Below, piece after piece: positions 1-62,289 of a stretch of DNA of 62,289 nt (positions are counted from its first letter, which is position 1; the number at the start of each line of letters is the position of its first letter). The notes below the pieces were generated by a model, which was given only the letters and a program-made list of their open reading frames with translations, was not told where the DNA came from and made no database searches. Both the position numbers and the translations under genes were made by a program. Location of the stretch: IMG/VR virus record IMGVR_UViG_3300006921_003544, positions 1 to 62,289 of that record, one strand, 5' to 3'. The stretch comes from a virus.

Positions 1-37
1 CTATATTTCCAATTAAACATAATATAGGAGAAAAGTA

Positions 38-1174
38 ATGGACAAATTACTAAAAGAAGCAATCGCTGATGCTAAAGCTGTTAGAGAAACTGCTATAGCA
101 AACGCAAAACTAGCTCTTGAAGAAGCGTTTACGCCAAAACTTCAATCTATGTTATCTGCAAAAATCCGTGAAGAAGAAGAAGAGGAAGTTGAAGATGTAC
201 CGGTTGAAGAACCAGTAGCTGAACCAGCTTTAGATTCTGAAGAAGAAGGGACTTACGAAGGAGAAGAAATGGAAATGTCTACTGGTGATGAAGAAGGCCA
301 CGAAGATGAAGAAATGGAAACTGCTGAAGAAGAAGAAATGGAAGCTCCAGCAATGGACGCAGCTGAAGAAGAAGGTGAAGAAATGGCACCGGAAATGGAT
401 GCGGCTGAAGAAGAAGAAGCTCCTGCAGACGATATGGAACTTGAAGCAATCATTAGAGAACTTGAAGATGAAATGGGAACTGAAGAAGAAATGGAAGATG
501 AAGAACCAGTAGCAGAACAATCTGATTCATCAGGTGTTGGTAACGGCGACAATAAAGTTGTTGTAGCTGACGGCGATGATGAAGAAAAAGCAGAGACTGA
601 AACTTCACCTGGAAACACCATGGGATCTGAAGACGAAAACATGGACAAGATTTCTGAGAATGCAGAAGAAGGCGAAGAAGAACCAGTTGATCTAGAAGAA
701 ATCATCAAATCATTATCAGAAGACCAGTATACTGCTGGTGTAGATGACGGTGAAGCAGGTGAATCAGTAGAACAACCTGAGTCTCCAGTGGCAGAAGAAA
801 CTAAAAAACTGAAAGAAGCGTATGCTACTATCAGATTTATGAAAGATAAACTTTCTGAAGTTAATTTGCTAAACGCTAAACTATTATTTACAAACAAATT
901 GTTTAGAAATAATGGTCTTGACGAAGGTCAAAAACTAAGAGTGATCGAAACTTTTGATAGAGCGGGATCAGTTAGAGAAGTAAAATTAGTTTACTCTACA
1001 TTAGCTGAATCGCTTAAATACGATGCAAAAGCGACGAAGAAAGTTAAAAAAATTACAGAAGGTTTAGCATCAAAACCTTCAAAATCAACAAAACCTGCTG
1101 CTAAAGCAACACCTCTTAACGAAGGTAATGTAATGGCTGATAGGTTTAAGAAACTAGCTGGATTGATAAAATAA
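38..1174 (+). CDS. 22: Prohead core scaffolding protein (T4 gp22-like)
   Basis: Predicted internal scaffold around which the prohead shell assembles. Identification rests mainly on position directly upstream of the major capsid gene, and on composition. A short N-terminal helix is followed by a long Glu/Asp-rich low-complexity region (about residues 43-235, many GAA/GAT runs), then a basic, helical C-terminal part (about 255-378) ending in Lys-rich sequence. T4 gp22 is also acidic and helical but shorter (about 270 aa), so this one carries an expanded acidic segment. The start follows an ATAGGAG ribosome site at ordinary spacing. Upstream head genes (portal, protease) must lie outside the window. 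Family assignment is likely, not proven by motif. Confidence 0.7.
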   Translation: MDKLLKEAIADAKAVRETAIANAKLALEEAFTPKLQSMLSAKIREEEEEEVEDVPVEEPVAEPALDSEEEGTYEGEEMEMSTGDEEGHEDEEMETAEEEEMEAPAMDAAEEEGEEMAPEMDAAEEEEAPADDMELEAIIRELEDEMGTEEEMEDEEPVAEQSDSSGVGNGDNKVVVADGDDEEKAETETSPGNTMGSEDENMDKISENAEEGEEEPVDLEEIIKSLSEDQYTAGVDDGEAGESVEQPESPVAEETKKLKEAYATIRFMKDKLSEVNLLNAKLLFTNKLFRNNGLDEGQKLRVIETFDRAGSVREVKLVYSTLAESLKYDAKATKKVKKITEGLASKPSKSTKPAAKATPLNEGNVMADRFKKLAGLIK

Positions 1175-1207
1175 TATCAACAGCTATAATTTATTAGGAG
1201 ATAATAT

Positions 1208-2947
1208 ATGAACGTTTCAGGACTAATACAAGATGCTGGTAATACATACAACAAGCAACTTGACAAGACTCGTGCATTAGTAGGAAAATGGGATAAGACC
1301 GGATTATTAGAAGGTATTGACCATGATTATGACAAGCACGGAATGGCCGTTCTTCTAGAAAACCAAGCTCGTCAATTGATTGATGAAGCTTCAACTGGTG
1401 GCAGAGGCACAGGCGCTTCTGGTTACGAGGAATGGTCGGGCGTTGCTCTTCCATTGGTAAGAAGAATTTTTGCCGAAATCGCTGCAAAAGATTTTGTTAG
1501 CGTACAACCAATGAACTTACCATCAGGTCTAGTTTTCTGGTTAGATTTCAAATATGGTGGTTCAGTAGCTGGAGGAGCATTAAATGGTGCCTTCACTTTG
1601 AACGACACAACACAAACTCAAGCGGGTACTTTACATGGTACTACTGACGCTGCTGGTGATCCAACTGGTGGTTTATATGGTGCAGGCTCGTACGGTTTTT
1701 CTATTAACAATATAGCAATTGATGACTTAGGTACAGTAGATGATCAATGTGCAACTGCAGCTGTAACTACAGCTCCACAGTTATTCTCAGGATCTTCTGC
1801 TTTAGCTACTGACGCAGTATTTAACTGGGATTCAGATTTCTCTGCATCTTATCAATCTACACAAGGTGCAACAGGAACTGGTGATGATACTATTAAGGTA
1901 ATTAGAGTATTAGCATCTGATATCACTGATATGGACAAGGAAGGTATAAGAGCATTTGTTCTTAAATCTAACGGTACTGGTGAAATCGCTGCTACTTTCC
2001 CTCAATTTACTAAATTAGTTGCTGCTGACGGTTCAGCTGGAACAACTCACGTACAGTTTGTTGTATCTGGTTCTATAACTGGTGGTGAAACTGACTTAGG
2101 TATTGAATACCACAAAGCTCCAACTGATGTTAACAGAGGTGACTTTGAGCAAGATCAAGCAGGAACTCATGCAAATGCTGAAACTGACTTAGGTATTCCA
2201 GAAATTGATGTACAATTAAGAAGTGAAGCAATCGTTGCTAAGACTAGAAAGCTGAAAGCTGTATGGACTCCTGAGTTCGCACAAGACTTAAACGCTTACC
2301 ACTCTATCGACGCTGAAGCTGAATTAACTTCTATGTTATCTGAGTACGTTTCTATGGAAATTGACTTAGAAATCTTAGACATGTTATTCAGAAATGCTTT
2401 AACTAAAGACTACTGGTCAGCTAAAATTGGTGAAACTTATGATGCTGGAACTTCAACATTCTCAGCAGCTGCTGCAGGACCTGAAGCTTATAATCAAGGT
2501 ACTTGGTTCCAAACTTTAGGTACTAAGATCCAAAAAGTTTCTAATACTATTCACCAAAAAACTATGCGTGGTGGTGCAAACTTCTTAGTTTGTTCTCCAA
2601 AAGTTGCAACTATTCTAGAATCAATTCCAGGATATGCTGCTGATACTGATGGAAACAAATCTGACTTTGCAATGGGTGTTCAAAAAGTTGGTGCTCTTAA
2701 TTCAAGATACCAAGTTTACAAAAACCCTTACATGTTAGAAAACCAAATCTTAATGGGCTTTAGAGGTGGACAATTCTTGGAAACAGGTGCTGTTTATGCT
2801 CCATATGTTCCATTGATTATGACTCCTCTAGTTTACGATCCGAAAAACTTCACTCCAAGAAAAGGTGTGATGACGCGTTATGCGAAAAAGATCGTTAGAC
2901 CAGAATTCTATGGTGTTGTACAGATTAAAGGTTTAGACGCTATTTAA
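1208..2947 (+). CDS. 23: Major capsid protein (T4 gp23-like)
   Basis: Forms the hexameric lattice of the head. The 579-aa product has gp23-family hallmarks: an N-terminal LLENQARQLIDEA segment (about residues 50-62), the region where gp23 proteins are cleaved by the prohead protease, and a C-terminal block with RKGVMTRYAKKIVRPEFYG (about 553-572). The middle (about 110-330) is Gly/Thr/Asp-rich and probably holds the surface insertion domain. It is slightly longer than T4 gp23 (521 aa). A strong AGGAG lies 9 bases before the ATG. A perfect intrinsic terminator follows 30 bases after the stop, so it ends a transcript. gp23 folding in T4 needs a chaperonin, which makes the GroEL-GroES genes of this phage relevant. 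Confidence 0.95.
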   Translation: MNVSGLIQDAGNTYNKQLDKTRALVGKWDKTGLLEGIDHDYDKHGMAVLLENQARQLIDEASTGGRGTGASGYEEWSGVALPLVRRIFAEIAAKDFVSVQPMNLPSGLVFWLDFKYGGSVAGGALNGAFTLNDTTQTQAGTLHGTTDAAGDPTGGLYGAGSYGFSINNIAIDDLGTVDDQCATAAVTTAPQLFSGSSALATDAVFNWDSDFSASYQSTQGATGTGDDTIKVIRVLASDITDMDKEGIRAFVLKSNGTGEIAATFPQFTKLVAADGSAGTTHVQFVVSGSITGGETDLGIEYHKAPTDVNRGDFEQDQAGTHANAETDLGIPEIDVQLRSEAIVAKTRKLKAVWTPEFAQDLNAYHSIDAEAELTSMLSEYVSMEIDLEILDMLFRNALTKDYWSAKIGETYDAGTSTFSAAAAGPEAYNQGTWFQTLGTKIQKVSNTIHQKTMRGGANFLVCSPKVATILESIPGYAADTDGNKSDFAMGVQKVGALNSRYQVYKNPYMLENQILMGFRGGQFLETGAVYAPYVPLIMTPLVYDPKNFTPRKGVMTRYAKKIVRPEFYGVVQIKGLDAI

Positions 2948-2977
2948 TAGTTAACTATTGATAATTGATTTATTAAG

Positions 2978-3005
2978 AGACCCGCCTAGTGCGGGTCTTT
3001 TTTTT
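2978..3005 (+). terminator. Intrinsic terminator after the capsid gene
   Basis: A perfect 8-bp stem AGACCCGC / GCGGGTCT with a 5-base loop (CTAGT) is followed by an uninterrupted run of T residues. It lies 30 bases after the capsid stop codon. It is the most GC-rich short element in the neighbourhood, and it separates the capsid transcript from the PhoH gene. Confidence 0.93.
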
Positions 3006-3026
3006 GCTTGTATATACGTATATTTT

Positions 3027-3037
3027 GATATTTATAC
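3027..3037 (+). promoter_or_regulatory. Putative late promoter box (GATATTTATAC) before phoH
   Basis: One of a set of ATATTTATA boxes placed just upstream of virion genes. It lies right after the capsid terminator, 52 bases before the PhoH start. No convincing -35 element is visible, as in T4-type late promoters. The assignment is inferred from recurrence. Confidence 0.45.
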
Positions 3038-3089
3038 TAAAGGATATATTATCCTTGTAATCCTAAACCCAAATAATAGGAGAGTTCAC

Positions 3090-3767
3090 ATGGCAAAGTA
3101 CAAATTCGCAAACGATCGTCCAAAAAACAACAAAAAAGGTTACAGATTCTTACTATCACTTAACGAAGAACAAAAAAAAGCAAAAGGAGAGATTTACCAC
3201 AACACAATTTCAACAATTATCGGAAAAGCAGGTTCTGGAAAAACATTACTAGCGTGTCAAATTGCACTACATCAATTACTTGAAAAACACATAACAAAAA
3301 TAATAATAACAAGACCAACAGTGTCTAAAGAAGATATGGGACATCTACCTGGAAACATTAAAGAAAAGATGGATCCATGGGTAGCTCCGATATATTCAAA
3401 CATGTATCAGTTATTAAGAAAGGAAAGAATTGATAAAATGATTCAAGATGGGCAAATAGAAATAGTGCCGGTATCGTATATGAGAGGTAGAACATTCTTA
3501 AACAGTTGTGTTATTGTTGATGAATGTCAGAATCTAGATAACCAACAAACCTTCATGATTGTGCAAAGAATCGGTAAAGGAAGTAGAATGATGTTCTGTG
3601 GAGATAGTGATCAGGTGGATTTGAAGCGACAGATGGATAGTGGATTAGCATTCTTGTCAAAAATTACAAATGTAGAAGGATTACATACGATTAAACTGTT
3701 AGAAAATCATAGACACCCAATACTAGATAATTTGATTCCAAAATATACTGAAAAGGGTATATCATAG
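3090..3767 (+). CDS. phoH: PhoH-like P-loop ATPase
   Basis: PhoH-family nucleotide-binding protein, common in marine T4-like phages; its cellular role is unsettled (RNA metabolism or stress has been proposed). Walker A GKAGSGKT is at residues 45-52 and Walker B VIVDECQN at about 140-147, followed by a GDSDQVD sensor-like motif near 170. I chose the ATG at 3090 (225 aa) because it follows AGGAG at proper spacing. The longer reading frame from 2958 would read through the terminator and the putative late promoter. It sits between capsid and neck genes but has no obvious structural function. Confidence 0.88.
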   Translation: MAKYKFANDRPKNNKKGYRFLLSLNEEQKKAKGEIYHNTISTIIGKAGSGKTLLACQIALHQLLEKHITKIIITRPTVSKEDMGHLPGNIKEKMDPWVAPIYSNMYQLLRKERIDKMIQDGQIEIVPVSYMRGRTFLNSCVIVDECQNLDNQQTFMIVQRIGKGSRMMFCGDSDQVDLKRQMDSGLAFLSKITNVEGLHTIKLLENHRHPILDNLIPKYTEKGIS

Positions 3768-3780
3768 ATATTTATATATA
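3767..3780 (+). promoter_or_regulatory. Putative late promoter box (GATATTTATATATA)
   Basis: Same ATATTTATA box as at other structural genes. It overlaps the last base of the phoH stop codon and lies about 30 bases before the neck-protein start. Function is inferred from recurrence only. Confidence 0.42.
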
Positions 3781-3807
3781 CACAAACTAGACTCTAAAGG
3801 GAAGTAT

Positions 3808-4959
3808 ATGGCAACTACAAGAATATGGGATGGAACAGCAACGTTCACTAGTGGATCGAGTACTCCATTCGGTTTATACGATTCAGATAGTGAATTTCAA
3901 ACGGAAGCAGTATCAACAGCAAAATGGTGTTGCAAAAGAATGGGATATCCTATTGTAGATATTGAATTAAATCAAGACGGATTATTTGCATGTTTCGAAG
4001 AAGCAGTATCAGAATATGGAGCGCAGATAAACTTTCTCAATATTAAAGATAATTTACTGCAAATGCGTGGATCATCAACTGGAAATGAATTGTCAGGTAA
4101 TAATATTACACCATCTTTAGCTAGAGTGATTGAATTATCACAAGGATATGGATCTGAAGCAGGTGTGGGTGGAAACATTGATTATTTTAGTGGATCCATT
4201 TCTGTAACAAGTGGTAGTCAAGTATACGATCTTGATGATTCGTCAGTAACAACATACGAATCAGGAACACCTGGAACAGATAGTATTGAAATAAAAAGAG
4301 TATTTCACCAAGAGAGTCCAGCTATATCTAGATTCTTTGACCCATTCATGGGAACAGGACAAGGATCGCAAGCTATGTTAAATCAGTTTGGATTTGGAGG
4401 ATCTGCAGCAACTAGCTTTTTAATGATGCCAATGAATGCAGATTTGTTAAGAATACAAGCAATTGAATTTAACGACCTCATTAGAAAATCAGCATATACG
4501 TTTGAATTGGTAAACAATAAATTGAAAGTATTCCCATCTCCGCAAGAAAACTATACAATGTATTTTCATTACATCAGAACAAGTCAAAGGAAACCAAGTG
4601 TATCAGGAGTTGGTAGTATAAGCGATTTTAGTGACATACCATACAACGCATTAACGTATAGTTCAATAAACGATGCGGGAAAACAGTGGATACGAAAATA
4701 TGCATTAGCTAGTTCAAAAGAATTGCTAGGAACAATTAGAAGTAAATATGGATCCATTCCAATTCCAGGAGCTGAAACCACTTTGGATGGAGATACTCTT
4801 AGGTCTGAAGCTGCGACTGAAAAGTCAGAGTTAATTGTTCAACTTAGAGAAGATTTAGAATTAGCATCAAAACGGAATTTAATGGAACGTGAAAAGGAAA
4901 TATCTGAATTCCAACAAGAACAACTTAACAGAGTTCCATTACATATATACATGGGGTAA
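3808..4959 (+). CDS. Putative neck / head-tail connector protein (gp13-like)
   Basis: First of three genes between capsid and sheath that match T4 genes 13-14-15 in order. The 383-aa product begins with a segment reading KRMGYPIVDIELNQDG then FEEAVSEYGAQINFL (about residues 36-70), which resembles the N-terminal fold of phage head-tail adaptor proteins. A Gly/Ser-rich stretch near 150-205 is followed by a mixed region and a charged helical C-terminus. The start follows AAAGGGAAG. T4 gp13 (309 aa) helps join head and tail. The match is by pattern, length and synteny, so the exact equivalence is tentative. Confidence 0.5.
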   Translation: MATTRIWDGTATFTSGSSTPFGLYDSDSEFQTEAVSTAKWCCKRMGYPIVDIELNQDGLFACFEEAVSEYGAQINFLNIKDNLLQMRGSSTGNELSGNNITPSLARVIELSQGYGSEAGVGGNIDYFSGSISVTSGSQVYDLDDSSVTTYESGTPGTDSIEIKRVFHQESPAISRFFDPFMGTGQGSQAMLNQFGFGGSAATSFLMMPMNADLLRIQAIEFNDLIRKSAYTFELVNNKLKVFPSPQENYTMYFHYIRTSQRKPSVSGVGSISDFSDIPYNALTYSSINDAGKQWIRKYALASSKELLGTIRSKYGSIPIPGAETTLDGDTLRSEAATEKSELIVQLREDLELASKRNLMEREKEISEFQQEQLNRVPLHIYMG

Positions 4960-4962
4960 TTT

Positions 4963-5568
4963 ATGGCTTTATTTGGAGGAGATAGAGATGTAGCACTTGT
5001 ACGCACTCTTAATAGAGAGCTGCTAAATAATATCGTAGATACTACTATCGATATATTCAAGATATCCCTATATGATACTAATACTAATTTATACGGTGAA
5101 TCGTTAAGAAAAATATACAAACCAGGAGTTAGAGTAGCCAGTTTAATCACTCACGAAGACCAAGCATGGTCTTCAGATGAATTCGGACCGGATATGACTC
5201 AAACCGCGATGTTTGCATTTCTAAAATATGAGTTAGAAACGGTAGCTGATGTAGTATTGGAAGTAGGTGATGTAATAGCTTGGGATGAAAAGTATTGGGA
5301 AGTGGATGGTGTAACTGAAAATCAATATTTTATGGGTAAACACGAAAAGACTACAACTGCAAAAGAAGATAGAAACATTGGTGATATGGTAGTAGGAGAT
5401 CCAGAATACGGAACACCGCTACAGATAGGAGGATATCAAGAAGTATTCGGATCTAGTTTATCTATAATAGTTAATACTCACCAATCGAGACGAAGCAAGT
5501 TGAAGATAGAAGAAATACGAAATGGTTTCAATAGAACGACCAAGGGATTGGGGATTAGAGGAATATAA
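4963..5568 (+). CDS. Putative neck protein (gp14-like)
   Basis: A 201-aa protein three bases downstream of the gp13-like gene; its last base is also the first base of the next start codon, indicating tight co-translation. A central segment, EVGDVIAWDEKYWEVDGV then QYFMGK (about residues 101-126), resembles the beta-rich block of T4 gp14 (GDLIYFP...LFEI...YQLG). It is shorter than T4 gp14 (256 aa). The probable role is to complete the neck onto which the finished tail docks. Assignment rests on this weak motif plus position. Confidence 0.5.
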   Translation: MALFGGDRDVALVRTLNRELLNNIVDTTIDIFKISLYDTNTNLYGESLRKIYKPGVRVASLITHEDQAWSSDEFGPDMTQTAMFAFLKYELETVADVVLEVGDVIAWDEKYWEVDGVTENQYFMGKHEKTTTAKEDRNIGDMVVGDPEYGTPLQIGGYQEVFGSSLSIIVNTHQSRRSKLKIEEIRNGFNRTTKGLGIRGI

Positions 5569-7283
5569 TGTCAGATCGAAAGAGAGAAATAAGAGGATCA
5601 GCTATGGGAGCTGTAGTGACGGGAACTGACCCTCTAAATAAGTTAACAGGTGCACCTCAATCTAATATTGCAACTAACCGTGGTGATCAAGTAAAACGGG
5701 ATGATACTGTTAAGAATTATTATCTAGGTCTGTATGATATAGATGAATGTATTCAATATTATTTTGATAATATAATTCAACCGACGGTAGATGATGGCGA
5801 TGAATACGTAAAAGTACCAATGATATACGGATCACCAGAAAGATGGGTATCTGTACAAGAAAATGGATATCTTAGAGATCAACAAGGAAAACTGCAAATA
5901 CCTGCGATTGTTTATAGAAGAACAAGTGTTGCAAAGAATAGAAATTTAAGTAACAAATTAGATGCTAATAACCCACACTTTCACTATACATTTCAAAAAC
6001 AATACAATAATAGAAACAGATATGATAACTTCGCAGTATTAAATGATATAAAACCAAGCACTGAAAATTATAACGTCGTAATACCAGATTTCGTCACATT
6101 AACGTATGAATGTATTATATGGACAGAATATGTAGAGCAAATGAATAAAATAGTTGAATCTATAAACTATGCAGAAGATTCATATTGGGGAGATCCAGAA
6201 AAATTTAAGTTTAGAGCGTTAGTTGAAGATTTCTCATCGGAAACAGAATTAGCAGCAGATGTAGATAGAACAGTCAGAACAGCATTTACCATTAGTATGG
6301 AAGGATACATAATTCCAGATTCTATGAATAAAGCTCTTGCAGATCAAGAAGTAAAAACATTCGGACCAGTACAAACGGTATTTAATACTAGGGCTGTAGT
6401 TGAACAAGGTGGTCAGTTAATTGAAATTGAGGAAAGTCCTCCAACCACAATACCGGAAGAAGTTGTATTCGAGAATAATTATGCAGTAGAATTTGATGGA
6501 GTAGATGATTGTATAAATCTCGGAAATAATGCACTAATAAAACCTACTGATAATCTGACATATTCTATTTGGGCAAAACTGGCAGATTGGAGCGGACTTG
6601 GCCAACATCAGATAGTTGTACCGATAGGATGTGTTTCAACTGGAGGATGGAAGATAGAGCTCAGAGGAAGTTGGGCTCTAGGTGATGCCATCAAAGTTTC
6701 CAGTGATATACGAGTAACGGATACTGGTGCGGGATCAGGCGGATATCTACATACTATAGGTACCCTAGCACTTGACAGTCAATTTGATGTAAACGGATAC
6801 TCCACAGCTTTAGCTGATAGTAATGGATGGCATCACTTTGCTATGAGTTATCAAAAGGCAACAGGAGTGCACGCATTATACATGAATGGAGTACTAATAG
6901 GTCAAGGCCAAGCAGCAGCTGGAGCTGATATATCTTATCTTAATGCATCTGCGCAAGTAATGTTAGGAGGTGATTGGGCTTCTTCTACTTCTGTTGAATC
7001 GCCATTCGCTGGCCAGTTGGATGAAGTTGCTATATGGAATGACGTACTATCTGCAGATGAAATAGAAGCAATCTATAATAATAAAGTTCCATTTGATCTT
7101 ACATCTAATAATGGACTCTATGACAGTAGTGCATCATTACGAGGATATTGGAGAATGGGCGATCCTAGCGGAACCTGGTCTTTCCCAACGATCAAAGATG
7201 TACATACTGCACATCCATCATTTACGACTTACTTTGATGGAACTATGATTAACATGTCAGCAGATGATATTGTAGCAATTTGA
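5568..7283 (+). CDS. 15: Tail completion protein (gp15-like) fused to a LamG-like domain
   Basis: Residues about 45-265 match the gp15 pattern of T4-like phages: KVPMIYGSPERW early, then a TYECIIWTEYVEQMNKI helix-strand block, and FTISMEGYIIP near the end of the domain. T4 gp15 (272 aa) caps the sheath and tube and connects tail to neck. After a short linker, residues about 305-560 form a concanavalin/LamG-like beta-sandwich: AVEFDGVDDCINLG opening, YSIWAKL, WHHFAMSY, ALYMNGVLIG, LDEVAIWNDVLSADEI. LamG domains bind carbohydrate or protein. The fusion doubles the usual gp15 length and would place an adhesive or decoration domain at the neck. The gp15 part is fairly secure; the ligand is unknown. 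Confidence 0.75.
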   Translation: MSDRKREIRGSAMGAVVTGTDPLNKLTGAPQSNIATNRGDQVKRDDTVKNYYLGLYDIDECIQYYFDNIIQPTVDDGDEYVKVPMIYGSPERWVSVQENGYLRDQQGKLQIPAIVYRRTSVAKNRNLSNKLDANNPHFHYTFQKQYNNRNRYDNFAVLNDIKPSTENYNVVIPDFVTLTYECIIWTEYVEQMNKIVESINYAEDSYWGDPEKFKFRALVEDFSSETELAADVDRTVRTAFTISMEGYIIPDSMNKALADQEVKTFGPVQTVFNTRAVVEQGGQLIEIEESPPTTIPEEVVFENNYAVEFDGVDDCINLGNNALIKPTDNLTYSIWAKLADWSGLGQHQIVVPIGCVSTGGWKIELRGSWALGDAIKVSSDIRVTDTGAGSGGYLHTIGTLALDSQFDVNGYSTALADSNGWHHFAMSYQKATGVHALYMNGVLIGQGQAAAGADISYLNASAQVMLGGDWASSTSVESPFAGQLDEVAIWNDVLSADEIEAIYNNKVPFDLTSNNGLYDSSASLRGYWRMGDPSGTWSFPTIKDVHTAHPSFTTYFDGTMINMSADDIVAI

Positions 7284-7291
7284 GATAATAT

Positions 7292-7513
7292 ATGATTTAT
7301 GTAATATATAATATGGCTGATGTAGCAGCAATTGAATTCGATAAAATACAACAAGAAAGCCAAGATACTTTGAGGCTATCAAACGATAAAACTAAAACCG
7401 TTCTTAAATTCAAAGGTGAAATGCCAGATTTTTTATCTGGTCTGCCACAGTACAATCATTCGGATATTTTATCATTGATGAATACCGCAGAATGGACAAC
7501 AAATCCTGAATAA
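7292..7513 (+). CDS. Small hypothetical protein
   Basis: A 73-aa frame between the tail-completion and coiled-coil genes; I do not recognise it. It is acidic, without membrane segments or cysteines, and contains two Lys-rich strand-like stretches. An internal ATG at 7313 would give a more typical N-terminus (MADVAAIEF, 66 aa). Neither start has a good Shine-Dalgarno. Retention of a full-length frame in a gene-dense structural operon argues that it is real. Confidence 0.5.
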   Translation: MIYVIYNMADVAAIEFDKIQQESQDTLRLSNDKTKTVLKFKGEMPDFLSGLPQYNHSDILSLMNTAEWTTNPE

Positions 7514-7536
7514 GATCAGGTGTTTGGTTCAACTGT

Positions 7537-7550
7537 TATATATGTATATA
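7537..7550 (+). promoter_or_regulatory. Palindrome-like AT element TATATATGTATATA
   Basis: Recurring near-palindromic element found here and, in variants, before the gp26-like (11161), reductase (32543) and RHH (48771) genes. It precedes the coiled-coil gene by 30 bases. It could be a promoter or an operator; function is not visible. Confidence 0.3.
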
Positions 7551-7579
7551 CAATAAAACTATAATAAGGGAGTTATAAA

Positions 7580-7861
7580 ATGGCAACAGAAGAAAAAAAG
7601 TTTGATTCAGAAGAATTAGCAAAGATTAAAGATTTACAAACAAAATATCAAACCATCACTGCTAAGATGGGACAATTAGAAGTAGATCGACTATTATTAG
7701 AACAAGCAATGCAAAGATTGGACAATTCAAAAGGTGAATTAACAGCAGAATATGAAGCTACTCAATCTGACGAAAAACAATTCGTTTCAGATCTAAATGG
7801 TAAATATGGTGCAGGTAATGTTAATATCCAAACGGGTGTATTTACTCCAAACGAAGCTTAA
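7580..7861 (+). CDS. Small coiled-coil protein next to the sheath gene
   Basis: A 93-aa protein. Residues about 8-70 are strongly helical with heptad-like spacing (ELAKIKDLQ...LEVDRLLLEQAMQRL), and it ends in a short Gly/Asn turn-rich tail (KYGAGNVNIQTG). Start after AATAAGGGAG. A helical pair of about 60 residues plus a tail would suit an oligomeric structural or scaffolding role. Position just before the sheath gene suggests a virion or tail-assembly part. No family name is supportable. Confidence 0.6.
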   Translation: MATEEKKFDSEELAKIKDLQTKYQTITAKMGQLEVDRLLLEQAMQRLDNSKGELTAEYEATQSDEKQFVSDLNGKYGAGNVNIQTGVFTPNEA

Positions 7862-7886
7862 AATAATATGTTTTGATTTACTTCTG

Positions 7887-7897
7887 CATATTTATAT
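7887..7897 (+). promoter_or_regulatory. Putative late promoter box (CATATTTATAT) before the sheath gene
   Basis: TATTTATA box embedded in a small inverted repeat GCATAT-TT-ATATGC and followed at once by GGTCGACGACC, another inverted repeat. It lies about 50 bases before the sheath start. It is the only late-type box here flanked by palindromes. Confidence 0.42.
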
Positions 7898-7945
7898 GCG
7901 GTCGACGACCTATATAAATTATCGATAATTAGAGGAGTAAAAAAC

Positions 7946-10546
7946 ATGGCTGAAAGAATTGTAAGTCCTGGTGTATTCACCCGAGAAAAGGACCTTTCGT
8001 TTATACCACAAGGTGTTGCAGAAATAGGTGCAGCAGTAATTGGTACAACCCAAAAAGGCCCAGCGTTCTGGCCTACACAAGTAACATCCTATACTGAATT
8101 TGAATCCAAATTTGGTGGATTGGAAAGAAACCCAACAACATACGTTCCACATACTGTAAGAGAATATTTCGAACAAGGTGGAAATGTAATGACTGTAGTA
8201 AGAGTGTTAAGTTCTGCAGATGTGACTGTAACAAGTCCATTAGTGCTTAAAATTAACAACAAACTACCAGTAGCTGCAGCAACTGCAGTAACTAATACTT
8301 TTTTAAGTAATAGTAAAACACAAAATGTAGTTGCGGTATTATATCCAACAGAACATGAGTTATCAACTAAAGAAATAGATCTTTCCGGATCTTACCTAAC
8401 TCCAGCGGATGCTGTTTTAGCAGCTCCAGCTCTTGAAGCTAATACTCCATCAGCATCATTACAAAACTTCGTACTTAATTTATCAGGATCTGGTAATATA
8501 GCTGCAGGAACTTCAGTACCAGCAAAAGTATCAGGATCAGGTGATGGAACTGCAGGTGCAGCAGGTAGATTATATGGAATATCAGCATCTTTATTATCAT
8601 CAGATAATAACTCAATCGATACGGTATTAGGTACAAGTCCTAATTCAAATAAAGAAGCATATGTAAAATACTACAATAAAAATTTCTCAACTATTGATGA
8701 TGTTAAATCTAATTCCTTTACAATGACAAAAGCTGTAGATCACGTTTACGCTGACGGATATAAAGGAGCTACAACTCCATGGATCACAAACCAACACACT
8801 GGTTCAGCTGCGAATAACCTATTCAAATTACATCACTTAGGTCATGGTGAAACTACAAACTATGAGTTAAAAGTTTCAATACTAAACATGAAAGCGGCAA
8901 ATGGTGGAACGGATACAAAATATCCAACGTTTGATTTACAAATTAGAACGATCAAACAAACTGGTTTACCATTTGATACACCATATACGTATGATGCAAC
9001 AGATGATAATAGTGCAAACGTAATAGAGGAACATACTGGATTAACATTAGACCCAAGAGATGCAAATTATATTGCAAGAAGAATTGGTGATAGATACTAC
9101 AAAATCAATGATGAAGGTAAAGTAATTGGTGTTAACACGTATCCAAATGTATCTAGATATGTAAGAGTAGAAGTATCCAATGGGGTAAGCACACAAGGAA
9201 TACCAGTAACAGATGCTCCATTTGGATATAGAGCGATTGAACAAGCAATTCCAACAACAAACGATCTATACATGCCTTCAGCATCGTTTGTAACAAAACA
9301 AGAAGAAACTACAGACGTTTATGAACCGGGTGTATTCTACGGATTTAATTTCGATTTCGATGCAACTGATAATGTAAACTACTTAGCGCCAATACCTTCA
9401 ACGGCAAATGGTGTAGGAACAAATGTAGACTTCAACTTATCTAACATGCAAGGTCATGTATCAGCATCAGATGTATTGACAGGAAATGTAGCAAATGCTG
9501 GACATATGATCTCAATGGGATCTCAAACTCATCAACTGCAAAGAAGATTTATGGTTCCTTTCCAAGGTGGCCAAGATGGAAAACACCCTGCACAGGTTTC
9601 TTTGACTGGTAAGAGTATGGGTACAACGAATACATTCGGAATGGACTTTACAGATTCTACATCAGAAGGAACAAAAGCATATAAAAAAGCAATAAATGCT
9701 TTATCAAACGCAGATGAATTTGACATCAACTTATTATCAATGCCAGGAATTATTACAGACAATTGTCCTGCAACGATTACTCATGCGATCAATAAGACTG
9801 AACAAAGAGGTGATTGCTTCTTAATCTTTGATGTAGCAAAATATGACGATTCCCCAACACAAGTAGTATCAACAATTATTGCAGATGCAGTAACAGACGC
9901 AGCTAATTATGATTCAAGCTATGCAGGTACTTACTTCCCATGGTTAATGTATAATGATGCGGTAAATAATATAGTAACACCATTGCCACCATCAGCTATA
10001 ATGCCAAGTGTATTCGCAGGAAATGATTCAGGCGGTGGAGAACCATGGTTCGCACCAGCTGGTCTTAATAGAGGACTATTAACTGCAATCACTGAAGCAA
10101 CTACAAGGTTAACTCACGGTGAAAGAGATACTTTATATGAAGGTAGAGTAAACCCAATTGCAACATTCCCTAATCAAGGAGTTTGTGTATGGGGTCAAAA
10201 AACTTTACAAAAGAAAAGATCAGCACTTGATAGAATTAACGTAAGAAGATTGTTAATAGCATTGAAAAAATTCATTGCATCGACTTCAAGATTCTTAGTA
10301 TTCGAACAAAACACCGCAGCAACGAGAAATAGATTCTTAGGTACTGTTAATCCATACTTAGAAAGCGTACAACAAAGAAGCGGTTTACATGCATTCAAAG
10401 TAGTAATGGATGATACTAACAATACCCCAGATGTAGTAGATAGAAACAAATTAGTAGGTAATATAATGATCCAACCAACAAGAACGGCAGAATTTATTGT
10501 ATTAGACTTCACAGTATTACCAACAGGAGCTACTTTTCCAGAGTAA
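7946..10546 (+). CDS. 18: Tail sheath protein (gp18-like)
   Basis: Contractile sheath subunit. The N-terminus (ERIVSPGVFTREKDLSFIPQ, then AEIGAAVIGTTQKGPAF, residues about 3-40) and the C-terminal core (RSALDRINVRRLLIALKKFI at about 753-772, then NRFLGTVNPYLESVQQRSGL, ending with a hydrophobic beta strand) are the conserved domains that interlock neighbouring sheath rings. The 866-aa length exceeds T4 gp18 (659 aa); the extra is in the middle (about 110-500), the variable outward-facing domains. AGAGGAG precedes the ATG. It is followed by the tube gene, the standard order. A contractile tail makes this a myovirus. Confidence 0.96.
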   Translation: MAERIVSPGVFTREKDLSFIPQGVAEIGAAVIGTTQKGPAFWPTQVTSYTEFESKFGGLERNPTTYVPHTVREYFEQGGNVMTVVRVLSSADVTVTSPLVLKINNKLPVAAATAVTNTFLSNSKTQNVVAVLYPTEHELSTKEIDLSGSYLTPADAVLAAPALEANTPSASLQNFVLNLSGSGNIAAGTSVPAKVSGSGDGTAGAAGRLYGISASLLSSDNNSIDTVLGTSPNSNKEAYVKYYNKNFSTIDDVKSNSFTMTKAVDHVYADGYKGATTPWITNQHTGSAANNLFKLHHLGHGETTNYELKVSILNMKAANGGTDTKYPTFDLQIRTIKQTGLPFDTPYTYDATDDNSANVIEEHTGLTLDPRDANYIARRIGDRYYKINDEGKVIGVNTYPNVSRYVRVEVSNGVSTQGIPVTDAPFGYRAIEQAIPTTNDLYMPSASFVTKQEETTDVYEPGVFYGFNFDFDATDNVNYLAPIPSTANGVGTNVDFNLSNMQGHVSASDVLTGNVANAGHMISMGSQTHQLQRRFMVPFQGGQDGKHPAQVSLTGKSMGTTNTFGMDFTDSTSEGTKAYKKAINALSNADEFDINLLSMPGIITDNCPATITHAINKTEQRGDCFLIFDVAKYDDSPTQVVSTIIADAVTDAANYDSSYAGTYFPWLMYNDAVNNIVTPLPPSAIMPSVFAGNDSGGGEPWFAPAGLNRGLLTAITEATTRLTHGERDTLYEGRVNPIATFPNQGVCVWGQKTLQKKRSALDRINVRRLLIALKKFIASTSRFLVFEQNTAATRNRFLGTVNPYLESVQQRSGLHAFKVVMDDTNNTPDVVDRNKLVGNIMIQPTRTAEFIVLDFTVLPTGATFPE

Positions 10547-10561
10547 AAACTGAGGAAGATA

Positions 10562-10573
10562 GATATTTATATT
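10562..10573 (+). promoter_or_regulatory. Putative late promoter box (GATATTTATATT) before the tube gene
   Basis: ATATTTATA box only 18 bases before the tube start, with the AGAGGAG ribosome site in between. The position allows a very short leader. This gives the tube gene an independent transcript start downstream of the sheath gene. Confidence 0.42.
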
Positions 10574-10589
10574 AAAGAGGAGAACTTAG

Positions 10590-11078
10590 ATGGCACAATT
10601 ATTAGACTCAAATGAAATATTCTTTACACCCTTTGAACCAAAGGTTGCGAATAGGTTCATTATGTTTATTGAAGGTATCCCAGCTTATCTTGTAAAGAAA
10701 GCATCAAGACCTACGGTAACATTTGAAGAGGTTGTATTAGATCACATCAACGTACAAAGAAAAATTAAAGGTAAAGCGACGTGGTCAGATGTAACTGTAG
10801 AATTATATGATCCGGTTGTTCCATCAGCTGCACAAGCTGTAATGGAGTGGGTTAGATTACACCACGAATCGGTAACAGGTAGAGCAGGATATTCAGATTT
10901 TTATAAAAAAGATGTAACTTTTAACATGCTAGGACCAGTAGGTGATAAAGTTGAAGAATGGACACTAAAAGGTGCTTACATCGGAGAAGCAGGATTTGGT
11001 GAAATGGATTGGTCAACTCAAGATCCAATGTCAATCTCATTAACATTGAAATACGACTACGCAATACTACAATTCTAA
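10590..11078 (+). CDS. 19: Tail tube protein (gp19-like)
   Basis: Subunit of the inner tail tube inside the sheath. The 162-aa length is nearly identical to T4 gp19 (163 aa). Family features: N-terminal FEPKVANRFIMFIEGIPAYL (about residues 11-30), a central W-containing strand with DVTVELYDPVVPSA, a VMEWVRLHHESVTGR helix, and a C-terminal SISLTLKYDYAIL beta hairpin. The start has AGAGGAG at good spacing. It is followed by an intrinsic terminator, consistent with a high-copy transcript unit of its own. Confidence 0.95.
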   Translation: MAQLLDSNEIFFTPFEPKVANRFIMFIEGIPAYLVKKASRPTVTFEEVVLDHINVQRKIKGKATWSDVTVELYDPVVPSAAQAVMEWVRLHHESVTGRAGYSDFYKKDVTFNMLGPVGDKVEEWTLKGAYIGEAGFGEMDWSTQDPMSISLTLKYDYAILQF

Positions 11079-11083
11079 AAAAC

Positions 11084-11091
11084 TATTTATA
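11084..11091 (+). promoter_or_regulatory. TATTTATA box in the tube-gp26 spacer
   Basis: Copy of the late-type box six bases after the tube stop. Unlike the others it lies upstream of a terminator, so transcription from it would stop before the next gene. It may be fortuitous, or drive a roughly 60-base RNA. Confidence 0.2.
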
Positions 11092-11128
11092 ATTGTACTC
11101 ATGCAAAAGAACCCAATTATATAAAAGA

Positions 11129-11154
11129 AATGCCCAAAAACTTGGGCATTTTTT
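11129..11154 (+). terminator. Intrinsic terminator after the tube gene
   Basis: A perfect 9-bp stem AATGCCCAA / TTGGGCATT with a 4-base loop is followed directly by T residues. It lies 50 bases after the tube stop codon and about 50 bases before the gp26-like ribosome site. Confidence 0.92.
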
Positions 11155-11160
11155 GTATGC

Positions 11161-11178
11161 ATACATATGTATATATAG
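11161..11178 (+). promoter_or_regulatory. Palindrome-like AT element before the gp26-like gene
   Basis: ATACATATGTATATATAG lies directly after the terminator and 28 bases before the gp26-like start. It is a variant of the TATATATGTATATA element seen before three other genes. It is a candidate promoter because the terminator would otherwise isolate the gene. Confidence 0.35.
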
Positions 11179-11205
11179 AACAATATCAATAAAGGAGAAT
11201 AAGTT

Positions 11206-12033
11206 ATGGCACAACACCAAATGACAGATGAAGAGTTAAAACAAAAACTCGTAGCAGATTCAATTCAATCAGAAACATATAAATTTCCAACAGAGGAAGT
11301 TGAATTACCAAGTAAAGGACATTTCTACTCAGATGATAGTCCACTATCGATAGGAAAGATAGAAATGAAATATCCAACAGCAAAAGAAGAGGATATTCTT
11401 ACTTCACAAAATCTTATAAAAAATGGTACAGTAATTGACAAATTCATGCAGTCTATTATCGTATCAAAAATTAACTACAATGATTTATTGATCGGTGATA
11501 AGAACTCTCTTATGATAGCGGGACGTATATTAGCATATGGCGCTGAGTATCCAATAGAATCAATATGCCCTGAATGTGGTGCAAAATCTACTGAAGTAGT
11601 TAATTTATCTGAAGTAGAGGATAGAGATATAGACTTTGAGTCCTACACAAAGGGAGCCAAAGTATTCGAATTCAAACTTCCAGCATCGAAGCGATCTATT
11701 ACATACCAGTTAATGACACATGGAATAGAGCGTAAGGTAGAAGATGCCTTAAAAATAGCTAAGAAGAGATCAAAACGAACTGGAGTAGATCCAGAATTAA
11801 CTACACGAATGAAGATGTGTATTTTATCCGTTGATGGTAATGATGATAGATCTCATGTTGATAATTTCATTGAAACGGAATTCTTATCAAGGGATGCACA
11901 AGCATTTAGAAACCAAATAAAATCCCATACCCCAGATGCAAACATGGTGTATGATTATGAGTGTGGCCAGTGTGGTTACGAGGAGGTGTCGGATTTCCCG
12001 ATCAACGCCGGGTTTTTTTGGCCTACATCCTGA
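11206..12033 (+). CDS. 26: Tail assembly chaperone / baseplate hub protein (gp26-like)
   Basis: T4 gp26-like family member of 275 aa, lying between tube and tape-measure genes. An N-terminal EVELPSKGHFYSDDSPL segment (about residues 31-47) leads into a helical core with DILTSQNLIKNG. Two CxxC pairs, C121/C124 (CPECG) and C253/C256 (CGQCG), form a probable zinc ribbon. It ends in the family-typical FFWP. The last codons run through seven T residues (12013-12019), where a one-base shift opens a second conserved frame. By position it corresponds to the G protein of the G/GT tail chaperone pair of other tailed phages. Start after AAAGGAG. Confidence 0.8.
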   Translation: MAQHQMTDEELKQKLVADSIQSETYKFPTEEVELPSKGHFYSDDSPLSIGKIEMKYPTAKEEDILTSQNLIKNGTVIDKFMQSIIVSKINYNDLLIGDKNSLMIAGRILAYGAEYPIESICPECGAKSTEVVNLSEVEDRDIDFESYTKGAKVFEFKLPASKRSITYQLMTHGIERKVEDALKIAKKRSKRTGVDPELTTRMKMCILSVDGNDDRSHVDNFIETEFLSRDAQAFRNQIKSHTPDANMVYDYECGQCGYEEVSDFPINAGFFWPTS

Positions 12034-12313
12034 TCACAGACAAGATCTATTCCAACAAATATTTGACCTAACCTATTATGGCAAGGGGTTCACTCACAAT
12101 GAGGTATATCATATGCCTATTTGGATGAGGCGTAATTACCTTCAACTTGTAGTGAAAGCGGTAAAGCATCAGAATGAAGCTAACGACAACGCTCACAAAA
12201 AAGATAGCCATAAATTCGCAACAGATCAGCAAAATTCTAAGACTAGAATACAACGTCCTGATATTAAAACGAAAAAAAATATCATGGTGAATCCTAAGCT
12301 AACGAGACGTTGA
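11936..12313 (+). CDS. +1-frame extension of the tail chaperone (GT-like domain)
   Basis: Open frame in +1 relative to the gp26-like gene. The first 28 codons merely shadow gp26; the conserved part begins at 12020 (HRQDLFQQIFDLTYYGKGF, then YHMPIWMRRNYLQL), followed by a charged tail. This short 'Y..MP.WMRR.Y' domain commonly follows gp26 in T4-like phages. It has no good ATG after the overlap: the first in-frame ATG downstream lies inside the conserved block. Expression could come from slippage on the T7 run, giving a 368-aa fusion, or from an ATT codon at 11993 that sits six bases after a perfect AGGAGG (11981-11986). The gene directly downstream is the tape measure, as expected for GT. Confidence 0.65.
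   Translation: MQTWCMIMSVASVVTRRCRISRSTPGFFGLHPDHRQDLFQQIFDLTYYGKGFTHNEVYHMPIWMRRNYLQLVVKAVKHQNEANDNAHKKDSHKFATDQQNSKTRIQRPDIKTKKNIMVNPKLTRR
12013..12019 (+). other. T7 slippery site joining the G-like and GT-like frames
   Basis: Seven T residues are read as Phe-Phe in both frames. A short inverted repeat (CCCG 11997-12000 / CGGG 12009-12012) abuts the run on its 5' side, and a hairpin there is known to favour transcriptional slippage. Loss of one T, or a +1 ribosomal shift, joins the frames. Confidence 0.55.
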
Positions 12314-12328
12314 TTATTGTAGCTCCTC

Positions 12329-12340
12329 GATATTTATATA
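12329..12340 (+). promoter_or_regulatory. Putative late promoter box (GATATTTATATA) before the tape measure gene
   Basis: Same box and nearly the same distance to the start codon (16 bases) as at the tube gene, with a GCGGAG ribosome site between. The consistent geometry supports a real promoter. Confidence 0.42.
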
Positions 12341-12355
12341 TGCGCGGAGAATACA

Positions 12356-14395
12356 ATGGAAGAATCTAAATTCAAATCATTTATGTCTAGTGCCGTATCG
12401 GGCACTAAGAAATTTGGAGCAGCAGCTAAAAATGCAGGAACCAGTGTTAAAAATAACATTGGAAAATCCATGAGTAGTGTAGCTGAGACGACAAAAGACA
12501 TAGTTAATCAATCTGGAGAAATTGGAGCTAAACTAGCTGCAGTGGGGGGAGCCGTTGTCGCAGGAATAATGAATCCAATGAAAGGACTCGTTGGTCTATT
12601 CGCATTATCATTAAAATATGCAACAGAATGGGAAGTTAGAGCGACCGCAACAGCTCGAGCTACCGGTTTAGTTGGTGAAAATCTCGGTGAAGCACAGAGG
12701 CAAGTTACTGGACTACATGAAAGGTATAGACACTTTGGTGAATCCATTGATGGTAGTATTCAAACAATTCAAGGAATGAATAACGCTCTAGGTAATGTTG
12801 ATTATGCAACAGCTCAAATGGCAGATCATATAACTAGATTCTCCATTGGAGCTGGTATTGGTAAAGATATATCAGCAAAAATTATGTCTAATATTATGTT
12901 GACGCAAGGTGCCACTGAAAAGACGGCAATGCAAGCTCAGAATTTTGCAAAAGACTTATCAAATGCAGCAGGTGTACCAATTAACTTGGTAATGGATGAT
13001 CTTGCAAATATATCAGATGATGTACATGGATTCTTAGGATCGAATCCTAAAGAATTAGTAAAAGCTACTGTAGAAGCCAGACGTTTAGGTCTATCATTAG
13101 AATCCACAGCAAAGATAGCTAATGGATTATTAGATTTTGAATCAAGTATAGAAGCAGAAATGGAAGCTCAGGTTCTTACTGGTAAAACTCTTAATTTTGA
13201 TAAAGCTAGACAATTAGCTATGGACGGAGATCAAGTAGGAGCTGCAAAAGAGATGTTAAGACAGGTAGGTGGATTATCTGAATTCAATAAAATGAATGTT
13301 GTGCAAAAGCAAGCATTAGCAAAAGCTACTAATATGTCTGTAGGAGAGATGAAAAAGGCTCTTGGTACTGGAGAAAAAGAAGCAGATCTAGAAGAACAAA
13401 GAGCTGAAGATATGGCAAAAGCTCAAATGGATCAAGCTAAAGGTGTAAAAATAATTGCAACTACAATGGAAGGCTTAAATGCCACACTTCATAGGTTAGG
13501 AAAAGTTCTTGGTGATATTCTAATGCCGTATGCTCAAAAATTTATGAAGTTTTTAGGCTCAGAAGACGCAACAACTATGATAGCAGATGTTGAAACATTT
13601 GTAGTAACTAAACTTACTCCTGCGATTAGAGAAATAGTAGGCTGGCTTGGACAGGTTTGGGATTGGTTAACTGTAGTAGGAGCTGATGGTGAAACTAATA
13701 TTGGTAAGATCTTTGACGCCTTCGCAGCAGTGGGAAGTTTCTTAGGAAATTTAATAATGCAAATAGCAGCATTCAATGAAAAAGTTGGTGCTGGAGCTGC
13801 CAGCGTCGCAAGGTTTGTATTTAAGACTTGGGATGGCATGATAAAACTACTTACGAAAGCTTTCCCAAAAGGAATCAAAGGTATGTTTGGAATGGCGGCA
13901 AAGGCAGTTGGTAAAGCTGGATCAGTACTTCTAAAGGTATTCAAAAAAGTACCAATTATTGGAGCATTGATAAGTTTTGGATTCGCAGTTTCTAAATTCA
14001 GAAAAGGTGATATGCTTGGAGCTGGTATGGAAATAGCTTCTGGTTTAGCATCATTTATTCCAGGAGTAGGAACTGGTATATCCATGGCTATAGACACAGC
14101 CAGTATGGTTCGTGATGTATCAGCATCAGATGATGAAGCAGCCGATTTCATATCTCGTGGCGGTAGAATGCAAAAATTCCGTAAAGATGATTTAGTTATT
14201 GGAGGAACAAAGTTAGATGGCTTATTGAGACAAGCTAATGCTACTGTAGGAGGAGGTGGAGGAGGAGATAATACAGCTATTCTGACAGCGTTAAATAATA
14301 TTGCGAATTTGTTATCGCAACCAGGTGAAGTAATAATGGATGGTAAGAAAGTAGGTGAAACTATCGCTATGTCAAAAAGCTACGTGGGGAACTAA
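12356..14395 (+). CDS. Tail tape measure protein (gp29-like role)
   Basis: A 679-aa, mainly helical protein in the tape-measure position right after the G/GT pair. Hydrophobic stretches lie at about residues 59-86 (GAKLAAVGGAVVAGIMN, then GLVGLFALSL) and 530-585 (VPIIGALISFGFAV, then SGLASFIPGVGTGISMAID), as in tape measures that later contact the host membrane. Between them runs a long helical region rich in Ala/Gln/Lys. A GGGGGG linker near 635 leads to a C-terminal tail with EVIMDGKKVGETI, a common tape-measure ending. In T4, gp29 (590 aa) sets tail length; this longer protein would predict a somewhat longer tail. The start follows GCGGAG; the stop is followed directly by the next ATG. Confidence 0.8.
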   Translation: MEESKFKSFMSSAVSGTKKFGAAAKNAGTSVKNNIGKSMSSVAETTKDIVNQSGEIGAKLAAVGGAVVAGIMNPMKGLVGLFALSLKYATEWEVRATATARATGLVGENLGEAQRQVTGLHERYRHFGESIDGSIQTIQGMNNALGNVDYATAQMADHITRFSIGAGIGKDISAKIMSNIMLTQGATEKTAMQAQNFAKDLSNAAGVPINLVMDDLANISDDVHGFLGSNPKELVKATVEARRLGLSLESTAKIANGLLDFESSIEAEMEAQVLTGKTLNFDKARQLAMDGDQVGAAKEMLRQVGGLSEFNKMNVVQKQALAKATNMSVGEMKKALGTGEKEADLEEQRAEDMAKAQMDQAKGVKIIATTMEGLNATLHRLGKVLGDILMPYAQKFMKFLGSEDATTMIADVETFVVTKLTPAIREIVGWLGQVWDWLTVVGADGETNIGKIFDAFAAVGSFLGNLIMQIAAFNEKVGAGAASVARFVFKTWDGMIKLLTKAFPKGIKGMFGMAAKAVGKAGSVLLKVFKKVPIIGALISFGFAVSKFRKGDMLGAGMEIASGLASFIPGVGTGISMAIDTASMVRDVSASDDEAADFISRGGRMQKFRKDDLVIGGTKLDGLLRQANATVGGGGGGDNTAILTALNNIANLLSQPGEVIMDGKKVGETIAMSKSYVGN

Positions 14396-17300
14396 ATGGC
14401 ACTTAAAAATTTAACATCAGATCTATCAGACTATTTCAAGAAAGAACCATCCAAACCAACCGGAAGGTTCCAACAACCGGATAGAGAGATGTCTGATCTA
14501 GATGTCCATGGTAAATTAGAAACTTACAAACGACCAGAAATTAAATCAGATCCTGCAGGAAATCCAATAATTCCAACTAATTTTGATCAACCCGACACAA
14601 AAACACGATACACAGACAATTTTGAATCTAAACTAATTAGATTAGCGTCTGTTGATATAACTCAAACTTCACTAGAAGGAAGATTTGAAACCAGCCCAGT
14701 AAAAGTTAATGAAATATCTATATCTGGCAATAATGAAACCAGCACATATGATCCAGAACAAACTAATCCAAAAGGTAGGAATGAGGAATCTAATATAGTA
14801 ATACCAACCATAGCTACAGATGGAAGATTTGAAGTCAGTGGAATAGATCCAGTAATATCAGTATTAAAGGGTAGATTTGAAACTAGTAATATAGAACCAA
14901 TTCAATCTGTTCTAGAAGGATATCAAGTTAAAACAGATGGAAATGGTAATAAACTTCCAAGTCATATAGAAATAGAAAATACAACTACATTCGGAATCCA
15001 GAATGAAGGAGATCTTACTCCAGCAATATATCAATATGGAAAAGCAGTAAAATCTGATGGATCATTAGTTAGTATTAACGATTCGGATTCGCATACATTC
15101 TCAGAAAGACCTGTAAAATCAGGTGGAGCATTACCATATTCTTCACTTCTAGATGTTACTGGAAATCCATCATCATATTCAACTTCATTAAATTCTATAA
15201 ATGGTATTGGAACATTCCACATTCATACAACGACTGGAACCAACACTGCTATTTCTAGTAATTTAGCGTTTGATAATGTACAATCTACTTCGACAGGCCA
15301 AGCACCTGAAAATTACTACTGGTCATCACAAGGAATAGCATCGATAAATCAACCATTTAGAGTAGGATATCATATCGATGCAACAACTGAAATACACGAT
15401 AAAATAAACAATAAATATACCACTGATTTTAATACTATAGGATTTATAGAACCAGATGGAAGCACACAGCATAGATTGCAAGATATAAGTGCAATAAACA
15501 TAGCACCAGCTACGTACATATCACAACTAACTCCATCACCACTTAATTATGTAATTCCATTCGATGCTACAGATGCAAACTCAGTAACATTTAATTTTGG
15601 ATATGATATAATAACAAATGCGATATCTAATAATCAAGGACAAACATTCACAGTACTTAGTTCAGCAACATCACCATATAGTGATATCACTATTACAGGA
15701 TTACATTCTGGAAATATAGATACTCTACACGCCAATAACGCTTCAGTATTTGGATTAGATATGGTACAATCTTTTATTGTAGATGGACAAGACACGATAA
15801 CACCAATATCAGAAGTAACTATTACTGGTGGAAAAGATTCGTTTACAACGGATACGTTGGAAGATAGTCAAACGATTGGTACTCCATTATTTGGTGGAAA
15901 AACATACGAACAAGTTGGGAAAACTAATCCTACAGTCGCAACTGATGTAGTAACTCTAGCTGATCAGATAGAACTAGGTAATAGTTTGATAGACGATCAT
16001 TATACGGTTGGATTCACACCAAACATGTCGCAAACATTTGGTGGAGGAGAGGAGGGATCCAAGTATTTAGGAATTGAAAACGACACATACACACATCCAG
16101 GAATATCAAATAGATATAGTCATAAATCGATCGTTGAATCAGCTTTCGGTCAAGGTTCAACTTTCGCAACCGCAAATACAGGTACTCCTACTGCAATATC
16201 ATACGATGTAAATAGCCATCTAACACCAGTGGCTCTTAGAACTTTTACAATAAACTCAACTGGACCGATAAATAATATTCAATTGGTAAATGGTACTGAT
16301 GAAGTAGAATTTCAAGAAAATTTCTCAAGTGCCAGAACGGGACAAGTTGGTGGTGCATACATACACCGTTTAGGACCGTATGGAATGGATACTACTATCA
16401 CAGGAGTTGCAGGATTAAGTAGTGATATGCAGAATGAACTACCTAAACTATACAACGATGGATCAGGTATAACACAATATGGAATACCATTAGGAGACAA
16501 ACCTAAATCATATGAAAAGAATTTTGAAGATAATACTGTAGACGAAGGAACTTCATACGGAAGCTATATAATAGATAAGATTAAATCAGGAGCAGATGAA
16601 AAATGGTATGAGAGTGCATTCCCAGCTCTATCTGGTAAGAATTTGTCATCTGCAAAAGCAGGTTTTGATGAACTTAAAAAAATGATGAAGCGAAAAAAGA
16701 CTTATAGAATATGGGAAACTCACAATTCATATACTTTGCAAGGAAATCAAGGTCTTCATAAAGGTTTAGAGCATTTCGGAATAGTCTCAGGTGGAAGCTC
16801 ATTAGCAGATGGATGGTTCCCTGAATTTACTAATATAGCTCAAGCGGGTAATACAACAGCCAATAGATATTATTCTGTTCTTGGATATCCAGGATTGATG
16901 GTAGCTTATGGAGTTGCAAGTTCTGGAGCTGTTTCACATTTAGACTTTAGAGCGTTAATCAATGATCCATTAGCAACTTTCTATGGAGAATCTACCATTG
17001 CAAATTATGATGTAAATAATTTGGTATCTAGAGGAGGTTCTTACAATCAAGGAAGACCTGGACTAGCACGTAGAGATTATAGACAAGCTACGACTAAAAC
17101 AAAGCCTTATGGAGGAGATGCAATTACTCAACAAGCTATCACTGGTGTAGACATTAAAGCGATGGAAAAAGAATATGGAGATTTGATAAAATTCTATATC
17201 AAAGATCCTATAGGGAAAAAGACGTTAAGATTTAGATCATACATAACAGCTATAAATGATTCGGTAGGTGCAACGTGGACTGGTGTAAAATATTTAGGTC

Positions 17301-17983
17301 GTCCAAATAATTTATTTCTATATGAAGGAGCATCTGATAGAAAACTAAGTTTTAACCTTAAAGTAGCTGCTTTATCTAGATATGATGTAAAGATGATGTG
17401 GACAAAGGTGAATTATTTAACTAGTTTATGTTATCCCCACATTGATGAGGCTACTCAACAAATGAAAGGGCCAGTCGTTGGATTGACTTTAGGAGATTGG
17501 TTTAATGATGAACCAGGATTTTTCGATTCGGTTAACATTACAGTCGATACTTCAGCTCCGTGGGATATAAACCTAGAAGATCATAACTATAGACAAGGGC
17601 TTGGAGGACAGCTATTAGATAGTGCAATGAAAGGTGGAATATCAGGATTAGTAAACACAGGTCTAAATAAATTAAAGGATGTTGCAAAGGGGACATTGGG
17701 TAATCAAGCTATCGATAAAGATGGTAGACAAGTAGCCCAACTTCCTCAGGTTATTGATATTACATTAGGATTCACATCAATGGCTTCAGCCAATAGAAAA
17801 GTAGGAGGAGATATGTTTGGATTCATGGATGCGGATGGAGCATGGGTTACTGATAAAGAAGGAAAAGCGGATGGTAAATTCCCAAAACCATCACTACTAG
17901 ATCGAGTTATGGGAGGAGGACCTGGATCATTTGCAAGCTCGGGTGCTGGAAAAGTTCTAGGTGGTGTGTTGGGTAGGAGATAA
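14396..17983 (+). CDS. Large baseplate / tail-tube initiator protein (gp48/gp54-like C-terminus)
   Basis: A 1195-aa protein starting immediately after the tape-measure stop. The C-terminal part (about residues 928-1130) carries a pattern shared by baseplate tube-initiator proteins: TLRFRSYITAINDS, GVKYLGRPNNLFLYEG, LSFNLKVAALSRYD, then a VVGLTLGDW strand and LPQVIDITLGFTSM. T4 gp48 and gp54 are only 320-364 aa, so about 900 residues are added in front. Near the N-terminus (about 23-185) a degenerate repeat of about 20 residues recurs (GRFETSPVK, GRNEESNIV, GRFEVSGID, GRFETSNIE). The middle is Ser/Thr/Asn-rich and beta-like. The exact T4 equivalent is uncertain. Confidence 0.6.
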   Translation: MALKNLTSDLSDYFKKEPSKPTGRFQQPDREMSDLDVHGKLETYKRPEIKSDPAGNPIIPTNFDQPDTKTRYTDNFESKLIRLASVDITQTSLEGRFETSPVKVNEISISGNNETSTYDPEQTNPKGRNEESNIVIPTIATDGRFEVSGIDPVISVLKGRFETSNIEPIQSVLEGYQVKTDGNGNKLPSHIEIENTTTFGIQNEGDLTPAIYQYGKAVKSDGSLVSINDSDSHTFSERPVKSGGALPYSSLLDVTGNPSSYSTSLNSINGIGTFHIHTTTGTNTAISSNLAFDNVQSTSTGQAPENYYWSSQGIASINQPFRVGYHIDATTEIHDKINNKYTTDFNTIGFIEPDGSTQHRLQDISAINIAPATYISQLTPSPLNYVIPFDATDANSVTFNFGYDIITNAISNNQGQTFTVLSSATSPYSDITITGLHSGNIDTLHANNASVFGLDMVQSFIVDGQDTITPISEVTITGGKDSFTTDTLEDSQTIGTPLFGGKTYEQVGKTNPTVATDVVTLADQIELGNSLIDDHYTVGFTPNMSQTFGGGEEGSKYLGIENDTYTHPGISNRYSHKSIVESAFGQGSTFATANTGTPTAISYDVNSHLTPVALRTFTINSTGPINNIQLVNGTDEVEFQENFSSARTGQVGGAYIHRLGPYGMDTTITGVAGLSSDMQNELPKLYNDGSGITQYGIPLGDKPKSYEKNFEDNTVDEGTSYGSYIIDKIKSGADEKWYESAFPALSGKNLSSAKAGFDELKKMMKRKKTYRIWETHNSYTLQGNQGLHKGLEHFGIVSGGSSLADGWFPEFTNIAQAGNTTANRYYSVLGYPGLMVAYGVASSGAVSHLDFRALINDPLATFYGESTIANYDVNNLVSRGGSYNQGRPGLARRDYRQATTKTKPYGGDAITQQAITGVDIKAMEKEYGDLIKFYIKDPIGKKTLRFRSYITAINDSVGATWTGVKYLGRPNNLFLYEGASDRKLSFNLKVAALSRYDVKMMWTKVNYLTSLCYPHIDEATQQMKGPVVGLTLGDWFNDEPGFFDSVNITVDTSAPWDINLEDHNYRQGLGGQLLDSAMKGGISGLVNTGLNKLKDVAKGTLGNQAIDKDGRQVAQLPQVIDITLGFTSMASANRKVGGDMFGFMDADGAWVTDKEGKADGKFPKPSLLDRVMGGGPGSFASSGAGKVLGGVLGRR

Positions 17984-17986
17984 TAT

Positions 17987-18289
17987 ATGAATAGATATGA
18001 ATTTAACAATCCCATTATTAAAAAAGATAAGAAACGTATACAAGGACAAACTGTATACCCACCAATCATGCCAAGATCTACAGATCTATATGTGACGGTA
18101 AGAGATGGACAAAGATTAGATACAATAGCTAATGAGTATTATGGAGATCCTTCAAAATGGTGGATTATTGCTCAAGCAAATAATATAACAGGTGGTACCC
18201 TGTTTACAAAACCGGGATCTCAAATTAGGATCCCACAAGAAGTAGGAAAAATTAACGCAGATTTACAAAAATTAAATCAGGAAAGATAG
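17987..18289 (+). CDS. LysM-like baseplate protein (gp53-like)
   Basis: A 100-aa protein whose residues about 32-87 form a LysM/gpX-type module: DLYVTVRDGQRLDTIANEYY, then GDPSKWWIIAQANNI, closing with KPGSQIRIP. Such modules occur in baseplate wedge protein gp53 of T4 and in tail protein X of P2-like phages, where they hold baseplate parts together rather than degrade wall. It lies three bases after the preceding baseplate gene and before the large hub gene. It is shorter than T4 gp53 (196 aa), so the gp53 name is by analogy. Confidence 0.7.
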   Translation: MNRYEFNNPIIKKDKKRIQGQTVYPPIMPRSTDLYVTVRDGQRLDTIANEYYGDPSKWWIIAQANNITGGTLFTKPGSQIRIPQEVGKINADLQKLNQER

Positions 18290-18292
18290 GTT

Positions 18293-21200
18293 ATGGCATT
18301 ATTTTTATCACCAATCCCAGAAACGGTGCTGAATGAATTAGAGAAACGTGCACAGGTATTAGGTAATTCATCGGGAGGAACACGATTAGATTTATCAAGC
18401 GGTATATCCGGAGCAAGTGAGTGGAAGCTTAGTAGAACACCGTGGGTTAGAGCAGCTTCATTCGCAGTTCTTAGGGATAGTATGAATAATTCGTTCAGAA
18501 CTTTTTGGGCGAACAATGGAGGAACTATAGATGAAGCAAGAGAGAAGTGGCCATCTTTTGGAGAAGAACATATATATCCTCATCCACGAAAAAACCACCA
18601 CAGATTAAAAAATGTTTTATATGGAGGAGGATTGAAAGATATGATGAATACATCTTTAGACCCTACTACCTATACAAATATATTAGACGATTATGCAACC
18701 TATAATAGTGGATTCGAAGGAAATTTCGGAAATAAACTTGAAGGGTATAAAACCAACCGAGGAGGACCAGGAAGTGATAAGAATTCACGAGCAGGGGTAC
18801 CGACTCCAGGTATAACTAACATCTCTATTGAGAATGTTGGCCAATTAGGATCATTGAAAAAAATTGATATGTCGGTACAATGTCACGACTTCGCTCAATT
18901 ACAAATGATAGAATCATTATTTATGGCACCTGGCATAACATGTTTATTGGAATGGGGATGGTCAGTAGATTCATCTGGAGGAAATGTTCAACAAAACTTG
19001 GTAGATATAACTGATAATGAAGTTTTATCAAATGTAACAAAACTACATTCAACATTGTTAGATAAATCAAAGTCATTAAATTATTCTTATGAAGGAGCAA
19101 TTGCAACAATAACAAATTATACTTGGTCAGCAAAAGAAAATGGATCTTTCGATTGTAGGATATCAATGAGATCTCGTGGTGAAGCTATGCTGGGAACTCA
19201 GATTAAATCAGCTCATGCTCCTTTATTTCATTCAATAGGAAAAATTTCGACTAGATATAATGCATTAAAATTTAATATAGAACCGAAGGATAGAAAGGAA
19301 ACTCAACATTCTAGAACAGGAATTGCATATGATGCTAATGGAAATATAGCACAACAACATTTAGAATCAAAAATGGGAACTCTCCCAAACCAATATTATC
19401 CATCATTCCATGCCGCAGCATTATCAGTAGGACTAAACGGAAAGATAGCAGGACAGACGGGCGATCTTAGTATTCTAGGTGCTGAAAATGTTTCAATGCC
19501 AGCTTTTCCAAGATGGTATTATAAATATAAAATGCAACAAGCTGCAGCCGAACGAAATCGAATAGCGGATGCTGCCAAAAATTCAGTTACAAATGGAAAT
19601 AAAAATGCAGATGTTCAAAAGAAATTAGCAAAACAGATTGCACAAGAAACGATAGCAAATTATGTTGGAGATATCATAGCCCCAGCAGTTGCAAAAAATA
19701 GTGCAGGAAGTGGAGTAATGGCAAAAAGTACAGCAACTGTTGGAGCAACATCGGGAGATGCTGAGAGTGGTATCAATAACCAACATAAGTATGGTGGTGA
19801 CCTAAAGACAAATTATGGATTATCTAAAAAACCAGCTTCTGTTGGTGAGACGTATTATGGTCAAATGATTGCTCCATCAACTTGGGGTTCTCATTATAAG
19901 AGAACATCCGGCCCCAGTGTTGGAGGTTATGGTACGTGGTTCTATTTTATAGGATCGACGAAGGCACCTTGGACAGACTCCAAACGATCTAGATCGTTAT
20001 TAGGACAATCATATAGTGATGTGGATGTACAAGGTTTAGGGAAAGGAACTTATAATGACGTATTTTATGGAGGAACAGGAGCTCCATCAGTTCAAGCAAT
20101 GTACCGAGAAGAGATTACAATTGGAGGTAAAAAATATAGATTATTAACTGGAGCATATCTTCCGTGGGGAACTGGTGGTCCTTGGGCCAGCAACTGGTCA
20201 GATACAATTAACTCTCCATTAAGAACATATGATGACAATCCTTCAAAAGGAGGTAATCTTATTAAAGGCTTCTATGATTACTACAGATACGTCCATACCA
20301 ACTACGGTAGTGAAAATCAACCATCTTCTGAAGTGTATGCAGGAAAGATGGATAAGACTCTTTCCGGTGCAAAAAAAGCATCTTTCGTTTCTCATCCAAT
20401 GCTCCATGTTGTTTCAAAAGTGTTTCCGGGATTCTATTCGGGTGGTAAGGGAAGTGGACAGATCAAAACCTATACAGGTAAACACATCGGTAGTTCTGGT
20501 AATGCATTACCAAGTGCAGCTGGCCCGTTAAGCACTTTAGGGCAAGCACTTAAAAGTGCATGCAAACATGCAGGAGATGCAGCAACGTTAGGATTCGAAG
20601 CAGGTTTTGATAAGGATATAGAAAATTATATAACTAAACATTTCGGATCGATTCCTGGTAGTTCAACTGTAGCTAATTATATTGGAGGTGTTAATCCAAT
20701 TACAAAAACTAACTATTACACCAATGATACAGAGATATCACCAGCCCAATCAGCTTGGCAAGAAATGGATGTGATGGTAGGAGCTGGAGGAGCTAAGAAT
20801 AATGGATACGGACTACCAAATTATTTAACGGGTGGTAATGTAGGTAGATATCTAGGAGCAATACATGTACAGTATCCATCGATAGGTATTCATGGGAGAT
20901 TAAGATCTGGTATAGATATGCATTCAATGGCAGGTGGTGCTTGGAGAAGAGCTCAAGACAAAAATTCATTCGGGTTGTATCATGCAGGATCAACAGCCCC
21001 TGCAGGATATTCAGCTGTAGGTCAAGATTATGGTACCAAAGCAGGTTGGCTTTCCGGATCAGGACGTGAAACAATAAGAATTAGAACTCTACCTTCAGGA
21101 ATAAATTCACCTTTCATAGATTATCCTATGCCTTTATTTGGCCATTATTCTAGATTAAATTCAGATGGAACTTTCAGGCTCGTAGGTGATATTGCTGATG

Positions 21201-23065
21201 CAAAGAAAAAATTTATGAATGAAGTCCGTGAAAAGAAGAAGAATGCAGCCTTAGCTAAAAAATTAGCATTCGCAGATGCGTACTCACAATATGAGGAATA
21301 TAGAAAAATTACTGATGGGGAAATATTCATACCATTCAGTGTGTTAGAACAAATTGTCAATGATAATATAGCTATAGAGTCTAAATCAGGACATAAACTA
21401 GTGAAATTTGATAGTGGGGATCATAGATTAGCAGGTGAACCGAGAGAGACTCCAGAAGATTGTACTGACTTGGGGAGAAAGATAAGTGTAGAAAACTTCC
21501 AAAAGAAGATCCTCGATTATAATGATGGAGGCTATAATGTAGATATAAATGATATGACTGCTAACAATGTACCGGTAGGTTCAGTTGGGATACAACCGAT
21601 AAATTTAGAATCAAGATTGTCAGATTATCAAGGTGAAGAAAAGAAAACATTAGAGGATGGATCAGAACCAGCAGCTATTGATACATCGGTATATGGATAT
21701 AATTATGGATTTTCAGATGCATCTAATAATCTTTCTACTTACTTCTATGGAATTGGAAGTGGAGTACCTACTGAAATGTATCAAACAGTAAGTTTGCCGA
21801 GTAAAATATGTAATCATAAGTACTTAGCATCAACTGATCCGAGAGTGTGTATATTACCAGGTCAGACGGGAATAGTAACTTCTCCAGGAGACACAGCATT
21901 TAAGCCAGAACTATATGGAGATGATGCAGCAAATACCATGCTCGCAGATTTATCGGGATATAAAAGATTCACAGACGATCCAGATAGGAAATATGGATAC
22001 TTATCTCACATACTGATAAATACTGAATTTATATATGATTGTTTTGATCAAGCAACTACGATCAAAGACGCAATGCAAAAAGTATTGGATGGTATATCTG
22101 GAGCATGTGGTAATATATGGAATTTCAAGTTTATGATAGACGGTGGTGTAGATTCAGGAACGACTCGAATAGTGGATGCTAATTATTCAAATTTAATGTG
22201 TGATTTAGTAGCTGAATTCCCTGTAATGAGAACTGATAGTATGGTAAGAGGTTATTCATTGGAAAGTAAGATACCTAATGCCATGGCAGTACAAGCATTA
22301 TATGGAAATAATACTATGAATGATGATGGATCCGTTCCAAACAGTCTTTATGAGCTAGGAAATATGTTTGTCGATATTGCACATGAAAACGTCTCGGTAC
22401 CCATAGTATCATCTGAAACGGAAGAAAGTGATGATATATTTGTAGTCCCAAAATCACCCGAAAAACGTGTACAATCATTAGGACATACCTTATCATTCCA
22501 TATACATGAAAATTTATCAGAAGAACATATCAACAATGCAGATAGAATTTTGAAAACGATATTAAATGATAGAAATAATGCAAATGCAGGAGACAACGCA
22601 TTATTAGATCATAATATAATTCCATTGAAGATGTCGTTCGAGATAGATGGGTTGAGCGGCATTCACTTCGGACATGCAGTTACAGCAACTCATCTTCCAC
22701 AACGATATAAAGACACTATATGTTTTCAAGTTACAAACGTAAAGCATGACGTCTCGACATCTGGTTGGAAAACTACAATAGAAGCTATAATGCGTAGACG
22801 ACCTACTGATATGGGAGTTTATACTATAGGACAAGGAGGAGGAGCCTTCAATAAACAAGAAGGAATAAACTTTAAGAAACTAAGTAAGGATCAATTACAA
22901 TTTACTAGAAGTCCTATATCGTGGTATCATGAAGAATCAGCTGCCCAGAAAGAAATAGATGCAAATATAGGAGGAATGTCAATAAATATAAACGGTAATG
23001 TATCTTATAATGATGTTGACGAAACTAATGAAGCTAAAACTAACAAACCTGAAGGTGGAGTATAA
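18293..23065 (+). CDS. Very large baseplate hub-type structural protein
   Basis: At 1590 aa the largest gene of the window. Residues about 169-225 (GVPTPGITNISIENVGQLGS, then LFMAPGITCLLEWGWS) match a segment found in large baseplate proteins of many myoviruses. The C-terminal region (about 1440-1505: SFEIDGLSGIHFGHAV, LPQRYKDTICFQVTNVKHDV, GWKTTIEAIMRRRP) is the hallmark end of gp27/VgrG-like hub proteins. Between are Gly/Ser/Tyr-rich segments of unknown fold and a Lys/Ala-rich helix near 970-1000. I see no clear lysozyme or peptidase active site. It starts with AGGTTATG and is followed after six bases by another probable virion gene. Hub function is inferred. Confidence 0.6.
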   Translation: MALFLSPIPETVLNELEKRAQVLGNSSGGTRLDLSSGISGASEWKLSRTPWVRAASFAVLRDSMNNSFRTFWANNGGTIDEAREKWPSFGEEHIYPHPRKNHHRLKNVLYGGGLKDMMNTSLDPTTYTNILDDYATYNSGFEGNFGNKLEGYKTNRGGPGSDKNSRAGVPTPGITNISIENVGQLGSLKKIDMSVQCHDFAQLQMIESLFMAPGITCLLEWGWSVDSSGGNVQQNLVDITDNEVLSNVTKLHSTLLDKSKSLNYSYEGAIATITNYTWSAKENGSFDCRISMRSRGEAMLGTQIKSAHAPLFHSIGKISTRYNALKFNIEPKDRKETQHSRTGIAYDANGNIAQQHLESKMGTLPNQYYPSFHAAALSVGLNGKIAGQTGDLSILGAENVSMPAFPRWYYKYKMQQAAAERNRIADAAKNSVTNGNKNADVQKKLAKQIAQETIANYVGDIIAPAVAKNSAGSGVMAKSTATVGATSGDAESGINNQHKYGGDLKTNYGLSKKPASVGETYYGQMIAPSTWGSHYKRTSGPSVGGYGTWFYFIGSTKAPWTDSKRSRSLLGQSYSDVDVQGLGKGTYNDVFYGGTGAPSVQAMYREEITIGGKKYRLLTGAYLPWGTGGPWASNWSDTINSPLRTYDDNPSKGGNLIKGFYDYYRYVHTNYGSENQPSSEVYAGKMDKTLSGAKKASFVSHPMLHVVSKVFPGFYSGGKGSGQIKTYTGKHIGSSGNALPSAAGPLSTLGQALKSACKHAGDAATLGFEAGFDKDIENYITKHFGSIPGSSTVANYIGGVNPITKTNYYTNDTEISPAQSAWQEMDVMVGAGGAKNNGYGLPNYLTGGNVGRYLGAIHVQYPSIGIHGRLRSGIDMHSMAGGAWRRAQDKNSFGLYHAGSTAPAGYSAVGQDYGTKAGWLSGSGRETIRIRTLPSGINSPFIDYPMPLFGHYSRLNSDGTFRLVGDIADAKKKFMNEVREKKKNAALAKKLAFADAYSQYEEYRKITDGEIFIPFSVLEQIVNDNIAIESKSGHKLVKFDSGDHRLAGEPRETPEDCTDLGRKISVENFQKKILDYNDGGYNVDINDMTANNVPVGSVGIQPINLESRLSDYQGEEKKTLEDGSEPAAIDTSVYGYNYGFSDASNNLSTYFYGIGSGVPTEMYQTVSLPSKICNHKYLASTDPRVCILPGQTGIVTSPGDTAFKPELYGDDAANTMLADLSGYKRFTDDPDRKYGYLSHILINTEFIYDCFDQATTIKDAMQKVLDGISGACGNIWNFKFMIDGGVDSGTTRIVDANYSNLMCDLVAEFPVMRTDSMVRGYSLESKIPNAMAVQALYGNNTMNDDGSVPNSLYELGNMFVDIAHENVSVPIVSSETEESDDIFVVPKSPEKRVQSLGHTLSFHIHENLSEEHINNADRILKTILNDRNNANAGDNALLDHNIIPLKMSFEIDGLSGIHFGHAVTATHLPQRYKDTICFQVTNVKHDVSTSGWKTTIEAIMRRRPTDMGVYTIGQGGGAFNKQEGINFKKLSKDQLQFTRSPISWYHEESAAQKEIDANIGGMSININGNVSYNDVDETNEAKTNKPEGGV

Positions 23066-23071
23066 TACAAC

Positions 23072-23743
23072 ATGAGCAACTACGAATATAATAAAATAAT
23101 AGACAATTCAGCTGAAATGACGGATCACAGAAAGTTTAATTCTCCAATACATAATCCGATGATACCTACTAGAGCTGAATATAAAATGGGGCATTTCCTT
23201 AGATATTTTGTTATATCAGAAATAGATAATCGTGTAGTGGAAATTGATGACAAACAACATCAAAATGTAGCTAATCCGAAAAAAGGTATAAGTCCACATT
23301 TATGGAAGGCTGTATCAATCGATTGGAAATTGAAAGGACCTAGATTCGATAAAGTAAAAGATGGTGTAATACAGTCAAAAGGTGTATTCACGGTCAATAA
23401 AAAAAGAGTGGATAAATTACTCAAACATAATCCAAAATTATCAGCTGCGGTAAACGACTATACATTATTTGCAAATCTCGAGCTCGAAATGCAAGAAAAT
23501 TTAGAATCAACTCCGGGACTTTTAGTATACAAGAATGATATCAATACAGAATATTCAGGGTTGTATCACATACATCCAACTCATGGACCTATGGAAGGGC
23601 CTTATCACACAGATGTGGATCATGCAAGGTTAGAGTATAAATCGAACATTGACCCAGATGATATATTGAAGGATAATGTAGGTGTATCAGAATCTCCAAC
23701 ACTAAGTCCAGATGATTCGGGAGGAGATAGAGGAGGGTATTAG
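23072..23743 (+). CDS. Putative virion structural protein
   Basis: A 223-aa protein at the end of the structural operon, unrecognised by name. It has a central mixed alpha/beta part with GLYHIHPTHGPMEGPYHT (about residues 168-185), a motif I associate with small baseplate-linked proteins of large phages, and an acidic, Gly-rich tail. It begins seven bases after the hub stop, so it is co-transcribed with baseplate genes. The next gene has its own promoter of the other class, marking this as the last gene of the virion module. Confidence 0.5.
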   Translation: MSNYEYNKIIDNSAEMTDHRKFNSPIHNPMIPTRAEYKMGHFLRYFVISEIDNRVVEIDDKQHQNVANPKKGISPHLWKAVSIDWKLKGPRFDKVKDGVIQSKGVFTVNKKRVDKLLKHNPKLSAAVNDYTLFANLELEMQENLESTPGLLVYKNDINTEYSGLYHIHPTHGPMEGPYHTDVDHARLEYKSNIDPDDILKDNVGVSESPTLSPDDSGGDRGGY

Positions 23744-23774
23744 TTGCATATTCGAAAATAATTTCGTATATTAG
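23744..23774 (+). promoter_or_regulatory. TTG-N20-TATATT promoter before the polA-like gene
   Basis: TTGCA at 23744 and TTTCG-TATATTAG at 23763-23774, with exactly 20 bases between TTG and TATATT. One of six copies with identical spacing, all upstream of replication or metabolism genes. It resembles the Bacteroidetes TTTG/TAnnTTTG promoter. Confidence 0.7.
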
Positions 23775-23788
23775 ATAAAATTTAGGTT

Positions 23789-25084
23789 ATGAATATAATA
23801 GAATCACAAGAATCTTTGATAGATGCATTGGATGGATTGGATAATTCCATCATAATCCCTATATATTGTAACGATATACAACACCCGATGAACAACAATA
23901 TCAGCTTATTGATATTCATATCTGAAGACATACAAATAATACCAATCAACCACCCAGAGGCAGTATGGTTAGCAGATTTAACTATAATAGATAAACATCT
24001 AGCAGATAAAACTTTATTTACAATAGATAAGAAAAGTGTAATGTATTTTCTCAATTGTAATCTAATAGATATTAACATGATCGAATGGATCGAGTGTGGT
24101 AAGACGGTAGATTTAGAACAACACAACACAACATCTCATGATTTCATATCATCTAGGTTCTGGAATAGATCAGATACCAATCAAATAATTCCAATATCTA
24201 AACATCTTGAGAAAGTACAATCGATAAAAAACGAATTGACACGAATAACCAATATATATCTTAAAAAGAACGAATACTTCAATGCATATAATGATATAAC
24301 AATTCCAATATTACATGAAATCGAGAAGCAAGGATTATATACCGAAGCTGGATACGAATATACGCAATATAATCCATATACGACTACTGGAAGACCATCT
24401 AATCGATTCCAAAACATAAATTATGCAGCTCTCAATAAAGAGGATGGATCTAGAGAGCGATTTGTAAGTAGATTTTCAAATGGTAAGCTTATAGAGATGG
24501 ATTTTGATGCTTATCATATAAGACTAATAGCAGATGTGTTGGATCATGAATTACCAACCGGATCAGTTCATGAATATCTTGGCAAGCAATATTTTGGAAA
24601 AGATACTCTTACCAAAGATGAATATAATGAATCTAAAGAAATAAGTTTTCGTATATTATATGGTGGAGTCCCAAAAGAATTCTTGCAAATTGAATTCTTC
24701 GCAAAAGTAGATAAGCTGATTAAAAAGTTATGGCATGAATTTAACACGGAAAACTCAATTCCCACATATTTATTTAAGAGGCCGATGTATAAGAATGTGT
24801 TAACTAGTATGACACCACAGAAATTATTCAATTATTACATCCAATCACTTGAAACCGAGAATAACATCTCGATTTTATCGGAAATTTACAAGGTTATGCA
24901 GAAATATCGCTCAAAACTCGTGCTATATACGTATGATTCCTTCTTATTTGACTTTGATTTGTCCGACGAACAGATATTTATAAACGATGTAATAGACTCC
25001 ATCAAGTTTCCAGTTAAAGTGAAACATGGCTATAATTACAATAACATGACGGACATTAAATATGAACTTGAAACAACTCATTGA
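23789..25084 (+). CDS. Diverged family A (Pol I-type) DNA polymerase-like protein
   Basis: A 431-aa protein with recognisable Pol I landmarks in order: TTTGRPSNRFQN (about residue 197-208), motif A DFDAYHIRLIA (about 238-248, aligning with DYSQIELRLLA and keeping the catalytic Asp, but with His for the Glu steric gate), motif B SKEISFRILYGG (about 281-293, Lys kept) and motif C YDSFLFDF (Asp kept, HD replaced by YD). The first 130 residues look like a shrunken, inactive exonuclease domain (TLFTIDKKSVMYFL) without its acidic residues. It is much shorter than Pol I's Klenow part (about 600 aa). The phage also has a full family B replicase, so this is a second, specialised or structural polymerase. 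It starts with AGGTTATG. Confidence 0.72.
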   Translation: MNIIESQESLIDALDGLDNSIIIPIYCNDIQHPMNNNISLLIFISEDIQIIPINHPEAVWLADLTIIDKHLADKTLFTIDKKSVMYFLNCNLIDINMIEWIECGKTVDLEQHNTTSHDFISSRFWNRSDTNQIIPISKHLEKVQSIKNELTRITNIYLKKNEYFNAYNDITIPILHEIEKQGLYTEAGYEYTQYNPYTTTGRPSNRFQNINYAALNKEDGSRERFVSRFSNGKLIEMDFDAYHIRLIADVLDHELPTGSVHEYLGKQYFGKDTLTKDEYNESKEISFRILYGGVPKEFLQIEFFAKVDKLIKKLWHEFNTENSIPTYLFKRPMYKNVLTSMTPQKLFNYYIQSLETENNISILSEIYKVMQKYRSKLVLYTYDSFLFDFDLSDEQIFINDVIDSIKFPVKVKHGYNYNNMTDIKYELETTH

Positions 25085-27260
25085 TGAAGTAATTGAAGAT
25101 TGGTTTTATCTACATCCACACGGATTTGCAGATGAACCGTATAACATACAAGATTTAAGAGTATTGCGCGAAACACTTCAATCTAAAAAGTATCCAACTC
25201 AAGTAATAGAAGAAACGATTGAATTTCTAACTGAAAAAGCAAAACATTTAGTTAAGAATAAAGAATCTGGACGAGTGTATGCAGTACAAAATATAAATCC
25301 AGATATCCACGATGTTCTCAAAAAGAATGCATCACCAGAAGATATAGAAGCAGCCAGCAAAGGATCTAAATCCACCAGCAAACAAAATGACGATACCCCC
25401 GAAAAAGACGCTCCAAAAGATGTTGAAGTAAAAAGATCATCAACTGGAGTTCATGGTAACTTAGAAGATGGAGATAATCAAGACAAGCATGATGTATTAG
25501 AACATGGGTATAAAGGCTCAAAAGCATATTACAAGAAAAATAAGATAAAGGATCCATATACTGGAGAAATTAAGAAGCCAGCACCTGGAAGTGCAGGTTC
25601 AGCGTTCAATGAGATAGTATCAGGAGAAGGTATGCATATACTTGATAACAACCCTGATATGTCTGAAGAAGAATTAGCTGATAAGATGTATAATGAATTT
25701 GGTAAAACTGCACTAGGTCAAGAACAAAGTTATTCAGGACAAGTAAAAGACGATATACCAGCTAGATTTTGGGAAGCTAGGAACAAAGCCAAAGGAAGCG
25801 GTACTATTGATAACCCTGAGAATCCAGAAGCATTCAAATTAGCTGAACGGCAAATAGCTACATATTCAAAATGTTTAATCGTAGCCAGAGCAGCAAAAGA
25901 CAAACACTCTATTTCACAAGAAAGAATATCAAATCTACAAGAAAGTGGTAATTTTGGTACTCCAAAAAACACACAAACTTTCTACGGTACAGCCAAATCA
26001 CTTGCAGCCCAGAAAAAAGCAGTAGCAAATGCTAAAAAAGTAATAATGCCTGATGGAACTACCCTACGAAAAGAAGATGTAGAATTGTTGATCCAAGAAT
26101 CAGGTAAAACGCTTAATCCATCAGATACAGCAACCTTTGTCATGGATGAAAATGGAACTCTACTGATTCAATTTCACTCAGACAAGACTGATCCATCGGA
26201 TCCACAAGGTAGTAAAACATTAAGTAATGATATGGCTGATTTAGAGAAAAGAATTGACGCAAATACAACATTATCTCCAGAAAAGAAAGCTGCTGCTCAG
26301 AAGGTGGTAGAAAATCACAACAGTCAAATGATTGCAATTGAAACGACATACAATGACCAAACTGCTGCAATAGCTGGATCTCTTGAAAATTATGATTTAG
26401 ATGAACAAGTAGAAGTCCTTGAAGCGGAAATGAAAAAAAATAAAAAGAACTATTTAGATCAAGCACTTTTAGATAGCAAGGGTCAGTTAAAACCAAAATA
26501 CCAAGCTCATATACCAGAAGGTGCAGATCCTCAAAATATGTCTAATAAAGAGAAGATACAAGCAATACGATCATTCATAAAAACACCAACTCCAGATGAT
26601 GCAAAATTTGCGGATGGAAAAAAAGCAGACGATCTAAAGGTGATATCAAAAATAGCTGAAAAACTATCTAAAAAAATGGGGAAGGATGCACCAGATGATA
26701 TCAACATAAAAAAAGTATTAGCTAAACGACGAAATCAAGTAGTTGATATACATAGAGATCGTAAGAATAAATTAAATCAAGTAGATTCAGGACCACCACC
26801 ATTAGGAGATCTGGAAGAAGCTCAAGAAGTAACAGAAGGATTCCATTTGGATATATTAGATGATAATAAATATGATGCAAATGAACCAGATCAAAAGAAG
26901 CGTTTGAAAGCTATAATGTCAAATGCATTTGATATTCATATGGGTGGTACGGTAGCTAATAGAGATACACTGAGAGCAGCACTGGGAGTAAACAGTTTAC
27001 AAGAATTCAAAGATAAATTCAGAGTAAAAGAAGAAGAAAAACTCACATATGGTCCAGGAGGAGAAAAAGGTGGAATTGTAACTGGTAAAGTTGTATTTAC
27101 ATATGTTATCGCAGAAGAAGGTGGAGAACCGATTGAACTAGGTCGAAAGACTTACAGATCGTCTGACGGACCTACTGGAACTACAAGAACTATTATACAA
27201 TATGCTCAAGCGATGCAGGCAAGAATAAAAGCTGCGCAATCAGTTAGGAGTGACAAATAA
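25062..27260 (+). CDS. Large unknown phage protein, charged and partly disordered
   Basis: A 732-aa protein whose start overlaps the polA-like gene by 23 bases, implying translational coupling. A helical N-terminus (MNLKQLIDEVIEDWFYLHP) is followed by a Lys/Asp/Ser-rich disordered stretch (about residues 95-165). A conserved-looking block AGSAFNEIVSGEGMHILDNN comes next (about 178-197), then a segment with FVMDENGTLLIQFHSDK (about 360), long Lys/Glu helices, and a final beta-like part with LTYGPGGEKGGIVTG. No cysteine motif or P-loop is seen. The block around EIVSGEGMH recalls large T4-like phage proteins of unknown, possibly virion-associated, function. Not named. Confidence 0.55.
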   Translation: MNLKQLIDEVIEDWFYLHPHGFADEPYNIQDLRVLRETLQSKKYPTQVIEETIEFLTEKAKHLVKNKESGRVYAVQNINPDIHDVLKKNASPEDIEAASKGSKSTSKQNDDTPEKDAPKDVEVKRSSTGVHGNLEDGDNQDKHDVLEHGYKGSKAYYKKNKIKDPYTGEIKKPAPGSAGSAFNEIVSGEGMHILDNNPDMSEEELADKMYNEFGKTALGQEQSYSGQVKDDIPARFWEARNKAKGSGTIDNPENPEAFKLAERQIATYSKCLIVARAAKDKHSISQERISNLQESGNFGTPKNTQTFYGTAKSLAAQKKAVANAKKVIMPDGTTLRKEDVELLIQESGKTLNPSDTATFVMDENGTLLIQFHSDKTDPSDPQGSKTLSNDMADLEKRIDANTTLSPEKKAAAQKVVENHNSQMIAIETTYNDQTAAIAGSLENYDLDEQVEVLEAEMKKNKKNYLDQALLDSKGQLKPKYQAHIPEGADPQNMSNKEKIQAIRSFIKTPTPDDAKFADGKKADDLKVISKIAEKLSKKMGKDAPDDINIKKVLAKRRNQVVDIHRDRKNKLNQVDSGPPPLGDLEEAQEVTEGFHLDILDDNKYDANEPDQKKRLKAIMSNAFDIHMGGTVANRDTLRAALGVNSLQEFKDKFRVKEEEKLTYGPGGEKGGIVTGKVVFTYVIAEEGGEPIELGRKTYRSSDGPTGTTRTIIQYAQAMQARIKAAQSVRSDK

Positions 27261-27661
27261 TGAGAACACAGCTACTATGTACATTCGCACAAAAACCACA
27301 CTTAGCAGATACAGTAGATATCATTATCCAAACATACACGGTTTTATATAATAAGATCTTTGTATTAAGAGAAGCTGGAAGTGCTAATGATCTAATGTGC
27401 ACATACAACATAGATGCATCTCGCGATTTTACTATAATGGAAAATACCATATCACTACACCGTAAGAAAAACACAAACACGTTATATACTATAAACGCAT
27501 TAAACAATCTGATTAAGTTGTTAAATAATGGAGTTCTTGACGTAACATATCAAGTAGATTGGGATAATTATAAGAATACAATGCTCGTTACAAATGATGA
27601 TGGACTTCGAAGAATTAACACTGAAATCGAAGACGTAATTTATATCAAGAAAAACAACTAA
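27260..27661 (+). CDS. Hypothetical phage protein
   Basis: A 133-aa protein whose ATG shares one base with the preceding stop (TAATG). It has an alternating alpha/beta pattern: LLCTFAQKPHLADTVDIII, YNKIFVLREAG, LMCTYNID, then NALNNLIKLLNNGVLDVTYQ and a C-terminal strand. It looks like a small globular protein, perhaps of the kind that acts on a nucleic acid or a partner protein; no catalytic motif is visible. It closes the operon started by the polA-like gene, as a new promoter follows. Confidence 0.55.
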   Translation: MRTQLLCTFAQKPHLADTVDIIIQTYTVLYNKIFVLREAGSANDLMCTYNIDASRDFTIMENTISLHRKKNTNTLYTINALNNLIKLLNNGVLDVTYQVDWDNYKNTMLVTNDDGLRRINTEIEDVIYIKKNN

Positions 27662-27665
27662 TCTG

Positions 27666-27696
27666 TTGCAAACTTCAATTTAATTTCGTATATTTA
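27666..27696 (+). promoter_or_regulatory. TTG-N20-TATATT promoter before the membrane protein gene
   Basis: TTGCA at 27666 and TTTCG-TATATTTA ending at 27696, with 20 bases between TTG and TATATT. It is nearly identical in sequence to the copy before the SSB gene. Confidence 0.72.
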
Positions 27697-27718
27697 GTCT
27701 AAATAAAAGGCAAAGACT

Positions 27719-28063
27719 ATGGCAAATTTTATATATGGAATATTATTATTCTTTATTGGTCAGATATTGATCTGGTATCAAACAAATGCACAATTCATCA
27801 ATAAATGGGCAAAAGATCATCCATTCTTAATGGCATGTATATTCTCAATACCAATATCATACGCATTCATCGTTGCAACTAAATATGTTGTAATGTATTT
27901 CGATGGGTCATTATGGCCAGGTAGATTTATAGGATTTGCAACTGGAATTTCGTCATTTGCAATATTAACGAGCATTCATATGAATGAGGGAATAAATTCA
28001 AAAACGATGGTTTCGTTAGTACTTGCATGTGCTTTAGTGGCAATTCAAATTTTATGGAAATAA
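27719..28063 (+). CDS. Small inner-membrane protein with about four helices
   Basis: A 114-aa hydrophobic protein. Predicted transmembrane segments: residues 4-22 (FIYGILLFFIGQILIWY), about 36-60 (LMACIFSIPISYAFIVAT), about 70-86 (GRFIGFATGISSFAIL) and about 94-112 (TMVSLVLACALVAIQIL). A Lys/Asp loop lies between the first two. It has its own promoter and AAAGGCAAAG upstream. Similar small membrane proteins of unknown role recur beside SSB genes in T4-like phages. Roles could include host takeover or superinfection effects; none is shown. Confidence 0.65.
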   Translation: MANFIYGILLFFIGQILIWYQTNAQFINKWAKDHPFLMACIFSIPISYAFIVATKYVVMYFDGSLWPGRFIGFATGISSFAILTSIHMNEGINSKTMVSLVLACALVAIQILWK

Positions 28064-28065
28064 AG

Positions 28066-28096
28066 TTGCAAACACAGATTTTATTTCGTATATTTA
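28066..28096 (+). promoter_or_regulatory. TTG-N20-TATATT promoter before the SSB gene
   Basis: TTGCA at 28066 and TTTCG-TATATTTA at 28084-28096, again with 20-base spacing. It begins three bases after the membrane-protein stop and gives an untranslated leader of about 80 bases. Confidence 0.72.
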
Positions 28097-28115
28097 ATGT
28101 AAATCATTCTAGAAG

Positions 28116-28129
28116 CCTATTTATATAGG
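28116..28129 (+). promoter_or_regulatory. Late-type box in a small hairpin before the SSB gene
   Basis: CCTATTTATATAGG contains the TATTTATA box of structural genes within an inverted repeat (CCTAT/ATAGG). It lies between the TTG-N20 promoter and the SSB start, so the gene may be read both early and late, as T4 gene 32 is. It could instead be a leader hairpin. Confidence 0.42.
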
Positions 28130-28181
28130 TAACTAATGACTAAATAATTTTATTAACTAATTAACAAACGGAGATTAAAAA

Positions 28182-28952
28182 ATGGCAATTGACTTAGACG
28201 CTATTCGCAAGAAATTAAATAACTTGCAATCACAGACTACAAGAACTTCAAACTTGTGGAAGCCTGAACCAGGCAAACAACAAATCAGAATCGTACCTTA
28301 TCAACACAACAAGGATAATCCTTTCATTGAATTGTACTTTCACTACAACTTAGGACAAAAGAACTACTTGTCACCAGTAACATTTGGTAAAGCAGATCCA
28401 GTAACGGAATTTGCAGAGCAATTAAAAGCTACCGGTAATAAAGATGATTGGCAAATGGCTAGAAAGCTTGATCCAACTTTAAGAACTTATGTCCCTGTCT
28501 TAGTAAGAGGACAAGAATCAGAAGGTGTTAAGTTTTGGGGATTTGGTAAGACTGTTTATCAAGAGCTACTAAGTTTTATCGCTGATCCAGATTATGGTGA
28601 CATCACAGATTTACAAGCAGGAAGAGACATTACAGTTGAATTCTTAACAAAAGAAGAAACTGGAAAAAATTTCCCACAAACTACAATCCGTGTGAAACCT
28701 AATCAAACCGCTGCAACAGACAATAAAGATGTTGCAAATATGATAATGGATGGTCAAAAGAATATTACTGATATTTTCAAAGAAGTATCATACGATGATC
28801 TTAAACAAGCATTAGCAGAATGGTTAGAACCAGGATCAGGTGATGAGACTCCAGTAGGACAATCGGCACCAGCTTCAACGCAAACATCAACACAATCGTC
28901 GACTAAGAAAGTAGATGATGTTAACGATGCATTTGATGAATTATTTAAGTAA
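28182..28952 (+). CDS. 32: Single-stranded DNA-binding protein (gp32-like)
   Basis: Coats ssDNA during replication and recombination and organises the replisome. The 256-aa product has a basic N-terminal segment (DLDAIRKKLNNLQSQ) for cooperative binding, an OB-fold core with WKPEPGKQQIRIVPYQ and FIELYFHYNLGQKNYLSP (about residues 26-66), GVKFWGFGKTVYQEL (about 115-130), and an acidic tail ending DDVNDAFDELFK. It contains no cysteine, so the zinc site of T4 gp32 is absent: YLSP occupies the position where related phages usually have a Cys. ACGGAG precedes the start. Followed by uvsX, as expected for a recombination-replication operon. Confidence 0.92.
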   Translation: MAIDLDAIRKKLNNLQSQTTRTSNLWKPEPGKQQIRIVPYQHNKDNPFIELYFHYNLGQKNYLSPVTFGKADPVTEFAEQLKATGNKDDWQMARKLDPTLRTYVPVLVRGQESEGVKFWGFGKTVYQELLSFIADPDYGDITDLQAGRDITVEFLTKEETGKNFPQTTIRVKPNQTAATDNKDVANMIMDGQKNITDIFKEVSYDDLKQALAEWLEPGSGDETPVGQSAPASTQTSTQSSTKKVDDVNDAFDELFK

Positions 28953-28962
28953 GAGGTAAGTT

Positions 28963-30093
28963 ATGGCAAAAGATAAAGCAGGAGTCAGGGATGAACTGGC
29001 TACGGTGCTCGCAGCATCGTTGAATAAACAATTCAAAGATTATAAAGTAGCACATTTCTTAGATGGATCAGAAGATACTCCAACTGATTTAACAGAGTGG
29101 ATTTCGACTGGATCATCTACGCTTGATCTAGCTATTGCAAACAGACCTCATGGTGGAATACCAGTTGGTAGAATTACCGAAATAACTGGTCTTGAAGCAT
29201 CGGGTAAGTCATTACTCGCTGCTCACCTACTTGCTAATACTCAAAAGAAAGATGGCTTAGCGGTTTATATTGATACTGAAAACGCAATGAACGAAGAGTT
29301 CTTACGTGCTATTGGTATGGATGTATCAAAGATGTTATATGTACAATTGGAAACGATTGAAGATATCTTTGAATCAATTGAAAATATCATAAACAAAGTT
29401 AGAGAGTCTAGTAAAGACAGATTGGTAACGATCGTCGTAGACTCATTAGCTGGAGCATCTACGAAAGTAGAAATGGAAGCGGATTATGAGAAAGACGGTT
29501 GGGCAACTTCAAAAGCTATAATTCTATCAAAAGCAATGAGAAAAGTTACTCAGATGATCGGTAGACAAAGAATATGTCTAGTGTTCACAAACCAGCTTCG
29601 TCAGAAGTTGGGAGTAATGTTCGGTGATCCATGGACAACATCAGGTGGTAAAGCAGTAGGGTTTCACTCAAGCTGTAGACTTCGATTAAAATCTATGGGA
29701 CAACTGAAAACAAAAGTTGACAAGCAAGATGTAGTAGTTGGAATGAAAACGAGTGCTCAAGTTATCAAAAATAGAATGGGACCACCTTTGAGAAAAGCTG
29801 AATTTGAAATTCTATTTGAGAGTGGAGTGGATGATTATGGTGGATGGTTGAATGTATTGAAAAACCACAAGTTAGTTACGCAATCAGGTGCGTGGTACGG
29901 ATATACAGATACTGATACCGGAGAAATTCATAAATTCTTATCCAAAGATTGGAAAGGATTGCTTGAGGGCAATGAAGATCTAAAAAATCAAATCTATCAA
30001 AAAATGTGTGATGTTAGTATTATGAAATACAAAACAGACAAATTGGGGGTAGATGATATTGATCTGAGTGATGAACCAGTACCAGAAGGATAG
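28963..30093 (+). CDS. uvsX: RecA-like recombinase UvsX
   Basis: ATP-dependent strand-exchange protein for recombination-driven replication and repair. The 376-aa product carries Walker A GLEASGKS (about residues 75-82), a conserved Glu-containing strand AVYIDTENAM, Walker B TIVVDSLAGAS (about 163-173) and the L2-like region VFTNQLRQKLGVMFGDPW with TTSGGKAVGFHSSCRLRL. Length is close to T4 UvsX (391 aa). It starts ten bases after the SSB stop with GAGGTAAGTT before the ATG. It would work with the gp32-like protein on ssDNA. Confidence 0.94.
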   Translation: MAKDKAGVRDELATVLAASLNKQFKDYKVAHFLDGSEDTPTDLTEWISTGSSTLDLAIANRPHGGIPVGRITEITGLEASGKSLLAAHLLANTQKKDGLAVYIDTENAMNEEFLRAIGMDVSKMLYVQLETIEDIFESIENIINKVRESSKDRLVTIVVDSLAGASTKVEMEADYEKDGWATSKAIILSKAMRKVTQMIGRQRICLVFTNQLRQKLGVMFGDPWTTSGGKAVGFHSSCRLRLKSMGQLKTKVDKQDVVVGMKTSAQVIKNRMGPPLRKAEFEILFESGVDDYGGWLNVLKNHKLVTQSGAWYGYTDTDTGEIHKFLSKDWKGLLEGNEDLKNQIYQKMCDVSIMKYKTDKLGVDDIDLSDEPVPEG

Positions 30094-30105
30094 AGAATAA
30101 AGGTT

Positions 30106-31143
30106 ATGAAAAACAAGTATTTTTCTATATTGGATTCGTTAAAGGAAAACGAGGCTGTTAGTAGCAATATCAATGATAGGATATTAGTTATTGACGGCCT
30201 CAATACCTTCATACGATCTTGGTCAGTATCTCCAGCAACAAATGATGATGGAATTCATGTTGGTGGTATTAGTGGATTTCTAATGTCTATAGGGGCTGCA
30301 ATCAAAAAGATTAAACCTACAAGAGTTATTATATGTTTTGATGGTAAAGGTGGTAGTCAGAGAAGACGTAAACTGTTTCCTGCTTATAAAGGAAATAGAA
30401 AACCATCACAAAAACTAAACAGAGCATATCAAGCTGGTGGAGGATCATTAACCGATCAACAAGAAAACATGAAAATGCAACTTGGAAGGTTGATAAACTA
30501 TTTAGACACACTACCAGTAACGTGTATGTCTATAGAAAATATAGAAGCAGATGATGCAATGGCATACATAACACAACAAGTGCTTCCAGAATCTAGACAT
30601 TTCATTATGTCATCAGATAAAGACTTTTTACAACTAATCGACGAAAGAATAGGTGTGTGGAGTCCTACAAAAAAGAAAATGTACTTCAAAGACGATATCT
30701 TAGAAGAGTTTGGAATATCAGCTCCAAATTATTTAATGTATAGAGTTTTAAGTGGAGATAAGTCAGATAACATTCCAGGTATTCCAGGAGTAGGACTAAA
30801 ATCTTTACTTAAAAGAGTACCAGAGCTATCAGAAGAACAAAAAGTTACAATAGAAGATCTCATTAAGCTTTCAGCAGACAGTAAGATAAAAATGTTAAAT
30901 GCAATCAATGAGAACTACGACTTACTAGAATTAAATCACAAACTAATGCAACTCCACGATGTAGATATATCAGGACGAGCAAAAGAAACAATTAGAAATA
31001 TTGTACACAATCCAATTCCATCTTTGAATAAACCAAAATTCCAGTTAATGTTGGTAGAAGATAAGATGAACACAGCTATTAGAAATCATGAATTTTGGCT
31101 AAAAGAAGTTTTTATGCCATTACATGCTTTTTCATTAGTTTAG
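30106..31143 (+). CDS. rnh: 5'-3' exonuclease / FEN-like RNase H
   Basis: Removes RNA primers and flaps from lagging-strand fragments. The 345-aa product has the FEN/T4 RNase H metal-binding motifs: VIDGLNTF (about residues 28-35), ICFDGKGGSQRRR with PAYKGNR (helical-arch Arg/Lys), ENIEADDAMAY, MSSDKDFLQL, and the helix-three-turn-helix LSGDKSDNIPGIPGVG. The first 20 residues precede the core strand and may bind gp32. It starts with AAAGGTTATG 12 bases after uvsX. T4 rnh is 305 aa. Confidence 0.9.
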   Translation: MKNKYFSILDSLKENEAVSSNINDRILVIDGLNTFIRSWSVSPATNDDGIHVGGISGFLMSIGAAIKKIKPTRVIICFDGKGGSQRRRKLFPAYKGNRKPSQKLNRAYQAGGGSLTDQQENMKMQLGRLINYLDTLPVTCMSIENIEADDAMAYITQQVLPESRHFIMSSDKDFLQLIDERIGVWSPTKKKMYFKDDILEEFGISAPNYLMYRVLSGDKSDNIPGIPGVGLKSLLKRVPELSEEQKVTIEDLIKLSADSKIKMLNAINENYDLLELNHKLMQLHDVDISGRAKETIRNIVHNPIPSLNKPKFQLMLVEDKMNTAIRNHEFWLKEVFMPLHAFSLV

Positions 31144-31174
31144 TTGCATACTACAAATATTTTTCTTATATTAA
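31144..31174 (+). promoter_or_regulatory. TTG-N20-TATATT promoter before the helicase gene
   Basis: TTGCA at 31144, directly after the nuclease stop, and TTTCT-TATATTAA ending at 31174; 20-base spacing. The start codon lies only six bases downstream, so the helicase mRNA may be leaderless. Confidence 0.68.
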
Positions 31175-31180
31175 GAGCAT

Positions 31181-32539
31181 ATGTCAGATACATTCTTAAA
31201 ATACGGATATAGCTTTCAATCGAAATTGATAGCTTGTTTATTCAAAGATAAACCATTCTTACAACAGATTATGGATATTCTAGATCCTGAATATTTTGAA
31301 TCAGAAGCCAATAAGTGGATGATGTCCACAATCACAGATTATTATATAGAATTCAAATCACAACCAACATTAGAAGTAATGAAGGTAAAATTAGAAGATA
31401 TTGGGAATGATGTTCTTAAAACTGAGATTGTTCAACATCTTAAAGATGCAGTGCGGAACTTTGAAGCTTCAGACCTTGATTTTGTTAAGGATGAAACTAT
31501 AAAATTCTGTAAGAATCAAAAGATAAAACAAGCTATAACTCAATCAGTTGAGTTGCTGCAATTTGGAGATTATGATGGTATAAAAACCAAAATTGACGAA
31601 GCAATGAAGGCAGGAGGCGATAAAGACATTGGACATGATTACAATGTTGATATAGATGCTCGGTATGAAGAAAGTTTACGTAAGACCGTCAAGACAGGAT
31701 GGGAAGTAATAGATGATATGGCTGATGGAGGATTAGGAGCAGGTGAATTAGGAGTATTCGTAGCCCCAGCTGGTATCGGTAAATCTTGGGGATTAGTCAA
31801 TGTAGCAGCCAATGCAGTAAAAGCAGGTAAGACGGTAGTTCATTATACATTAGAATTAAATCAAGCGTATGTCGGATTAAGATTTGATTCTGTATTTACT
31901 GGTATAGCAGCGCAAAATTTGAAGTTTCATAAAGAGGATGTTGAAAAACGGGTGAATAAACTCAAAGGGCAATTGATAGTGAAATATTTTCCAACAAAGG
32001 GTGCTACTGTGAACACTATTCGTGCACATATTGATAAGTGCACCATACAAGGATTTAAGCCGGATATAGTGATAGTAGATTATGCGGATCTATTAAGAGG
32101 TAATGGTAAAGAAGTAAGACATGAACTTGGTAATATCTATGAAGACCTTAGAGGTATGGCAGGAGAATATGAAATACCAGTTTGGACAGCATCTCAAGCA
32201 AATAGATCTGCATTAGAGGAGGATGTTATTGGAGCAGAGAAAATAGCAGAATCTTATTCAAAGATTATGACAGCTGATTTTGTAATATCACTGTCAAGAA
32301 AAGTGGAAGACAAAATAGCAGGAACTGGAAGGTGGCATGTTATTAAAAATAGGTTTGGACCTGATGGAATTACGTTGCCAAGTAAAATGAATACGTCAAA
32401 CGGACAAATTCACATATACGAAGGAGCTTCAGCTCAAGGTCAAGATGCGCAAAAGCAAATGGATGGTGGACAAGAATTTCTACGTAAAAGATTAGCAAAT
32501 AAATTTATGGAATTAAAGGAGAAACCTTCGGATGAATAG
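31181..32539 (+). CDS. 41: Replicative DNA helicase (gp41/DnaB-like)
   Basis: Hexameric 5'-3' helicase that drives the fork. The 452-aa product has an N-terminal helical domain (FQSKLIACLFKDKPFLQQ), then the RecA-type core: Walker A APAGIGKSWG (about residues 199-208), TVVHYTLELNQAYVGLR, Walker B DIVIVDYADLLRG (about 295-307), a TASQANRSA sensor, and a KIMTADFVISLSRK strand. T4 gp41 is 458-475 aa. No ribosome-binding sequence precedes the ATG, consistent with a leaderless transcript. No separate gp61-like primase was recognised in the window. Confidence 0.93.
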   Translation: MSDTFLKYGYSFQSKLIACLFKDKPFLQQIMDILDPEYFESEANKWMMSTITDYYIEFKSQPTLEVMKVKLEDIGNDVLKTEIVQHLKDAVRNFEASDLDFVKDETIKFCKNQKIKQAITQSVELLQFGDYDGIKTKIDEAMKAGGDKDIGHDYNVDIDARYEESLRKTVKTGWEVIDDMADGGLGAGELGVFVAPAGIGKSWGLVNVAANAVKAGKTVVHYTLELNQAYVGLRFDSVFTGIAAQNLKFHKEDVEKRVNKLKGQLIVKYFPTKGATVNTIRAHIDKCTIQGFKPDIVIVDYADLLRGNGKEVRHELGNIYEDLRGMAGEYEIPVWTASQANRSALEEDVIGAEKIAESYSKIMTADFVISLSRKVEDKIAGTGRWHVIKNRFGPDGITLPSKMNTSNGQIHIYEGASAQGQDAQKQMDGGQEFLRKRLANKFMELKEKPSDE

Positions 32540-32542
32540 AGC

Positions 32543-32558
32543 TATATACATATATACA
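32543..32558 (+). promoter_or_regulatory. Palindrome-like AT element after the helicase gene
   Basis: TATATACATATATACA lies in the 87-base gap between helicase and reductase genes, the only candidate control element there. Related to the TATATATGTATATA elements elsewhere in the window. Confidence 0.3.
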
Positions 32559-32626
32559 CATAATTATTATATACACAACGGTTATACCGAAATAATAAAA
32601 TCAAGAAAAAATAGAGGAACATTATA

Positions 32627-34486
32627 ATGGAAATTTCAAACAAAATTCTATCAGACATTACTGTCTATATGAAGTACGCAAAGTTTATCCCAGACTTAAA
32701 TAGGAGAGAGACGTGGGAAGAGTTAGTAACGCGAAACAAGCAAATGCACCAAAAGAAATATCCAGCTTTGAAGCAAGATATTGAAGATGTGTATAAATTT
32801 GTATATGATAAGAAAATACTTCCTTCAATGAGAAGTATGCAATTTGCTGGTAAACCAATTGAAATTTCTCCAAATAGAGTTTATAACTGTGCATACCTTC
32901 CAATAGATTCAATCGAATCATTTAGTGAATGTATGTTTTTACTCTTAGGTGGAACGGGTGTAGGATATTCAGTACAAAAACACCATGTTGCAACACTTCC
33001 TATGATACAAAAACCATATCCTAAAAGAAAGAAAAGATATCTGATTAGTGATAGTATTGAAGGATGGGCTGATGCAGTAAAAGTTCTTATGAAATCCTAT
33101 ATGAATGGTGGTGGTAGTAGAGTTGAATTTGATTATTCAGATATTAGACCAAAAGGAGCTAGACTTGTAACATCAGGTGGTAAAGCACCAGGACCTCAAC
33201 CACTAAAAGAGTGTTTAGTTAAGATCGATGGAATGTTGAAGGAAAAAGAATCAGGAGATCAACTATCAACGATTGAAGTCCATGACATTGTATGCCATAT
33301 TGCTGATGCAGTTTTAGCTGGTGGTATTAGAAGAGCTGCATTGATTAGTTTATTTAGTGCAGACGATGATCAGATGATTGGTTGTAAAAGTGGTAACTGG
33401 TGGGAATTGAATCCACAAAGAGGTAGAGCAAATAATTCAGCATGTTTAATGAGACATAAAATAACCAAAGACTTCTTTATGGATTTATGGAAAAGAGTTG
33501 AACTATCAGGAGCAGGTGAACCAGGAATTTATCTAAACAATGATAAAGACTGGGGAACTAATCCATGTTGTGAAATTGCATTAAGACCTTATCAATTCTG
33601 TAATTTATGTGAAGTAAATGCGAGTGATATTGACTCGCAAGAAGATTACGAAGCAAGAGTTAAAGCTGCAGCTTTTATTGGAACACTCCAAGCAGGATAT
33701 ACTAATTTTCACTATTTAAGAGAAATATGGCAAGATACTACTGAAAAGGATGCATTGATCGGAATCTCAATGACAGGTATAGGTTCAGGAACAGTTTTAG
33801 GATATGATATGAAATCAGCTGCTAAGATTGTAAAGAAAGAGAATTCAAGAGTAGCAAAGTTAATAGGAATCAAATCATCAGCAAGATGTACCACTGTAAA
33901 ACCTGCAGGTACGACTTCTTTAACATTAGGAACTTCATCAGGTATTCATGCATGGCATAACGATTATTATATTAGAAGAATTAGAGTTGGTAAGAATGAA
34001 TCAATATACAAATATTTATTTGAATTCCACCCAGAACTAGTAGAGGATGAGTATTTCAGTCCGCATGATACAGCGGTAATTCAAATTCCACAAAAAGCGC
34101 CGGAGGGTTCAATATTAAGAACTGAATCTCCGTTTCAATTATTGGAAAGAGTTAAGAAAGTTGCAACTGAATGGGTATCACCAGGACATAGGAATGGATC
34201 AAATACCCACAACGTTTCAGCAACAGTTTCTTTGAGAGATAATGAGTGGGATTATGCAGGAGAATGGATGTGGGAAAACAGAAAACATTACAATGGATTA
34301 TCAGTACTACCATATAATGGAGGCTCCTACACTCAAGCTCCATTTGAAGACATTACAGAAGAAAAATATAACGAGATGTTAAAATCGTTAACTGAGATAG
34401 ATTTATCTAGTATAGTAGAAGAAAAAGATGAAACTGATCTAAAAGGCGAATTGGCATGTGCAGGTGGTGCTTGTGAAATTGTATAA
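32627..34486 (+). CDS. nrdJ: Adenosylcobalamin-dependent ribonucleotide reductase (class II, NrdJ/RTPR-like)
   Basis: Converts ribonucleotides to deoxyribonucleotides using coenzyme B12 rather than an iron subunit, supplying dNTPs for phage DNA. Active-site residues can be placed by comparison with Lactobacillus RTPR: thiyl Cys in NPCCE (C314, with E316 as general base), redox partners C88 (VYNCAY) and C325 (PYQFCNL), 11 residues after the thiyl Cys as in RTPR. A C-terminal C611/C616 pair (CAGGAC) accepts electrons from thioredoxin or similar. The 619-aa length fits the monomeric type. AGAGGAAC precedes the start. No class I subunits occur in the window. Use of B12 implies a host that makes or imports cobalamin. 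Confidence 0.88.
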   Translation: MEISNKILSDITVYMKYAKFIPDLNRRETWEELVTRNKQMHQKKYPALKQDIEDVYKFVYDKKILPSMRSMQFAGKPIEISPNRVYNCAYLPIDSIESFSECMFLLLGGTGVGYSVQKHHVATLPMIQKPYPKRKKRYLISDSIEGWADAVKVLMKSYMNGGGSRVEFDYSDIRPKGARLVTSGGKAPGPQPLKECLVKIDGMLKEKESGDQLSTIEVHDIVCHIADAVLAGGIRRAALISLFSADDDQMIGCKSGNWWELNPQRGRANNSACLMRHKITKDFFMDLWKRVELSGAGEPGIYLNNDKDWGTNPCCEIALRPYQFCNLCEVNASDIDSQEDYEARVKAAAFIGTLQAGYTNFHYLREIWQDTTEKDALIGISMTGIGSGTVLGYDMKSAAKIVKKENSRVAKLIGIKSSARCTTVKPAGTTSLTLGTSSGIHAWHNDYYIRRIRVGKNESIYKYLFEFHPELVEDEYFSPHDTAVIQIPQKAPEGSILRTESPFQLLERVKKVATEWVSPGHRNGSNTHNVSATVSLRDNEWDYAGEWMWENRKHYNGLSVLPYNGGSYTQAPFEDITEEKYNEMLKSLTEIDLSSIVEEKDETDLKGELACAGGACEIV

Positions 34487-34548
34487 ATTGGATTGGATCC
34501 AACAGTTATATTATGAGGAAATGTTACGTAATAATACGGAGAAATCTC

Positions 34549-34743
34549 ATGATAAACATGAACGATATGACCAGACGATTGAAGGAAATCGAAAAGGAAA
34601 TAGAGGATTATCAAAACGAATGCAAACACAAAAATCAGACGATCAGGACGGTGAAAGTAGGAGAAACGAGATGGGTATGTGATAAATGCCACATAGCTTT
34701 GAAATGGCCAACACCAACTGAATTAGAAAAATGGATCAAATAA
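34549..34743 (+). CDS. Small zinc-ribbon-like protein
   Basis: A 64-aa product from the ATG at 34549, chosen because GGAG lies seven bases upstream. A helix (MTRRLKEIEKEIEDYQNE) is followed by a C-x-H then CDKC arrangement (CKHK ... WVCDKCHIALKWP), a plausible zinc-binding knuckle of the kind found in small phage proteins. Its 3' end overlaps the next gene by 13 bases. The target is unknown; such proteins often bind nucleic acid or RNA polymerase. Confidence 0.6.
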   Translation: MINMNDMTRRLKEIEKEIEDYQNECKHKNQTIRTVKVGETRWVCDKCHIALKWPTPTELEKWIK

Positions 34744-35072
34744 AAATTATAAAAATAAAAACTAACGCTCAAAATTTACATGGGTGGATAGCTTTAAGTA
34801 TAACAGATATGCCAGTTGGCCACATCTTTATGAATGAAGATATTGGAAATAAGATTAAATTTCAAGATGCTTGGGTTCATGATGAATATAGAATGAAAGG
34901 AGTTTATACCGCTCTATTCAATACTAGATGGGAATGGGTAAAAAAGAAGTATCCAGGATGGACTGCGTATGCTTGGTGTAAAGACTCAAGTAAACCTCTA
35001 TATTCAAAGAATGGATTTGAAGAAGGTGAGATATGCACCTATATGGAAAAAAAAGTAGATAATGTTGTATAA
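34731..35072 (+). CDS. GNAT-type acetyltransferase-like protein
   Basis: A 113-aa protein with a compact GNAT fold pattern: beta strands WIALSITDMPVGHIFMNE, then FQDAWVHDEYRMKGVYTALF (about residues 44-63), where HDEYRMKGVYTAL corresponds to the acetyl-CoA loop (R/Q-x-x-G-x-G/A), and AYAWCKDSSKPLYSKNGFEE (about 79-98), the typical C-terminal 'Y.k.GFee' motif. Short but complete. The substrate could be an amine on protein, sugar or modified base; it sits before the deazaguanine cluster, which leaves DNA-base decoration possible but unproven. Confidence 0.72.
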   Translation: MDQIKIIKIKTNAQNLHGWIALSITDMPVGHIFMNEDIGNKIKFQDAWVHDEYRMKGVYTALFNTRWEWVKKKYPGWTAYAWCKDSSKPLYSKNGFEEGEICTYMEKKVDNVV

Positions 35073-35095
35073 ATGAATTATATTTCTTATATTTA
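35065..35095 (+). promoter_or_regulatory. TTG-N20-TATATT promoter before folE
   Basis: TTGTA at 35065, overlapping the end of the acetyltransferase gene, and TTTCT-TATATTTA ending at 35095; 20-base spacing. It would drive the folE-queE-queD and downstream nucleotide-modification operon. Confidence 0.68.
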
Positions 35096-35125
35096 AGTTA
35101 TATAAAATAAAAAAAGAAAAAGGTT

Positions 35126-35764
35126 ATGGATTTATTAAAAAAGGCAAATGGTAATCTTCCACGTACGGAAGAGGAAAAACAAAAAATGATAGAACAAGCA
35201 GCTGTACATTACGGACAGTTTCTTGAAGCACTTGGATTTGATTGGAAAGCAGATAAGCATAGCGATCGAACTCCACAAAGAGTTGCAAAAGCGTGGGTAA
35301 ATGATCTAATAATGGGATCGATATCAGAACCGCCAGTCATTACAGCGTTTCCAAATGATGAAGGTTATACTGGTTTGATATGTCAAACACGTATTCCAGT
35401 TATGAGTATGTGTGCACATCACAACTTAACATTCTCAGGAGTAGCTCATGTAGCTTATATTCCAGGAAAATCAAAAAATGATTTGGTAGTTGGTTTAAGT
35501 AAGTTGAATCGTATCGTTGACTTTTATTCAAGAAGACCTAACATTCAAGAATCACTAACAAAACAAATACATGATCACGTTGAGAAATTATGTGAAGGAC
35601 ATAGAGGGGTTGCAGTGGTTATAGAATCACAGCACAACTGTGTGAAGTGTAGAGGTATTAAACATGATTCAGTTATGAAGACTGCTCAAATGTCAGGAAG
35701 ATTTATTGAAACAGAAATGACAAGACAAGAGTTCTTTGCTTTAATTGATCAAAGTAGATACTAA
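35126..35764 (+). CDS. folE: GTP cyclohydrolase I
   Basis: Makes 7,8-dihydroneopterin triphosphate from GTP, the first step of 7-deazaguanine and folate synthesis. The 212-aa product has TPQRVAKAW (about residues 49-57), the zinc and active-site segment [18 protein letters not shown] (C96, H98, H99), [20 protein letters not shown], and the second zinc Cys in NCVKCRG. Length matches the bacterial FolE (about 220 aa). It starts with AAAGGTTATG and ends two bases before queE. The neighbourhood shows the product is meant for deazaguanine rather than folate. Confidence 0.95.
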
Positions 35765-35766
35765 AA

Positions 35767-36543
35767 ATGGCAATGAAACGAATCACAGATTATGATAAAA
35801 TCTTACCGGTACTAGAAGTATATAGATGTGTTCAATCCGAAGGAAGTAGGTTTGGACGTCCGACAATAGCAGTTAGAACAACCGGATGTACTCACCGTTG
35901 CTACTTTGGTGAAGGAGGATGGTGTGATTCATGGTACACCTCTATACATCCAGAAAAAGGAACATTTACATTTAATGATATAGTCAAAATATATGACGAG
36001 AATCCACAAGTAAAAGAAATGATGTTAACGGGTGGATCACCAACAATGCATCCAGCGTTGGTTAATGAGTTAACACACCTTGCATATGAAAGAAATATTA
36101 TTATCACTATCGAAACTGAAGGATCTCATTATATTGAAACCGATTATCCTATCGACTTGTTGTCTCTTAGCCCTAAGTTTAGTAATTCCGTTCCTGTTGT
36201 TGGGGCTATTACTCCAGCTGGGAAAGTTATTGACGAAAGATTCATAAAGACACATAATAGATTAAGACAAAATACGGATGCAATTAAAAAGATGATAGCA
36301 TTCCATAAAGACTATCATTTCAAACCAGTTTGGGATGGAACAGAATCAAACTTGCAAGAGATAGAAGCATATAGAATTGAGTTGGATATCCCAAAAGATA
36401 AAACTTATATCATGCCTGCAGGTGATACGAGAGAAACGTTAATTGAAATGTATCCGTTAGTATTCGAAATGGTAGCAGAACATGGTTATAATATGACGGG
36501 TAGAGATCATATAGTAGCCTATGACACAGAGAGAGGAGTATAA
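35767..36543 (+). CDS. queE: 7-carboxy-7-deazaguanine synthase (QueE-like radical SAM)
   Basis: Radical SAM enzyme converting 6-carboxytetrahydropterin to 7-carboxy-7-deazaguanine. Substrate-binding N-terminus VQSEGSRFGRPTIAVRTTGC (about residues 22-41), cluster cysteines C41, C45 and C53 (CTHRC, then CDSWYT), GGSPTMHP SAM-binding loop (about 90-97) and the C-terminal ETEGS and PKF motifs are present. The Cys spacing CX3CX7C differs from the common CX3CX2C. It lies between folE and queD, the enzymes that make its substrate. 258 aa, typical size. Confidence 0.9.
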   Translation: MAMKRITDYDKILPVLEVYRCVQSEGSRFGRPTIAVRTTGCTHRCYFGEGGWCDSWYTSIHPEKGTFTFNDIVKIYDENPQVKEMMLTGGSPTMHPALVNELTHLAYERNIIITIETEGSHYIETDYPIDLLSLSPKFSNSVPVVGAITPAGKVIDERFIKTHNRLRQNTDAIKKMIAFHKDYHFKPVWDGTESNLQEIEAYRIELDIPKDKTYIMPAGDTRETLIEMYPLVFEMVAEHGYNMTGRDHIVAYDTERGV

Positions 36544-36544
36544 A

Positions 36545-37033
36545 ATGGCAAAATACCAATCAACAAAACTATTTGATAATTATTCAGTAGCATTAAGACA
36601 GCATAAGGCTGCACATTCACATTGTGAATTACTTCACGGATATGCATTAAAGTTCAAAGTATGGTTTGAATCTAATGAACCATTGGAAGAAAAGCAATTA
36701 GATGAAATGAATTGGATCATGGACTATGGTGGATTCAAAGATACAGATGCAGAACCAACTCCAGGAAATGGATTAAAAAAATGGATGAACCATATGTGGG
36801 ATCATACATGTTTAATAGAGAAAGATGATCCACAGTTAGAATCATTTAAGATGATGGAAGAGTTAGGAGTTTTATCGTTAAGAGTAATGGATAAAATGGG
36901 AGCCGAATCATGTGCTAAATTAGTCTATGATAAGTTTAATGAACGAATGGCTTTGACAGGTGGTGGTAGAGTAAAAGTGGTAAAGGTAGAGTGTTGGGAA
37001 GCTGACAGAAATTCATCAATATACACAGAGTAA
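36545..37033 (+). CDS. queD: 6-carboxytetrahydropterin synthase (QueD-like)
   Basis: T-fold enzyme converting dihydroneopterin triphosphate to 6-carboxytetrahydropterin, the step between FolE and QueE. The ATG at 36545 follows GAGAGGAG; an upstream in-frame ATG inside queE is ignored. Residues 20-34 contain the Cys/His cluster (AAHSHCELLHGYAL), with the catalytic Cys and HG motif but Tyr in place of the second His of HGH, as in several phage and proteobacterial homologues. WIMDYGGFK and AESCAKLVYD follow. 162 aa. The next gene starts one base after the stop. Confidence 0.87.
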   Translation: MAKYQSTKLFDNYSVALRQHKAAHSHCELLHGYALKFKVWFESNEPLEEKQLDEMNWIMDYGGFKDTDAEPTPGNGLKKWMNHMWDHTCLIEKDDPQLESFKMMEELGVLSLRVMDKMGAESCAKLVYDKFNERMALTGGGRVKVVKVECWEADRNSSIYTE

Positions 37034-37034
37034 T

Positions 37035-37574
37035 ATGAAATTAGAAAAGATATTTAGCATGGAACAAATGATAACACAAGATCAGATTCAATCAAGAGTT
37101 AAAGAATTAGCACAACAAATAGAACAACATGAGGATAAATATAATCACGACCTACCTCCAGTATTCATATGTATTTTGAATGGAGCAGTTATGTTTTTTT
37201 CAGATCTTATGAAAAATTATCATGGACTATGTGAGATGGACTTTCTTAGAGCAAAGTCGTATAATGGAAGAGATAACTCCGGAGGAGTTAAAATATTAAA
37301 GGACATAGAAGTTGCTATTCAAGGAAAAAATGTGTATATTATAGAAGATATTATTGATACTGGTGAAACAATGAAGGAGATATATTTACATCTCAGTTCA
37401 CAATTACCAAGCAGTATCAATATTGTAACATTATTAAAACGAAAGGAAGACGATCATCCAATGGACTTTTATGGGTTCGAAATCAATGACGAATGGGTAG
37501 TTGGTTATGGACTAGACGACAATGGATTGAGTAGAAATCTTCCTGCTATTTACAAATTAGAACAAGGAGAATAA
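37035..37574 (+). CDS. Hypoxanthine/guanine phosphoribosyltransferase-like protein
   Basis: A type I phosphoribosyltransferase of 179 aa. It has the PRPP-binding motif VYIIEDIIDTGETM (about residues 98-111), an N-terminal FICILNGAVMFFSDLM segment forming a cis-peptide loop, and a final DEWVVGYGLDDNGLSRNLP, as in hypoxanthine phosphoribosyltransferases. It normally joins a purine base to PRPP. Placed in the middle of the deazaguanine genes, it may salvage guanine released by base exchange in DNA, or act on a deazaguanine base; both are inference. Confidence 0.85.
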   Translation: MKLEKIFSMEQMITQDQIQSRVKELAQQIEQHEDKYNHDLPPVFICILNGAVMFFSDLMKNYHGLCEMDFLRAKSYNGRDNSGGVKILKDIEVAIQGKNVYIIEDIIDTGETMKEIYLHLSSQLPSSINIVTLLKRKEDDHPMDFYGFEINDEWVVGYGLDDNGLSRNLPAIYKLEQGE

Positions 37575-37576
37575 AA

Positions 37577-37726
37577 ATGGTAAATTGGATAAACGGTTTT
37601 GATGCCGGAAACAAAAAAGAAAAGTATTATTTGGAATGTAGAATCGGAACATTCACTGTGTTAGAAATAAAGTGGGAGCCGGGTAAATTTAGATTCATGG
37701 TAGTTAATTTAGGATTCGAGATATAA
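37577..37726 (+). CDS. Small hypothetical protein (49 aa)
   Basis: Short frame between two clear genes, preceded by AAGGAGAATAAAA. Its stop is one base from the next ATG, so it fits perfectly in the operon. The product is beta-rich (YYLECRIGTFTVLEIKWEP, then FRFMVVNLGFEI) with Trp and no membrane helix. It is too short for family recognition. Good ribosome site and exact packing are the evidence that it is expressed. Confidence 0.6.
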   Translation: MVNWINGFDAGNKKEKYYLECRIGTFTVLEIKWEPGKFRFMVVNLGFEI

Positions 37727-37727
37727 T

Positions 37728-38222
37728 ATGTTATTAAATGCAAATCAAGTAGAGCAAATGCTTATTACAAATGGTAAAGGTAAGAAAGCTCAAGTAGGTT
37801 ATGATTTAACCGTAACAGATGTAAAATCGATTAGAGGTGGAATGTTATTTGCAGATAAAACGGTTTTAGATCGTTATGATGAAGTTAAGTTAACGACTGT
37901 CGAAAAAGCACAAGGAGATGAGAGAAATGTCTGGGTATTAACTCCTGGAGTTTATAGCGTTACTTTTGAGCAAGGATGTAAATTAGACGATAAGACTACA
38001 GCTTTTATTAGACAGAGATCATCTATTCTAAGAATGGGTGGTACTGTGACTAGCGGTGTATATGATCCAGGATTTGAAGTTGATCAGATGGGAGGTGTAA
38101 TGACACTTACTAAGACTGTTGTATTAGAACACGGAGCTAGACTAGCTCAGATTATAATGTTTGAAAACAATTCTGCTGAACTATACGACGGCCAGTGGCA
38201 AAAAGATAAAGACGTTAAGTAG
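37728..38222 (+). CDS. dUTPase / dCTP-deaminase superfamily protein
   Basis: A 164-aa member of the trimeric dUTPase-Dcd fold. Motifs: GYDLTVTDV (about residues 24-32), FIRQRSSILRMGG (about 92-104, phosphate-binding Arg-Ser), SGVYDPGFEVDQ (about 108-119), and HGARLAQIIMFE (about 144-155). It would lower dUTP or convert dCTP to dUTP, balancing pyrimidine pools. The usual deaminase Glu cannot be placed with certainty, so dUTPase and dCTP deaminase are both possible. Confidence 0.78.
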   Translation: MLLNANQVEQMLITNGKGKKAQVGYDLTVTDVKSIRGGMLFADKTVLDRYDEVKLTTVEKAQGDERNVWVLTPGVYSVTFEQGCKLDDKTTAFIRQRSSILRMGGTVTSGVYDPGFEVDQMGGVMTLTKTVVLEHGARLAQIIMFENNSAELYDGQWQKDKDVK

Positions 38223-38223
38223 T

Positions 38224-38571
38224 ATGAGAACAAATGTTATAGCAAAGTTAGAGATAGAAGGATTACATAATTGGCCAGATGCTCAAAAAGTATTTCCTGA
38301 AGTAGGATTCTTATCAAGTATGCATAGGCATAAATGGTTTATCACTGCTAAGAAAGAAGTGTTTCATGATGATAGAGATGTAGAGTTCATTATGTTCAAA
38401 AGAGATATCGAAGAATGGCTAGGACATCAGTATTATAATCTAAAGTCTAGGACACATGAGTTTGGAGCCAAGTCATGTGAAATGTTGGCGAAAGAAATCA
38501 TGAATGAGTTTGGTTGTTGTTATGTATCGGTATTTGAAGATAACGAAAATGGTGCAGAAGTATATGTATAG
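38224..38571 (+). CDS. Conserved phage protein, possible diverged T-fold (QueD-like)
   Basis: 115 aa from the ATG at 38224, one base after the preceding stop; an upstream in-frame ATG inside the dUTPase-like gene is rejected. Layout: LEIEGLHNWPDA, then FLSSMHRHKWFITAKKEVFH (about residues 29-48), DVEFIMFKRDIEEWL, and SCEMLAKEIM (about 84-93). The HRH pair, D/E-F-x-x-x-K and S-C-E-x-x-A order is reminiscent of QueD-type T-fold enzymes (HGH, DF..lK, SaE.la), but catalytic equivalence is unproven. It lies inside the deazaguanine gene cluster. Confidence 0.55.
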   Translation: MRTNVIAKLEIEGLHNWPDAQKVFPEVGFLSSMHRHKWFITAKKEVFHDDRDVEFIMFKRDIEEWLGHQYYNLKSRTHEFGAKSCEMLAKEIMNEFGCCYVSVFEDNENGAEVYV

Positions 38572-39025
38572 AGATCATATAATATTTGTTGCAGGAACAA
38601 TTTGTAGTGGAAAAACTTATGAAGCTAGATTATTAGCAGAGGATTTAGATTATGATCTCATAGAAATCTCAGATATAGTTAGAGGAATACTAGATACAAA
38701 TAAACGAGACAAACTGCAAGGACATCCAGAACTATCTACACAAATCATTTACCAAATTGGAGAACTCAGACGGACTACGAGGAAGAAAGGGGTGGTAATA
38801 AGTGGACCGAGACAAGTAGAGATCGTATCAGCATATCCAGAAGCAGAAATGATTTGGATGAATACATCTTTAGATATGTGTTTTGAACGATTTTGTAGTA
38901 GAGGAGATTCAAAGGATACTGAATTTGATCGAAATACGTTTGAAGAATATCTACTTAAAGATGATGAATTAGGATTACAAGAAGTTAAACAATATATGGA
39001 AAAGAAAAAATATGAAAAAAACTAA
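38564..39025 (+). CDS. P-loop (deoxy)nucleoside monophosphate kinase-like protein
   Basis: 153 aa from the ATG at 38564, overlapping the previous gene by eight bases. Walker A GTICSGKT (about residues 11-18), an adenylate-kinase-like IEISDIVRGIL segment, GVVISGPRQVEIV strand, MIWMNTSLDMCFERFCSRGD with possible lid Arg residues, and a charged helical end. It is small compared with adenylate kinase (about 210 aa) and lacks a full lid. A role in phosphorylating deoxynucleotides, perhaps modified ones, is plausible. The 3' end overlaps dpdA by 14 bases. Confidence 0.68.
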   Translation: MYRDHIIFVAGTICSGKTYEARLLAEDLDYDLIEISDIVRGILDTNKRDKLQGHPELSTQIIYQIGELRRTTRKKGVVISGPRQVEIVSAYPEAEMIWMNTSLDMCFERFCSRGDSKDTEFDRNTFEEYLLKDDELGLQEVKQYMEKKKYEKN

Positions 39026-39857
39026 ATTTGGTTATATAGCTCCGGTAGAGTATTTAGACCTTATACCGGAAGATGCTGATTTTCACTTGATATTAGCACA
39101 TTTACTAAAAGACAAACAATATGCAGCTTACTATAGAGAGAAAGCTGATAGAGGCGATACTATTATTTGTGATAATGGTGCATTTGAATTCAAAAAGAGT
39201 TTAGATCCAGAACCACTTATGAAATTGATATCTGATAGCGGTGTGAAGCCAACTTATGTGGTAGCGCCAGATTATCCATTTGAACCGTGGAGCGTAACAT
39301 ATGATTCAACGGTCAATTTTATTGAAATGGCTAAAGGTGAAGACTATGAGATAATGGCAGTGCCTCAATCAGAGACGGGAAATTATAAAGGATGGTTGGA
39401 ATGTTATAAACGATTAGCAGAACTTCCTGAAGTTAAGGTTATGGGAATGTCTATATTAGGAATTCCTAACGCATTTTGCGGATTAACTGGAACCAAAGAT
39501 ATATCAGCTAATAGAATATTTGCAACTGCTTATATGTGTAGAGAAGGATTAGTTTCTCAAAGAAAAGATCTTTCACATCATTATTTAGGATTAGGAGATG
39601 GTCCAAGAGAATTGATTACTCAAAGAGCCTTAGGTGTAATGGATACCAATGATAGCTCATCACCGTTCTGGCACGCAATCAATGGTGTATTGTTAGATGA
39701 TAGTACAACTGGATTAGTTGGAGGAAAATCGGAATTAGAAGTTGACTTCCACATAGAGAAGGCAGCAAAGAAATTTAGTATTGATAATAAGCAGATGTCG
39801 GTAGAAAAAATGATCAAGTATAATATCGAATGGATGCGTAATATATTGGAGAAGTAG
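39012..39857 (+). CDS. dpdA: DNA-guanine transglycosylase (DpdA-like)
   Basis: 281-aa protein of the tRNA-guanine transglycosylase superfamily, phage DpdA branch, which swaps guanine in DNA for a 7-deazaguanine base. Recognised by the TIM-barrel motifs TIICDNGAFEF (about residues 50-60, equivalent to the SGGFQ pocket of TGT), GVKPTYVVAPDYPFEP (about 76-91), IMAVPQSETGNYKGW (about 114-128), VMGMSILGIP and HYLGLGDGPREL. The zinc-binding Cys cluster of bacterial TGT is absent, as is usual for phage DpdA. With folE, queD and queE upstream it is strong evidence for deazaguanine DNA. Overlaps its neighbour by 14 bases. Confidence 0.82.
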   Translation: MKKTKFGYIAPVEYLDLIPEDADFHLILAHLLKDKQYAAYYREKADRGDTIICDNGAFEFKKSLDPEPLMKLISDSGVKPTYVVAPDYPFEPWSVTYDSTVNFIEMAKGEDYEIMAVPQSETGNYKGWLECYKRLAELPEVKVMGMSILGIPNAFCGLTGTKDISANRIFATAYMCREGLVSQRKDLSHHYLGLGDGPRELITQRALGVMDTNDSSSPFWHAINGVLLDDSTTGLVGGKSELEVDFHIEKAAKKFSIDNKQMSVEKMIKYNIEWMRNILEK

Positions 39858-39858
39858 T

Positions 39859-40014
39859 ATGGAACAACCAGATGCAAAGAAACATCAACAGATTAGTTTT
39901 GTTAAATCGGGTATTAGAATATTAGGGTATATCTTTATACCATTTAATGTAGATGTTGCAGTAACACTATTAGTAGTATCAGAAGCAGTAGGAATATTAG
40001 AAGAATTAGTTTAG
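39859..40014 (+). CDS. Small single-pass membrane protein (51 aa)
   Basis: Short frame filling the space between dpdA and the polymerase, starting one base after the dpdA stop and ending three bases before the polymerase ATG. It has a polar N-terminus (MEQPDAKKHQQ), then hydrophobic helix RILGYIFIPFNVDVAVTLLV and acidic end (ISEELV-like). I associate this 'GY.f.PFn...a...L..sE..G..EEL' pattern with small conserved phage proteins. Membrane location likely; role unknown. Confidence 0.68.
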   Translation: MEQPDAKKHQQISFVKSGIRILGYIFIPFNVDVAVTLLVVSEAVGILEELV

Positions 40015-40017
40015 GTC

Positions 40018-42531
40018 ATGTATCAAAATATTTATGTAGATTATAAAACTCGTACGGTTCATATATGGGATGATCAATTAGGTCATGTTAAGAATCCGTT
40101 AAGTAAGTATCGATATGCTTATCTCAAAGATCCGAGAGGTCAGAGAAAAGCTATCGATGGTAAGACTGTACGAGTTGTTAAACGATGGTCAGAAGAAGAC
40201 GAACGATCGGGTAAACTATATGAATATGATGTTCCAATGGAAACTAAAGCGTTGATTCACGAATATGGAGATTCGGATTTTCCTTCAACAAATCATAGAG
40301 AAGTATTTTTTGATATTGAAACTGAAATACTACAAGGATTTCCAGATTGGAGAGATCCAATTAACAAGATCACAGCAATAGCTTGGTATGAGCGTTCAAT
40401 AGATAAGTATGGTGTATTCGTATTGGATGAAAAAGACCGTGTCAAAAGTGTATCAAAGGATAATTGTGAAGTTATCATTTGTAAGACTGAAGGAGAACTC
40501 TTATATAAATTCTTAGAAAAATATATTGAATTGGATCCAACTATTCTCACAGGATGGAATATTGAGGGGTTTGATGTACCATATCTTTATAATAGAATAA
40601 AAACTGTACTCGGTGATGATTATGCAAATTCGTTAAGTCCTATAGGAAAAGTTAATTATAGAGAACATTTAGATCGTTATTATATAGAGGGAGTTTCATG
40701 TTTAGATTATCTACCATTGTATCGAAAATATACTATCGGTGAACGATCTTCGTATAGATTAGATGCAATAGGACAGACTGAAGTAGGATTGGGTAAGATT
40801 GAATATGAAGGAACATTAGATGATTTGTTTGAGAAAGATATTGATAAATATATTGAATACAACTTAAATGACGTTGAAATTGTAAAACGGTTGGACGACA
40901 AATTAAAGTTCTTAGATCTAACAAGAGCTATATGCCATAAAGGTCATGTACGATATGAATACATCCATATTACATCTAACTATCTAGAGGGAGCGATTCT
41001 CACTTATTGTAATAGATTGGGAATTGTAACTAAAAATAAACCAGAAAAAAGAAAAAGAGAAGGTAAATTCTCAGGAGCATTTGTCAAGGTTCCTAATCCT
41101 GGCAGATATGATTGGATATATGATTTAGACTTAACATCGCTATATCCATCCATCATTATGTCGCTCAACATAAGTCCAGAAACAAAAATGGGTAAAGTGG
41201 TTGATTGGGATCAAGATGCATTCAATAAAAACAAAGATAGGAATTTTACAGTACAACTCGGTAAAACAAACAAGAAAATGCATATGACCGAATATAAAAA
41301 ATTCGTAGAGGAAAAGAATTATTCAGTATCAGCAAACGGAGTTATGTTTGATAAGTCGCGACCTGGATTAGTGCCATCTATTCTGAATGCATGGTTTCAA
41401 GAAAGAGTCGAGTATAAGAATCTAAGGAAAAGATATGAATCTGAAGGAGATACAGTTAAAGCTGAATTCTACGATCAAAAGCAGTACACTCAAAAGATAC
41501 TGCTTAATTCAATGTATGGTGTATTAGGATTGGCATCTTTTAGATTCTTTGACTTAGACAATGCAGAAGCTGTAACAACAACTGGACAGACGGTTATCAA
41601 GACTACAGCAAAGATAGGTGATCAATATTATAGCAAAGAGTTAGGAAAAGAAAAAGAACATTGTATCTACACAGATACAGATTCAGTATTCTTCTCAGCT
41701 CTTCCATTAGTTAAAAAACGGTATCCAAACATTGATGTGTTTGATGATAAAGTGATGTCTGAAAAGATTCTCATCATAGCAAAAGATGTACAAGATCATA
41801 TCAATACGACTTATGATGTAATGGCAAAGAAATTGTTTAATATCAACGATCATAGATTTGACATAAAGCAAGAAACCATTGCAAAAGCAGGTATATGGAT
41901 TGCTAAGAAAAGATATGCTCAATGGATAATTAACGTTGAAGGACATCCCGTTGATAAATTAGATGTAAAAGGTATTGATGTTGTAAGATCGAATTTTCCA
42001 GCAGCTCTTAGGACCTTTATGGCGGGAGTGTTGCAAGATATTTTACAAAACAAGACAAAAGATTATATAGACAATAAAGTGTTAGACTTCAGACAAGAGA
42101 TAGAAACGCTTCCTATATTAGATGTAGCAAAACCAACTGGTGTAAAAAATATTGAAAAATATACATTAGAGTATGATGGGTCGACTCGCACAGCAACACG
42201 CAAAGGATGTCCAGCTCATGTTAAGGCTGCTATATCATATAACGATATGATTACAGCTTTGAAGCAAACCCATCTTGGAGAGATTAGAGAGAAAGAAAAG
42301 ATCAAATGGGTGTATCTCAAACCAAATCCATATGGATATGATAGTTTGGCATTGAAAGGTTATGATGATCCGATTGAAATAGTTGAGTATATAGAAAAAT
42401 ATATTGATTATAATAAACACTTTCAATCAGATTTGGAAAATAAATTATTGGCTTTTTACACTGCATTACAGTGGGGTAAATTACCAGCTAAAAATACGAA
42501 AATGATTCAAAAATTCTTCGATTTTAGTTAA
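40018..42531 (+). CDS. 43: Replicative DNA polymerase, family B (gp43-like)
   Basis: The main replicase, with proofreading. Exonuclease motifs: FFDIETEI (Exo I, about residues 96-103), TGWNIEGFDVPYLYNR (Exo II, about 178-193) and YNLNDVEIV (Exo III). Polymerase motifs: DLDLTSLYPSIIMSLN (A), KILLNSMYGVLG (B) and YTDTDSVF (C), all with catalytic Asp residues. It ends in a clamp-binding-like tail (KMIQKFFDFS). 837 aa against about 900 for T4 gp43. It starts with a GTC-ATG junction just after the small membrane gene and is followed by the clamp gene. Confidence 0.96.
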   Translation: MYQNIYVDYKTRTVHIWDDQLGHVKNPLSKYRYAYLKDPRGQRKAIDGKTVRVVKRWSEEDERSGKLYEYDVPMETKALIHEYGDSDFPSTNHREVFFDIETEILQGFPDWRDPINKITAIAWYERSIDKYGVFVLDEKDRVKSVSKDNCEVIICKTEGELLYKFLEKYIELDPTILTGWNIEGFDVPYLYNRIKTVLGDDYANSLSPIGKVNYREHLDRYYIEGVSCLDYLPLYRKYTIGERSSYRLDAIGQTEVGLGKIEYEGTLDDLFEKDIDKYIEYNLNDVEIVKRLDDKLKFLDLTRAICHKGHVRYEYIHITSNYLEGAILTYCNRLGIVTKNKPEKRKREGKFSGAFVKVPNPGRYDWIYDLDLTSLYPSIIMSLNISPETKMGKVVDWDQDAFNKNKDRNFTVQLGKTNKKMHMTEYKKFVEEKNYSVSANGVMFDKSRPGLVPSILNAWFQERVEYKNLRKRYESEGDTVKAEFYDQKQYTQKILLNSMYGVLGLASFRFFDLDNAEAVTTTGQTVIKTTAKIGDQYYSKELGKEKEHCIYTDTDSVFFSALPLVKKRYPNIDVFDDKVMSEKILIIAKDVQDHINTTYDVMAKKLFNINDHRFDIKQETIAKAGIWIAKKRYAQWIINVEGHPVDKLDVKGIDVVRSNFPAALRTFMAGVLQDILQNKTKDYIDNKVLDFRQEIETLPILDVAKPTGVKNIEKYTLEYDGSTRTATRKGCPAHVKAAISYNDMITALKQTHLGEIREKEKIKWVYLKPNPYGYDSLALKGYDDPIEIVEYIEKYIDYNKHFQSDLENKLLAFYTALQWGKLPAKNTKMIQKFFDFS

Positions 42532-42568
42532 CTTAATATATACTTATATATAGAAAATAAAGGTTATT

Positions 42569-43300
42569 ATGGACAAACAAAAATTAAATGGTTTTATAGA
42601 CAAATACTCATTAGGAGGTGGTGTCGAATCTGTAAAGTGGAATGTATCTAAAGAAGCGATGCAGACAAACTTTATATCAGATGATAAAACATTACTAGGT
42701 AATGTTAAATACAAGGGCATTGGATTCACGGAAGGTGATTATTGTATATACACAACCTCACAACTCAAAAAACTTATTAGCGTACTAGATACAGATATTA
42801 ACGTGTTAGTTAATCATCAAGAAGGACGCTCCTACTCTATAGGAATGACTGATAATACTACGATGTTAGAGTATATCTTATCAGAAGAAGCCATAATTCC
42901 AAAAGCTCCAAAGCTAAAACAAATACCAGAATTCACTGCAACAATTGTAATAGATGGCAACTTTGTATCTAGGTTTATTAGATCCAAAGCTGCATTATCA
43001 GATGAGACAAACTTTACGGTAGTAGCAGATGATCTTGGAGATAAGTTGCAAGTAATCATAGGACATTCAGATTCTATGGCAACTAATAAGATTATATTTG
43101 ACGTGCAAAACGCAAACACTGAAGTACCAGATTTAGAGCATATCTCATTCTCAGCTGATCATATGAAAGAAATATTATTAGCCAATCGAGATATGACTTC
43201 TGGTTTGATGGAAGTTAGTCCGGATGGATTAGCAAAAATAACAATAGAAGGACCAGATTTCAAATCTGTATATTATTTAGTACAAACGCAAAACAATTAA
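42569..43300 (+). CDS. 45: Sliding clamp (gp45-like)
   Basis: Trimeric processivity ring for the family B polymerase; in T4 also a late-transcription activator. The 243-aa product fits T4 gp45 (228 aa), with the two-domain beta/alpha pattern: IDKYSLGGGVESVKW at the start, TSQLKKLISVLD (about residues 66-77), TATIVIDGNFVSRFIRSKAA at the domain joint, and FSADHMKEILLANR near the end. AAAGGTTATT precedes the ATG. The clamp-loader genes follow, separated by the chaperonin pair. If it activates late transcription here, the TATTTATA boxes are the expected targets. Confidence 0.9.
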   Translation: MDKQKLNGFIDKYSLGGGVESVKWNVSKEAMQTNFISDDKTLLGNVKYKGIGFTEGDYCIYTTSQLKKLISVLDTDINVLVNHQEGRSYSIGMTDNTTMLEYILSEEAIIPKAPKLKQIPEFTATIVIDGNFVSRFIRSKAALSDETNFTVVADDLGDKLQVIIGHSDSMATNKIIFDVQNANTEVPDLEHISFSADHMKEILLANRDMTSGLMEVSPDGLAKITIEGPDFKSVYYLVQTQNN

Positions 43301-43312
43301 AGGAGAGTAGTT

Positions 43313-45266
<1,954 letters not shown>

Positions 45267-45274
45267 AGATAATT

Positions 45275-45508
45275 ATGGAAATATATGTAAACGCAATAGT
45301 AAAAAAATGTGAAGCGGATAGAGCAATAGCAGTAGCTAATCTGAACACTTATCTAAAAAGTCCAGTAGGTGTCGGAGAGCATCCGAATATCGTAGGAGAA
45401 GTAGAAAAGTTGTTAGGAGATATAGCAACGGCTGATGGAAAATTAGAAGCGTTAAAATCGCTTATTAGTTCAAATCCTCCAGCTGATAATGTTGCAGAAT
45501 CCAAATAA
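45275..45508 (+). CDS. Small helical protein between groEL and clamp loader
   Basis: A 77-aa, wholly helical protein (AIVKKCEADRAIAVANLNTYL, then GEHPNIVGEVEKLLGDIATA and a KLEALKSL helix), ending in a flexible Pro/Ala tail. It starts eight bases after groEL. The pattern 'ANL..Y...PVGVGEHPniv.E....l..ia.ad.kle.L' recurs in marine phages next to replication genes; function unknown. It may contact the clamp or chaperonin. Confidence 0.62.
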   Translation: MEIYVNAIVKKCEADRAIAVANLNTYLKSPVGVGEHPNIVGEVEKLLGDIATADGKLEALKSLISSNPPADNVAESK

Positions 45509-45522
45509 TTTTCGTATATTGT
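45492..45522 (+). promoter_or_regulatory. TTG-N20-TATATT promoter before gene 44
   Basis: TTGCA at 45492 and TTTCG-TATATTGT ending at 45522, 20-base spacing. It lies inside the end of the small helical gene. Only four bases separate it from the gp44 ATG, so the transcript would be leaderless or nearly so. Confidence 0.68.
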
Positions 45523-45526
45523 ATAT

Positions 45527-46438
45527 ATGAATATAGAAAATACACTTTGGGTAGAGAAGTATCGACCTGATACTTTAGATGGATACATCGGATCAGAAGC
45601 TGTGGTTTCAAAGGTTCAGTCATATTTAGCAAGTGGGGATATTCCTCATTTGCTATTATATGGCAAAGCTGGAACTGGAAAAACTACATTAGGTAAGATT
45701 GTTGTTAATAATATCGACTGTGATCATATGTACATAAATGCATCTGATGAAAATAATGTTGATACAGTTAGAACTAAGATTAGAGATTTTGCAAGTTCAA
45801 TGGGATTCAATCCATTGAAAGTCATCATATTGGATGAAGCAGATTATCTAACTCCTAATGCTCAAGCAGCATTGAGAAATCTAATGGAGACGTTTTCAAA
45901 AACAACTAGATTCATTCTAACGTGTAATTATGTTGAAAAGATTATTGATCCGATCCAAAGTAGATGTCAAGTATTTGGAATAACTCCACCATCTAAAAAA
46001 GATGTTGCAATGAGATTGAAGGATATATGCACTCAAGAGAATATAGAGGAAGGCTTTGCACCAGCGATAGTGCAGATAGTTAATACAACATATCCAGATA
46101 TTCGTAGAGGTATAAACGCATTACAAAGACAGATTGTAGATGGAAAATTAGTTATAGATGAGATATCAATGCTCCAAGCTGATTGGATGAATGATTTATT
46201 AAAATCTATGCAAGCCAATGAAAGTATATCAAAAATGAGACAAATTGTTGTAGATAGTAAATCTACAGACTTCACAGATGTATATAGATTCTTATATGAT
46301 AATATGGATGAATACACAACTCAAACAGCTGAAGCTATAATGTATATAGCAGAAGCACAATATAAAGATGTTATGGTAGTTGATAAGGAAATCAACATTA
46401 TGGCATTATTAGTAAAACTAAAGGAGACGTTAAAATGA
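45527..46438 (+). CDS. 44: Clamp loader large subunit (gp44-like)
   Basis: AAA+ ATPase that opens and loads the sliding clamp. 303 aa: LWVEKYRPDTLDGYIG (about residues 5-20), Walker A LYGKAGTGKTT (about 43-53), Walker B VIILDEADYL (about 102-111), sensor FILTCNYVEKI, and arginine-finger SRCQ. T4 gp44 is 319 aa. No Shine-Dalgarno precedes the ATG. The stop overlaps the next gene's ATG by four bases, and the partner gp62-like gene is two genes downstream. Confidence 0.94.
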   Translation: MNIENTLWVEKYRPDTLDGYIGSEAVVSKVQSYLASGDIPHLLLYGKAGTGKTTLGKIVVNNIDCDHMYINASDENNVDTVRTKIRDFASSMGFNPLKVIILDEADYLTPNAQAALRNLMETFSKTTRFILTCNYVEKIIDPIQSRCQVFGITPPSKKDVAMRLKDICTQENIEEGFAPAIVQIVNTTYPDIRRGINALQRQIVDGKLVIDEISMLQADWMNDLLKSMQANESISKMRQIVVDSKSTDFTDVYRFLYDNMDEYTTQTAEAIMYIAEAQYKDVMVVDKEINIMALLVKLKETLK

Positions 46439-46707
46439 AAGTAGTAAATAACCGAGGGAAAAGTAGAAGCAACCCACAACCAGAACAACCAGCACTAAAC
46501 ATCAATCCTGATGATTTAGAAGATGTTGTATGTGAGCAGTGTAAGAATCCAACATTTGTACCAGCATCACTATTCAAAAAACTGCCAGCATCGTTATCAC
46601 CATCAGGGAAAGCAACATTGGTACCTATTCAAGTATTCGAATGCTCAGCTTGTAAATGGGTAAACGAAGAATTTGTACCGAAGATGCCATCTAAAGAAAA
46701 TGAGTAA
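46435..46707 (+). CDS. Zinc-ribbon protein in the clamp-loader operon
   Basis: A 90-aa protein with a basic, disordered N-terminus and two Cys pairs: VVCEQCKNPTFVPAS (about residues 31-45) and VFECSACKWV (about 67-76), a classical zinc ribbon. It overlaps gp44 by four bases and gp62 by eight. Small zinc-ribbon genes lie between gp44 and gp62 in other marine T4-like phages. It may bind DNA, RNA or the transcription machinery; no function is shown. Confidence 0.68.
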   Translation: MKVVNNRGKSRSNPQPEQPALNINPDDLEDVVCEQCKNPTFVPASLFKKLPASLSPSGKATLVPIQVFECSACKWVNEEFVPKMPSKENE

Positions 46708-47143
46708 AAGTATAATTGAGCATATCAACAACATAACTGTAAATAAGCTACCAGCAGATAATTACTCAGAGAGTGATTGGAAATCCTGGAGCTCATTTAT
46801 GGTCAGTAGATGGCTCTCTATGAACTCGGGATTATTAGAGTTAGTAAACGAAGTACAATCGCTAAATCTAACAGATAAGAAGCAGTTGTATAAATTATAC
46901 TCAAATATACTTCCTAAGAAAAAAATGTTTAGTAAGTACATAAAAGCTAAGAAGACTGACAAATATCATCCAGAACTAATTACATATCTATCTAAACATT
47001 TTGAGGTAGGAAAAACTGAAATAAAATCATACTTATCGTTGCTTTTTCGAGAAAAAAGGGGGATATTGTATATTGAAAATATACTCAAAACTTACGGAGT
47101 AGATAATAAACAAATTAAAAAGCTGATAAAGATAAAGAAATGA
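46700..47143 (+). CDS. 62: Clamp loader small subunit (gp62-like)
   Basis: 147-aa product from the ATG at 46700, overlapping the zinc-ribbon gene by eight bases; an upstream in-frame ATG inside that gene is rejected. Fully helical, with SESDWKSWSSFMVSRWLSM and a C-terminal LSKHFEVGKTEIKSYLSLL segment resembling the LAKRYQVN...Y.S(I/L)L region of T4 gp62 (187 aa). It would complete the 4:1 clamp-loader complex with gp44. Sequence is weakly conserved in this family, so the call leans on synteny. Confidence 0.8.
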   Translation: MSKSIIEHINNITVNKLPADNYSESDWKSWSSFMVSRWLSMNSGLLELVNEVQSLNLTDKKQLYKLYSNILPKKKMFSKYIKAKKTDKYHPELITYLSKHFEVGKTEIKSYLSLLFREKRGILYIENILKTYGVDNKQIKKLIKIKK

Positions 47144-47478
47144 CTAATAGTAGACAAGAGCTCCAAGCTCAATATCCAGGAATAGCGAAAGCATATGAAA
47201 GAATTCAACTTGAGCAATATGAATTATTTGCAAAAAAGATGATGGACTATGGTAAAGGTAATATATCTGTAGGATCTAATTTAGAAACCGATCAAGAAGT
47301 TCATGTAGCGTTAACTGGTTTATGGTTCAGAATGAATGATAAGATTCAACGACTAAAACAATTAGTCCTACTAAAGAAAGAAGCTAGAGTAGAATCAGAA
47401 TCTATAAAAGATACGTTTCAAGATTTATCTATATATGGAATAATATCACAAATGGTAAGCAATGGCGACTGGAAATAA
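47140..47478 (+). CDS. Nmad1-like (DUF1599) nucleotide-modification-associated protein
   Basis: 112 aa, overlapping gp62 by four bases. Pattern: QYELFAKKMMDYGKGNISVG (about residues 26-45), LTGLWFRMNDKIQRLKQLV (about 58-76), then ESIKDTFQDLSIYGIISQM (about 87-105). This matches the DUF1599 family, named nucleotide-modification-associated domain 1 and related in fold to all-alpha NTP pyrophosphohydrolases (MazG-like); the Glu/Asp residues could hold a metal. It may hydrolyse a non-canonical NTP. It lies outside the dpdA operon but could serve the same DNA modification. Confidence 0.65.
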   Translation: MTNSRQELQAQYPGIAKAYERIQLEQYELFAKKMMDYGKGNISVGSNLETDQEVHVALTGLWFRMNDKIQRLKQLVLLKKEARVESESIKDTFQDLSIYGIISQMVSNGDWK

Positions 47479-48358
47479 AATATCATATTCACAGTATACT
47501 CAATATGCTAATTGTCCACGTCAGTGGAAGCTTAATTATGTAGATAAATTATCAGAGTATACTCAATCTATACATACGTTATTTGGAACAGCATTTCATA
47601 ATACATTGCAAGCGTATCTAACTATCATGTATAATGAATCTGCAGTATCAGCTAATAAGGAGGATTGGAATACTATACTTAAAAATTTCATGGCAAAGGA
47701 ATACAAAAAAGCTTGTGCAATGGGACAAGATCCAAAGTTTACCAATGCAGCAGATATGGGTGAATTCTACGAACATGGAATCTTGATATTAGATCATGTA
47801 ATAAAGAACCGAGGCACATATTTCCAAAAGAAAAATCACGAGCTAATAGGTGTAGAAGTACCATTACTTGTTCCCATGGAAGCTAATAAAAATATAAAGT
47901 TTAGAGGGTATATCGATCTTATTATTAAAGATACTAGAGACAATACGTATAAAATTATTGATATAAAAACATCCACTATGGGATGGAATAAATATCAAAA
48001 AGCGGATAAAACCAAAACTGCTCAATTGGTATTGTATAAATCTTATTATGCAAAACAATTTAATGTACCGGTAGAAAATATTAGAATAGAATACTTTATT
48101 GTTAAACGTAAACTTTATGAAAATCTCGACTTTCCACAAAAGAGAGTACAAATATTTAATCCTGCATCTGGAAAGCCTACTATGAATAAAGTAAATGGAT
48201 CGGTAGATGAGTTCATTCGAACGGCTTTTAATGAAGATGGCTCGTATAATACAGACCGTAAGTATCCAGCAATTAAAGGTAAGAATAATAAGAATTGTAA
48301 GTATTGCGACTTCAAGACGAGACCAGACTTATGTCCTTCATCGGAGAGATTAGTATAA
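47462..48358 (+). CDS. PD-(D/E)XK nuclease with Fe-S cluster (Cas4/RecB-like)
   Basis: 298-aa nuclease of the Cas4/AddB-type branch. Four cysteines sit as in the 4Fe-4S members: C18 (YANCPRQWK) near the N-terminus and C279, C282 and C291 (NCKYCDF, then LC) at the end. The catalytic core includes HTLFGTAFHNTLQ (His motif), FRGYIDLII (Asp) and KIIDIKTSTMG (D-x-K), then a QLVLYKSYY helix (QxxxY motif). It probably degrades or trims DNA ends during recombination. It overlaps the upstream gene by 17 bases, and the next starts at its stop codon. Confidence 0.88.
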   Translation: MATGNKISYSQYTQYANCPRQWKLNYVDKLSEYTQSIHTLFGTAFHNTLQAYLTIMYNESAVSANKEDWNTILKNFMAKEYKKACAMGQDPKFTNAADMGEFYEHGILILDHVIKNRGTYFQKKNHELIGVEVPLLVPMEANKNIKFRGYIDLIIKDTRDNTYKIIDIKTSTMGWNKYQKADKTKTAQLVLYKSYYAKQFNVPVENIRIEYFIVKRKLYENLDFPQKRVQIFNPASGKPTMNKVNGSVDEFIRTAFNEDGSYNTDRKYPAIKGKNNKNCKYCDFKTRPDLCPSSERLV

Positions 48359-48756
48359 TGAAGGTTGGTATAGTGGGTAGTCGTAATTACGAAAACAAGC
48401 GCAAGATAAAAGAATGTATTTTCAAGTTAAAAAATAAATATGGATCTTTATTAGTAGCGTCGGGTGGGTGTAGGCAAGGAGCGGATAAGTATGCTAAAAA
48501 ATATGCATTAGAATTAGGATGTGAATATTTAGAATTTAATCCATCACATACTCCGAAAAACTTATACTCAGCATTACATGAAAACTACTATAATAAGACT
48601 TATAATCCAGGAAACTTTTTTACGAGAAATACTATGTTAGCAAAATATTGTGATGTTATGATAGCATTTATCCCAAATGGAGAAGATGCTAAAGGAACCA
48701 ATCATACCATTAAAGAAGCAAAGAAATATAATAAAAAAGTTGTGATAATTAGTTAG
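48358..48756 (+). CDS. SLOG/DprA-like (DUF2493-type) nucleotide-binding protein
   Basis: 132 aa from the ATG at 48358, sharing a base with the previous stop; the longer upstream frame is rejected. Rossmann-like features: MKVGIVGSRNYENK (about residues 1-14), LLVASGGCRQGADKYAKKYA (about 30-49), NTMLAKYCDVMIAFIPNGED and GTNHTIKEAKKYNKKVVII. This is the SLOG fold (nucleotide-derived ligand or base-related binding), found in phages and in defence systems. The substrate is unknown; it could sense or process a nucleotide signal. Confidence 0.75.
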   Translation: MKVGIVGSRNYENKRKIKECIFKLKNKYGSLLVASGGCRQGADKYAKKYALELGCEYLEFNPSHTPKNLYSALHENYYNKTYNPGNFFTRNTMLAKYCDVMIAFIPNGEDAKGTNHTIKEAKKYNKKVVIIS

Positions 48757-48770
48757 TTTTGTCCAACTCG

Positions 48771-48789
48771 TATATATGTATATATAAAG
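48771..48789 (+). promoter_or_regulatory. Palindrome-like AT element at the head of the sugar island
   Basis: TATATATGTATATATAAAG stands between the SLOG gene and the RHH-like gene. It is the longest copy of the recurring AT element. Together with the GGGAGAAAG ribosome site it is the only candidate start for the long sugar operon that follows. Confidence 0.38.
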
Positions 48790-48799
48790 GGAGAAAGTT

Positions 48800-48988
48800 A
48801 TGATGGAAGAAATAAGACTCACGTCAGTTAAAATCAAAGAAGGACTGCGTAAAGATTTCAAAAAAACTTGTCTAGAAACAGATATAAATTTACAAAAATT
48901 AGTAAATAGATCGATATATTTATATGTCAATGATCAAGGGTTTAGAAAAAAAATAAACAAAGTAGACGTCTTAGGACGTAATTTATAG
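48800..48988 (+). CDS. Ribbon-helix-helix-like small protein
   Basis: 62 aa (or 61 from the second ATG), following GGGAGAAAGTT. Layout fits a MetJ/Arc-type regulator: a strand TSVKIKEGLRKDF, a helix KKTCLETDINLQKLVNRSI with the usual turn, then a second helix and a basic end. Such dimers bind operators, commonly their own promoter, and here a palindromic AT element lies 10-30 bases upstream. Autoregulation or control of the sugar operon is therefore plausible but not shown. Confidence 0.6.
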   Translation: MMEEIRLTSVKIKEGLRKDFKKTCLETDINLQKLVNRSIYLYVNDQGFRKKINKVDVLGRNL

Positions 48989-49005
48989 AAAATTGAGGTT
49001 ATATT

Positions 49006-50487
49006 ATGGAATTAAAAAACTTACCGCAAGGGACGGTTAATGATGTCCCTAAGAAAAAGAAAATTTTATTATTATCAGATGACTTGAGAATGCACTCAGG
49101 CGTAGGAACCGTTTCACGTAATCTCGTGACTGGAACGTGCGACAAATATGATTGGGCTCAACTTGGAGGTGCAATCAAACATCCTGATGGAGGCAAAGTT
49201 GTAGATATTTCAAACGATCTTCGTAAAGAGTCGGGAGTACAAGATGCATATTGTAAAATTTATCCAACTAATGGATACGGAAATCCAGAGATATTACGAC
49301 AAGTAATGGAAATGGAAAAGCCTGACATGATTATACATTTCACAGATCCAAGATTTTGGGAATGGTTATATCAAATGGAACATGAATTAAGACAAACAAT
49401 ACCTTTAGGGTATCTAAATATTTGGGATGACTTACCTTTCCCTCATTGGAATGAAAATGCATACGAATCATGTGATTTACTAATGGCAATTTCAAAACAA
49501 ACATATAATATCAACAAACACGTTTGCCAAAGAAAGCCTAGGATAGAAGGGGTAGATTTGCAATACGTTCCTCATGGAATTGACGAAACAATATTCTACC
49601 CAATACATGAAGACCATCAGGAATGGAATAATATGCAGAACTTCAAGATGTCTTTACTCGAGAACCATTCAGATTGTGATATGATATTTACGTTTAATAG
49701 CAGAAATATCAGAAGAAAGATGGTATCAGATGCATTATTAGCATATCGATTGTTTTGCGACTCTTTATCAAAAGAGGACGCTGACAAATGCTTATTCTTA
49801 TTACACACCGATGTTGTAGATCCTAATGGAACAGATTTAGCAGCATGTGCACGAGCTATTTGTCCAGACTATAAGGTTGGATTCTCATCTCAAAAGATTG
49901 ACGCGACAACGCTAAACTACTTTTACAATATATCAGATTGTGGAGTAAATACCAGCTCAGCGGAAGGATTTGGGTTGAGTTGTATGGAAACTATAATGTC
50001 GGGAACTCCAGTAATTGTAAACACGACTGGTGGATTGCAAGATCAATGTGGTTTTACTAAAGATGACGGTTCTTTAATTAAAGAAACTGACTATAATGAT
50101 AAATGGCCTAGTAATAGTAACGGTCGATATAAAGAACATGGAGAGTGGGCTTTTCCAGTATGGCCACAAATAAACTTACAAGGTTCTCCACAAACTCCAT
50201 ATATCTATGATAGTAGAGCAAGTGTAATAGACATTGCAAAGCGAATGCGTGAGGTATATAAGTTAGGATCTGATGAAAGATCCAAGAGAGGTTTAGCAGG
50301 AAGAAAGTGGGCAATAAATAATGGATTCACAAAAGTTAGTATGTGCAATGATTTGGTACGCTCAATTGAAACATGTTTTGAGAACTTCAAACCGAGAACT
50401 CGTTTTGGTATGATGGATATGTCAACACCAGCACCAACATATCCTGCAGGTATAATTTTTGATAGTATAATAGAGGGAGATAAATAA
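49006..50487 (+). CDS. Glycosyltransferase, GT-B fold (GT4-like)
   Basis: 493-aa enzyme, first of the sugar operon. N-terminal Rossmann half: KKKILLLSDDLRMHSGVGTV (about residues 17-36) with the GT4-type Gly-rich loop, then PLGYLNIWDDLPFPHWNE. Nucleotide-sugar half: QYVPHGIDETIFYP (about 186-199), MIFTFNSRNIRRKMVSDALLAY, and SSAEGFGLSCMETIMSGTPVIV (about 322-343), the donor-binding EX7E signature. Product sugar and acceptor are unknown. It shares one base with the next GT gene, so both are made together. Confidence 0.87.
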   Translation: MELKNLPQGTVNDVPKKKKILLLSDDLRMHSGVGTVSRNLVTGTCDKYDWAQLGGAIKHPDGGKVVDISNDLRKESGVQDAYCKIYPTNGYGNPEILRQVMEMEKPDMIIHFTDPRFWEWLYQMEHELRQTIPLGYLNIWDDLPFPHWNENAYESCDLLMAISKQTYNINKHVCQRKPRIEGVDLQYVPHGIDETIFYPIHEDHQEWNNMQNFKMSLLENHSDCDMIFTFNSRNIRRKMVSDALLAYRLFCDSLSKEDADKCLFLLHTDVVDPNGTDLAACARAICPDYKVGFSSQKIDATTLNYFYNISDCGVNTSSAEGFGLSCMETIMSGTPVIVNTTGGLQDQCGFTKDDGSLIKETDYNDKWPSNSNGRYKEHGEWAFPVWPQINLQGSPQTPYIYDSRASVIDIAKRMREVYKLGSDERSKRGLAGRKWAINNGFTKVSMCNDLVRSIETCFENFKPRTRFGMMDMSTPAPTYPAGIIFDSIIEGDK

Positions 50488-51776
50488 TGAGACCGTTTTT
50501 AATATTTCAAGGACCAGTAGCAACAAGATCAGGATATGGAGACCATGCGAGAGATTTACTTAGAAGTTTAATTGCCATGGATAAATATGATATAAAAGTG
50601 ATTAGTTTGAGGTGGGGTAGTACTCCAATGAATGCACTTACTGAAGATGATAAAGACATTAGCGATTTAATACATCATCAGTCAAGTGGTAATATCCCAA
50701 AGCCTGACATCTTTGTACAACTATCAGTGCCGAATGAATTCCAACCACTAGGACATTATAATATAGGAATAACAGCTGGTATGGAAACGACGTTAGTGCA
50801 CGAAGAATGGATTCAAGGATGTAATAGAATGAATCTTGTAATAGTACCGTCAAAGCATTCAAAGCAAGTATTTATAGACACAGTATATTCACGAATGGAG
50901 AATGGTGTAGAGACAGCAAAATTGCAAGTTACAACGCCAATAGAAGTCTTACTTGAAGGTGTTGATCTAAATACGTATTTTCAAACTGATGAAATTGAAC
51001 CATCTATATCATCTACATTAGATGCGATACCAGAAGACTTTTGCTTCTTGCAAATGGGACACTGGCTAGCAGGTGATCATACACACGATCGAAAAGATAT
51101 AGGAGGGTGTGTAGAATCATTTTGTAAAGCTTTCAATGATAAAAAGACAAGACCAGCGATGATATTGAAGACATCACACGCAACATTTAGTGTGATTGAT
51201 AGAGAGCAGATGCTACAGAAGATCCGAAATATTAGAAATACATTCTCAAATCCACCAAATATATATTTTCTCCACGGAGAGCTAACAGATCAAGAGGTCA
51301 ATTCATTATACAATCATCCAAAAGTAAAAGCAATGGTATCATTTACACATGGTGAAGGATATGGAAGACCGCTAGCTGAATTTAGTACTAGTGGAAAACC
51401 AATCATAGCAACATGGTGGTCAGGACATAAAGATTTCTTAAAACACTCAGTCAGACTTGTCGGTCAATTAGCTGAAGTACATGAAAGTGCAGTTTGGGAT
51501 AAAGTCATACTAAAACAATCTCAATGGTTTTATGTAAATTATAAGTTTGCAATCAAGACTATGAAGGATGTATTTAATAATTATAAAAAAGTATTAGAAA
51601 TAGGACGTAGACAACGTCATTATATCAATAAGATGGGCAATATGGACGTCATGACTAAAATATTTAAGGAAATATTAAAGAAGCATATTCCACAACAATC
51701 TCAACAAATGGAGATGAAATTGCCGTCGTTTGATTCAGTGGAGTTACCAACTCTACAAAAAGCGGGAGAAAAATAA
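50487..51776 (+). CDS. Glycosyltransferase, GT-B fold (GT4-like), second
   Basis: 429-aa partner of the preceding enzyme. FLIFQGPVATRSGYGDHARD (about residues 4-23) is the N-terminal loop; NIGITAGMETTLVHEEWI, then NLVIVPSKHSKQVF, and the donor site FTHGEGYGRPLAEFSTSGKP (about 287-306) with the EX7E-like motif. The two GT4-like genes differ, so they are not a simple recent duplication. Start shared with the previous stop (ATAATGA). Acceptor unknown. Confidence 0.85.
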   Translation: MRPFLIFQGPVATRSGYGDHARDLLRSLIAMDKYDIKVISLRWGSTPMNALTEDDKDISDLIHHQSSGNIPKPDIFVQLSVPNEFQPLGHYNIGITAGMETTLVHEEWIQGCNRMNLVIVPSKHSKQVFIDTVYSRMENGVETAKLQVTTPIEVLLEGVDLNTYFQTDEIEPSISSTLDAIPEDFCFLQMGHWLAGDHTHDRKDIGGCVESFCKAFNDKKTRPAMILKTSHATFSVIDREQMLQKIRNIRNTFSNPPNIYFLHGELTDQEVNSLYNHPKVKAMVSFTHGEGYGRPLAEFSTSGKPIIATWWSGHKDFLKHSVRLVGQLAEVHESAVWDKVILKQSQWFYVNYKFAIKTMKDVFNNYKKVLEIGRRQRHYINKMGNMDVMTKIFKEILKKHIPQQSQQMEMKLPSFDSVELPTLQKAGEK

Positions 51777-52243
51777 TGAGCAGAGTAAAAATAACATGTC
51801 CAGTAGATGGATTAGGTAATTGTTTCCAAGAGAGATTGGATGAAGGTGATACATATATGTCATTCGATTGTGGATACGCATCTAATGAACATTATAAAAT
51901 AGGATCAGAAGCAGTGGAAGCTGTACTATCAAAAGCACCACAATTGGTTCAAGATTTAGCATTCGAAGATGAAGCAAGAGGGATTGTCTGGATCCCATCA
52001 GTAATACAAATTCCAAATAAAGGTATAGTATTCCCCGATGGTGAAAACAAAGATAGGTGGGGATATAGATTTGCAGCAGAAATAGAGATCCCAGAAGATG
52101 AACAAAAGGATTGGCCAATTGAAGGAAAAGACGGTGAATTCTATAAAGCTAGATTAGATATGGAAAATAGTACATCATACGAAAGTTGGCAGTTTGCAGA
52201 CGCAATTGCTAATTTAGGATTAGTATTAGATGAGGTAAAATAA
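51776..52243 (+). CDS. Unknown conserved-looking protein in the sugar island
   Basis: A 155-aa acidic protein starting at the previous stop (TAATG). It contains VKITCPVDGLGNCFQERLDE (N-terminal CPVDGLGNC pair), GIVWIPSVIQIPNKGIVFPD, and a WGYRFAAEIEIPEDE strand, so it is a probable beta-rich globular domain. No catalytic motif is recognised. It might be a virion or packaging-associated protein displaced into the island rather than a sugar enzyme; the evidence does not decide. Confidence 0.5.
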   Translation: MSRVKITCPVDGLGNCFQERLDEGDTYMSFDCGYASNEHYKIGSEAVEAVLSKAPQLVQDLAFEDEARGIVWIPSVIQIPNKGIVFPDGENKDRWGYRFAAEIEIPEDEQKDWPIEGKDGEFYKARLDMENSTSYESWQFADAIANLGLVLDEVK

Positions 52244-52863
52244 TGCATCCAGGAATACATTCTAAAGTAAAATTTTCATTAAATAAGACAAAGGTACAAC
52301 CGGGAATGATTGTTGAATTCATGTACCAAAGCTCGTATAATAGAACTGGAAAGAGACCAACAGGTCCGAGAAACGTAAAACGGTTACTATGGGTTTTGGA
52401 TCCATATTTTGGAAGACAGCAAGGTGGAGGAGATGATGTAGATTCTCGTGGATTTTATATGTGGGGAATAGATTTAGAAAAAATATCAGCACCTCTATTC
52501 GTCCAGTTAGGACCAAAGAAATATGGTATTGAGTATTGGGGACCAAAACCAGGAGAACCAATTGCAAAAGGATCATCGGTAAAACAGACTCTAAAGTTTC
52601 CACATATTATTCCAATCATCGATGTCCCAGGACAGAATGGCCAAGCTAAATGGGCAGCTATTAAAGGTCAAAAAATGTTAGTAGAGAATTATAGAAGTTA
52701 CGATATTGATAGAATCAAAGGGTGTCAGGTAGTGCAATATAATTTTACTGATTCAAAATTCAAGGTCAACCTATCAGGAAAGTCTACAACATCTATGCCA
52801 AAAACGGGTGATGTAGATATAGGAAAAGGTGCATCTTCAAAATTTACTGCAGGATTACAATAA
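52243..52863 (+). CDS. Unknown basic beta-rich protein
   Basis: 206 aa, sharing one base with the previous stop. Features: HSKVKFSLNKTKVQPGMIVE, NVKRLLWVLDPYFG (about residues 46-59), APLFVQLGPKKYGIEYWGPK (about 87-106) and FPHIIPIIDVPGQNGQ, with a final Ser/Lys/Gly-rich tail. The very Pro/Gly-rich aromatic pattern looks like a compact beta barrel, possibly a structural or nucleic-acid-contacting protein. I do not recognise a named family. Paired in order with the 155-aa gene before it. Confidence 0.5.
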   Translation: MHPGIHSKVKFSLNKTKVQPGMIVEFMYQSSYNRTGKRPTGPRNVKRLLWVLDPYFGRQQGGGDDVDSRGFYMWGIDLEKISAPLFVQLGPKKYGIEYWGPKPGEPIAKGSSVKQTLKFPHIIPIIDVPGQNGQAKWAAIKGQKMLVENYRSYDIDRIKGCQVVQYNFTDSKFKVNLSGKSTTSMPKTGDVDIGKGASSKFTAGLQ

Positions 52864-52876
52864 AAGGAAATAGGTT

Positions 52877-53500
52877 ATGAAAATCAGTTATGCGATACTG
52901 GCATGTAATGAAGCTAAAGAGCTGAATGAGCTCCTAACAGCATTAGTTACAGATATCAGAAAGTTAGATGAAATTATAGTTGTATTGGATGAAACTAATC
53001 ACAGTAAAAAAGTACAATTCGTATGTGAATCATATGCTAGAGATAATTCTCTACAATGGTTTACACATCCTCTTAATAAAGACTTTGCAGCACAAAAGAA
53101 TTTTCTAACAAGTAAGTGTTCTGGAGATTGGATTATAAATTTAGATGCAGATGAGTTGCTAACACCAGATTTAATTCGTATATTACCACAAATAATCGAA
53201 ATGAATGAAGAAGTGGATGCTGTGTGGATGCCAAGGATAAATACTGTAGAAGGAATAACACCAGAACATGTTGAAAAATGGAATTGGCAATTAAATGATA
53301 AAGGTTGGATCAATTGGCCAGATGCGCAAATGAGAATGTATAGGAATAACGGATTTATAAAATGGACACAACCTGTACATGAAAGGTTAGTAGGACATAA
53401 GTCTTTTGGTAGACTTCCATTCGATCCAAAATATGCTATACATCATCACAAGACAATTTCAAAGCAAGAATTGCAAAACGAATTTTATAGAGGAATATAA
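52877..53500 (+). CDS. Glycosyltransferase family 2 (WaaE-like)
   Basis: 207-aa GT-A enzyme. It starts with ISYAILACNEAKELNELL (about residues 3-20), DEIIVVLDET (nucleotide-binding), KDFAAQKNFLTSKCSGDWII and the metal-binding LDADE (about 89-93), then WPDAQMRMYRN and a VHERL active-site loop (about 167-171). This pattern is typical of GT2 enzymes related to WaaE/KdtX that add a sugar to LPS core heptose or Kdo. Start is AGGTTATG; the next gene starts at its stop. Confidence 0.85.
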   Translation: MKISYAILACNEAKELNELLTALVTDIRKLDEIIVVLDETNHSKKVQFVCESYARDNSLQWFTHPLNKDFAAQKNFLTSKCSGDWIINLDADELLTPDLIRILPQIIEMNEEVDAVWMPRINTVEGITPEHVEKWNWQLNDKGWINWPDAQMRMYRNNGFIKWTQPVHERLVGHKSFGRLPFDPKYAIHHHKTISKQELQNEFYRGI

Positions 53501-54375
53501 TGAAAGATTTGGTTATAGGTGCAATTGGTGATTACCAATTCGATCAAATTCAAAATTGGGTAAATTCATTAAATCAAAGTGGATTCGAAGGAGATAAGAT
53601 TTTGATATCGTACAATTCGAATCAAGAGCTTGTTGAGAAATTAACTGAAAACGGTATCGAAGTTTACAGCATGCATGCTGATGCTAAAGGACAACGAGTA
53701 GAACGATTTATAACGAATAGTGGTGAAGTAAATGCATCAAATGCTCATTTATTGGTACATAATGTAAGATTCTTTCACATGTGGCAATTATTAAAACAAT
53801 TTCAAACAGAAGGACGAACATTCAAAAGAATAATCCACACAGATGTAAGAGATGTTATATTTCAAAATAACCCAAGTGATTGGTTAGATATGAATATGAG
53901 ATCTGAAATTGTATCACCATCAGAAAGTGTAAAGTATTGGGATGAACCTTGGAATAGAGATAATTTTAGAAGATCGTTTGGAGATGTAACTTTTATGTTC
54001 CAAGCTCATGAAATGTTAGTATCCAATGTTGGATCATTTGCAGCTAAATATGATACTGGAATTGATCTATGCCTTCACATATACTTGCTAACAGTCGGAC
54101 AGTGGCACACAGATCAACCAGCTTTCAATCTTATAGTCAATACTGTATATAAGGATAGAACTCAGTGGGCAGGAACGAAAGAGCATTGGGCTGCACAAAT
54201 AGGAGCTTTGATTGAAGCTAGACCTAAACTAGGAGATGCAGTTTTAGAACCAGCTCCAACAATGAATGAGGATGGATTAGTAGTAAACGAAAATGGTAAT
54301 GTATTTCCACTACTACATCAATATGAACGAGTACCTGGATGGTATGATAAACTTACGGAAAAATATTCAAAATGA
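53500..54375 (+). CDS. Glycosyltransferase-like protein (GT-A, DVRD motif)
   Basis: 291 aa. KDLVIGAIGDYQFDQIQNW (about residues 2-20) begins a Rossmann-like half; RIIHTDVRDVIFQNNPSDWL (about 109-128) has an Asp-x-Arg-Asp metal site as in a group of nucleotide-sugar transferases. QWHTDQPAFNLIVN and FPLLHQYERVPGWYDKL complete the pattern. Sugar donor unknown. It overlaps its downstream neighbour by four bases (ATGA). The GT label is inferred from the metal motif and the company. Confidence 0.68.
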   Translation: MKDLVIGAIGDYQFDQIQNWVNSLNQSGFEGDKILISYNSNQELVEKLTENGIEVYSMHADAKGQRVERFITNSGEVNASNAHLLVHNVRFFHMWQLLKQFQTEGRTFKRIIHTDVRDVIFQNNPSDWLDMNMRSEIVSPSESVKYWDEPWNRDNFRRSFGDVTFMFQAHEMLVSNVGSFAAKYDTGIDLCLHIYLLTVGQWHTDQPAFNLIVNTVYKDRTQWAGTKEHWAAQIGALIEARPKLGDAVLEPAPTMNEDGLVVNENGNVFPLLHQYERVPGWYDKLTEKYSK

Positions 54376-55070
54376 AGTATTCGATTATAATCACATATAG
54401 GGATCGTGAGGAACATCTTAAAAAATTACTACCACGATTAGAGGAAAGATTCAAAGGAACAGAATATGAGATCATTATATCAGAACAGTTGAGTGATGGT
54501 AAATTTAGAAAAAATACATTATACAATATAGCAGGTGATTATGCAAAAGGCGACACTCTAATATTTCACGATGTAGACCACTACCCATCAGATAATGTAT
54601 CGTATGATGTTGTAGATAATAAGCCAACATATCCAGTTAGGAATGTTGTGTTTTTAGATAAAGATGATCAACCGGTAGGAAGAATGCATGTGCCATTAGG
54701 GTATAATAATTTTCACATTGATGTGGGTGATCACTCTGGAGGAGTATTTATTCTTTCACGTGAGCATTGGAATACAATGAAAGGTCTGAATTCAATGTAT
54801 GTTGGTTGGGGTAAAGAAGATGATGATACCCGTGCAAGAGCTCGACATAAACTGCAAACGGATTGGCATAGAAATAAAGATGGAAAATTTTACGCATTCC
54901 ATCATGAAGACAATAAACCACTAGACACGGATCCAGACTTCATAAATAATGAAAAACTTCTACATGAAGGTGGACAATATGCAGATGTTGATTTCAGAAT
55001 AGAAGATTCTAAAGAACAATTTGATATACATAATAACGGACGAATAGTATGGATAAAAGTACATATATAG
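54372..55070 (+). CDS. Glycosyltransferase (GT7/galactosyltransferase-like)
   Basis: 232 aa, with the hallmarks of beta-1,4-galactosyltransferase-type enzymes: YSIIITYRDREEHLKKLLP (about residues 3-21), TLIFHDVDHYP (DVD metal site, about 62-72), and GGVFILSREHWNTMKGLN then VGWGKEDDD (about 119-154), the GWGxEDDD acceptor-site signature. It overlaps the radical SAM gene by 22 bases. It probably adds galactose or N-acetylgalactosamine to another sugar in this pathway; specificity cannot be read. Confidence 0.83.
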   Translation: MKYSIIITYRDREEHLKKLLPRLEERFKGTEYEIIISEQLSDGKFRKNTLYNIAGDYAKGDTLIFHDVDHYPSDNVSYDVVDNKPTYPVRNVVFLDKDDQPVGRMHVPLGYNNFHIDVGDHSGGVFILSREHWNTMKGLNSMYVGWGKEDDDTRARARHKLQTDWHRNKDGKFYAFHHEDNKPLDTDPDFINNEKLLHEGGQYADVDFRIEDSKEQFDIHNNGRIVWIKVHI

Positions 55071-57043
55071 CAACACCGACAACGACGGATACTAGTAAGA
55101 AATTAGTATATATGTTTGAACTATCAGATGTGATGGCTGATCAAGTATACCTCCCATACTCATCCGGACTAGTTTGGTCTTATCTACAAAAAGATAAAAA
55201 TCTACGGGATAATTACCAATTAGGAGATTATTTTTACCACAATGATGAAGTGGAAACAATCATATCTAAAATTAAAGATCCGGATGTATTAGCATTCTCA
55301 AGCTTCTTATGGAATTGGAATGTAAATAATGAAATAGCAAAGGAAGTAAAAAGAAGATATCCAAATTGCTTAATTATCTTTGGTGGCCAACACCAACCGT
55401 TACCAGATAGACAGCAAGATTTCTTTAGAGAATATCCGTGGTGTGATATCATGGTGCATGGAGAAGGTGAGATCACATTTGCAGAAATTCTGACAGAACA
55501 TCTTAACGATATTCCGAATTATAATGGAATTCCAGGAACCTCAATACAATGTAAAGAAACAAAGGATAGAATTAAAGCACCAGCAAGATCTCGAATCCAG
55601 GAATTACATGATATGCCTAGTCCATATTTAGATGGATTATTTGATTGGTTAGTTGAAAAGAATGAGAAGGATAATACTGGATTGACATTCCATGCAACAA
55701 TAGAAGGTACTCGTGGATGTCCATATTCATGTGCATTCTGTGAGATGTCTGGAAAATACTATCAGAAACTGAAATCGAATTATGGTCCCAAGTTCTTTGC
55801 AGAAATAGATTGGCTATCTAAAAATAAAATAGAATATGTAACAGATGCAAATTCTAATTTTGGAATATTCTATGATGAAGATACTAAAATTGCAAACTAT
55901 GTACTAGACAAAAAAGCAGAAACTGGATTTCCACAAGCATATAGAGTCACGTGGGCAAAAGGAAAAGCTGAGAAACTTCTAGAGCTAGCAAAGATTCTGC
56001 AGGATGGAGATTTACAAAAAGGAATGACGGTTGCTCTACAATCGTTCAGTAAGAAAGCGCTTAATGCTATCAAACGACGAAATATAGTTGAAGATAAATT
56101 AGAAGAAACTATTCAATTGTATGAATCGAAAGGCATATCTAGCTACATAGAATTGATATGGGGACTCCCTGGAGAAACATTGGAATCATTTATTGATGGG
56201 ATGGCTACTGTACCTGAGTTGGGATACCACAATTATTTAGATTGTCATTTGCTATCTGCACTTCCTAATACTCCTTTCGGTGAGCCAGCATATATAGCGG
56301 AGCATGGAATCAAGTGGGTAGAAACACAACCAAGATTTGCACATGTTGATATATCGACAAGATCTGAAAAGACAGCAACGATGTCAGAAAAATTTGTAAT
56401 AGCAACTAACGACATGTCGGCAGAAGATTACGTAGACGGCCATCAGTTTAGATGGTTATTGATATTTGGACATTATTTAGGATGCACACAGTTTATAGCT
56501 AGATTCATAACAAAACAATACAACATAACATACAAAGAGTTCTACACAAGACTAATGTCATATTGTATACACAATCCAGATACATTTATCGGTAAAGAAT
56601 ATTTAATGGTAAAGAATGACCTACATGAAACATTATACAATAATAGACATTGGGGAACTGTCATAGATGAGATATCGCCAATAAATTGGCTACCAGATGA
56701 AGCAACAGCAATTAAAGTTGCAATGGATCATGATAGTTTTCTAGATGATATGAGATGCTTTATATTGACATTAAACTTAGAAATTGAAGATGATTTATTA
56801 AATGATGTATTAAAATATCAAGACGATAGATTAGTGACATATAAAAAGACGTATCCATTCACGGAACCATTCAAATATAATATACATGATGTTATAGAAA
56901 ATGATCAACAACTTTGCATCAATAATCAGAAATTAGAATTTGATGGACCGACCTACGACGGACCTTTCAACTTTGCTCAGCAAGTAGTATGGTATGGACG
57001 AAGAGTTGCAAGATATAAAGCAAAAGTAAAGAAGGTATATTAG
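55049..57043 (+). CDS. B12-binding radical SAM enzyme
   Basis: 664 aa. The N-terminal part (about residues 20-150: YLPYSSGLVWSYLQ, VLAFSSFLWNWN, CLIIFGGQH, DIMVHGEGEITFAEI) is a B12-binding domain. The radical SAM core has C224, C228 and C231 (GTRGCPYSCAFCEM), followed by the YVTDANSNFG and ELIWGLPGETLESFID strands. Such enzymes methylate or rearrange carbon centres. In a sugar cluster the target may be a sugar ring or a lipid-linked intermediate, but a nucleobase is equally possible. The long C-terminal part (about 420-664) is unassigned. The second cobalamin user in the window. Confidence 0.87.
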   Translation: MDKSTYIATPTTTDTSKKLVYMFELSDVMADQVYLPYSSGLVWSYLQKDKNLRDNYQLGDYFYHNDEVETIISKIKDPDVLAFSSFLWNWNVNNEIAKEVKRRYPNCLIIFGGQHQPLPDRQQDFFREYPWCDIMVHGEGEITFAEILTEHLNDIPNYNGIPGTSIQCKETKDRIKAPARSRIQELHDMPSPYLDGLFDWLVEKNEKDNTGLTFHATIEGTRGCPYSCAFCEMSGKYYQKLKSNYGPKFFAEIDWLSKNKIEYVTDANSNFGIFYDEDTKIANYVLDKKAETGFPQAYRVTWAKGKAEKLLELAKILQDGDLQKGMTVALQSFSKKALNAIKRRNIVEDKLEETIQLYESKGISSYIELIWGLPGETLESFIDGMATVPELGYHNYLDCHLLSALPNTPFGEPAYIAEHGIKWVETQPRFAHVDISTRSEKTATMSEKFVIATNDMSAEDYVDGHQFRWLLIFGHYLGCTQFIARFITKQYNITYKEFYTRLMSYCIHNPDTFIGKEYLMVKNDLHETLYNNRHWGTVIDEISPINWLPDEATAIKVAMDHDSFLDDMRCFILTLNLEIEDDLLNDVLKYQDDRLVTYKKTYPFTEPFKYNIHDVIENDQQLCINNQKLEFDGPTYDGPFNFAQQVVWYGRRVARYKAKVKKVY

Positions 57044-57784
57044 ATGAAGCAAATTAGAAATTGGTTAAATGATTATTTAATTGAAAATAACTTAAAAACA
57101 TTTGTAATAGGAATATCAGGTGGTATCGATTCTGCATTAACATCTACAATATGTGCAGAAACGGGACTAAACACTATCGTAGTTTCAATGCCAATACATC
57201 AACATCCAGATCAACTATCTAGAGCTCATAGACATATTAAATGGCTAAAGGATAAGTACAGCAACGTTTCAAGTATAGAGATAAATTTATCACATGTATA
57301 TGATACTTTTGAAATGATGTTTGCTGATAATGAAAACAAACTTGCATTGGCAAACTCAAGAGCAAGATTAAGAATGACTACTTTATATCAAATAGCTCAA
57401 ACTAATAATGGATTAGTAGTAGGAACGGGAAACAAGGTAGAAGATTTCGGAGTTGGATTCTTTACAAAATATGGTGATGGAGGAGTTGATATATCTCCAA
57501 TAGCTGATTTAATGAAATCGGAAGTTAGAGAGATGGCGAAGGAGTTAGAAATTATAGATGAGATTATCAAAGCTAAACCAACAGATGGTTTATGGGGAGA
57601 TGATCGGACAGATGAAGACCAATTAGGTGCAACATATGATGAGTTGGAATGGGCAATGGGATATGAAGAAGGCTTTACATTATCAGAAAGACAACAAGAA
57701 GTTTTAGATATATACAATAAATTTAATAAACAGAACCAACACAAAATGGTAAATATACCAGTTTGTAAAATAAGGAGAGCGTAA
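57044..57784 (+). CDS. nadE: NAD+ synthetase (NadE)
   Basis: 246-aa ATP-pyrophosphatase. FVIGISGGIDSALT (SGGIDS loop at residues 25-30) and the NadE-specific GTGNKVEDFGVGFFTKYGD (about 126-144), then ISPIADLMKSEVR, KPTDGLW and DEDQLGATYDELE. No glutaminase domain, so it uses ammonia. It converts nicotinate adenine dinucleotide to NAD+. The pattern separates it from QueC, which shares the SGG loop. It sits between the radical SAM and UDP-sugar dehydrogenase genes, the latter an NAD+ consumer. It might also replace NAD+ destroyed by host defence. Confidence 0.9.
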   Translation: MKQIRNWLNDYLIENNLKTFVIGISGGIDSALTSTICAETGLNTIVVSMPIHQHPDQLSRAHRHIKWLKDKYSNVSSIEINLSHVYDTFEMMFADNENKLALANSRARLRMTTLYQIAQTNNGLVVGTGNKVEDFGVGFFTKYGDGGVDISPIADLMKSEVREMAKELEIIDEIIKAKPTDGLWGDDRTDEDQLGATYDELEWAMGYEEGFTLSERQQEVLDIYNKFNKQNQHKMVNIPVCKIRRA

Positions 57785-57785
57785 A

Positions 57786-59018
57786 ATGAATGTAGGTTTT
57801 ATAGGATTAGGGAAATTAGGATTACCTTGTGCATTAGTGATTGATAGCAAAGGACATAATGTATTTGGATATGATATCAATCCACAAGTAAAAGATATAT
57901 TAGATACAGGAGAGATCCCATATAGGGAAGCAGGAACACCGGAATTATTACAAAACCATAACATACAATGGTCAAGCGTATCAGATGTAGTATCTAATTC
58001 AGATATTATATTTGTACCAATACAAACACCTCATGACGAGAGATTTGAAGGAACAACAAGACTACCAGAAGAAAGAGTAGATTTTGACTACACATATCTT
58101 AAAGCAGGTATGAAATCATTATCAGACGAAATTGAGAAACAGGGTGAAGATAAGATTGTTATAATCATATCAACAGTTCTACCAGGTACTGTTCGTAGAG
58201 AGATTAAACCTTTATTAAGTAGGCATGTAAAATTATGTTACAATCCATTCTTCATTGCAATGGGTACTACAAGACACGATTTTGAAAATCCTGAGTTTGT
58301 TTTATTCGGAATGGATGATGAGGAAGCGTATGACAAAGCAAAAGAATTATATGCAACAGTTCATGATAAACCAGTTTATAAATGTACCATTGAAGAAGCT
58401 GAAATGATTAAAGTAACATATAATACTTACATCACAATGAAAATTTGTTTAGCTAATGTAGTCATGGAAGCATCTCATAAATTAGATAATGTAAATTGTG
58501 ATAATGTTATGAAGGGATTATTTTTAGGAACAGAAAGATTGATAAGCTCTAAATATCTTATAGGTGGTATGGGAGATGGTGGAGGATGTCATCCTAGAGA
58601 TAATATTGCTTTATCATGGATGGCTAAGAAATTAGATATGAGATATGACTGGTATGAAAATCTAATGATCTGCAGAGAAGAGCAGACAGAATGGCTAGCA
58701 GATCTAATTATCGAGTATAAAAGTGACATGCCAATAACTATATTAGGAAAGTGTTTCAAGAAAGAAACGAATCTTACAGTTGGTAGTCCTTCTATCTTAC
58801 TTAAAAATTTATTAGAAGAAAGAGGTGAACAAGTTGATATGTATGATCCTTGGGTAGATGATCACGATATAGAGCTAACAGAACAATGTTATTTCATTGG
58901 AACAAATCACGATAAATTTCTAGATTATAAATTCCCACCAGGAGCAGTTGTTATCGATCCTTGGAGAATGATTGAAAAGCAAGATGGAGTTGCTGTAATA
59001 AGTGTAGGAAAATCATAG
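57786..59018 (+). CDS. ugd: UDP-glucose/GDP-mannose 6-dehydrogenase family enzyme
   Basis: 410 aa. NAD-binding GFIGLGKLGLP (residues 4-14), IFVPIQTPHDERFEG, IIISTVLPGTVRREI, CYNPFFIAMGTT, KVTYNTYITMKICLANVVME, and the catalytic-Cys motif GDGGGCHPRDN (C268). It oxidises a nucleotide sugar to the uronic acid with two NAD+. Substrate could be UDP-glucose, UDP-GlcNAc or GDP-mannose. The next gene begins at a GTG at its stop. Preceded by nadE with a one-base gap. The product probably feeds the glycosyltransferases of this island. Confidence 0.88.
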   Translation: MNVGFIGLGKLGLPCALVIDSKGHNVFGYDINPQVKDILDTGEIPYREAGTPELLQNHNIQWSSVSDVVSNSDIIFVPIQTPHDERFEGTTRLPEERVDFDYTYLKAGMKSLSDEIEKQGEDKIVIIISTVLPGTVRREIKPLLSRHVKLCYNPFFIAMGTTRHDFENPEFVLFGMDDEEAYDKAKELYATVHDKPVYKCTIEEAEMIKVTYNTYITMKICLANVVMEASHKLDNVNCDNVMKGLFLGTERLISSKYLIGGMGDGGGCHPRDNIALSWMAKKLDMRYDWYENLMICREEQTEWLADLIIEYKSDMPITILGKCFKKETNLTVGSPSILLKNLLEERGEQVDMYDPWVDDHDIELTEQCYFIGTNHDKFLDYKFPPGAVVIDPWRMIEKQDGVAVISVGKS

Positions 59019-59911
59019 TGAGCAAACATAAAATATATTTATACAATCCAGGAAATTTTGGAGATCAGGAATTTCAAGGAGTTTGGCCAAACACCCACAG
59101 TCCTGAAATCGAATGGAGCAGATCTCCTCAAGATATAGCTGTATTCATAGATTCAGATGGACAGCACCATTGGGATGGAAGTAGATGGTTTCTTCCAAAC
59201 TTGCATAACGCTTATAACGAAGCAAATGCAAAGCTAAATATATTTGTTTTAATTGAACCTAGAGAACTTTGTCCTAGAAATTATGAATGGGTATTACAAT
59301 ACAAAGATTTCTTCAATGTAATATACACACCATATCCAGACTTCGGTGATGGATCTAGTAAATTTGTATATTGGAAAGGTGTTGGTAGAACTTACGTCCC
59401 AGAACAACATAGACAGATATATCCGAAGTTCAAAAATATAGCAGCTATATTTTCTGATCAGATGATAAACAACATGGATGGGTATACACTGAGACGTGAT
59501 ATAAAACAATCAGCAGTTCTCTTTCCAAGAGTAGACTTTAATAATCCACTAGAACTTTGGAATAAGCATGAGGGAGTAAAAGATTATAGGTATGAAATCG
59601 TAGTTAAGAATGAAGACTATCCAACATTTCAAGAAAAACTGATCGATTGTTTATTAGTAGGATCTATTCCAATTTACTGGACTTCGAAAACAGACTATCT
59701 GGAAGGAATATTTGATTTAGATGGTTTCGTTTTCTTTGAAAGTATTCAACAATTAGAACAAATGATCCGTGATGGTTTGTTTACGGCAGAACATTATGAA
59801 TCTAAAAAGAAAGCAATCGAATACAATTTCAATGCCGCGAAAAACTATACTTCTCTTGGGGACACTTTACTAAACCAAGGTATGAGAGAGCTAATCGAGA
59901 ATTCAAAATGA
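59018..59911 (+). CDS. Glycosyltransferase (GT10/fucosyltransferase-like)
   Basis: 297 aa starting with GTG (first base shared with the previous stop). The GT10 signature is near the C-terminus: YRYEIVVKNEDYPTFQEKLI then CLLVGSIPIYW (about residues 189-222), equivalent to the 'FsLafEN...dYvTEKl...aG.VPVYwG' motif of alpha-1,3-fucosyltransferases. The N-terminal half (IYLYNPGNFGDQEFQGVWP) is variable as usual. Donor may be GDP-fucose or another nucleotide sugar. It overlaps the next gene by four bases. Initiation at GTG may lower its yield. Confidence 0.74.
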   Translation: MSKHKIYLYNPGNFGDQEFQGVWPNTHSPEIEWSRSPQDIAVFIDSDGQHHWDGSRWFLPNLHNAYNEANAKLNIFVLIEPRELCPRNYEWVLQYKDFFNVIYTPYPDFGDGSSKFVYWKGVGRTYVPEQHRQIYPKFKNIAAIFSDQMINNMDGYTLRRDIKQSAVLFPRVDFNNPLELWNKHEGVKDYRYEIVVKNEDYPTFQEKLIDCLLVGSIPIYWTSKTDYLEGIFDLDGFVFFESIQQLEQMIRDGLFTAEHYESKKKAIEYNFNAAKNYTSLGDTLLNQGMRELIENSK

Positions 59912-60561
59912 ATTTAGTAACGTTCTTAGCACCGATACGAATTTCGACAGGAGACGCAGACCAAAATTCTGTCAAATATAATTATGGCATAAAAGGTCTT
60001 GAACATACATTGAATAATATTCTAGAAAAATCATCATGGAAAAATATGGTAGATGGATATAAGTTTAATATATCGTTGAAAATAGACGAATGTGATGACT
60101 TAGCAAATGAATGGATATATGATGGATATGAGAAGTATAAGTCTTATGTTATGTATAATATCACTCCAAGAATTCCATCAGCACTCACGGAACCTCCAAG
60201 CAATCTTAGTCGAATGCATTATACACATTGCAATTATTGGTATCAAGATTGCTACGACATCGCACCTGTCAGTAGATATTATTGGATTTGGAATCAATGT
60301 AATGAAATAATGTCAGCTGATTGGGATCAAGTACTTCATGACTATAATGGATTAAGAGATAAAGTACTTTCTGGAACATATCCAACACGTGCTGGTGGAT
60401 GTTTATTTCCGATCGTTCCGAAAGAGCTTGTAGATGAAAATATTAAAGAAGGGTTGACAACTCCTATCGTAGGAACTTCTCCTGCAGATATTTACTGGGA
60501 GCAGAAAGGTTGGTATGGTAGTAGTGTTGATATACAAATAAATGGAGATGTTAAATTATGA
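59908..60561 (+). CDS. Unknown protein of the sugar operon
   Basis: 217 aa, not recognised. It is aromatic-rich (Trp and Tyr about 10 percent), with NLVTFLAPIRIS, YVMYNITPRIPSAL, YTHCNYWYQDCYD (about residues 103-122), YYWIWNQCNEIM and AGGCLFPIVPKEL. No metal or nucleotide motif is clear, although 'IDECDD' could be an acidic site. Overlap by four bases with both neighbours shows it is translated with the glycan enzymes. A sugar-processing or transferase role is guessed from context only. Confidence 0.45.
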   Translation: MNLVTFLAPIRISTGDADQNSVKYNYGIKGLEHTLNNILEKSSWKNMVDGYKFNISLKIDECDDLANEWIYDGYEKYKSYVMYNITPRIPSALTEPPSNLSRMHYTHCNYWYQDCYDIAPVSRYYWIWNQCNEIMSADWDQVLHDYNGLRDKVLSGTYPTRAGGCLFPIVPKELVDENIKEGLTTPIVGTSPADIYWEQKGWYGSSVDIQINGDVKL

Positions 60562-61355
60562 AATATGTAATAACGGGATCGGAAGGATTCATAGGAAAAG
60601 CTGTACTAGAAGCACTCAAATTGAGAGGTGATTACGTATGGCAGATACATCAGGATAAAAACTTATATAACGACGACACTGCATTGGAAGGCATGATTGA
60701 ACAATGTGATGGTATATTTCATATAGGTGCAATTTCTGATACAACGGAGCATGATCCAAATTATATGCTATACTGGAATTATACAACTAGTAAAATATTA
60801 TTTGATCTAGCTAGGAAATATGATAAAAAAGTTGTATATTCTAGCTCCGCTGCTAATTACGGAAGTGGTGATGGTATACCAAATAATATATACGGATGGT
60901 CGAAATTATTGGCTGAGGAATATGGTATGAAAGCGTGTGAGAGATTTGTAGCATTGAGATATTTTAATGTCTACGGACCAGGAGAAAGTGATAAAGGTAA
61001 GATGGCATCAGTAGCATACCAAGCGCATAAAGCGGGAAAGTTCAAACTATTCCCAGGTGACATTAAACGAGATTTTGTATACGTACCAGATGTAGTACAT
61101 GCTAACCTTCATGCAATGACTCTCGAAAGAGGTGTATTTGATGTAGGAACTGGAACCGCAGAAACGTTTGAATCTTTAGTCGAAGGAATGGAAATATCAT
61201 ACACATATCACGATAAGAATATGATTCCAAAATGGTATCAGTACTTTACAAAGGCAGATCGATCAAAGTTTATGCCAGGATGGAAGCCTTATTGGAATGT
61301 ATTAAAAGGTACTGAAGATTATAGAGAAACGCTCGGTACTATGTGGGAGGGATAA
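60558..61355 (+). CDS. hldD: NAD-dependent sugar epimerase (HldD/RfaD-like)
   Basis: 265-aa short-chain epimerase. NAD site ITGSEGFIGKA (about residues 4-14), FHIGAISDTTEHD (about 54-66, strongly HldD-like), SSSAANYGSG with catalytic YGWSK (Y-x-x-x-K), RYFNVYGPGESDKGKMASVA (about 134-153) and RDFVYVPDVVHANL. HldD converts ADP-D-glycero- to ADP-L-glycero-manno-heptose. Clustered with the HldE-like kinase and nucleotidyltransferase, so the heptose reading is well supported. Somewhat shorter than E. coli HldD (310 aa). Confidence 0.87.
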   Translation: MKYVITGSEGFIGKAVLEALKLRGDYVWQIHQDKNLYNDDTALEGMIEQCDGIFHIGAISDTTEHDPNYMLYWNYTTSKILFDLARKYDKKVVYSSSAANYGSGDGIPNNIYGWSKLLAEEYGMKACERFVALRYFNVYGPGESDKGKMASVAYQAHKAGKFKLFPGDIKRDFVYVPDVVHANLHAMTLERGVFDVGTGTAETFESLVEGMEISYTYHDKNMIPKWYQYFTKADRSKFMPGWKPYWNVLKGTEDYRETLGTMWEG

Positions 61356-61356
61356 A

Positions 61357-62121
61357 ATGAAGATATTAGTTATAGGAGATAGTTGTATTGATAGATTCGT
61401 GTATTGCGATATAAACAGAATTTGCCCAGAAGCGCCAGTTCCTGTGTTAAATCCTATAAAGGTTATAGAAAATAATGGAATGGCTGGAAATGTAGTAAAA
61501 AATTTAGAATCATTAGGAGCTAAGGTTGATTTAGTTACAAATAAAGAAACTATATTAAAGACAAGATATATTGATGATAAGTCTGGCCAGATGATTATGA
61601 GACTAGATGAAAATGACATATGTAAACCTATACAATCATTAGCAAGTACAGGAAAAGCAATGCCGCATCATATAATGAAGACATCTGACCATGATGCAAT
61701 AATTGTATCAGATTATTGTAAAGGATTTCTTCAAACATATGATATACAACAAATAACAGAAATGGCTAATTGTCCAATATTCTTAGATACAAAAAAGAAG
61801 TTGGGTGATTGGTGTAAAGGTATAGATTTTATTAAAATAAATAAACCTGAATGGCAACTTAATCCAGACTACAGTGAAACAAATGTTATAGTAACAGATG
61901 GTAAAAATGGGGCCACGTATTTAGATACAATATATCCAGTGGATGAAGAAGTCAACGTCTCTGACGTATCAGGAGCAGGTGATACATTTATGGCGGGGCT
62001 AGTATATAAGTATATTTATGGTATAAATGTAATGAAACAGCGTGATATTAGTTTAGCAATTAACTTTGCAAATAAATGTGCAAGTAAAGTAGTACAAGAA
62101 AGAGGAGTAACGACAATATGA
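61357..62121 (+). CDS. PfkB-family sugar kinase (HldE kinase domain-like)
   Basis: 254 aa. LVIGDSCIDRFVYCDINRIC (about residues 4-23) with EAPVPVLNP, NNGMAGNVVKNLESLGAKV (about 39-57), AIIVSDYCKGFL (about 111-122) and the catalytic SGAGDTFMAGLVYKY (about 206-220). In HldE the kinase domain (about 318 aa) phosphorylates heptose-7-phosphate; the shorter length is noteworthy. The nucleotidyltransferase domain is a separate gene starting in its stop codon. It lies downstream of hldD with a one-base gap. Confidence 0.83.
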   Translation: MKILVIGDSCIDRFVYCDINRICPEAPVPVLNPIKVIENNGMAGNVVKNLESLGAKVDLVTNKETILKTRYIDDKSGQMIMRLDENDICKPIQSLASTGKAMPHHIMKTSDHDAIIVSDYCKGFLQTYDIQQITEMANCPIFLDTKKKLGDWCKGIDFIKINKPEWQLNPDYSETNVIVTDGKNGATYLDTIYPVDEEVNVSDVSGAGDTFMAGLVYKYIYGINVMKQRDISLAINFANKCASKVVQERGVTTI

Positions 62122-62289
62122 TAATTTGGACAAATGGATGTTTTGATGTTATACATAAAGGTCATGTTGAATTATTCAAATATGCAAAAAGTTTAGGTTC
62201 TAAGCTGTATGTAGGAATAGATTCGGATGATAAAGTAAGAAAAGATAAGGGTAGTGGAAGACCTTTTAATAACCAACACGATAGAAGAG
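62118..62289 (+). CDS. Cytidylyltransferase-like (HldE nucleotidyltransferase domain), cut by window end
   Basis: The first 57 codons of a gene truncated at the window edge. IIWTNGCFDVIHKGHVELFK (about residues 2-21) with the HxGH nucleotide site (HKGH), then LYVGIDSDDKVRKDKG and GRPFNNQHDR, as in the HldE/RfaE adenylyltransferase domain, which makes ADP-heptose from heptose-1-phosphate. Its ATG overlaps the kinase stop by four bases. The missing 3' part (about 70-100 codons) and any gmhA/gmhB genes must lie downstream. A glycerol-3-phosphate cytidylyltransferase is a less likely reading. Confidence 0.83.
   Translation, partial: MIIWTNGCFDVIHKGHVELFKYAKSLGSKLYVGIDSDDKVRKDKGSGRPFNNQHDRR

What the first reader, a model, noticed from the sequence alone, without database searches (positions are those of the whole stretch)
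11981..12313. Candidate G/GT-type frameshift (or slippage) at a T7 run in a T4-like phage
The gp26-like gene ends in FFWPTS across seven T residues; in the +1 frame the same run reads Phe-Phe and continues into a conserved 'Y..MP.WMRR.Y' domain without a normal start codon. Order is tube, then this pair, then tape measure, matching the tail-chaperone G/GT arrangement of lambda-like phages, where frameshifting makes the fusion. A CCCG/CGGG inverted repeat abuts the run, favouring transcriptional slippage. There is also an AGGAGG six bases before an in-frame ATT (11993), an alternative non-AUG start. The shift needed is +1 (or -2), not the usual -1.
Basis: partly seen in the sequence, partly recalled or inferred. 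Interest (0 to 1): 0.78.

Follow-up and report, generated by a model that had tools for sequence, protein, structure and literature searches.

The report
Frameshift-made tail chaperone in T4-like phages
This phage gene ends in a run of seven T's where the ribosome very probably slips forward one base, making a longer version of a tail-building helper protein; many related phages keep the same signal, so it is a real but broadly familiar phage trick.

Summary
Window gene 11206-12033 is a T4 gp26-like (PF12322) protein ending GGG TTT TTT TGG CCT ACA TCC TGA. The +1 frame carries a second domain up to 12313, before a tape-measure-like gene. In 129 homologous loci (78 representatives below 90% DNA identity) the best-scoring frame for this domain is never the gp26 frame: 65 representatives have it in +1, 13 in -1. 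At the +1 junction 55 of 65 have TTT TTT TGG; 37 of 65 have no ATG/GTG/TTG in the +1 frame between its last upstream stop and the site. Past the gp26 stop the +1 frame evolves under purifying selection (median dN/dS 0.29; 2.25 and 1.0 in the other frames). A covarying hairpin lies 6 nt after the run in 26 of 55 T7 relatives, but not in the window. Best reading: a tail-assembly chaperone (lambda G/GT type) whose long form is made by +1 ribosomal frameshifting. The class is known; a 2022 paper on T4-like chaperone genes (title seen, abstract recalled, text not held) probably covers the principle. Product, rate and function are unshown. In passing: injection-system relatives carry a G_GGG_GAR junction, suggesting -1 shifting.

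The parts
10590..11078 (+). tail tube protein (gp19-like)
   Evidence: PHROG 4542 E 1.5e-29
11206..12033 (+). gp26-like protein, proposed short tail assembly chaperone (TAC-N), 275 aa
   Evidence: PF12322 above its cut-off; 129 loci compared
12013..12021 (+). slip site TTT TTT TGG (T7 at 12013-12019); the +1 reading goes on as TTT TTT GGC
   Evidence: 55 of 65 +1 representatives identical
12031..12033 (+). TGA stop of the unshifted frame
12014..12313 (+). +1-frame C-terminal domain (TAC-C, DUF6760-like); the fusion from 11206 is 368 aa
   Evidence: below cut-off; fusion translated; purifying selection among 54 representatives; mostly helical model, mean pLDDT 79, pTM 0.51
11936..11938 (+). first ATG of the +1 open frame, no SD match; rival start
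11980..11995 (+). GAGGAGG and ATT 11993, rival non-AUG start; GAG GAG are also Glu-Glu codons of gp26
11997..12012 (+). CCCG ... CGGG 4-bp inverted repeat next to the run
   Evidence: not picked as a terminator
12356..14395 (+). tape-measure-like gene
   Evidence: 28% identity over 258 aligned positions to the protein annotated tail tape measure in phage immuto

Best explanation
The pair is one tail-assembly-chaperone gene read in two ways. Most ribosomes stop at TGA 12031 and make the gp26-like short form (TAC-N). A minority slip +1 on UUU UUU UGG: Phe-tRNA re-pairs with UUU one base on, while UGG waits in the A site, and GGC is read next. This adds a C-terminal domain of about 97 residues (TAC-C) and gives a 368-aa TAC-NC. 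By analogy with lambda gpG/gpGT, TAC-N would coat the tape measure and TAC-C would recruit tube subunits. Shown here: the conserved junction, the conserved +1 domain, selection on it, and the lack of a conserved start. Inferred: that slippage happens, that it is ribosomal and +1, its rate, and the function.
For: 129 loci, best-scoring frame of the T domain +1 in 111, -1 in 18, gp26 frame in none; 78 representatives, 65 and 13. The second codon of the site is YTT before TGG in 61 of 65. No ATG/GTG/TTG upstream in the +1 frame in 37 of 65; none upstream nor in the first 25 codons downstream in 25 of 65. After the gp26 stop, median dN/dS 0.29 in +1 against 2.25 (gp26 frame) and 1.0 (-1) (54 of 65 used, 47 in the frame control). 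The four TTC TTT TGG representatives allow +1 but hardly -2 re-pairing. Hairpin with at least 6 of 7 pairs in 26 of 55 T7 representatives, 0 of 55 in each of six slid registers; covariation score above 500 of 500 shuffles and all slid versions on all 55. The -1 phage group has T_TTT_TTY in 10 of 10 frameshift-type representatives and forms one clade. UUU is named in a paper as one of the two next most slippery codons when the codon before the RF2 stop was varied (PMC10885494, passage).
Against: No expression data. The window itself lacks the hairpin (3 of 7 pairs; fold z -0.09) and any close SD-like stimulator. In five window ORFs the shifted codon GGC (14 of 294 Gly) is rarer than the waiting UGG (23), against the usual +1 rule. 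ATGs exist upstream in the window's +1 frame. L254, L258 and L008 carry the T domain with its own ATG. T4 gp51's C-terminus does not match the T profile. A separate long gene as in T4 is not excluded: my profile finds one gp26-like gene in each of 8 of 8 records, but it finds neither gp26 nor gp51 in T4 itself. Synonymous sites are near saturation (pooled pS 0.78). Shuffle controls do not remove relatedness.
Confidence: 0.8

Rival explanations
1. Transcriptional slippage: RNA polymerase drops one U on the T7 run and the ribosome reads a fused mRNA.
For: T7 is in 55 of 65 representatives; long T runs can slip (general knowledge).
Against: 10 of 65 lack T7, some with runs of only 3 or 4, yet keep the +1 domain; the downstream hairpin fits a ribosomal stimulator.
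Confidence: 0.08
2. -2 ribosomal frameshift, as in phage Mu, giving an extra Phe.
For: Same final frame on T7; a hairpin 6 nt downstream is more usual for backward shifts (recalled).
Against: TTC TTT TGG relatives hardly re-pair at -2 (judged by codon-anticodon rules).
Confidence: 0.08
3. Internal initiation of a separate T protein (ATG 11936, 11951 or 11957, or ATT 11993).
For: In-frame ATGs and AGGAGG-ATT exist in the window; L254 and L258 do have a separate ATG.
Against: +1-frame stop within 10 codons upstream in 45 of 65; near-cognate start with SD core in only 9 of 65; +1 residues directly after the run (FFG) are invariant in the 20 aligned of 65.
Confidence: 0.04
4. Sequencing or assembly error; the gene is really fused.
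For: Homopolymer run.
Against: Same run in another contig and in 54 other representatives; relatives without T7 are also split.
Confidence: 0.01

Closest known systems
Lambda gpG/gpGT tail assembly chaperones (review PMC5009743, passages seen)
   Same: Short and frameshift-extended forms; chaperones of tape measure and tube. The review says -1, -2 or +1 is used in different tailed phages.
   Different: +1 rather than lambda's -1; gp26/PF12322 protein family. The review excepts T4 from G-T frameshifting.
T4-like TAC genes: Vladimirov, Gautam and Davidson 2022, Virology 566:9-15 (not held; title seen in reference lists; abstract recalled: frameshifting in several T4-like groups, T4 itself uses genes 26 and 51)
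   Same: Very probably the same gene family and principle. Here T4 gp26 and gp51 both match PF12322 over its whole length, gp51 with about 48 extra C-terminal residues.
   Different: Whether it reports the +1 direction, the TTT TTT TGG signature or the hairpin could not be checked.
Pakpunavirus Adele TAC, -1 at GTTTTT (PMC12846349, passages seen)
   Same: Poly-T shift site and uninterrupted second frame ahead of the tape measure.
   Different: -1 shift, another phage group.
+1 sites: E. coli RF2 CUU_U (named in a passage of PMC10885494) and influenza PA-X UUU_CGU (recalled)
   Same: CUU_UGG in two relatives and UUU_CGU in one.
   Different: No stop codon in the A site at the proposed site; no SD-like element next to it.

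Membership tests
Frameshift tail assembly chaperone (TAC-N/TAC-NC, G/GT type) | Gene pair lies between tail tube and tape measure | tested here: met
Frameshift tail assembly chaperone (TAC-N/TAC-NC, G/GT type) | Second frame overlaps the first and has no start of its own | tested here: inconclusive
   Window has upstream ATGs without SD; 37 of 65 +1 representatives have none; 3 of 78 representatives have their own ATG
Frameshift tail assembly chaperone (TAC-N/TAC-NC, G/GT type) | Conserved slippery site at the 3' end of the first frame | tested here: met
   55 of 65 +1 representatives identical
Frameshift tail assembly chaperone (TAC-N/TAC-NC, G/GT type) | Fusion protein made in vivo as a minor form | not testable with these tools
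   no proteomics
Frameshift tail assembly chaperone (TAC-N/TAC-NC, G/GT type) | Binds tape measure, absent from the virion | not testable with these tools
   needs experiment
PF12322 (T4 gp26/gp51) | Score over the gathering cut-off | tested here: met
   44.6 against 24.5 bits
PF20546 DUF6760 | Score over the gathering cut-off | tested here: not met
   23.2 against 27 bits, E 7.4e-5: related at most, not filed as a member
T4 arrangement (separate short gene 26 and long gene 51) | Second, longer gp26-like gene in the genome | tested here: inconclusive
   One copy in 8 of 8 records with profile A7, but A7 finds neither T4 copy; PF12322 finds one in the window fragment and one in 3 of 8 records, none in 5
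Classical -1 X_XXY_YYZ site | Heptamer in phase with the -1 frame and T domain in -1 | tested here: not met
   Window: base before the run is G and the T domain is in +1; met in the L021-type group only
+1 frameshift site of RF2 type | SD-like element next to the site and stop codon in the A site | tested here: not met
   Within 18 nt upstream AGGAG in 1 and GGAG in 3 of 55; A site is UGG

The most novel reading that the evidence does not exclude
The gp26/DUF6760 chaperone pair is joined by frameshifting throughout contractile tails, with the direction re-invented: +1 on UUU_UGG (with a repeatedly gained or lost hairpin) in many T4-like phages, -1 on U_UUU_UUY in another phage group, and -1 on G_GGG_GAR in bacterial contractile injection systems of cyanobacteria and Streptomyces, for which the searches listed no report.
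Probability: 0.5. Interest if true: 0.7.

Novelty: new member of a known kind. Interest (0 to 1): 0.52.

Why it matters
A 2016 review names T4 as the exception to G-T frameshifting (PMC5009743, passage). A large gp26-type family with a nearly invariant +1 site offers many natural variants for working out what makes ribosomes shift forward; one paper says that no general motif is known for that (PMC10885494, passage). It also means that annotation of these phages, and probably of contractile injection systems, misses the long chaperone: in five annotated phage records looked at, the second domain is a short hypothetical ORF or not annotated.

Tried and rejected
Sequencing error: rejected. Transcriptional slippage as the shared mechanism: disfavoured by the relatives without T7. 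SD-like stimulator next to the site: not found. The ATT start: not conserved. RNAalifold on 61 junctions gave no consensus structure; the hairpin was seen on reading the individual folds and then tested on all 55 T7 representatives. Because the structure came from these sequences, it tends to beat slid registers for that reason alone. On all 55, two of the five measures were reached by some shuffles: pairs changed on both sides by 24 of 500, pair types by 9 of 500. A2 (27 rows) was picked for pairing, so its figures are biased. T4 gp51 C-terminus against the T profile: no match. Mixed alignment A6 misaligned the T-only rows and was not used. The T-domain model was not searched against folds. 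SP-15 gp26 against plasmids: nothing. Single copy as proof against a second long gene: withdrawn, because the T4 control failed; T4 has both copies by PF12322.

Rows dropped: L009 (Atu_ph07; never in the count; its -1 frame after CAT TTT TTC GCA TGA looks T-like but has an early ATG), L071 (contig ends before the junction), L015, L232, L261 and L262 (partial), L024 and L229 (duplicates). The 129 still hold duplicate contigs (L011 and L034 are one record); the 78 do not at 90%. L008, L254 and L258 (own ATG) are counted under -1. For dN/dS 11 of 65 rows were left out as short, gapped or divergent.

Literature: 10 searches; passages seen of PMC10885494, PMC5009743 and PMC12846349; for all other papers listings only. 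'DUF6760' and 'baseplate hub assembly chaperone' gave 0 papers. The library lacks most subscription papers, so absence of a report is weak evidence.

Full report
The junction. At 12010-12033 the gp26-like frame reads GGG TTT TTT TGG CCT ACA TCC TGA. From 12014 the +1 frame reads FFGLHPDHRQDLFQQIF...HMPIWMRR... to 12313. The first protein is PF12322 (T4_baseplate) over its cut-off; the second resembles DUF6760 below its cut-off. The neighbours are sheath, tube and a tape measure. Pairs of this kind are known as tail assembly chaperones (passages).

Named relatives. tblastn found 13 phage records with the first protein and 4 with the second. Flavobacterium phage immuto, Microcystis phage Mel-JY01, uncultured phage LR756508, Bacillus SP-15, Listeria LIS04 and Streptococcus GXN1 show a second open frame in +1 at the FF or FL end; GXN1's match to the T-domain HMM is weak, 9.5 bits. 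LR756511 has the domain behind its own ATG overlapping the stop.

Wider sample. 129 loci with a readable junction were scored with an HMM of the T domain in the three forward frames around the gp26 stop: best frame +1 in 111, -1 in 18, gp26 frame in none. The HMM was seeded with 13 of the +1 sequences; scores for the frameshift-type -1 group are weak (7 to 18 bits). At under 90% DNA identity there are 78 representatives, 65 in +1 and 13 in -1. The +1 sites are TTT TTT TGG 55, TTC TTT TGG 4, TTT CTT TGG 2, and one each of TTT CTA TTC, TTT TTT CAC, TTC TTT CGT and TTT TTT AGT. The ten -1 sites of frameshift type all read NNT TTT TTY, the classical U_UUU_UUY; the other three -1 rows (L008, L254, L258) have their own ATG.

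The signal is selected. The codon before the site ends in T in 0 of the 55 T7 cases and in 10 of the 10 -1 cases; before other Phe codons of gp26 it ends in T in 100 of 593 and 39 of 123. So the +1 class lacks, and the -1 class has, the base that permits backward slippage; relatedness inflates this. Phe-Phe is TTT TTT in 57 of 62 junctions but 1 of 12 elsewhere in gp26.

The second frame is translated from the site. No ATG, GTG or TTG lies upstream in the +1 frame in 37 of 65; 25 of 65 also have none in the first 25 codons downstream. A +1 stop lies within 10 codons upstream in 45 of 65; an SD-like hexamer lies within 60 nt upstream in 20 of 65, but a near-cognate start at the right distance from an SD core only in 9. 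From the ninth codon after the run, past the gp26 stop in all but one of the rows (stop distances), to the first conserved Met, median dN/dS is 0.29 in +1, 2.25 in the gp26 frame and 1.0 in -1; pooled pN/pS is 0.41, 1.78 and 0.96. Synonymous sites are near saturation, so only 423 pairs gave a ratio in +1, against 940 and 994 in the other frames.

Is there a second, long gene as in T4? In T4, gp26 and gp51 both match PF12322 and are 25% identical. A profile of this family found one gene in each of 8 of 8 records, among them the complete genomes of immuto (160 kb) and Mel-JY01 (190 kb), and one each in SP-15 and LIS04. But the same profile found neither copy in T4, so a divergent long gene is not excluded.

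Which slip. One rule does not cover all sites. A second codon UUU or CUU followed by UGG covers 61 of 65. In the TTC TTT TGG group only the second codon can re-pair, and well only at +1. L004 fits a first-codon UUU_C slip; the Firmicute phages fit UUU_U or UUU_C slips. These are judgements from codon-anticodon rules, not results.

Hairpin. In 26 of 55 T7 representatives a stem of at least 6 of 7 pairs (25 with all 7) and a 4-nt loop starts 6 nt after the run; 0 of 55 do so in each of six slid registers. On all 55 the covariation score exceeds 500 of 500 shuffles and every slid version, and all 7 pairs show changes on both sides (24 of 500 shuffles reach that). Mean fold z just downstream is -1.45 (55 sequences) against -0.47 in gp26 controls (110). 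The gp26 tree needs at least 7 gains or losses of the hairpin label, 4 forced by starred branches. The window has 3 of 7 pairs, so it does without.

Evolution. L254 and L258, with a separate ATG, sit inside the +1 clade beside immuto (midpoint root, long branches warned of), so loss of frameshifting appears derived there. The -1 group is one side of a branch in 100% of 200 bootstrap trees.

Injection systems. DUF6760 hits were found in 6 of 42 mixed genomes and 15 of 146 genomes of the phylum of the Calothrix genome G016; 0 of 14 control genomes. Two loci were checked for neighbours: Pvc16_N, sheath, tube and VgrG-like proteins in one; AAA, VgrG-like, baseplate J and a below-cut-off sheath match in the other. 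For the rest 'injection system' is inference. The first protein there is about 120-145 aa and aligns to the C-terminal half of the phage gp26 profile (probability 90%, E 1.7e-6), though single sequences do not match PF12322 (4 tested). In 20 of 22 loci GGGGGA lies in the T frame just before the domain, and in these the T domain is in -1. L222 (Clostridium) is in -1 without this site. L225 (Streptacidiphilus) has one G fewer, its T domain in +1, and ATG and GTG in that frame. Five loci (L265, L267, L268, L269, L276) have no ATG/GTG/TTG in the T frame there. The Streptomyces ones, and a few cyanobacterial ones, have GTG or ATG near the stop, so reinitiation stays possible for them.

Verdict. A real, conserved junction of a tail assembly chaperone gene, best explained by programmed frameshifting, +1 in this group. 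The class is known and the T4-like case probably reported in 2022; the +1 signature, the hairpin and the injection-system site are the parts I did not find in the papers held.

Noticed in passing
L223, L224, L226-L228, L263-L277 (bacterial injection-system type loci): 20 of 22 loci carry xxG GGG GAR at the end of the short chaperone, with DUF6760 following in the -1 frame as GG and then usually V or I; suggests -1 frameshifting.
   Followed up: partly
L225, T domain near 1501: Streptacidiphilus locus with one G fewer at that site: T domain in +1 with ATG/GTG in frame; a real variant or a sequence error.
   Followed up: no
L021-L023, L230, L231, L233-L242: Phage group with the same T domain reached by -1 at U_UUU_UUY, one clade.
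   Followed up: partly
L254 and L258: Relatives that carry the T domain as a separate ATG-started ORF; probably secondary loss of frameshifting.
   Followed up: partly
L221 (T4) 6803-7429 and 7480-8229: T4 gp26 and gp51 are both full-length PF12322 members on opposite strands; gp51 has about 48 extra C-terminal residues that do not match the T profile.
   Followed up: partly
L009 near 3819 (Agrobacterium phage Atu_ph07): gp26-like gene ends CAT TTT TTC GCA TGA with a T-like open -1 frame; not counted.
   Followed up: no
window 13694-14131, within the tape-measure-like gene: Stretches of the protein match PHROGs named endolysin and peptidase.
   Followed up: no

Follow-up and report, generated by a model that had tools for sequence, protein, structure and literature searches.

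The window, a 62-kb open-ended fragment (62,289 nucleotides) from a bacterial virus, encodes a gene cassette for 7-deazaguanine modification of DNA that lacks QueC. This assignment, predictive as to gene function throughout, has good support from protein folds, from the order of the genes and from relatives, in line with the original prediction from the sequence. The reading that we favor, at a probability of roughly 0.6, is that the cassette replaces guanine with a 7-deazaguanine. FolE, QueD and QueE would convert GTP to 7-carboxy-7-deazaguanine (CDG); a QueD-like T-fold paralogue, taking the place of QueC, would bind CDG through zinc and an anchoring Glu and remove or alter its carboxylate, with 7-deazaguanine as the simplest product; DpdA, of a type linked with complete replacement, would exchange guanine for the modified base, probably on replicated DNA; a hypoxanthine-guanine phosphoribosyltransferase (HGPRT) would turn the freed guanine into GMP; and a kinase and a dUTPase-like enzyme would manage the nucleotide pool. 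The analysis indicates that phage 7-deazaguanine DNA chemistry has a branch independent of QueC, apparently widespread among environmental phages. It proposes one particular QueD-like protein as candidate for the missing step and raises the question of whether full guanine replacement takes place on DNA or in the nucleotide pool.

Organization of the Cassette

The proposed folE-queE-queD ... dpdA set was recovered by family matches and, for DpdA, by predicted structure; folE, queE and queD (35126-37033) share one co-directional block with dpdA (39012-39857). The features are as follows.

32627..34486, + strand: B12-dependent ribonucleotide reductase (PF02867 and PF21995), just upstream of the cassette
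35126..35764, + strand: folE, GTP cyclohydrolase I (PF01227, E 6.9e-46; phrog_2197)
35767..36543, + strand: queE, CDG synthase (phrog_2076, E 1.6e-47)
36545..37033, + strand: queD, CPH4 synthase (phrog_2389, E 2.4e-31; the ORF opens at 36521)
37035..37574, + strand: HGPRT (TIGR01203, 162.6 bits, above the cutoff of 150)
37577..37726, + strand: 49-aa ORF with no assigned function, read from the sequence
37728..38222, + strand: dCTP deaminase/dUTPase-fold NTP pyrophosphohydrolase (PF22769, E 1.1e-13)
38224..38571, + strand: QueD-like T-fold paralogue (phrog_17812; AlphaFold2 model with the E. coli QueD fold)
about 38564..39025, + strand: P-loop nucleotide kinase (AAA_18; PF13238, E 8.5e-08)
39012..39857, + strand: DpdA, TGT-fold guanine transglycosylase of the CP220 subfamily (AlphaFold2 fold, CP220 homologue)
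39859..40014, + strand: 51-aa ORF with no assigned function, read from the sequence
40018..42531, + strand: putative family-B DNA polymerase (conserved motifs, ORF), directly downstream of the cassette
57044-57784: NAD synthase, the only ATP-PPase in the window

The block had also been described as a single operon behind one promoter, a description that the promoter scan does not bear out: sigma-70-like matches occur at the level of shuffled sequence (52 found, 52.9 expected). The ribonucleotide reductase possibly supplies deoxynucleotides, and the polymerase, to which ORFs in related phages are similar, would be the enzyme that copies or incorporates the modified base. The HGPRT, which had gone unnamed earlier, may recycle guanine freed by DpdA; a phosphoribosyltransferase (PRTase) is present in 11 of 19 and in about 65 of 80 related cassettes.

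The radical-SAM cysteines of QueE follow a C-x3-C-x7-C spacing that phages immuto and phiST share; this comes from a narrower alignment, a broad one having given no searchable stretch. QueD retains its catalytic Cys and Asp-His, and its HGH is replaced by HGY. The reference for this residue check was what we take to be the E. coli QueD sequence, and the same residues as in this reference are found in the recorded QueD sequences of CAjan, 9g, Dp-1 and Bipper.

A CP220-Type DpdA and Its Nucleotide Enzymes

The sequence libraries match DpdA only to phrog_20335 ("unknown"), and direct searches with it, by phmmer and by profile, brought up no TGT among PDB sequences, so its recognition required structure. 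The AlphaFold2 model (pLDDT 94.8) has the TGT fold over its whole length (Z 17.9 over 244 aa, 3.8 A), and its best 50 structure matches are all TGT. The conserved Asp residues and the HxLG motif of the TGT superfamily are both present: Asp54, Asp87, His190, Leu192, Gly193, Glu200 and Asp214 are invariant in 11 sequences including CP220, their correspondence to the TGT catalytic residues being drawn by motif rather than by side-chain superposition. The subfamily profile matches CP220 (E 3.4e-41) and has no match in 9g, CAjan, nt-1, Dp-1 or Bipper; hhalign of the DpdA alignment against CAjan DpdA was likewise not significant. In Campylobacter phage CP220, dG is reported to be 100% replaced by dADG (PMC8306585). 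As in the window, a phosphohydrolase and a kinase flank DpdA in this phage; unlike the window, it has QueC, lacks the QueD-like paralogue, and has its pathway genes scattered. Enterobacteria phage 9g and Escherichia phage CAjan also combine FolE, QueD and QueE with a DpdA, and their DNA is modified with dG+ or dPreQ0 (PMC6884629), but they use Gat-QueC or QueC, their DpdA is of a different subfamily, and their annotated cassettes are without nucleotide enzymes.

An NTP phosphohydrolase and a nucleotide kinase, each drawn from several unrelated families, usually flank DpdA of the CP220 type. The phosphohydrolase is DCD/dUTPase in the window, Chryseobacterium phage MA9V-3 and D479, MazG in phiST, PRA-PH in immuto and HD in CP220, and in 51 of 52 IMG/VR loci a DCD/dUTPase-like gene is found no farther than 3.5 kb from DpdA. 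The kinase, of the AAA_18, AAA_28 or DNMK family, adjoins DpdA in phiST, D479, Ahp1, immuto and CP220. The cassette annotations of CAjan, 9g and Dp-1 include neither enzyme.

In the 5hmC pathway of T4, a phosphohydrolase, a base-modifying enzyme and a dNMP kinase (gp56, gp42 and gp1) work together. From general knowledge, the set in the window resembles this one, although T4 modifies dCMP by hydroxymethylation and not by base exchange. The likeness makes exchange at the nucleotide level, before replication, a live alternative, one that we hold tentatively and rank clearly below exchange on DNA. The phosphohydrolase would take dGTP to dGMP, the CP220-type DpdA would put the deaza base in the place of guanine on dGMP, and the kinase would drain the product to the diphosphate, with the DNA polymerase building the genome from the modified triphosphate. 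Such a route would explain complete replacement, as reported for the dG of CP220, and is favored by the recurrence of both enzymes, from changing families, beside this type of DpdA but not in the CAjan, 9g and Dp-1 annotations. Against it, every characterized TGT relative that we know of acts on nucleic acid, and phages often carry dUTPases, MazG and dNMP kinases. In many relatives no kinase is detected (8 of 39 match the AAA_18 model), and neither enzyme is seen beside the cassette of an Amycolatopsis prophage. Were a CP220-type DpdA to exchange dGMP, it would, to the best of our knowledge, be the first transglycosylase shown to act before replication; Hutinet et al. consider, for Campylobacter phages, a route by way of modified dGTP (PMC6884629).

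A QueD-Like Paralogue in the Place of QueC

The gene at 38224-38571, left as "unknown" in the original prediction, encodes a QueD-fold protein. Its AlphaFold2 model (pLDDT 96.1) superposes on E. coli QueD with Z 11.9 over 103 aa at 2.1 A, and there is a weak sequence link to PH0634. Both the T-fold and the zinc-binding His triad of QueD are found in it, and the alignment shows the His-His-His triad and the base-anchoring Glu to be invariant. The catalytic Cys and the Asp-His dyad of QueD are absent, with Leu standing in for the Cys and Gly for the Asp. A split QueD, in which the paralogue would bring the zinc to a QueD that no longer has ligands for it, is disfavored because the same HGY-type QueD also occurs in immuto and locus L184, both of which lack the paralogue. 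Bipper gp4, which adjoins DpdA, was rejected as a further copy.

In 39 of 40 related loci, no more than 3.5 kb separates the paralogue from DpdA; in X1, ACP17 and BUCT-ZZ01 the paralogue also adjoins other TGT-like proteins. In the Amycolatopsis prophage it is adjacent to a DpdA-like protein, QueD, QueE and FolE. Cellulophaga phage phiST holds queD, queE, folE, the paralogue, a kinase and DpdA in one block with no QueC, as in the window, but its gene order differs, MazG stands instead of the dUTPase-like gene, no PRTase is seen in the cassette stretch, and its DpdA is 26% identical. Flavobacterium phage vB_FspM_immuto resembles the window in its close QueE, PRTase, kinase and DpdA subfamily and differs in having QueC, a gene annotated QueF and a formyltransferase-like gene, and no paralogue. 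In loci L128 and L140, a dUTPase-like gene, the paralogue, a kinase, FolE and DpdA replace the immuto-type genes of phages with near-identical QueE.

QueC itself is absent from the 62-kb record by the PF06508 profile search, as had been claimed, and also from a relative of 81.7 kb (G001; ∼68-88% nucleotide identity per aligned piece); the control search found it in 12 of 14 bacterial genomes. The single SGG-loop enzyme is indeed the NAD synthase at 57044-57784. Because the record is an open-ended fragment, the absence holds for these 62 kb only. Across related records, QueC and the paralogue are mutually exclusive: the paralogue occurs in 0 of 38 QueC-bearing records (6 isolates and 32 from IMG/VR), and QueC in 0 of 47 IMG/VR relatives of this cassette. 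A "QueC" match in X1 looks by sequence like NAD synthase.

The occurrence of the paralogue in QueC's place across dozens of phages indicates a dedicated step on CDG and makes the protein the best candidate for CDG processing, most simply, we infer, by decarboxylation to 7-deazaguanine. DpdL, reportedly predicted by Cui et al. (2023) to be a CDG decarboxylase, has a proposed step that would fit the paralogue. Several points weigh against the favored reading. We know of no precedent for decarboxylation by a zinc T-fold enzyme. For tubercidin synthesis, a UbiD-type enzyme has been proposed (PMC6112128). Glycosyltransferase-like genes neighbor the paralogue in PA5oct, ACP17, X1 and BUCT-ZZ01, and if they act on this base they would require an attachment point, which bare 7-deazaguanine does not offer. 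The paralogue occurs without FolE or QueE in Faecalibacterium phage Roos and together with a divergent QueC-like ATP-PPase of ambiguous QueC identity in Vibrio phage D479, and a QueC could sit outside the fragment.

Insertion of CDG itself (dCDG), with the paralogue as an accessory such as a carrier delivering CDG to DpdA, seems to us unlikely. FolE, QueD and QueE are the only certain enzymes here, the paralogue is without QueD catalytic residues, and its partner is nearly always TGT-like, even from unrelated subfamilies; yet the invariant zinc triad and anchor Glu suggest chemistry and not mere binding. Less probable again is the insertion of preQ0 or a derivative made with host QueC. QueC is widespread in bacteria, as the control genomes illustrate, but its use would leave unexplained the systematic replacement of QueC by a QueD-like gene across many lineages. 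The products first listed (the carboxy form, a derivative, or preQ0 from host QueC) are thus narrowed, the last being less likely given the paralogue. That the genes raise host queuosine or folate metabolism, with DpdA acting on tRNA, is highly improbable: FolE is common to folate synthesis and Hutinet et al. suggest boosting of tRNA-Q, for phages without DpdA (PMC6884629), but the DpdA here has neither a PF01702 match nor the CxCxxC zinc motif of tRNA-TGT in its sequence, and its subfamily is the one found in CP220, whose dG is reported to be fully replaced.

Restriction Sites

If guanine is replaced as in the favored reading, the loss of N7 would protect sites that contain G against restriction. 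Site avoidance had been set aside as the protection strategy from the abundance of GATC and GGATCC, and this stands for both sites, which are near their expected counts (297 against 319 and 13 against 18, respectively). It does not extend to three TTAA-centered palindromes, which are purged to zero: ATTAAT and TTTAAA, both G-free, and CTTAAG, the only depleted site among 35 testable G-containing palindromes.

DpdA and the Cassette

Every gene named in the original prediction was recovered in place and on a single strand, and family library searches identified FolE, QueE and QueD as unambiguous members of their families. QueC is indeed absent from the 62,289-base record, whose ends are unclosed, while the claim of a single promoter drew no support from a promoter scan. 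The features are as follows.

35126-39857, +: cassette of folE, queE, queD, HGPRT, DCD/dUTPase-like gene, QueD-like paralogue, P-loop kinase and dpdA
38224-38571, +: the QueD-like paralogue, within the cassette

Searches of Pfam, NCBIfam and PDB sequences did not recognize the predicted DpdA, and in PHROGs it matched only a family of unknown function. Its AlphaFold2 model (48 input sequences, mean pLDDT 94.8) has a tRNA-guanine transglycosylase (TGT) as top Foldseek match, followed mostly by TIM-barrel aldolases; in a second structural alignment all 50 best entries were TGT (Z 17.9, 244 residues, 3.8 Å). Relatives occur in 10 phage records and 225 IMG/VR stretches, the best 80 of which form our IMG/VR set. 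Cui et al. are said to have described, in 2023, a DpdA3 subfamily that permits complete replacement. A nine-member DpdA profile matches CPT_0056 of CP220 (E 3.4e-41); it has no match in 9g, CAjan, nt-1, Dp-1 or Bipper. A passage in PMC8306585, citing Crippen et al. 2019, reports dG in CP220 as fully replaced by dADG.

A QueD-like Paralogue

The original prediction passed over the ORF at 38224-38571 (phrog_17812, function unknown in PHROGs), which the model now places in the QueD fold. The model (pLDDT 96.1) best matches QueD (Z 11.9, 103/114 residues, 2.1 Å), and the sequence profile weakly matches the PTPS-family protein PH0634 over its full length. His14, His33, His35 and Glu85 (protein numbers minus one, as the model lacks the initiator Met) align with the zinc ligands and base-anchoring Glu of QueD and are invariant in 44 relatives. 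Since the catalytic Cys and Asp of QueD are substituted in the alignment, the protein is predicted to have the QueD fold yet not to be a CPH4 synthase. Of 40 IMG/VR loci with enough flank, 39 have it within 3.5 kb of DpdA.

We propose that the paralogue acts on CDG in place of QueC, converting it, most simply by decarboxylation, to the 7-deazaguanine that would replace guanine in phage DNA. Ten of the 12 phage isolates carrying it have no QueC match; X1 has one below threshold, to an ORF resembling NAD synthase in sequence, and D479 a partial one, to a divergent ATP-PPase. The paralogue was not found in six QueC-bearing isolates (9g, CAjan, nt-1, Dp-1, CP220, immuto). QueC is absent from 47 IMG/VR records of the DpdA set and present in 32 of 44 chosen by QueE; none of these 32 has the paralogue, and the two records of that set that do have no QueC. 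In two loci with QueE 95% and 91% identical to that of immuto (L128, L140), a block of dUTPase-like, paralogue, kinase, FolE and DpdA genes takes the place of the FolE, PRA-PH hydrolase, DpdA, formyltransferase and QueF genes of immuto-type phages. The records compared are phylogenetically non-independent, and the contigs among them are fragments. Bipper carries FolE and QueE, and neither QueC nor the paralogue was found in it. The ATP-PPase of Vibrio phage D479 (153300-154700) is QueC-like; it has a CGKCAKC cysteine cluster, and SGIDS replaces SGGxDS.

Thirty related loci were found in prokaryote assemblies, many also with FolE, QueD or QueE; in an Amycolatopsis prophage, DpdA-like protein, paralogue, QueD, QueE and FolE are consecutive. 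In ACP17, X1 and BUCT-ZZ01 the paralogue has TGT-like proteins of other types and GT4-type glycosyltransferases nearby, as it also does in PA5oct, where it is assigned by motif. In Faecalibacterium phage Roos the paralogue and a DpdA-like protein occur with no FolE or QueE found, a gene content that decarboxylation of CDG to 7-deazaguanine leaves unexplained. A GT4 glycosyltransferase-like protein also adjoins the paralogue in Magnetospirillum and Aurantimonas loci (judged by eye) and in Sinorhizobium phage Phosso (weak Pfam match). A contig binned as Candidatus Nitrosopelagicus, with a QueD-like gene 85% identical, is probably a misbinned relative of the window phage.

Nucleotide Enzymes beside DpdA

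The usual neighbors of CP220-type DpdA are an NTP phosphohydrolase and a P-loop kinase. Of 52 IMG/VR loci, 51 have a DCD-type gene near DpdA, but only 8 of 39 have the AAA_18 kinase there.

Nucleotide enzymes near DpdA
Window: DCD + AAA_18
phiST: MazG + AAA_18
MA9V-3: DCD + kinase (by HMM)
immuto: PRA-PH + AAA_28
CP220: HD + AAA_28
D479, Ahp1 and related locus L083: DNMK kinase

That unrelated families fill equivalent positions suggests that the function itself is required, and on this basis DpdA might act before replication, exchanging the base on dGMP that the phosphohydrolase would supply and passing the product to the kinase. Neighboring genes do not prove that DpdA acts on nucleotides, however, and we consider this route less likely than exchange on replicated DNA. 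The cassette HGPRT, of standard type by NCBIfam, would salvage the guanine released; the precedent of TubE, a PRTase of tubercidin synthesis that acts on CDG itself (PMC6112128), suggests that it may act on CDG instead.

Restriction-Site Palindromes

Against maximal-order Markov expectations, ATTAAT (33.8 expected), TTTAAA (31.7) and CTTAAG (9.8) are all absent from the window, and variants that differ from them by one base, TTTAAT among them, occur more often than expected. An 81.7 kb relative (G001, 68-88% identity in aligned pieces) keeps 52 ATTAAT, 38 TTTAAA and 2 CTTAAG, so the loss of ATTAAT and TTTAAA is recent. Because guanine modification could not shield sites without G, a purge of G-free sites fits replacement of guanine by 7-deazaguanine. 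The absence of CTTAAG, which contains G, is at odds with it; this was the only hexamer depleted at P < 0.001 among 35 G-containing palindromes with an expectation of at least 5.

Other Genes in the Window

The phage encodes an NAD synthase (PF02540, 57044-57784). Immediately 3′ of the replication genes are ORFs that we read as GroES-like and GroEL-like (43313-45266); GroEL-like genes also lie downstream of the cassette in several relatives. A cluster of sugar genes (49006-51773, 54372-55067, 57786-59015 and 60558-61352) comprises two GT4-type glycosyltransferase-like genes, a GT7-type galactosyltransferase-like gene, a UDP-glucose dehydrogenase and an epimerase, whose target may be a surface glycan or DNA.
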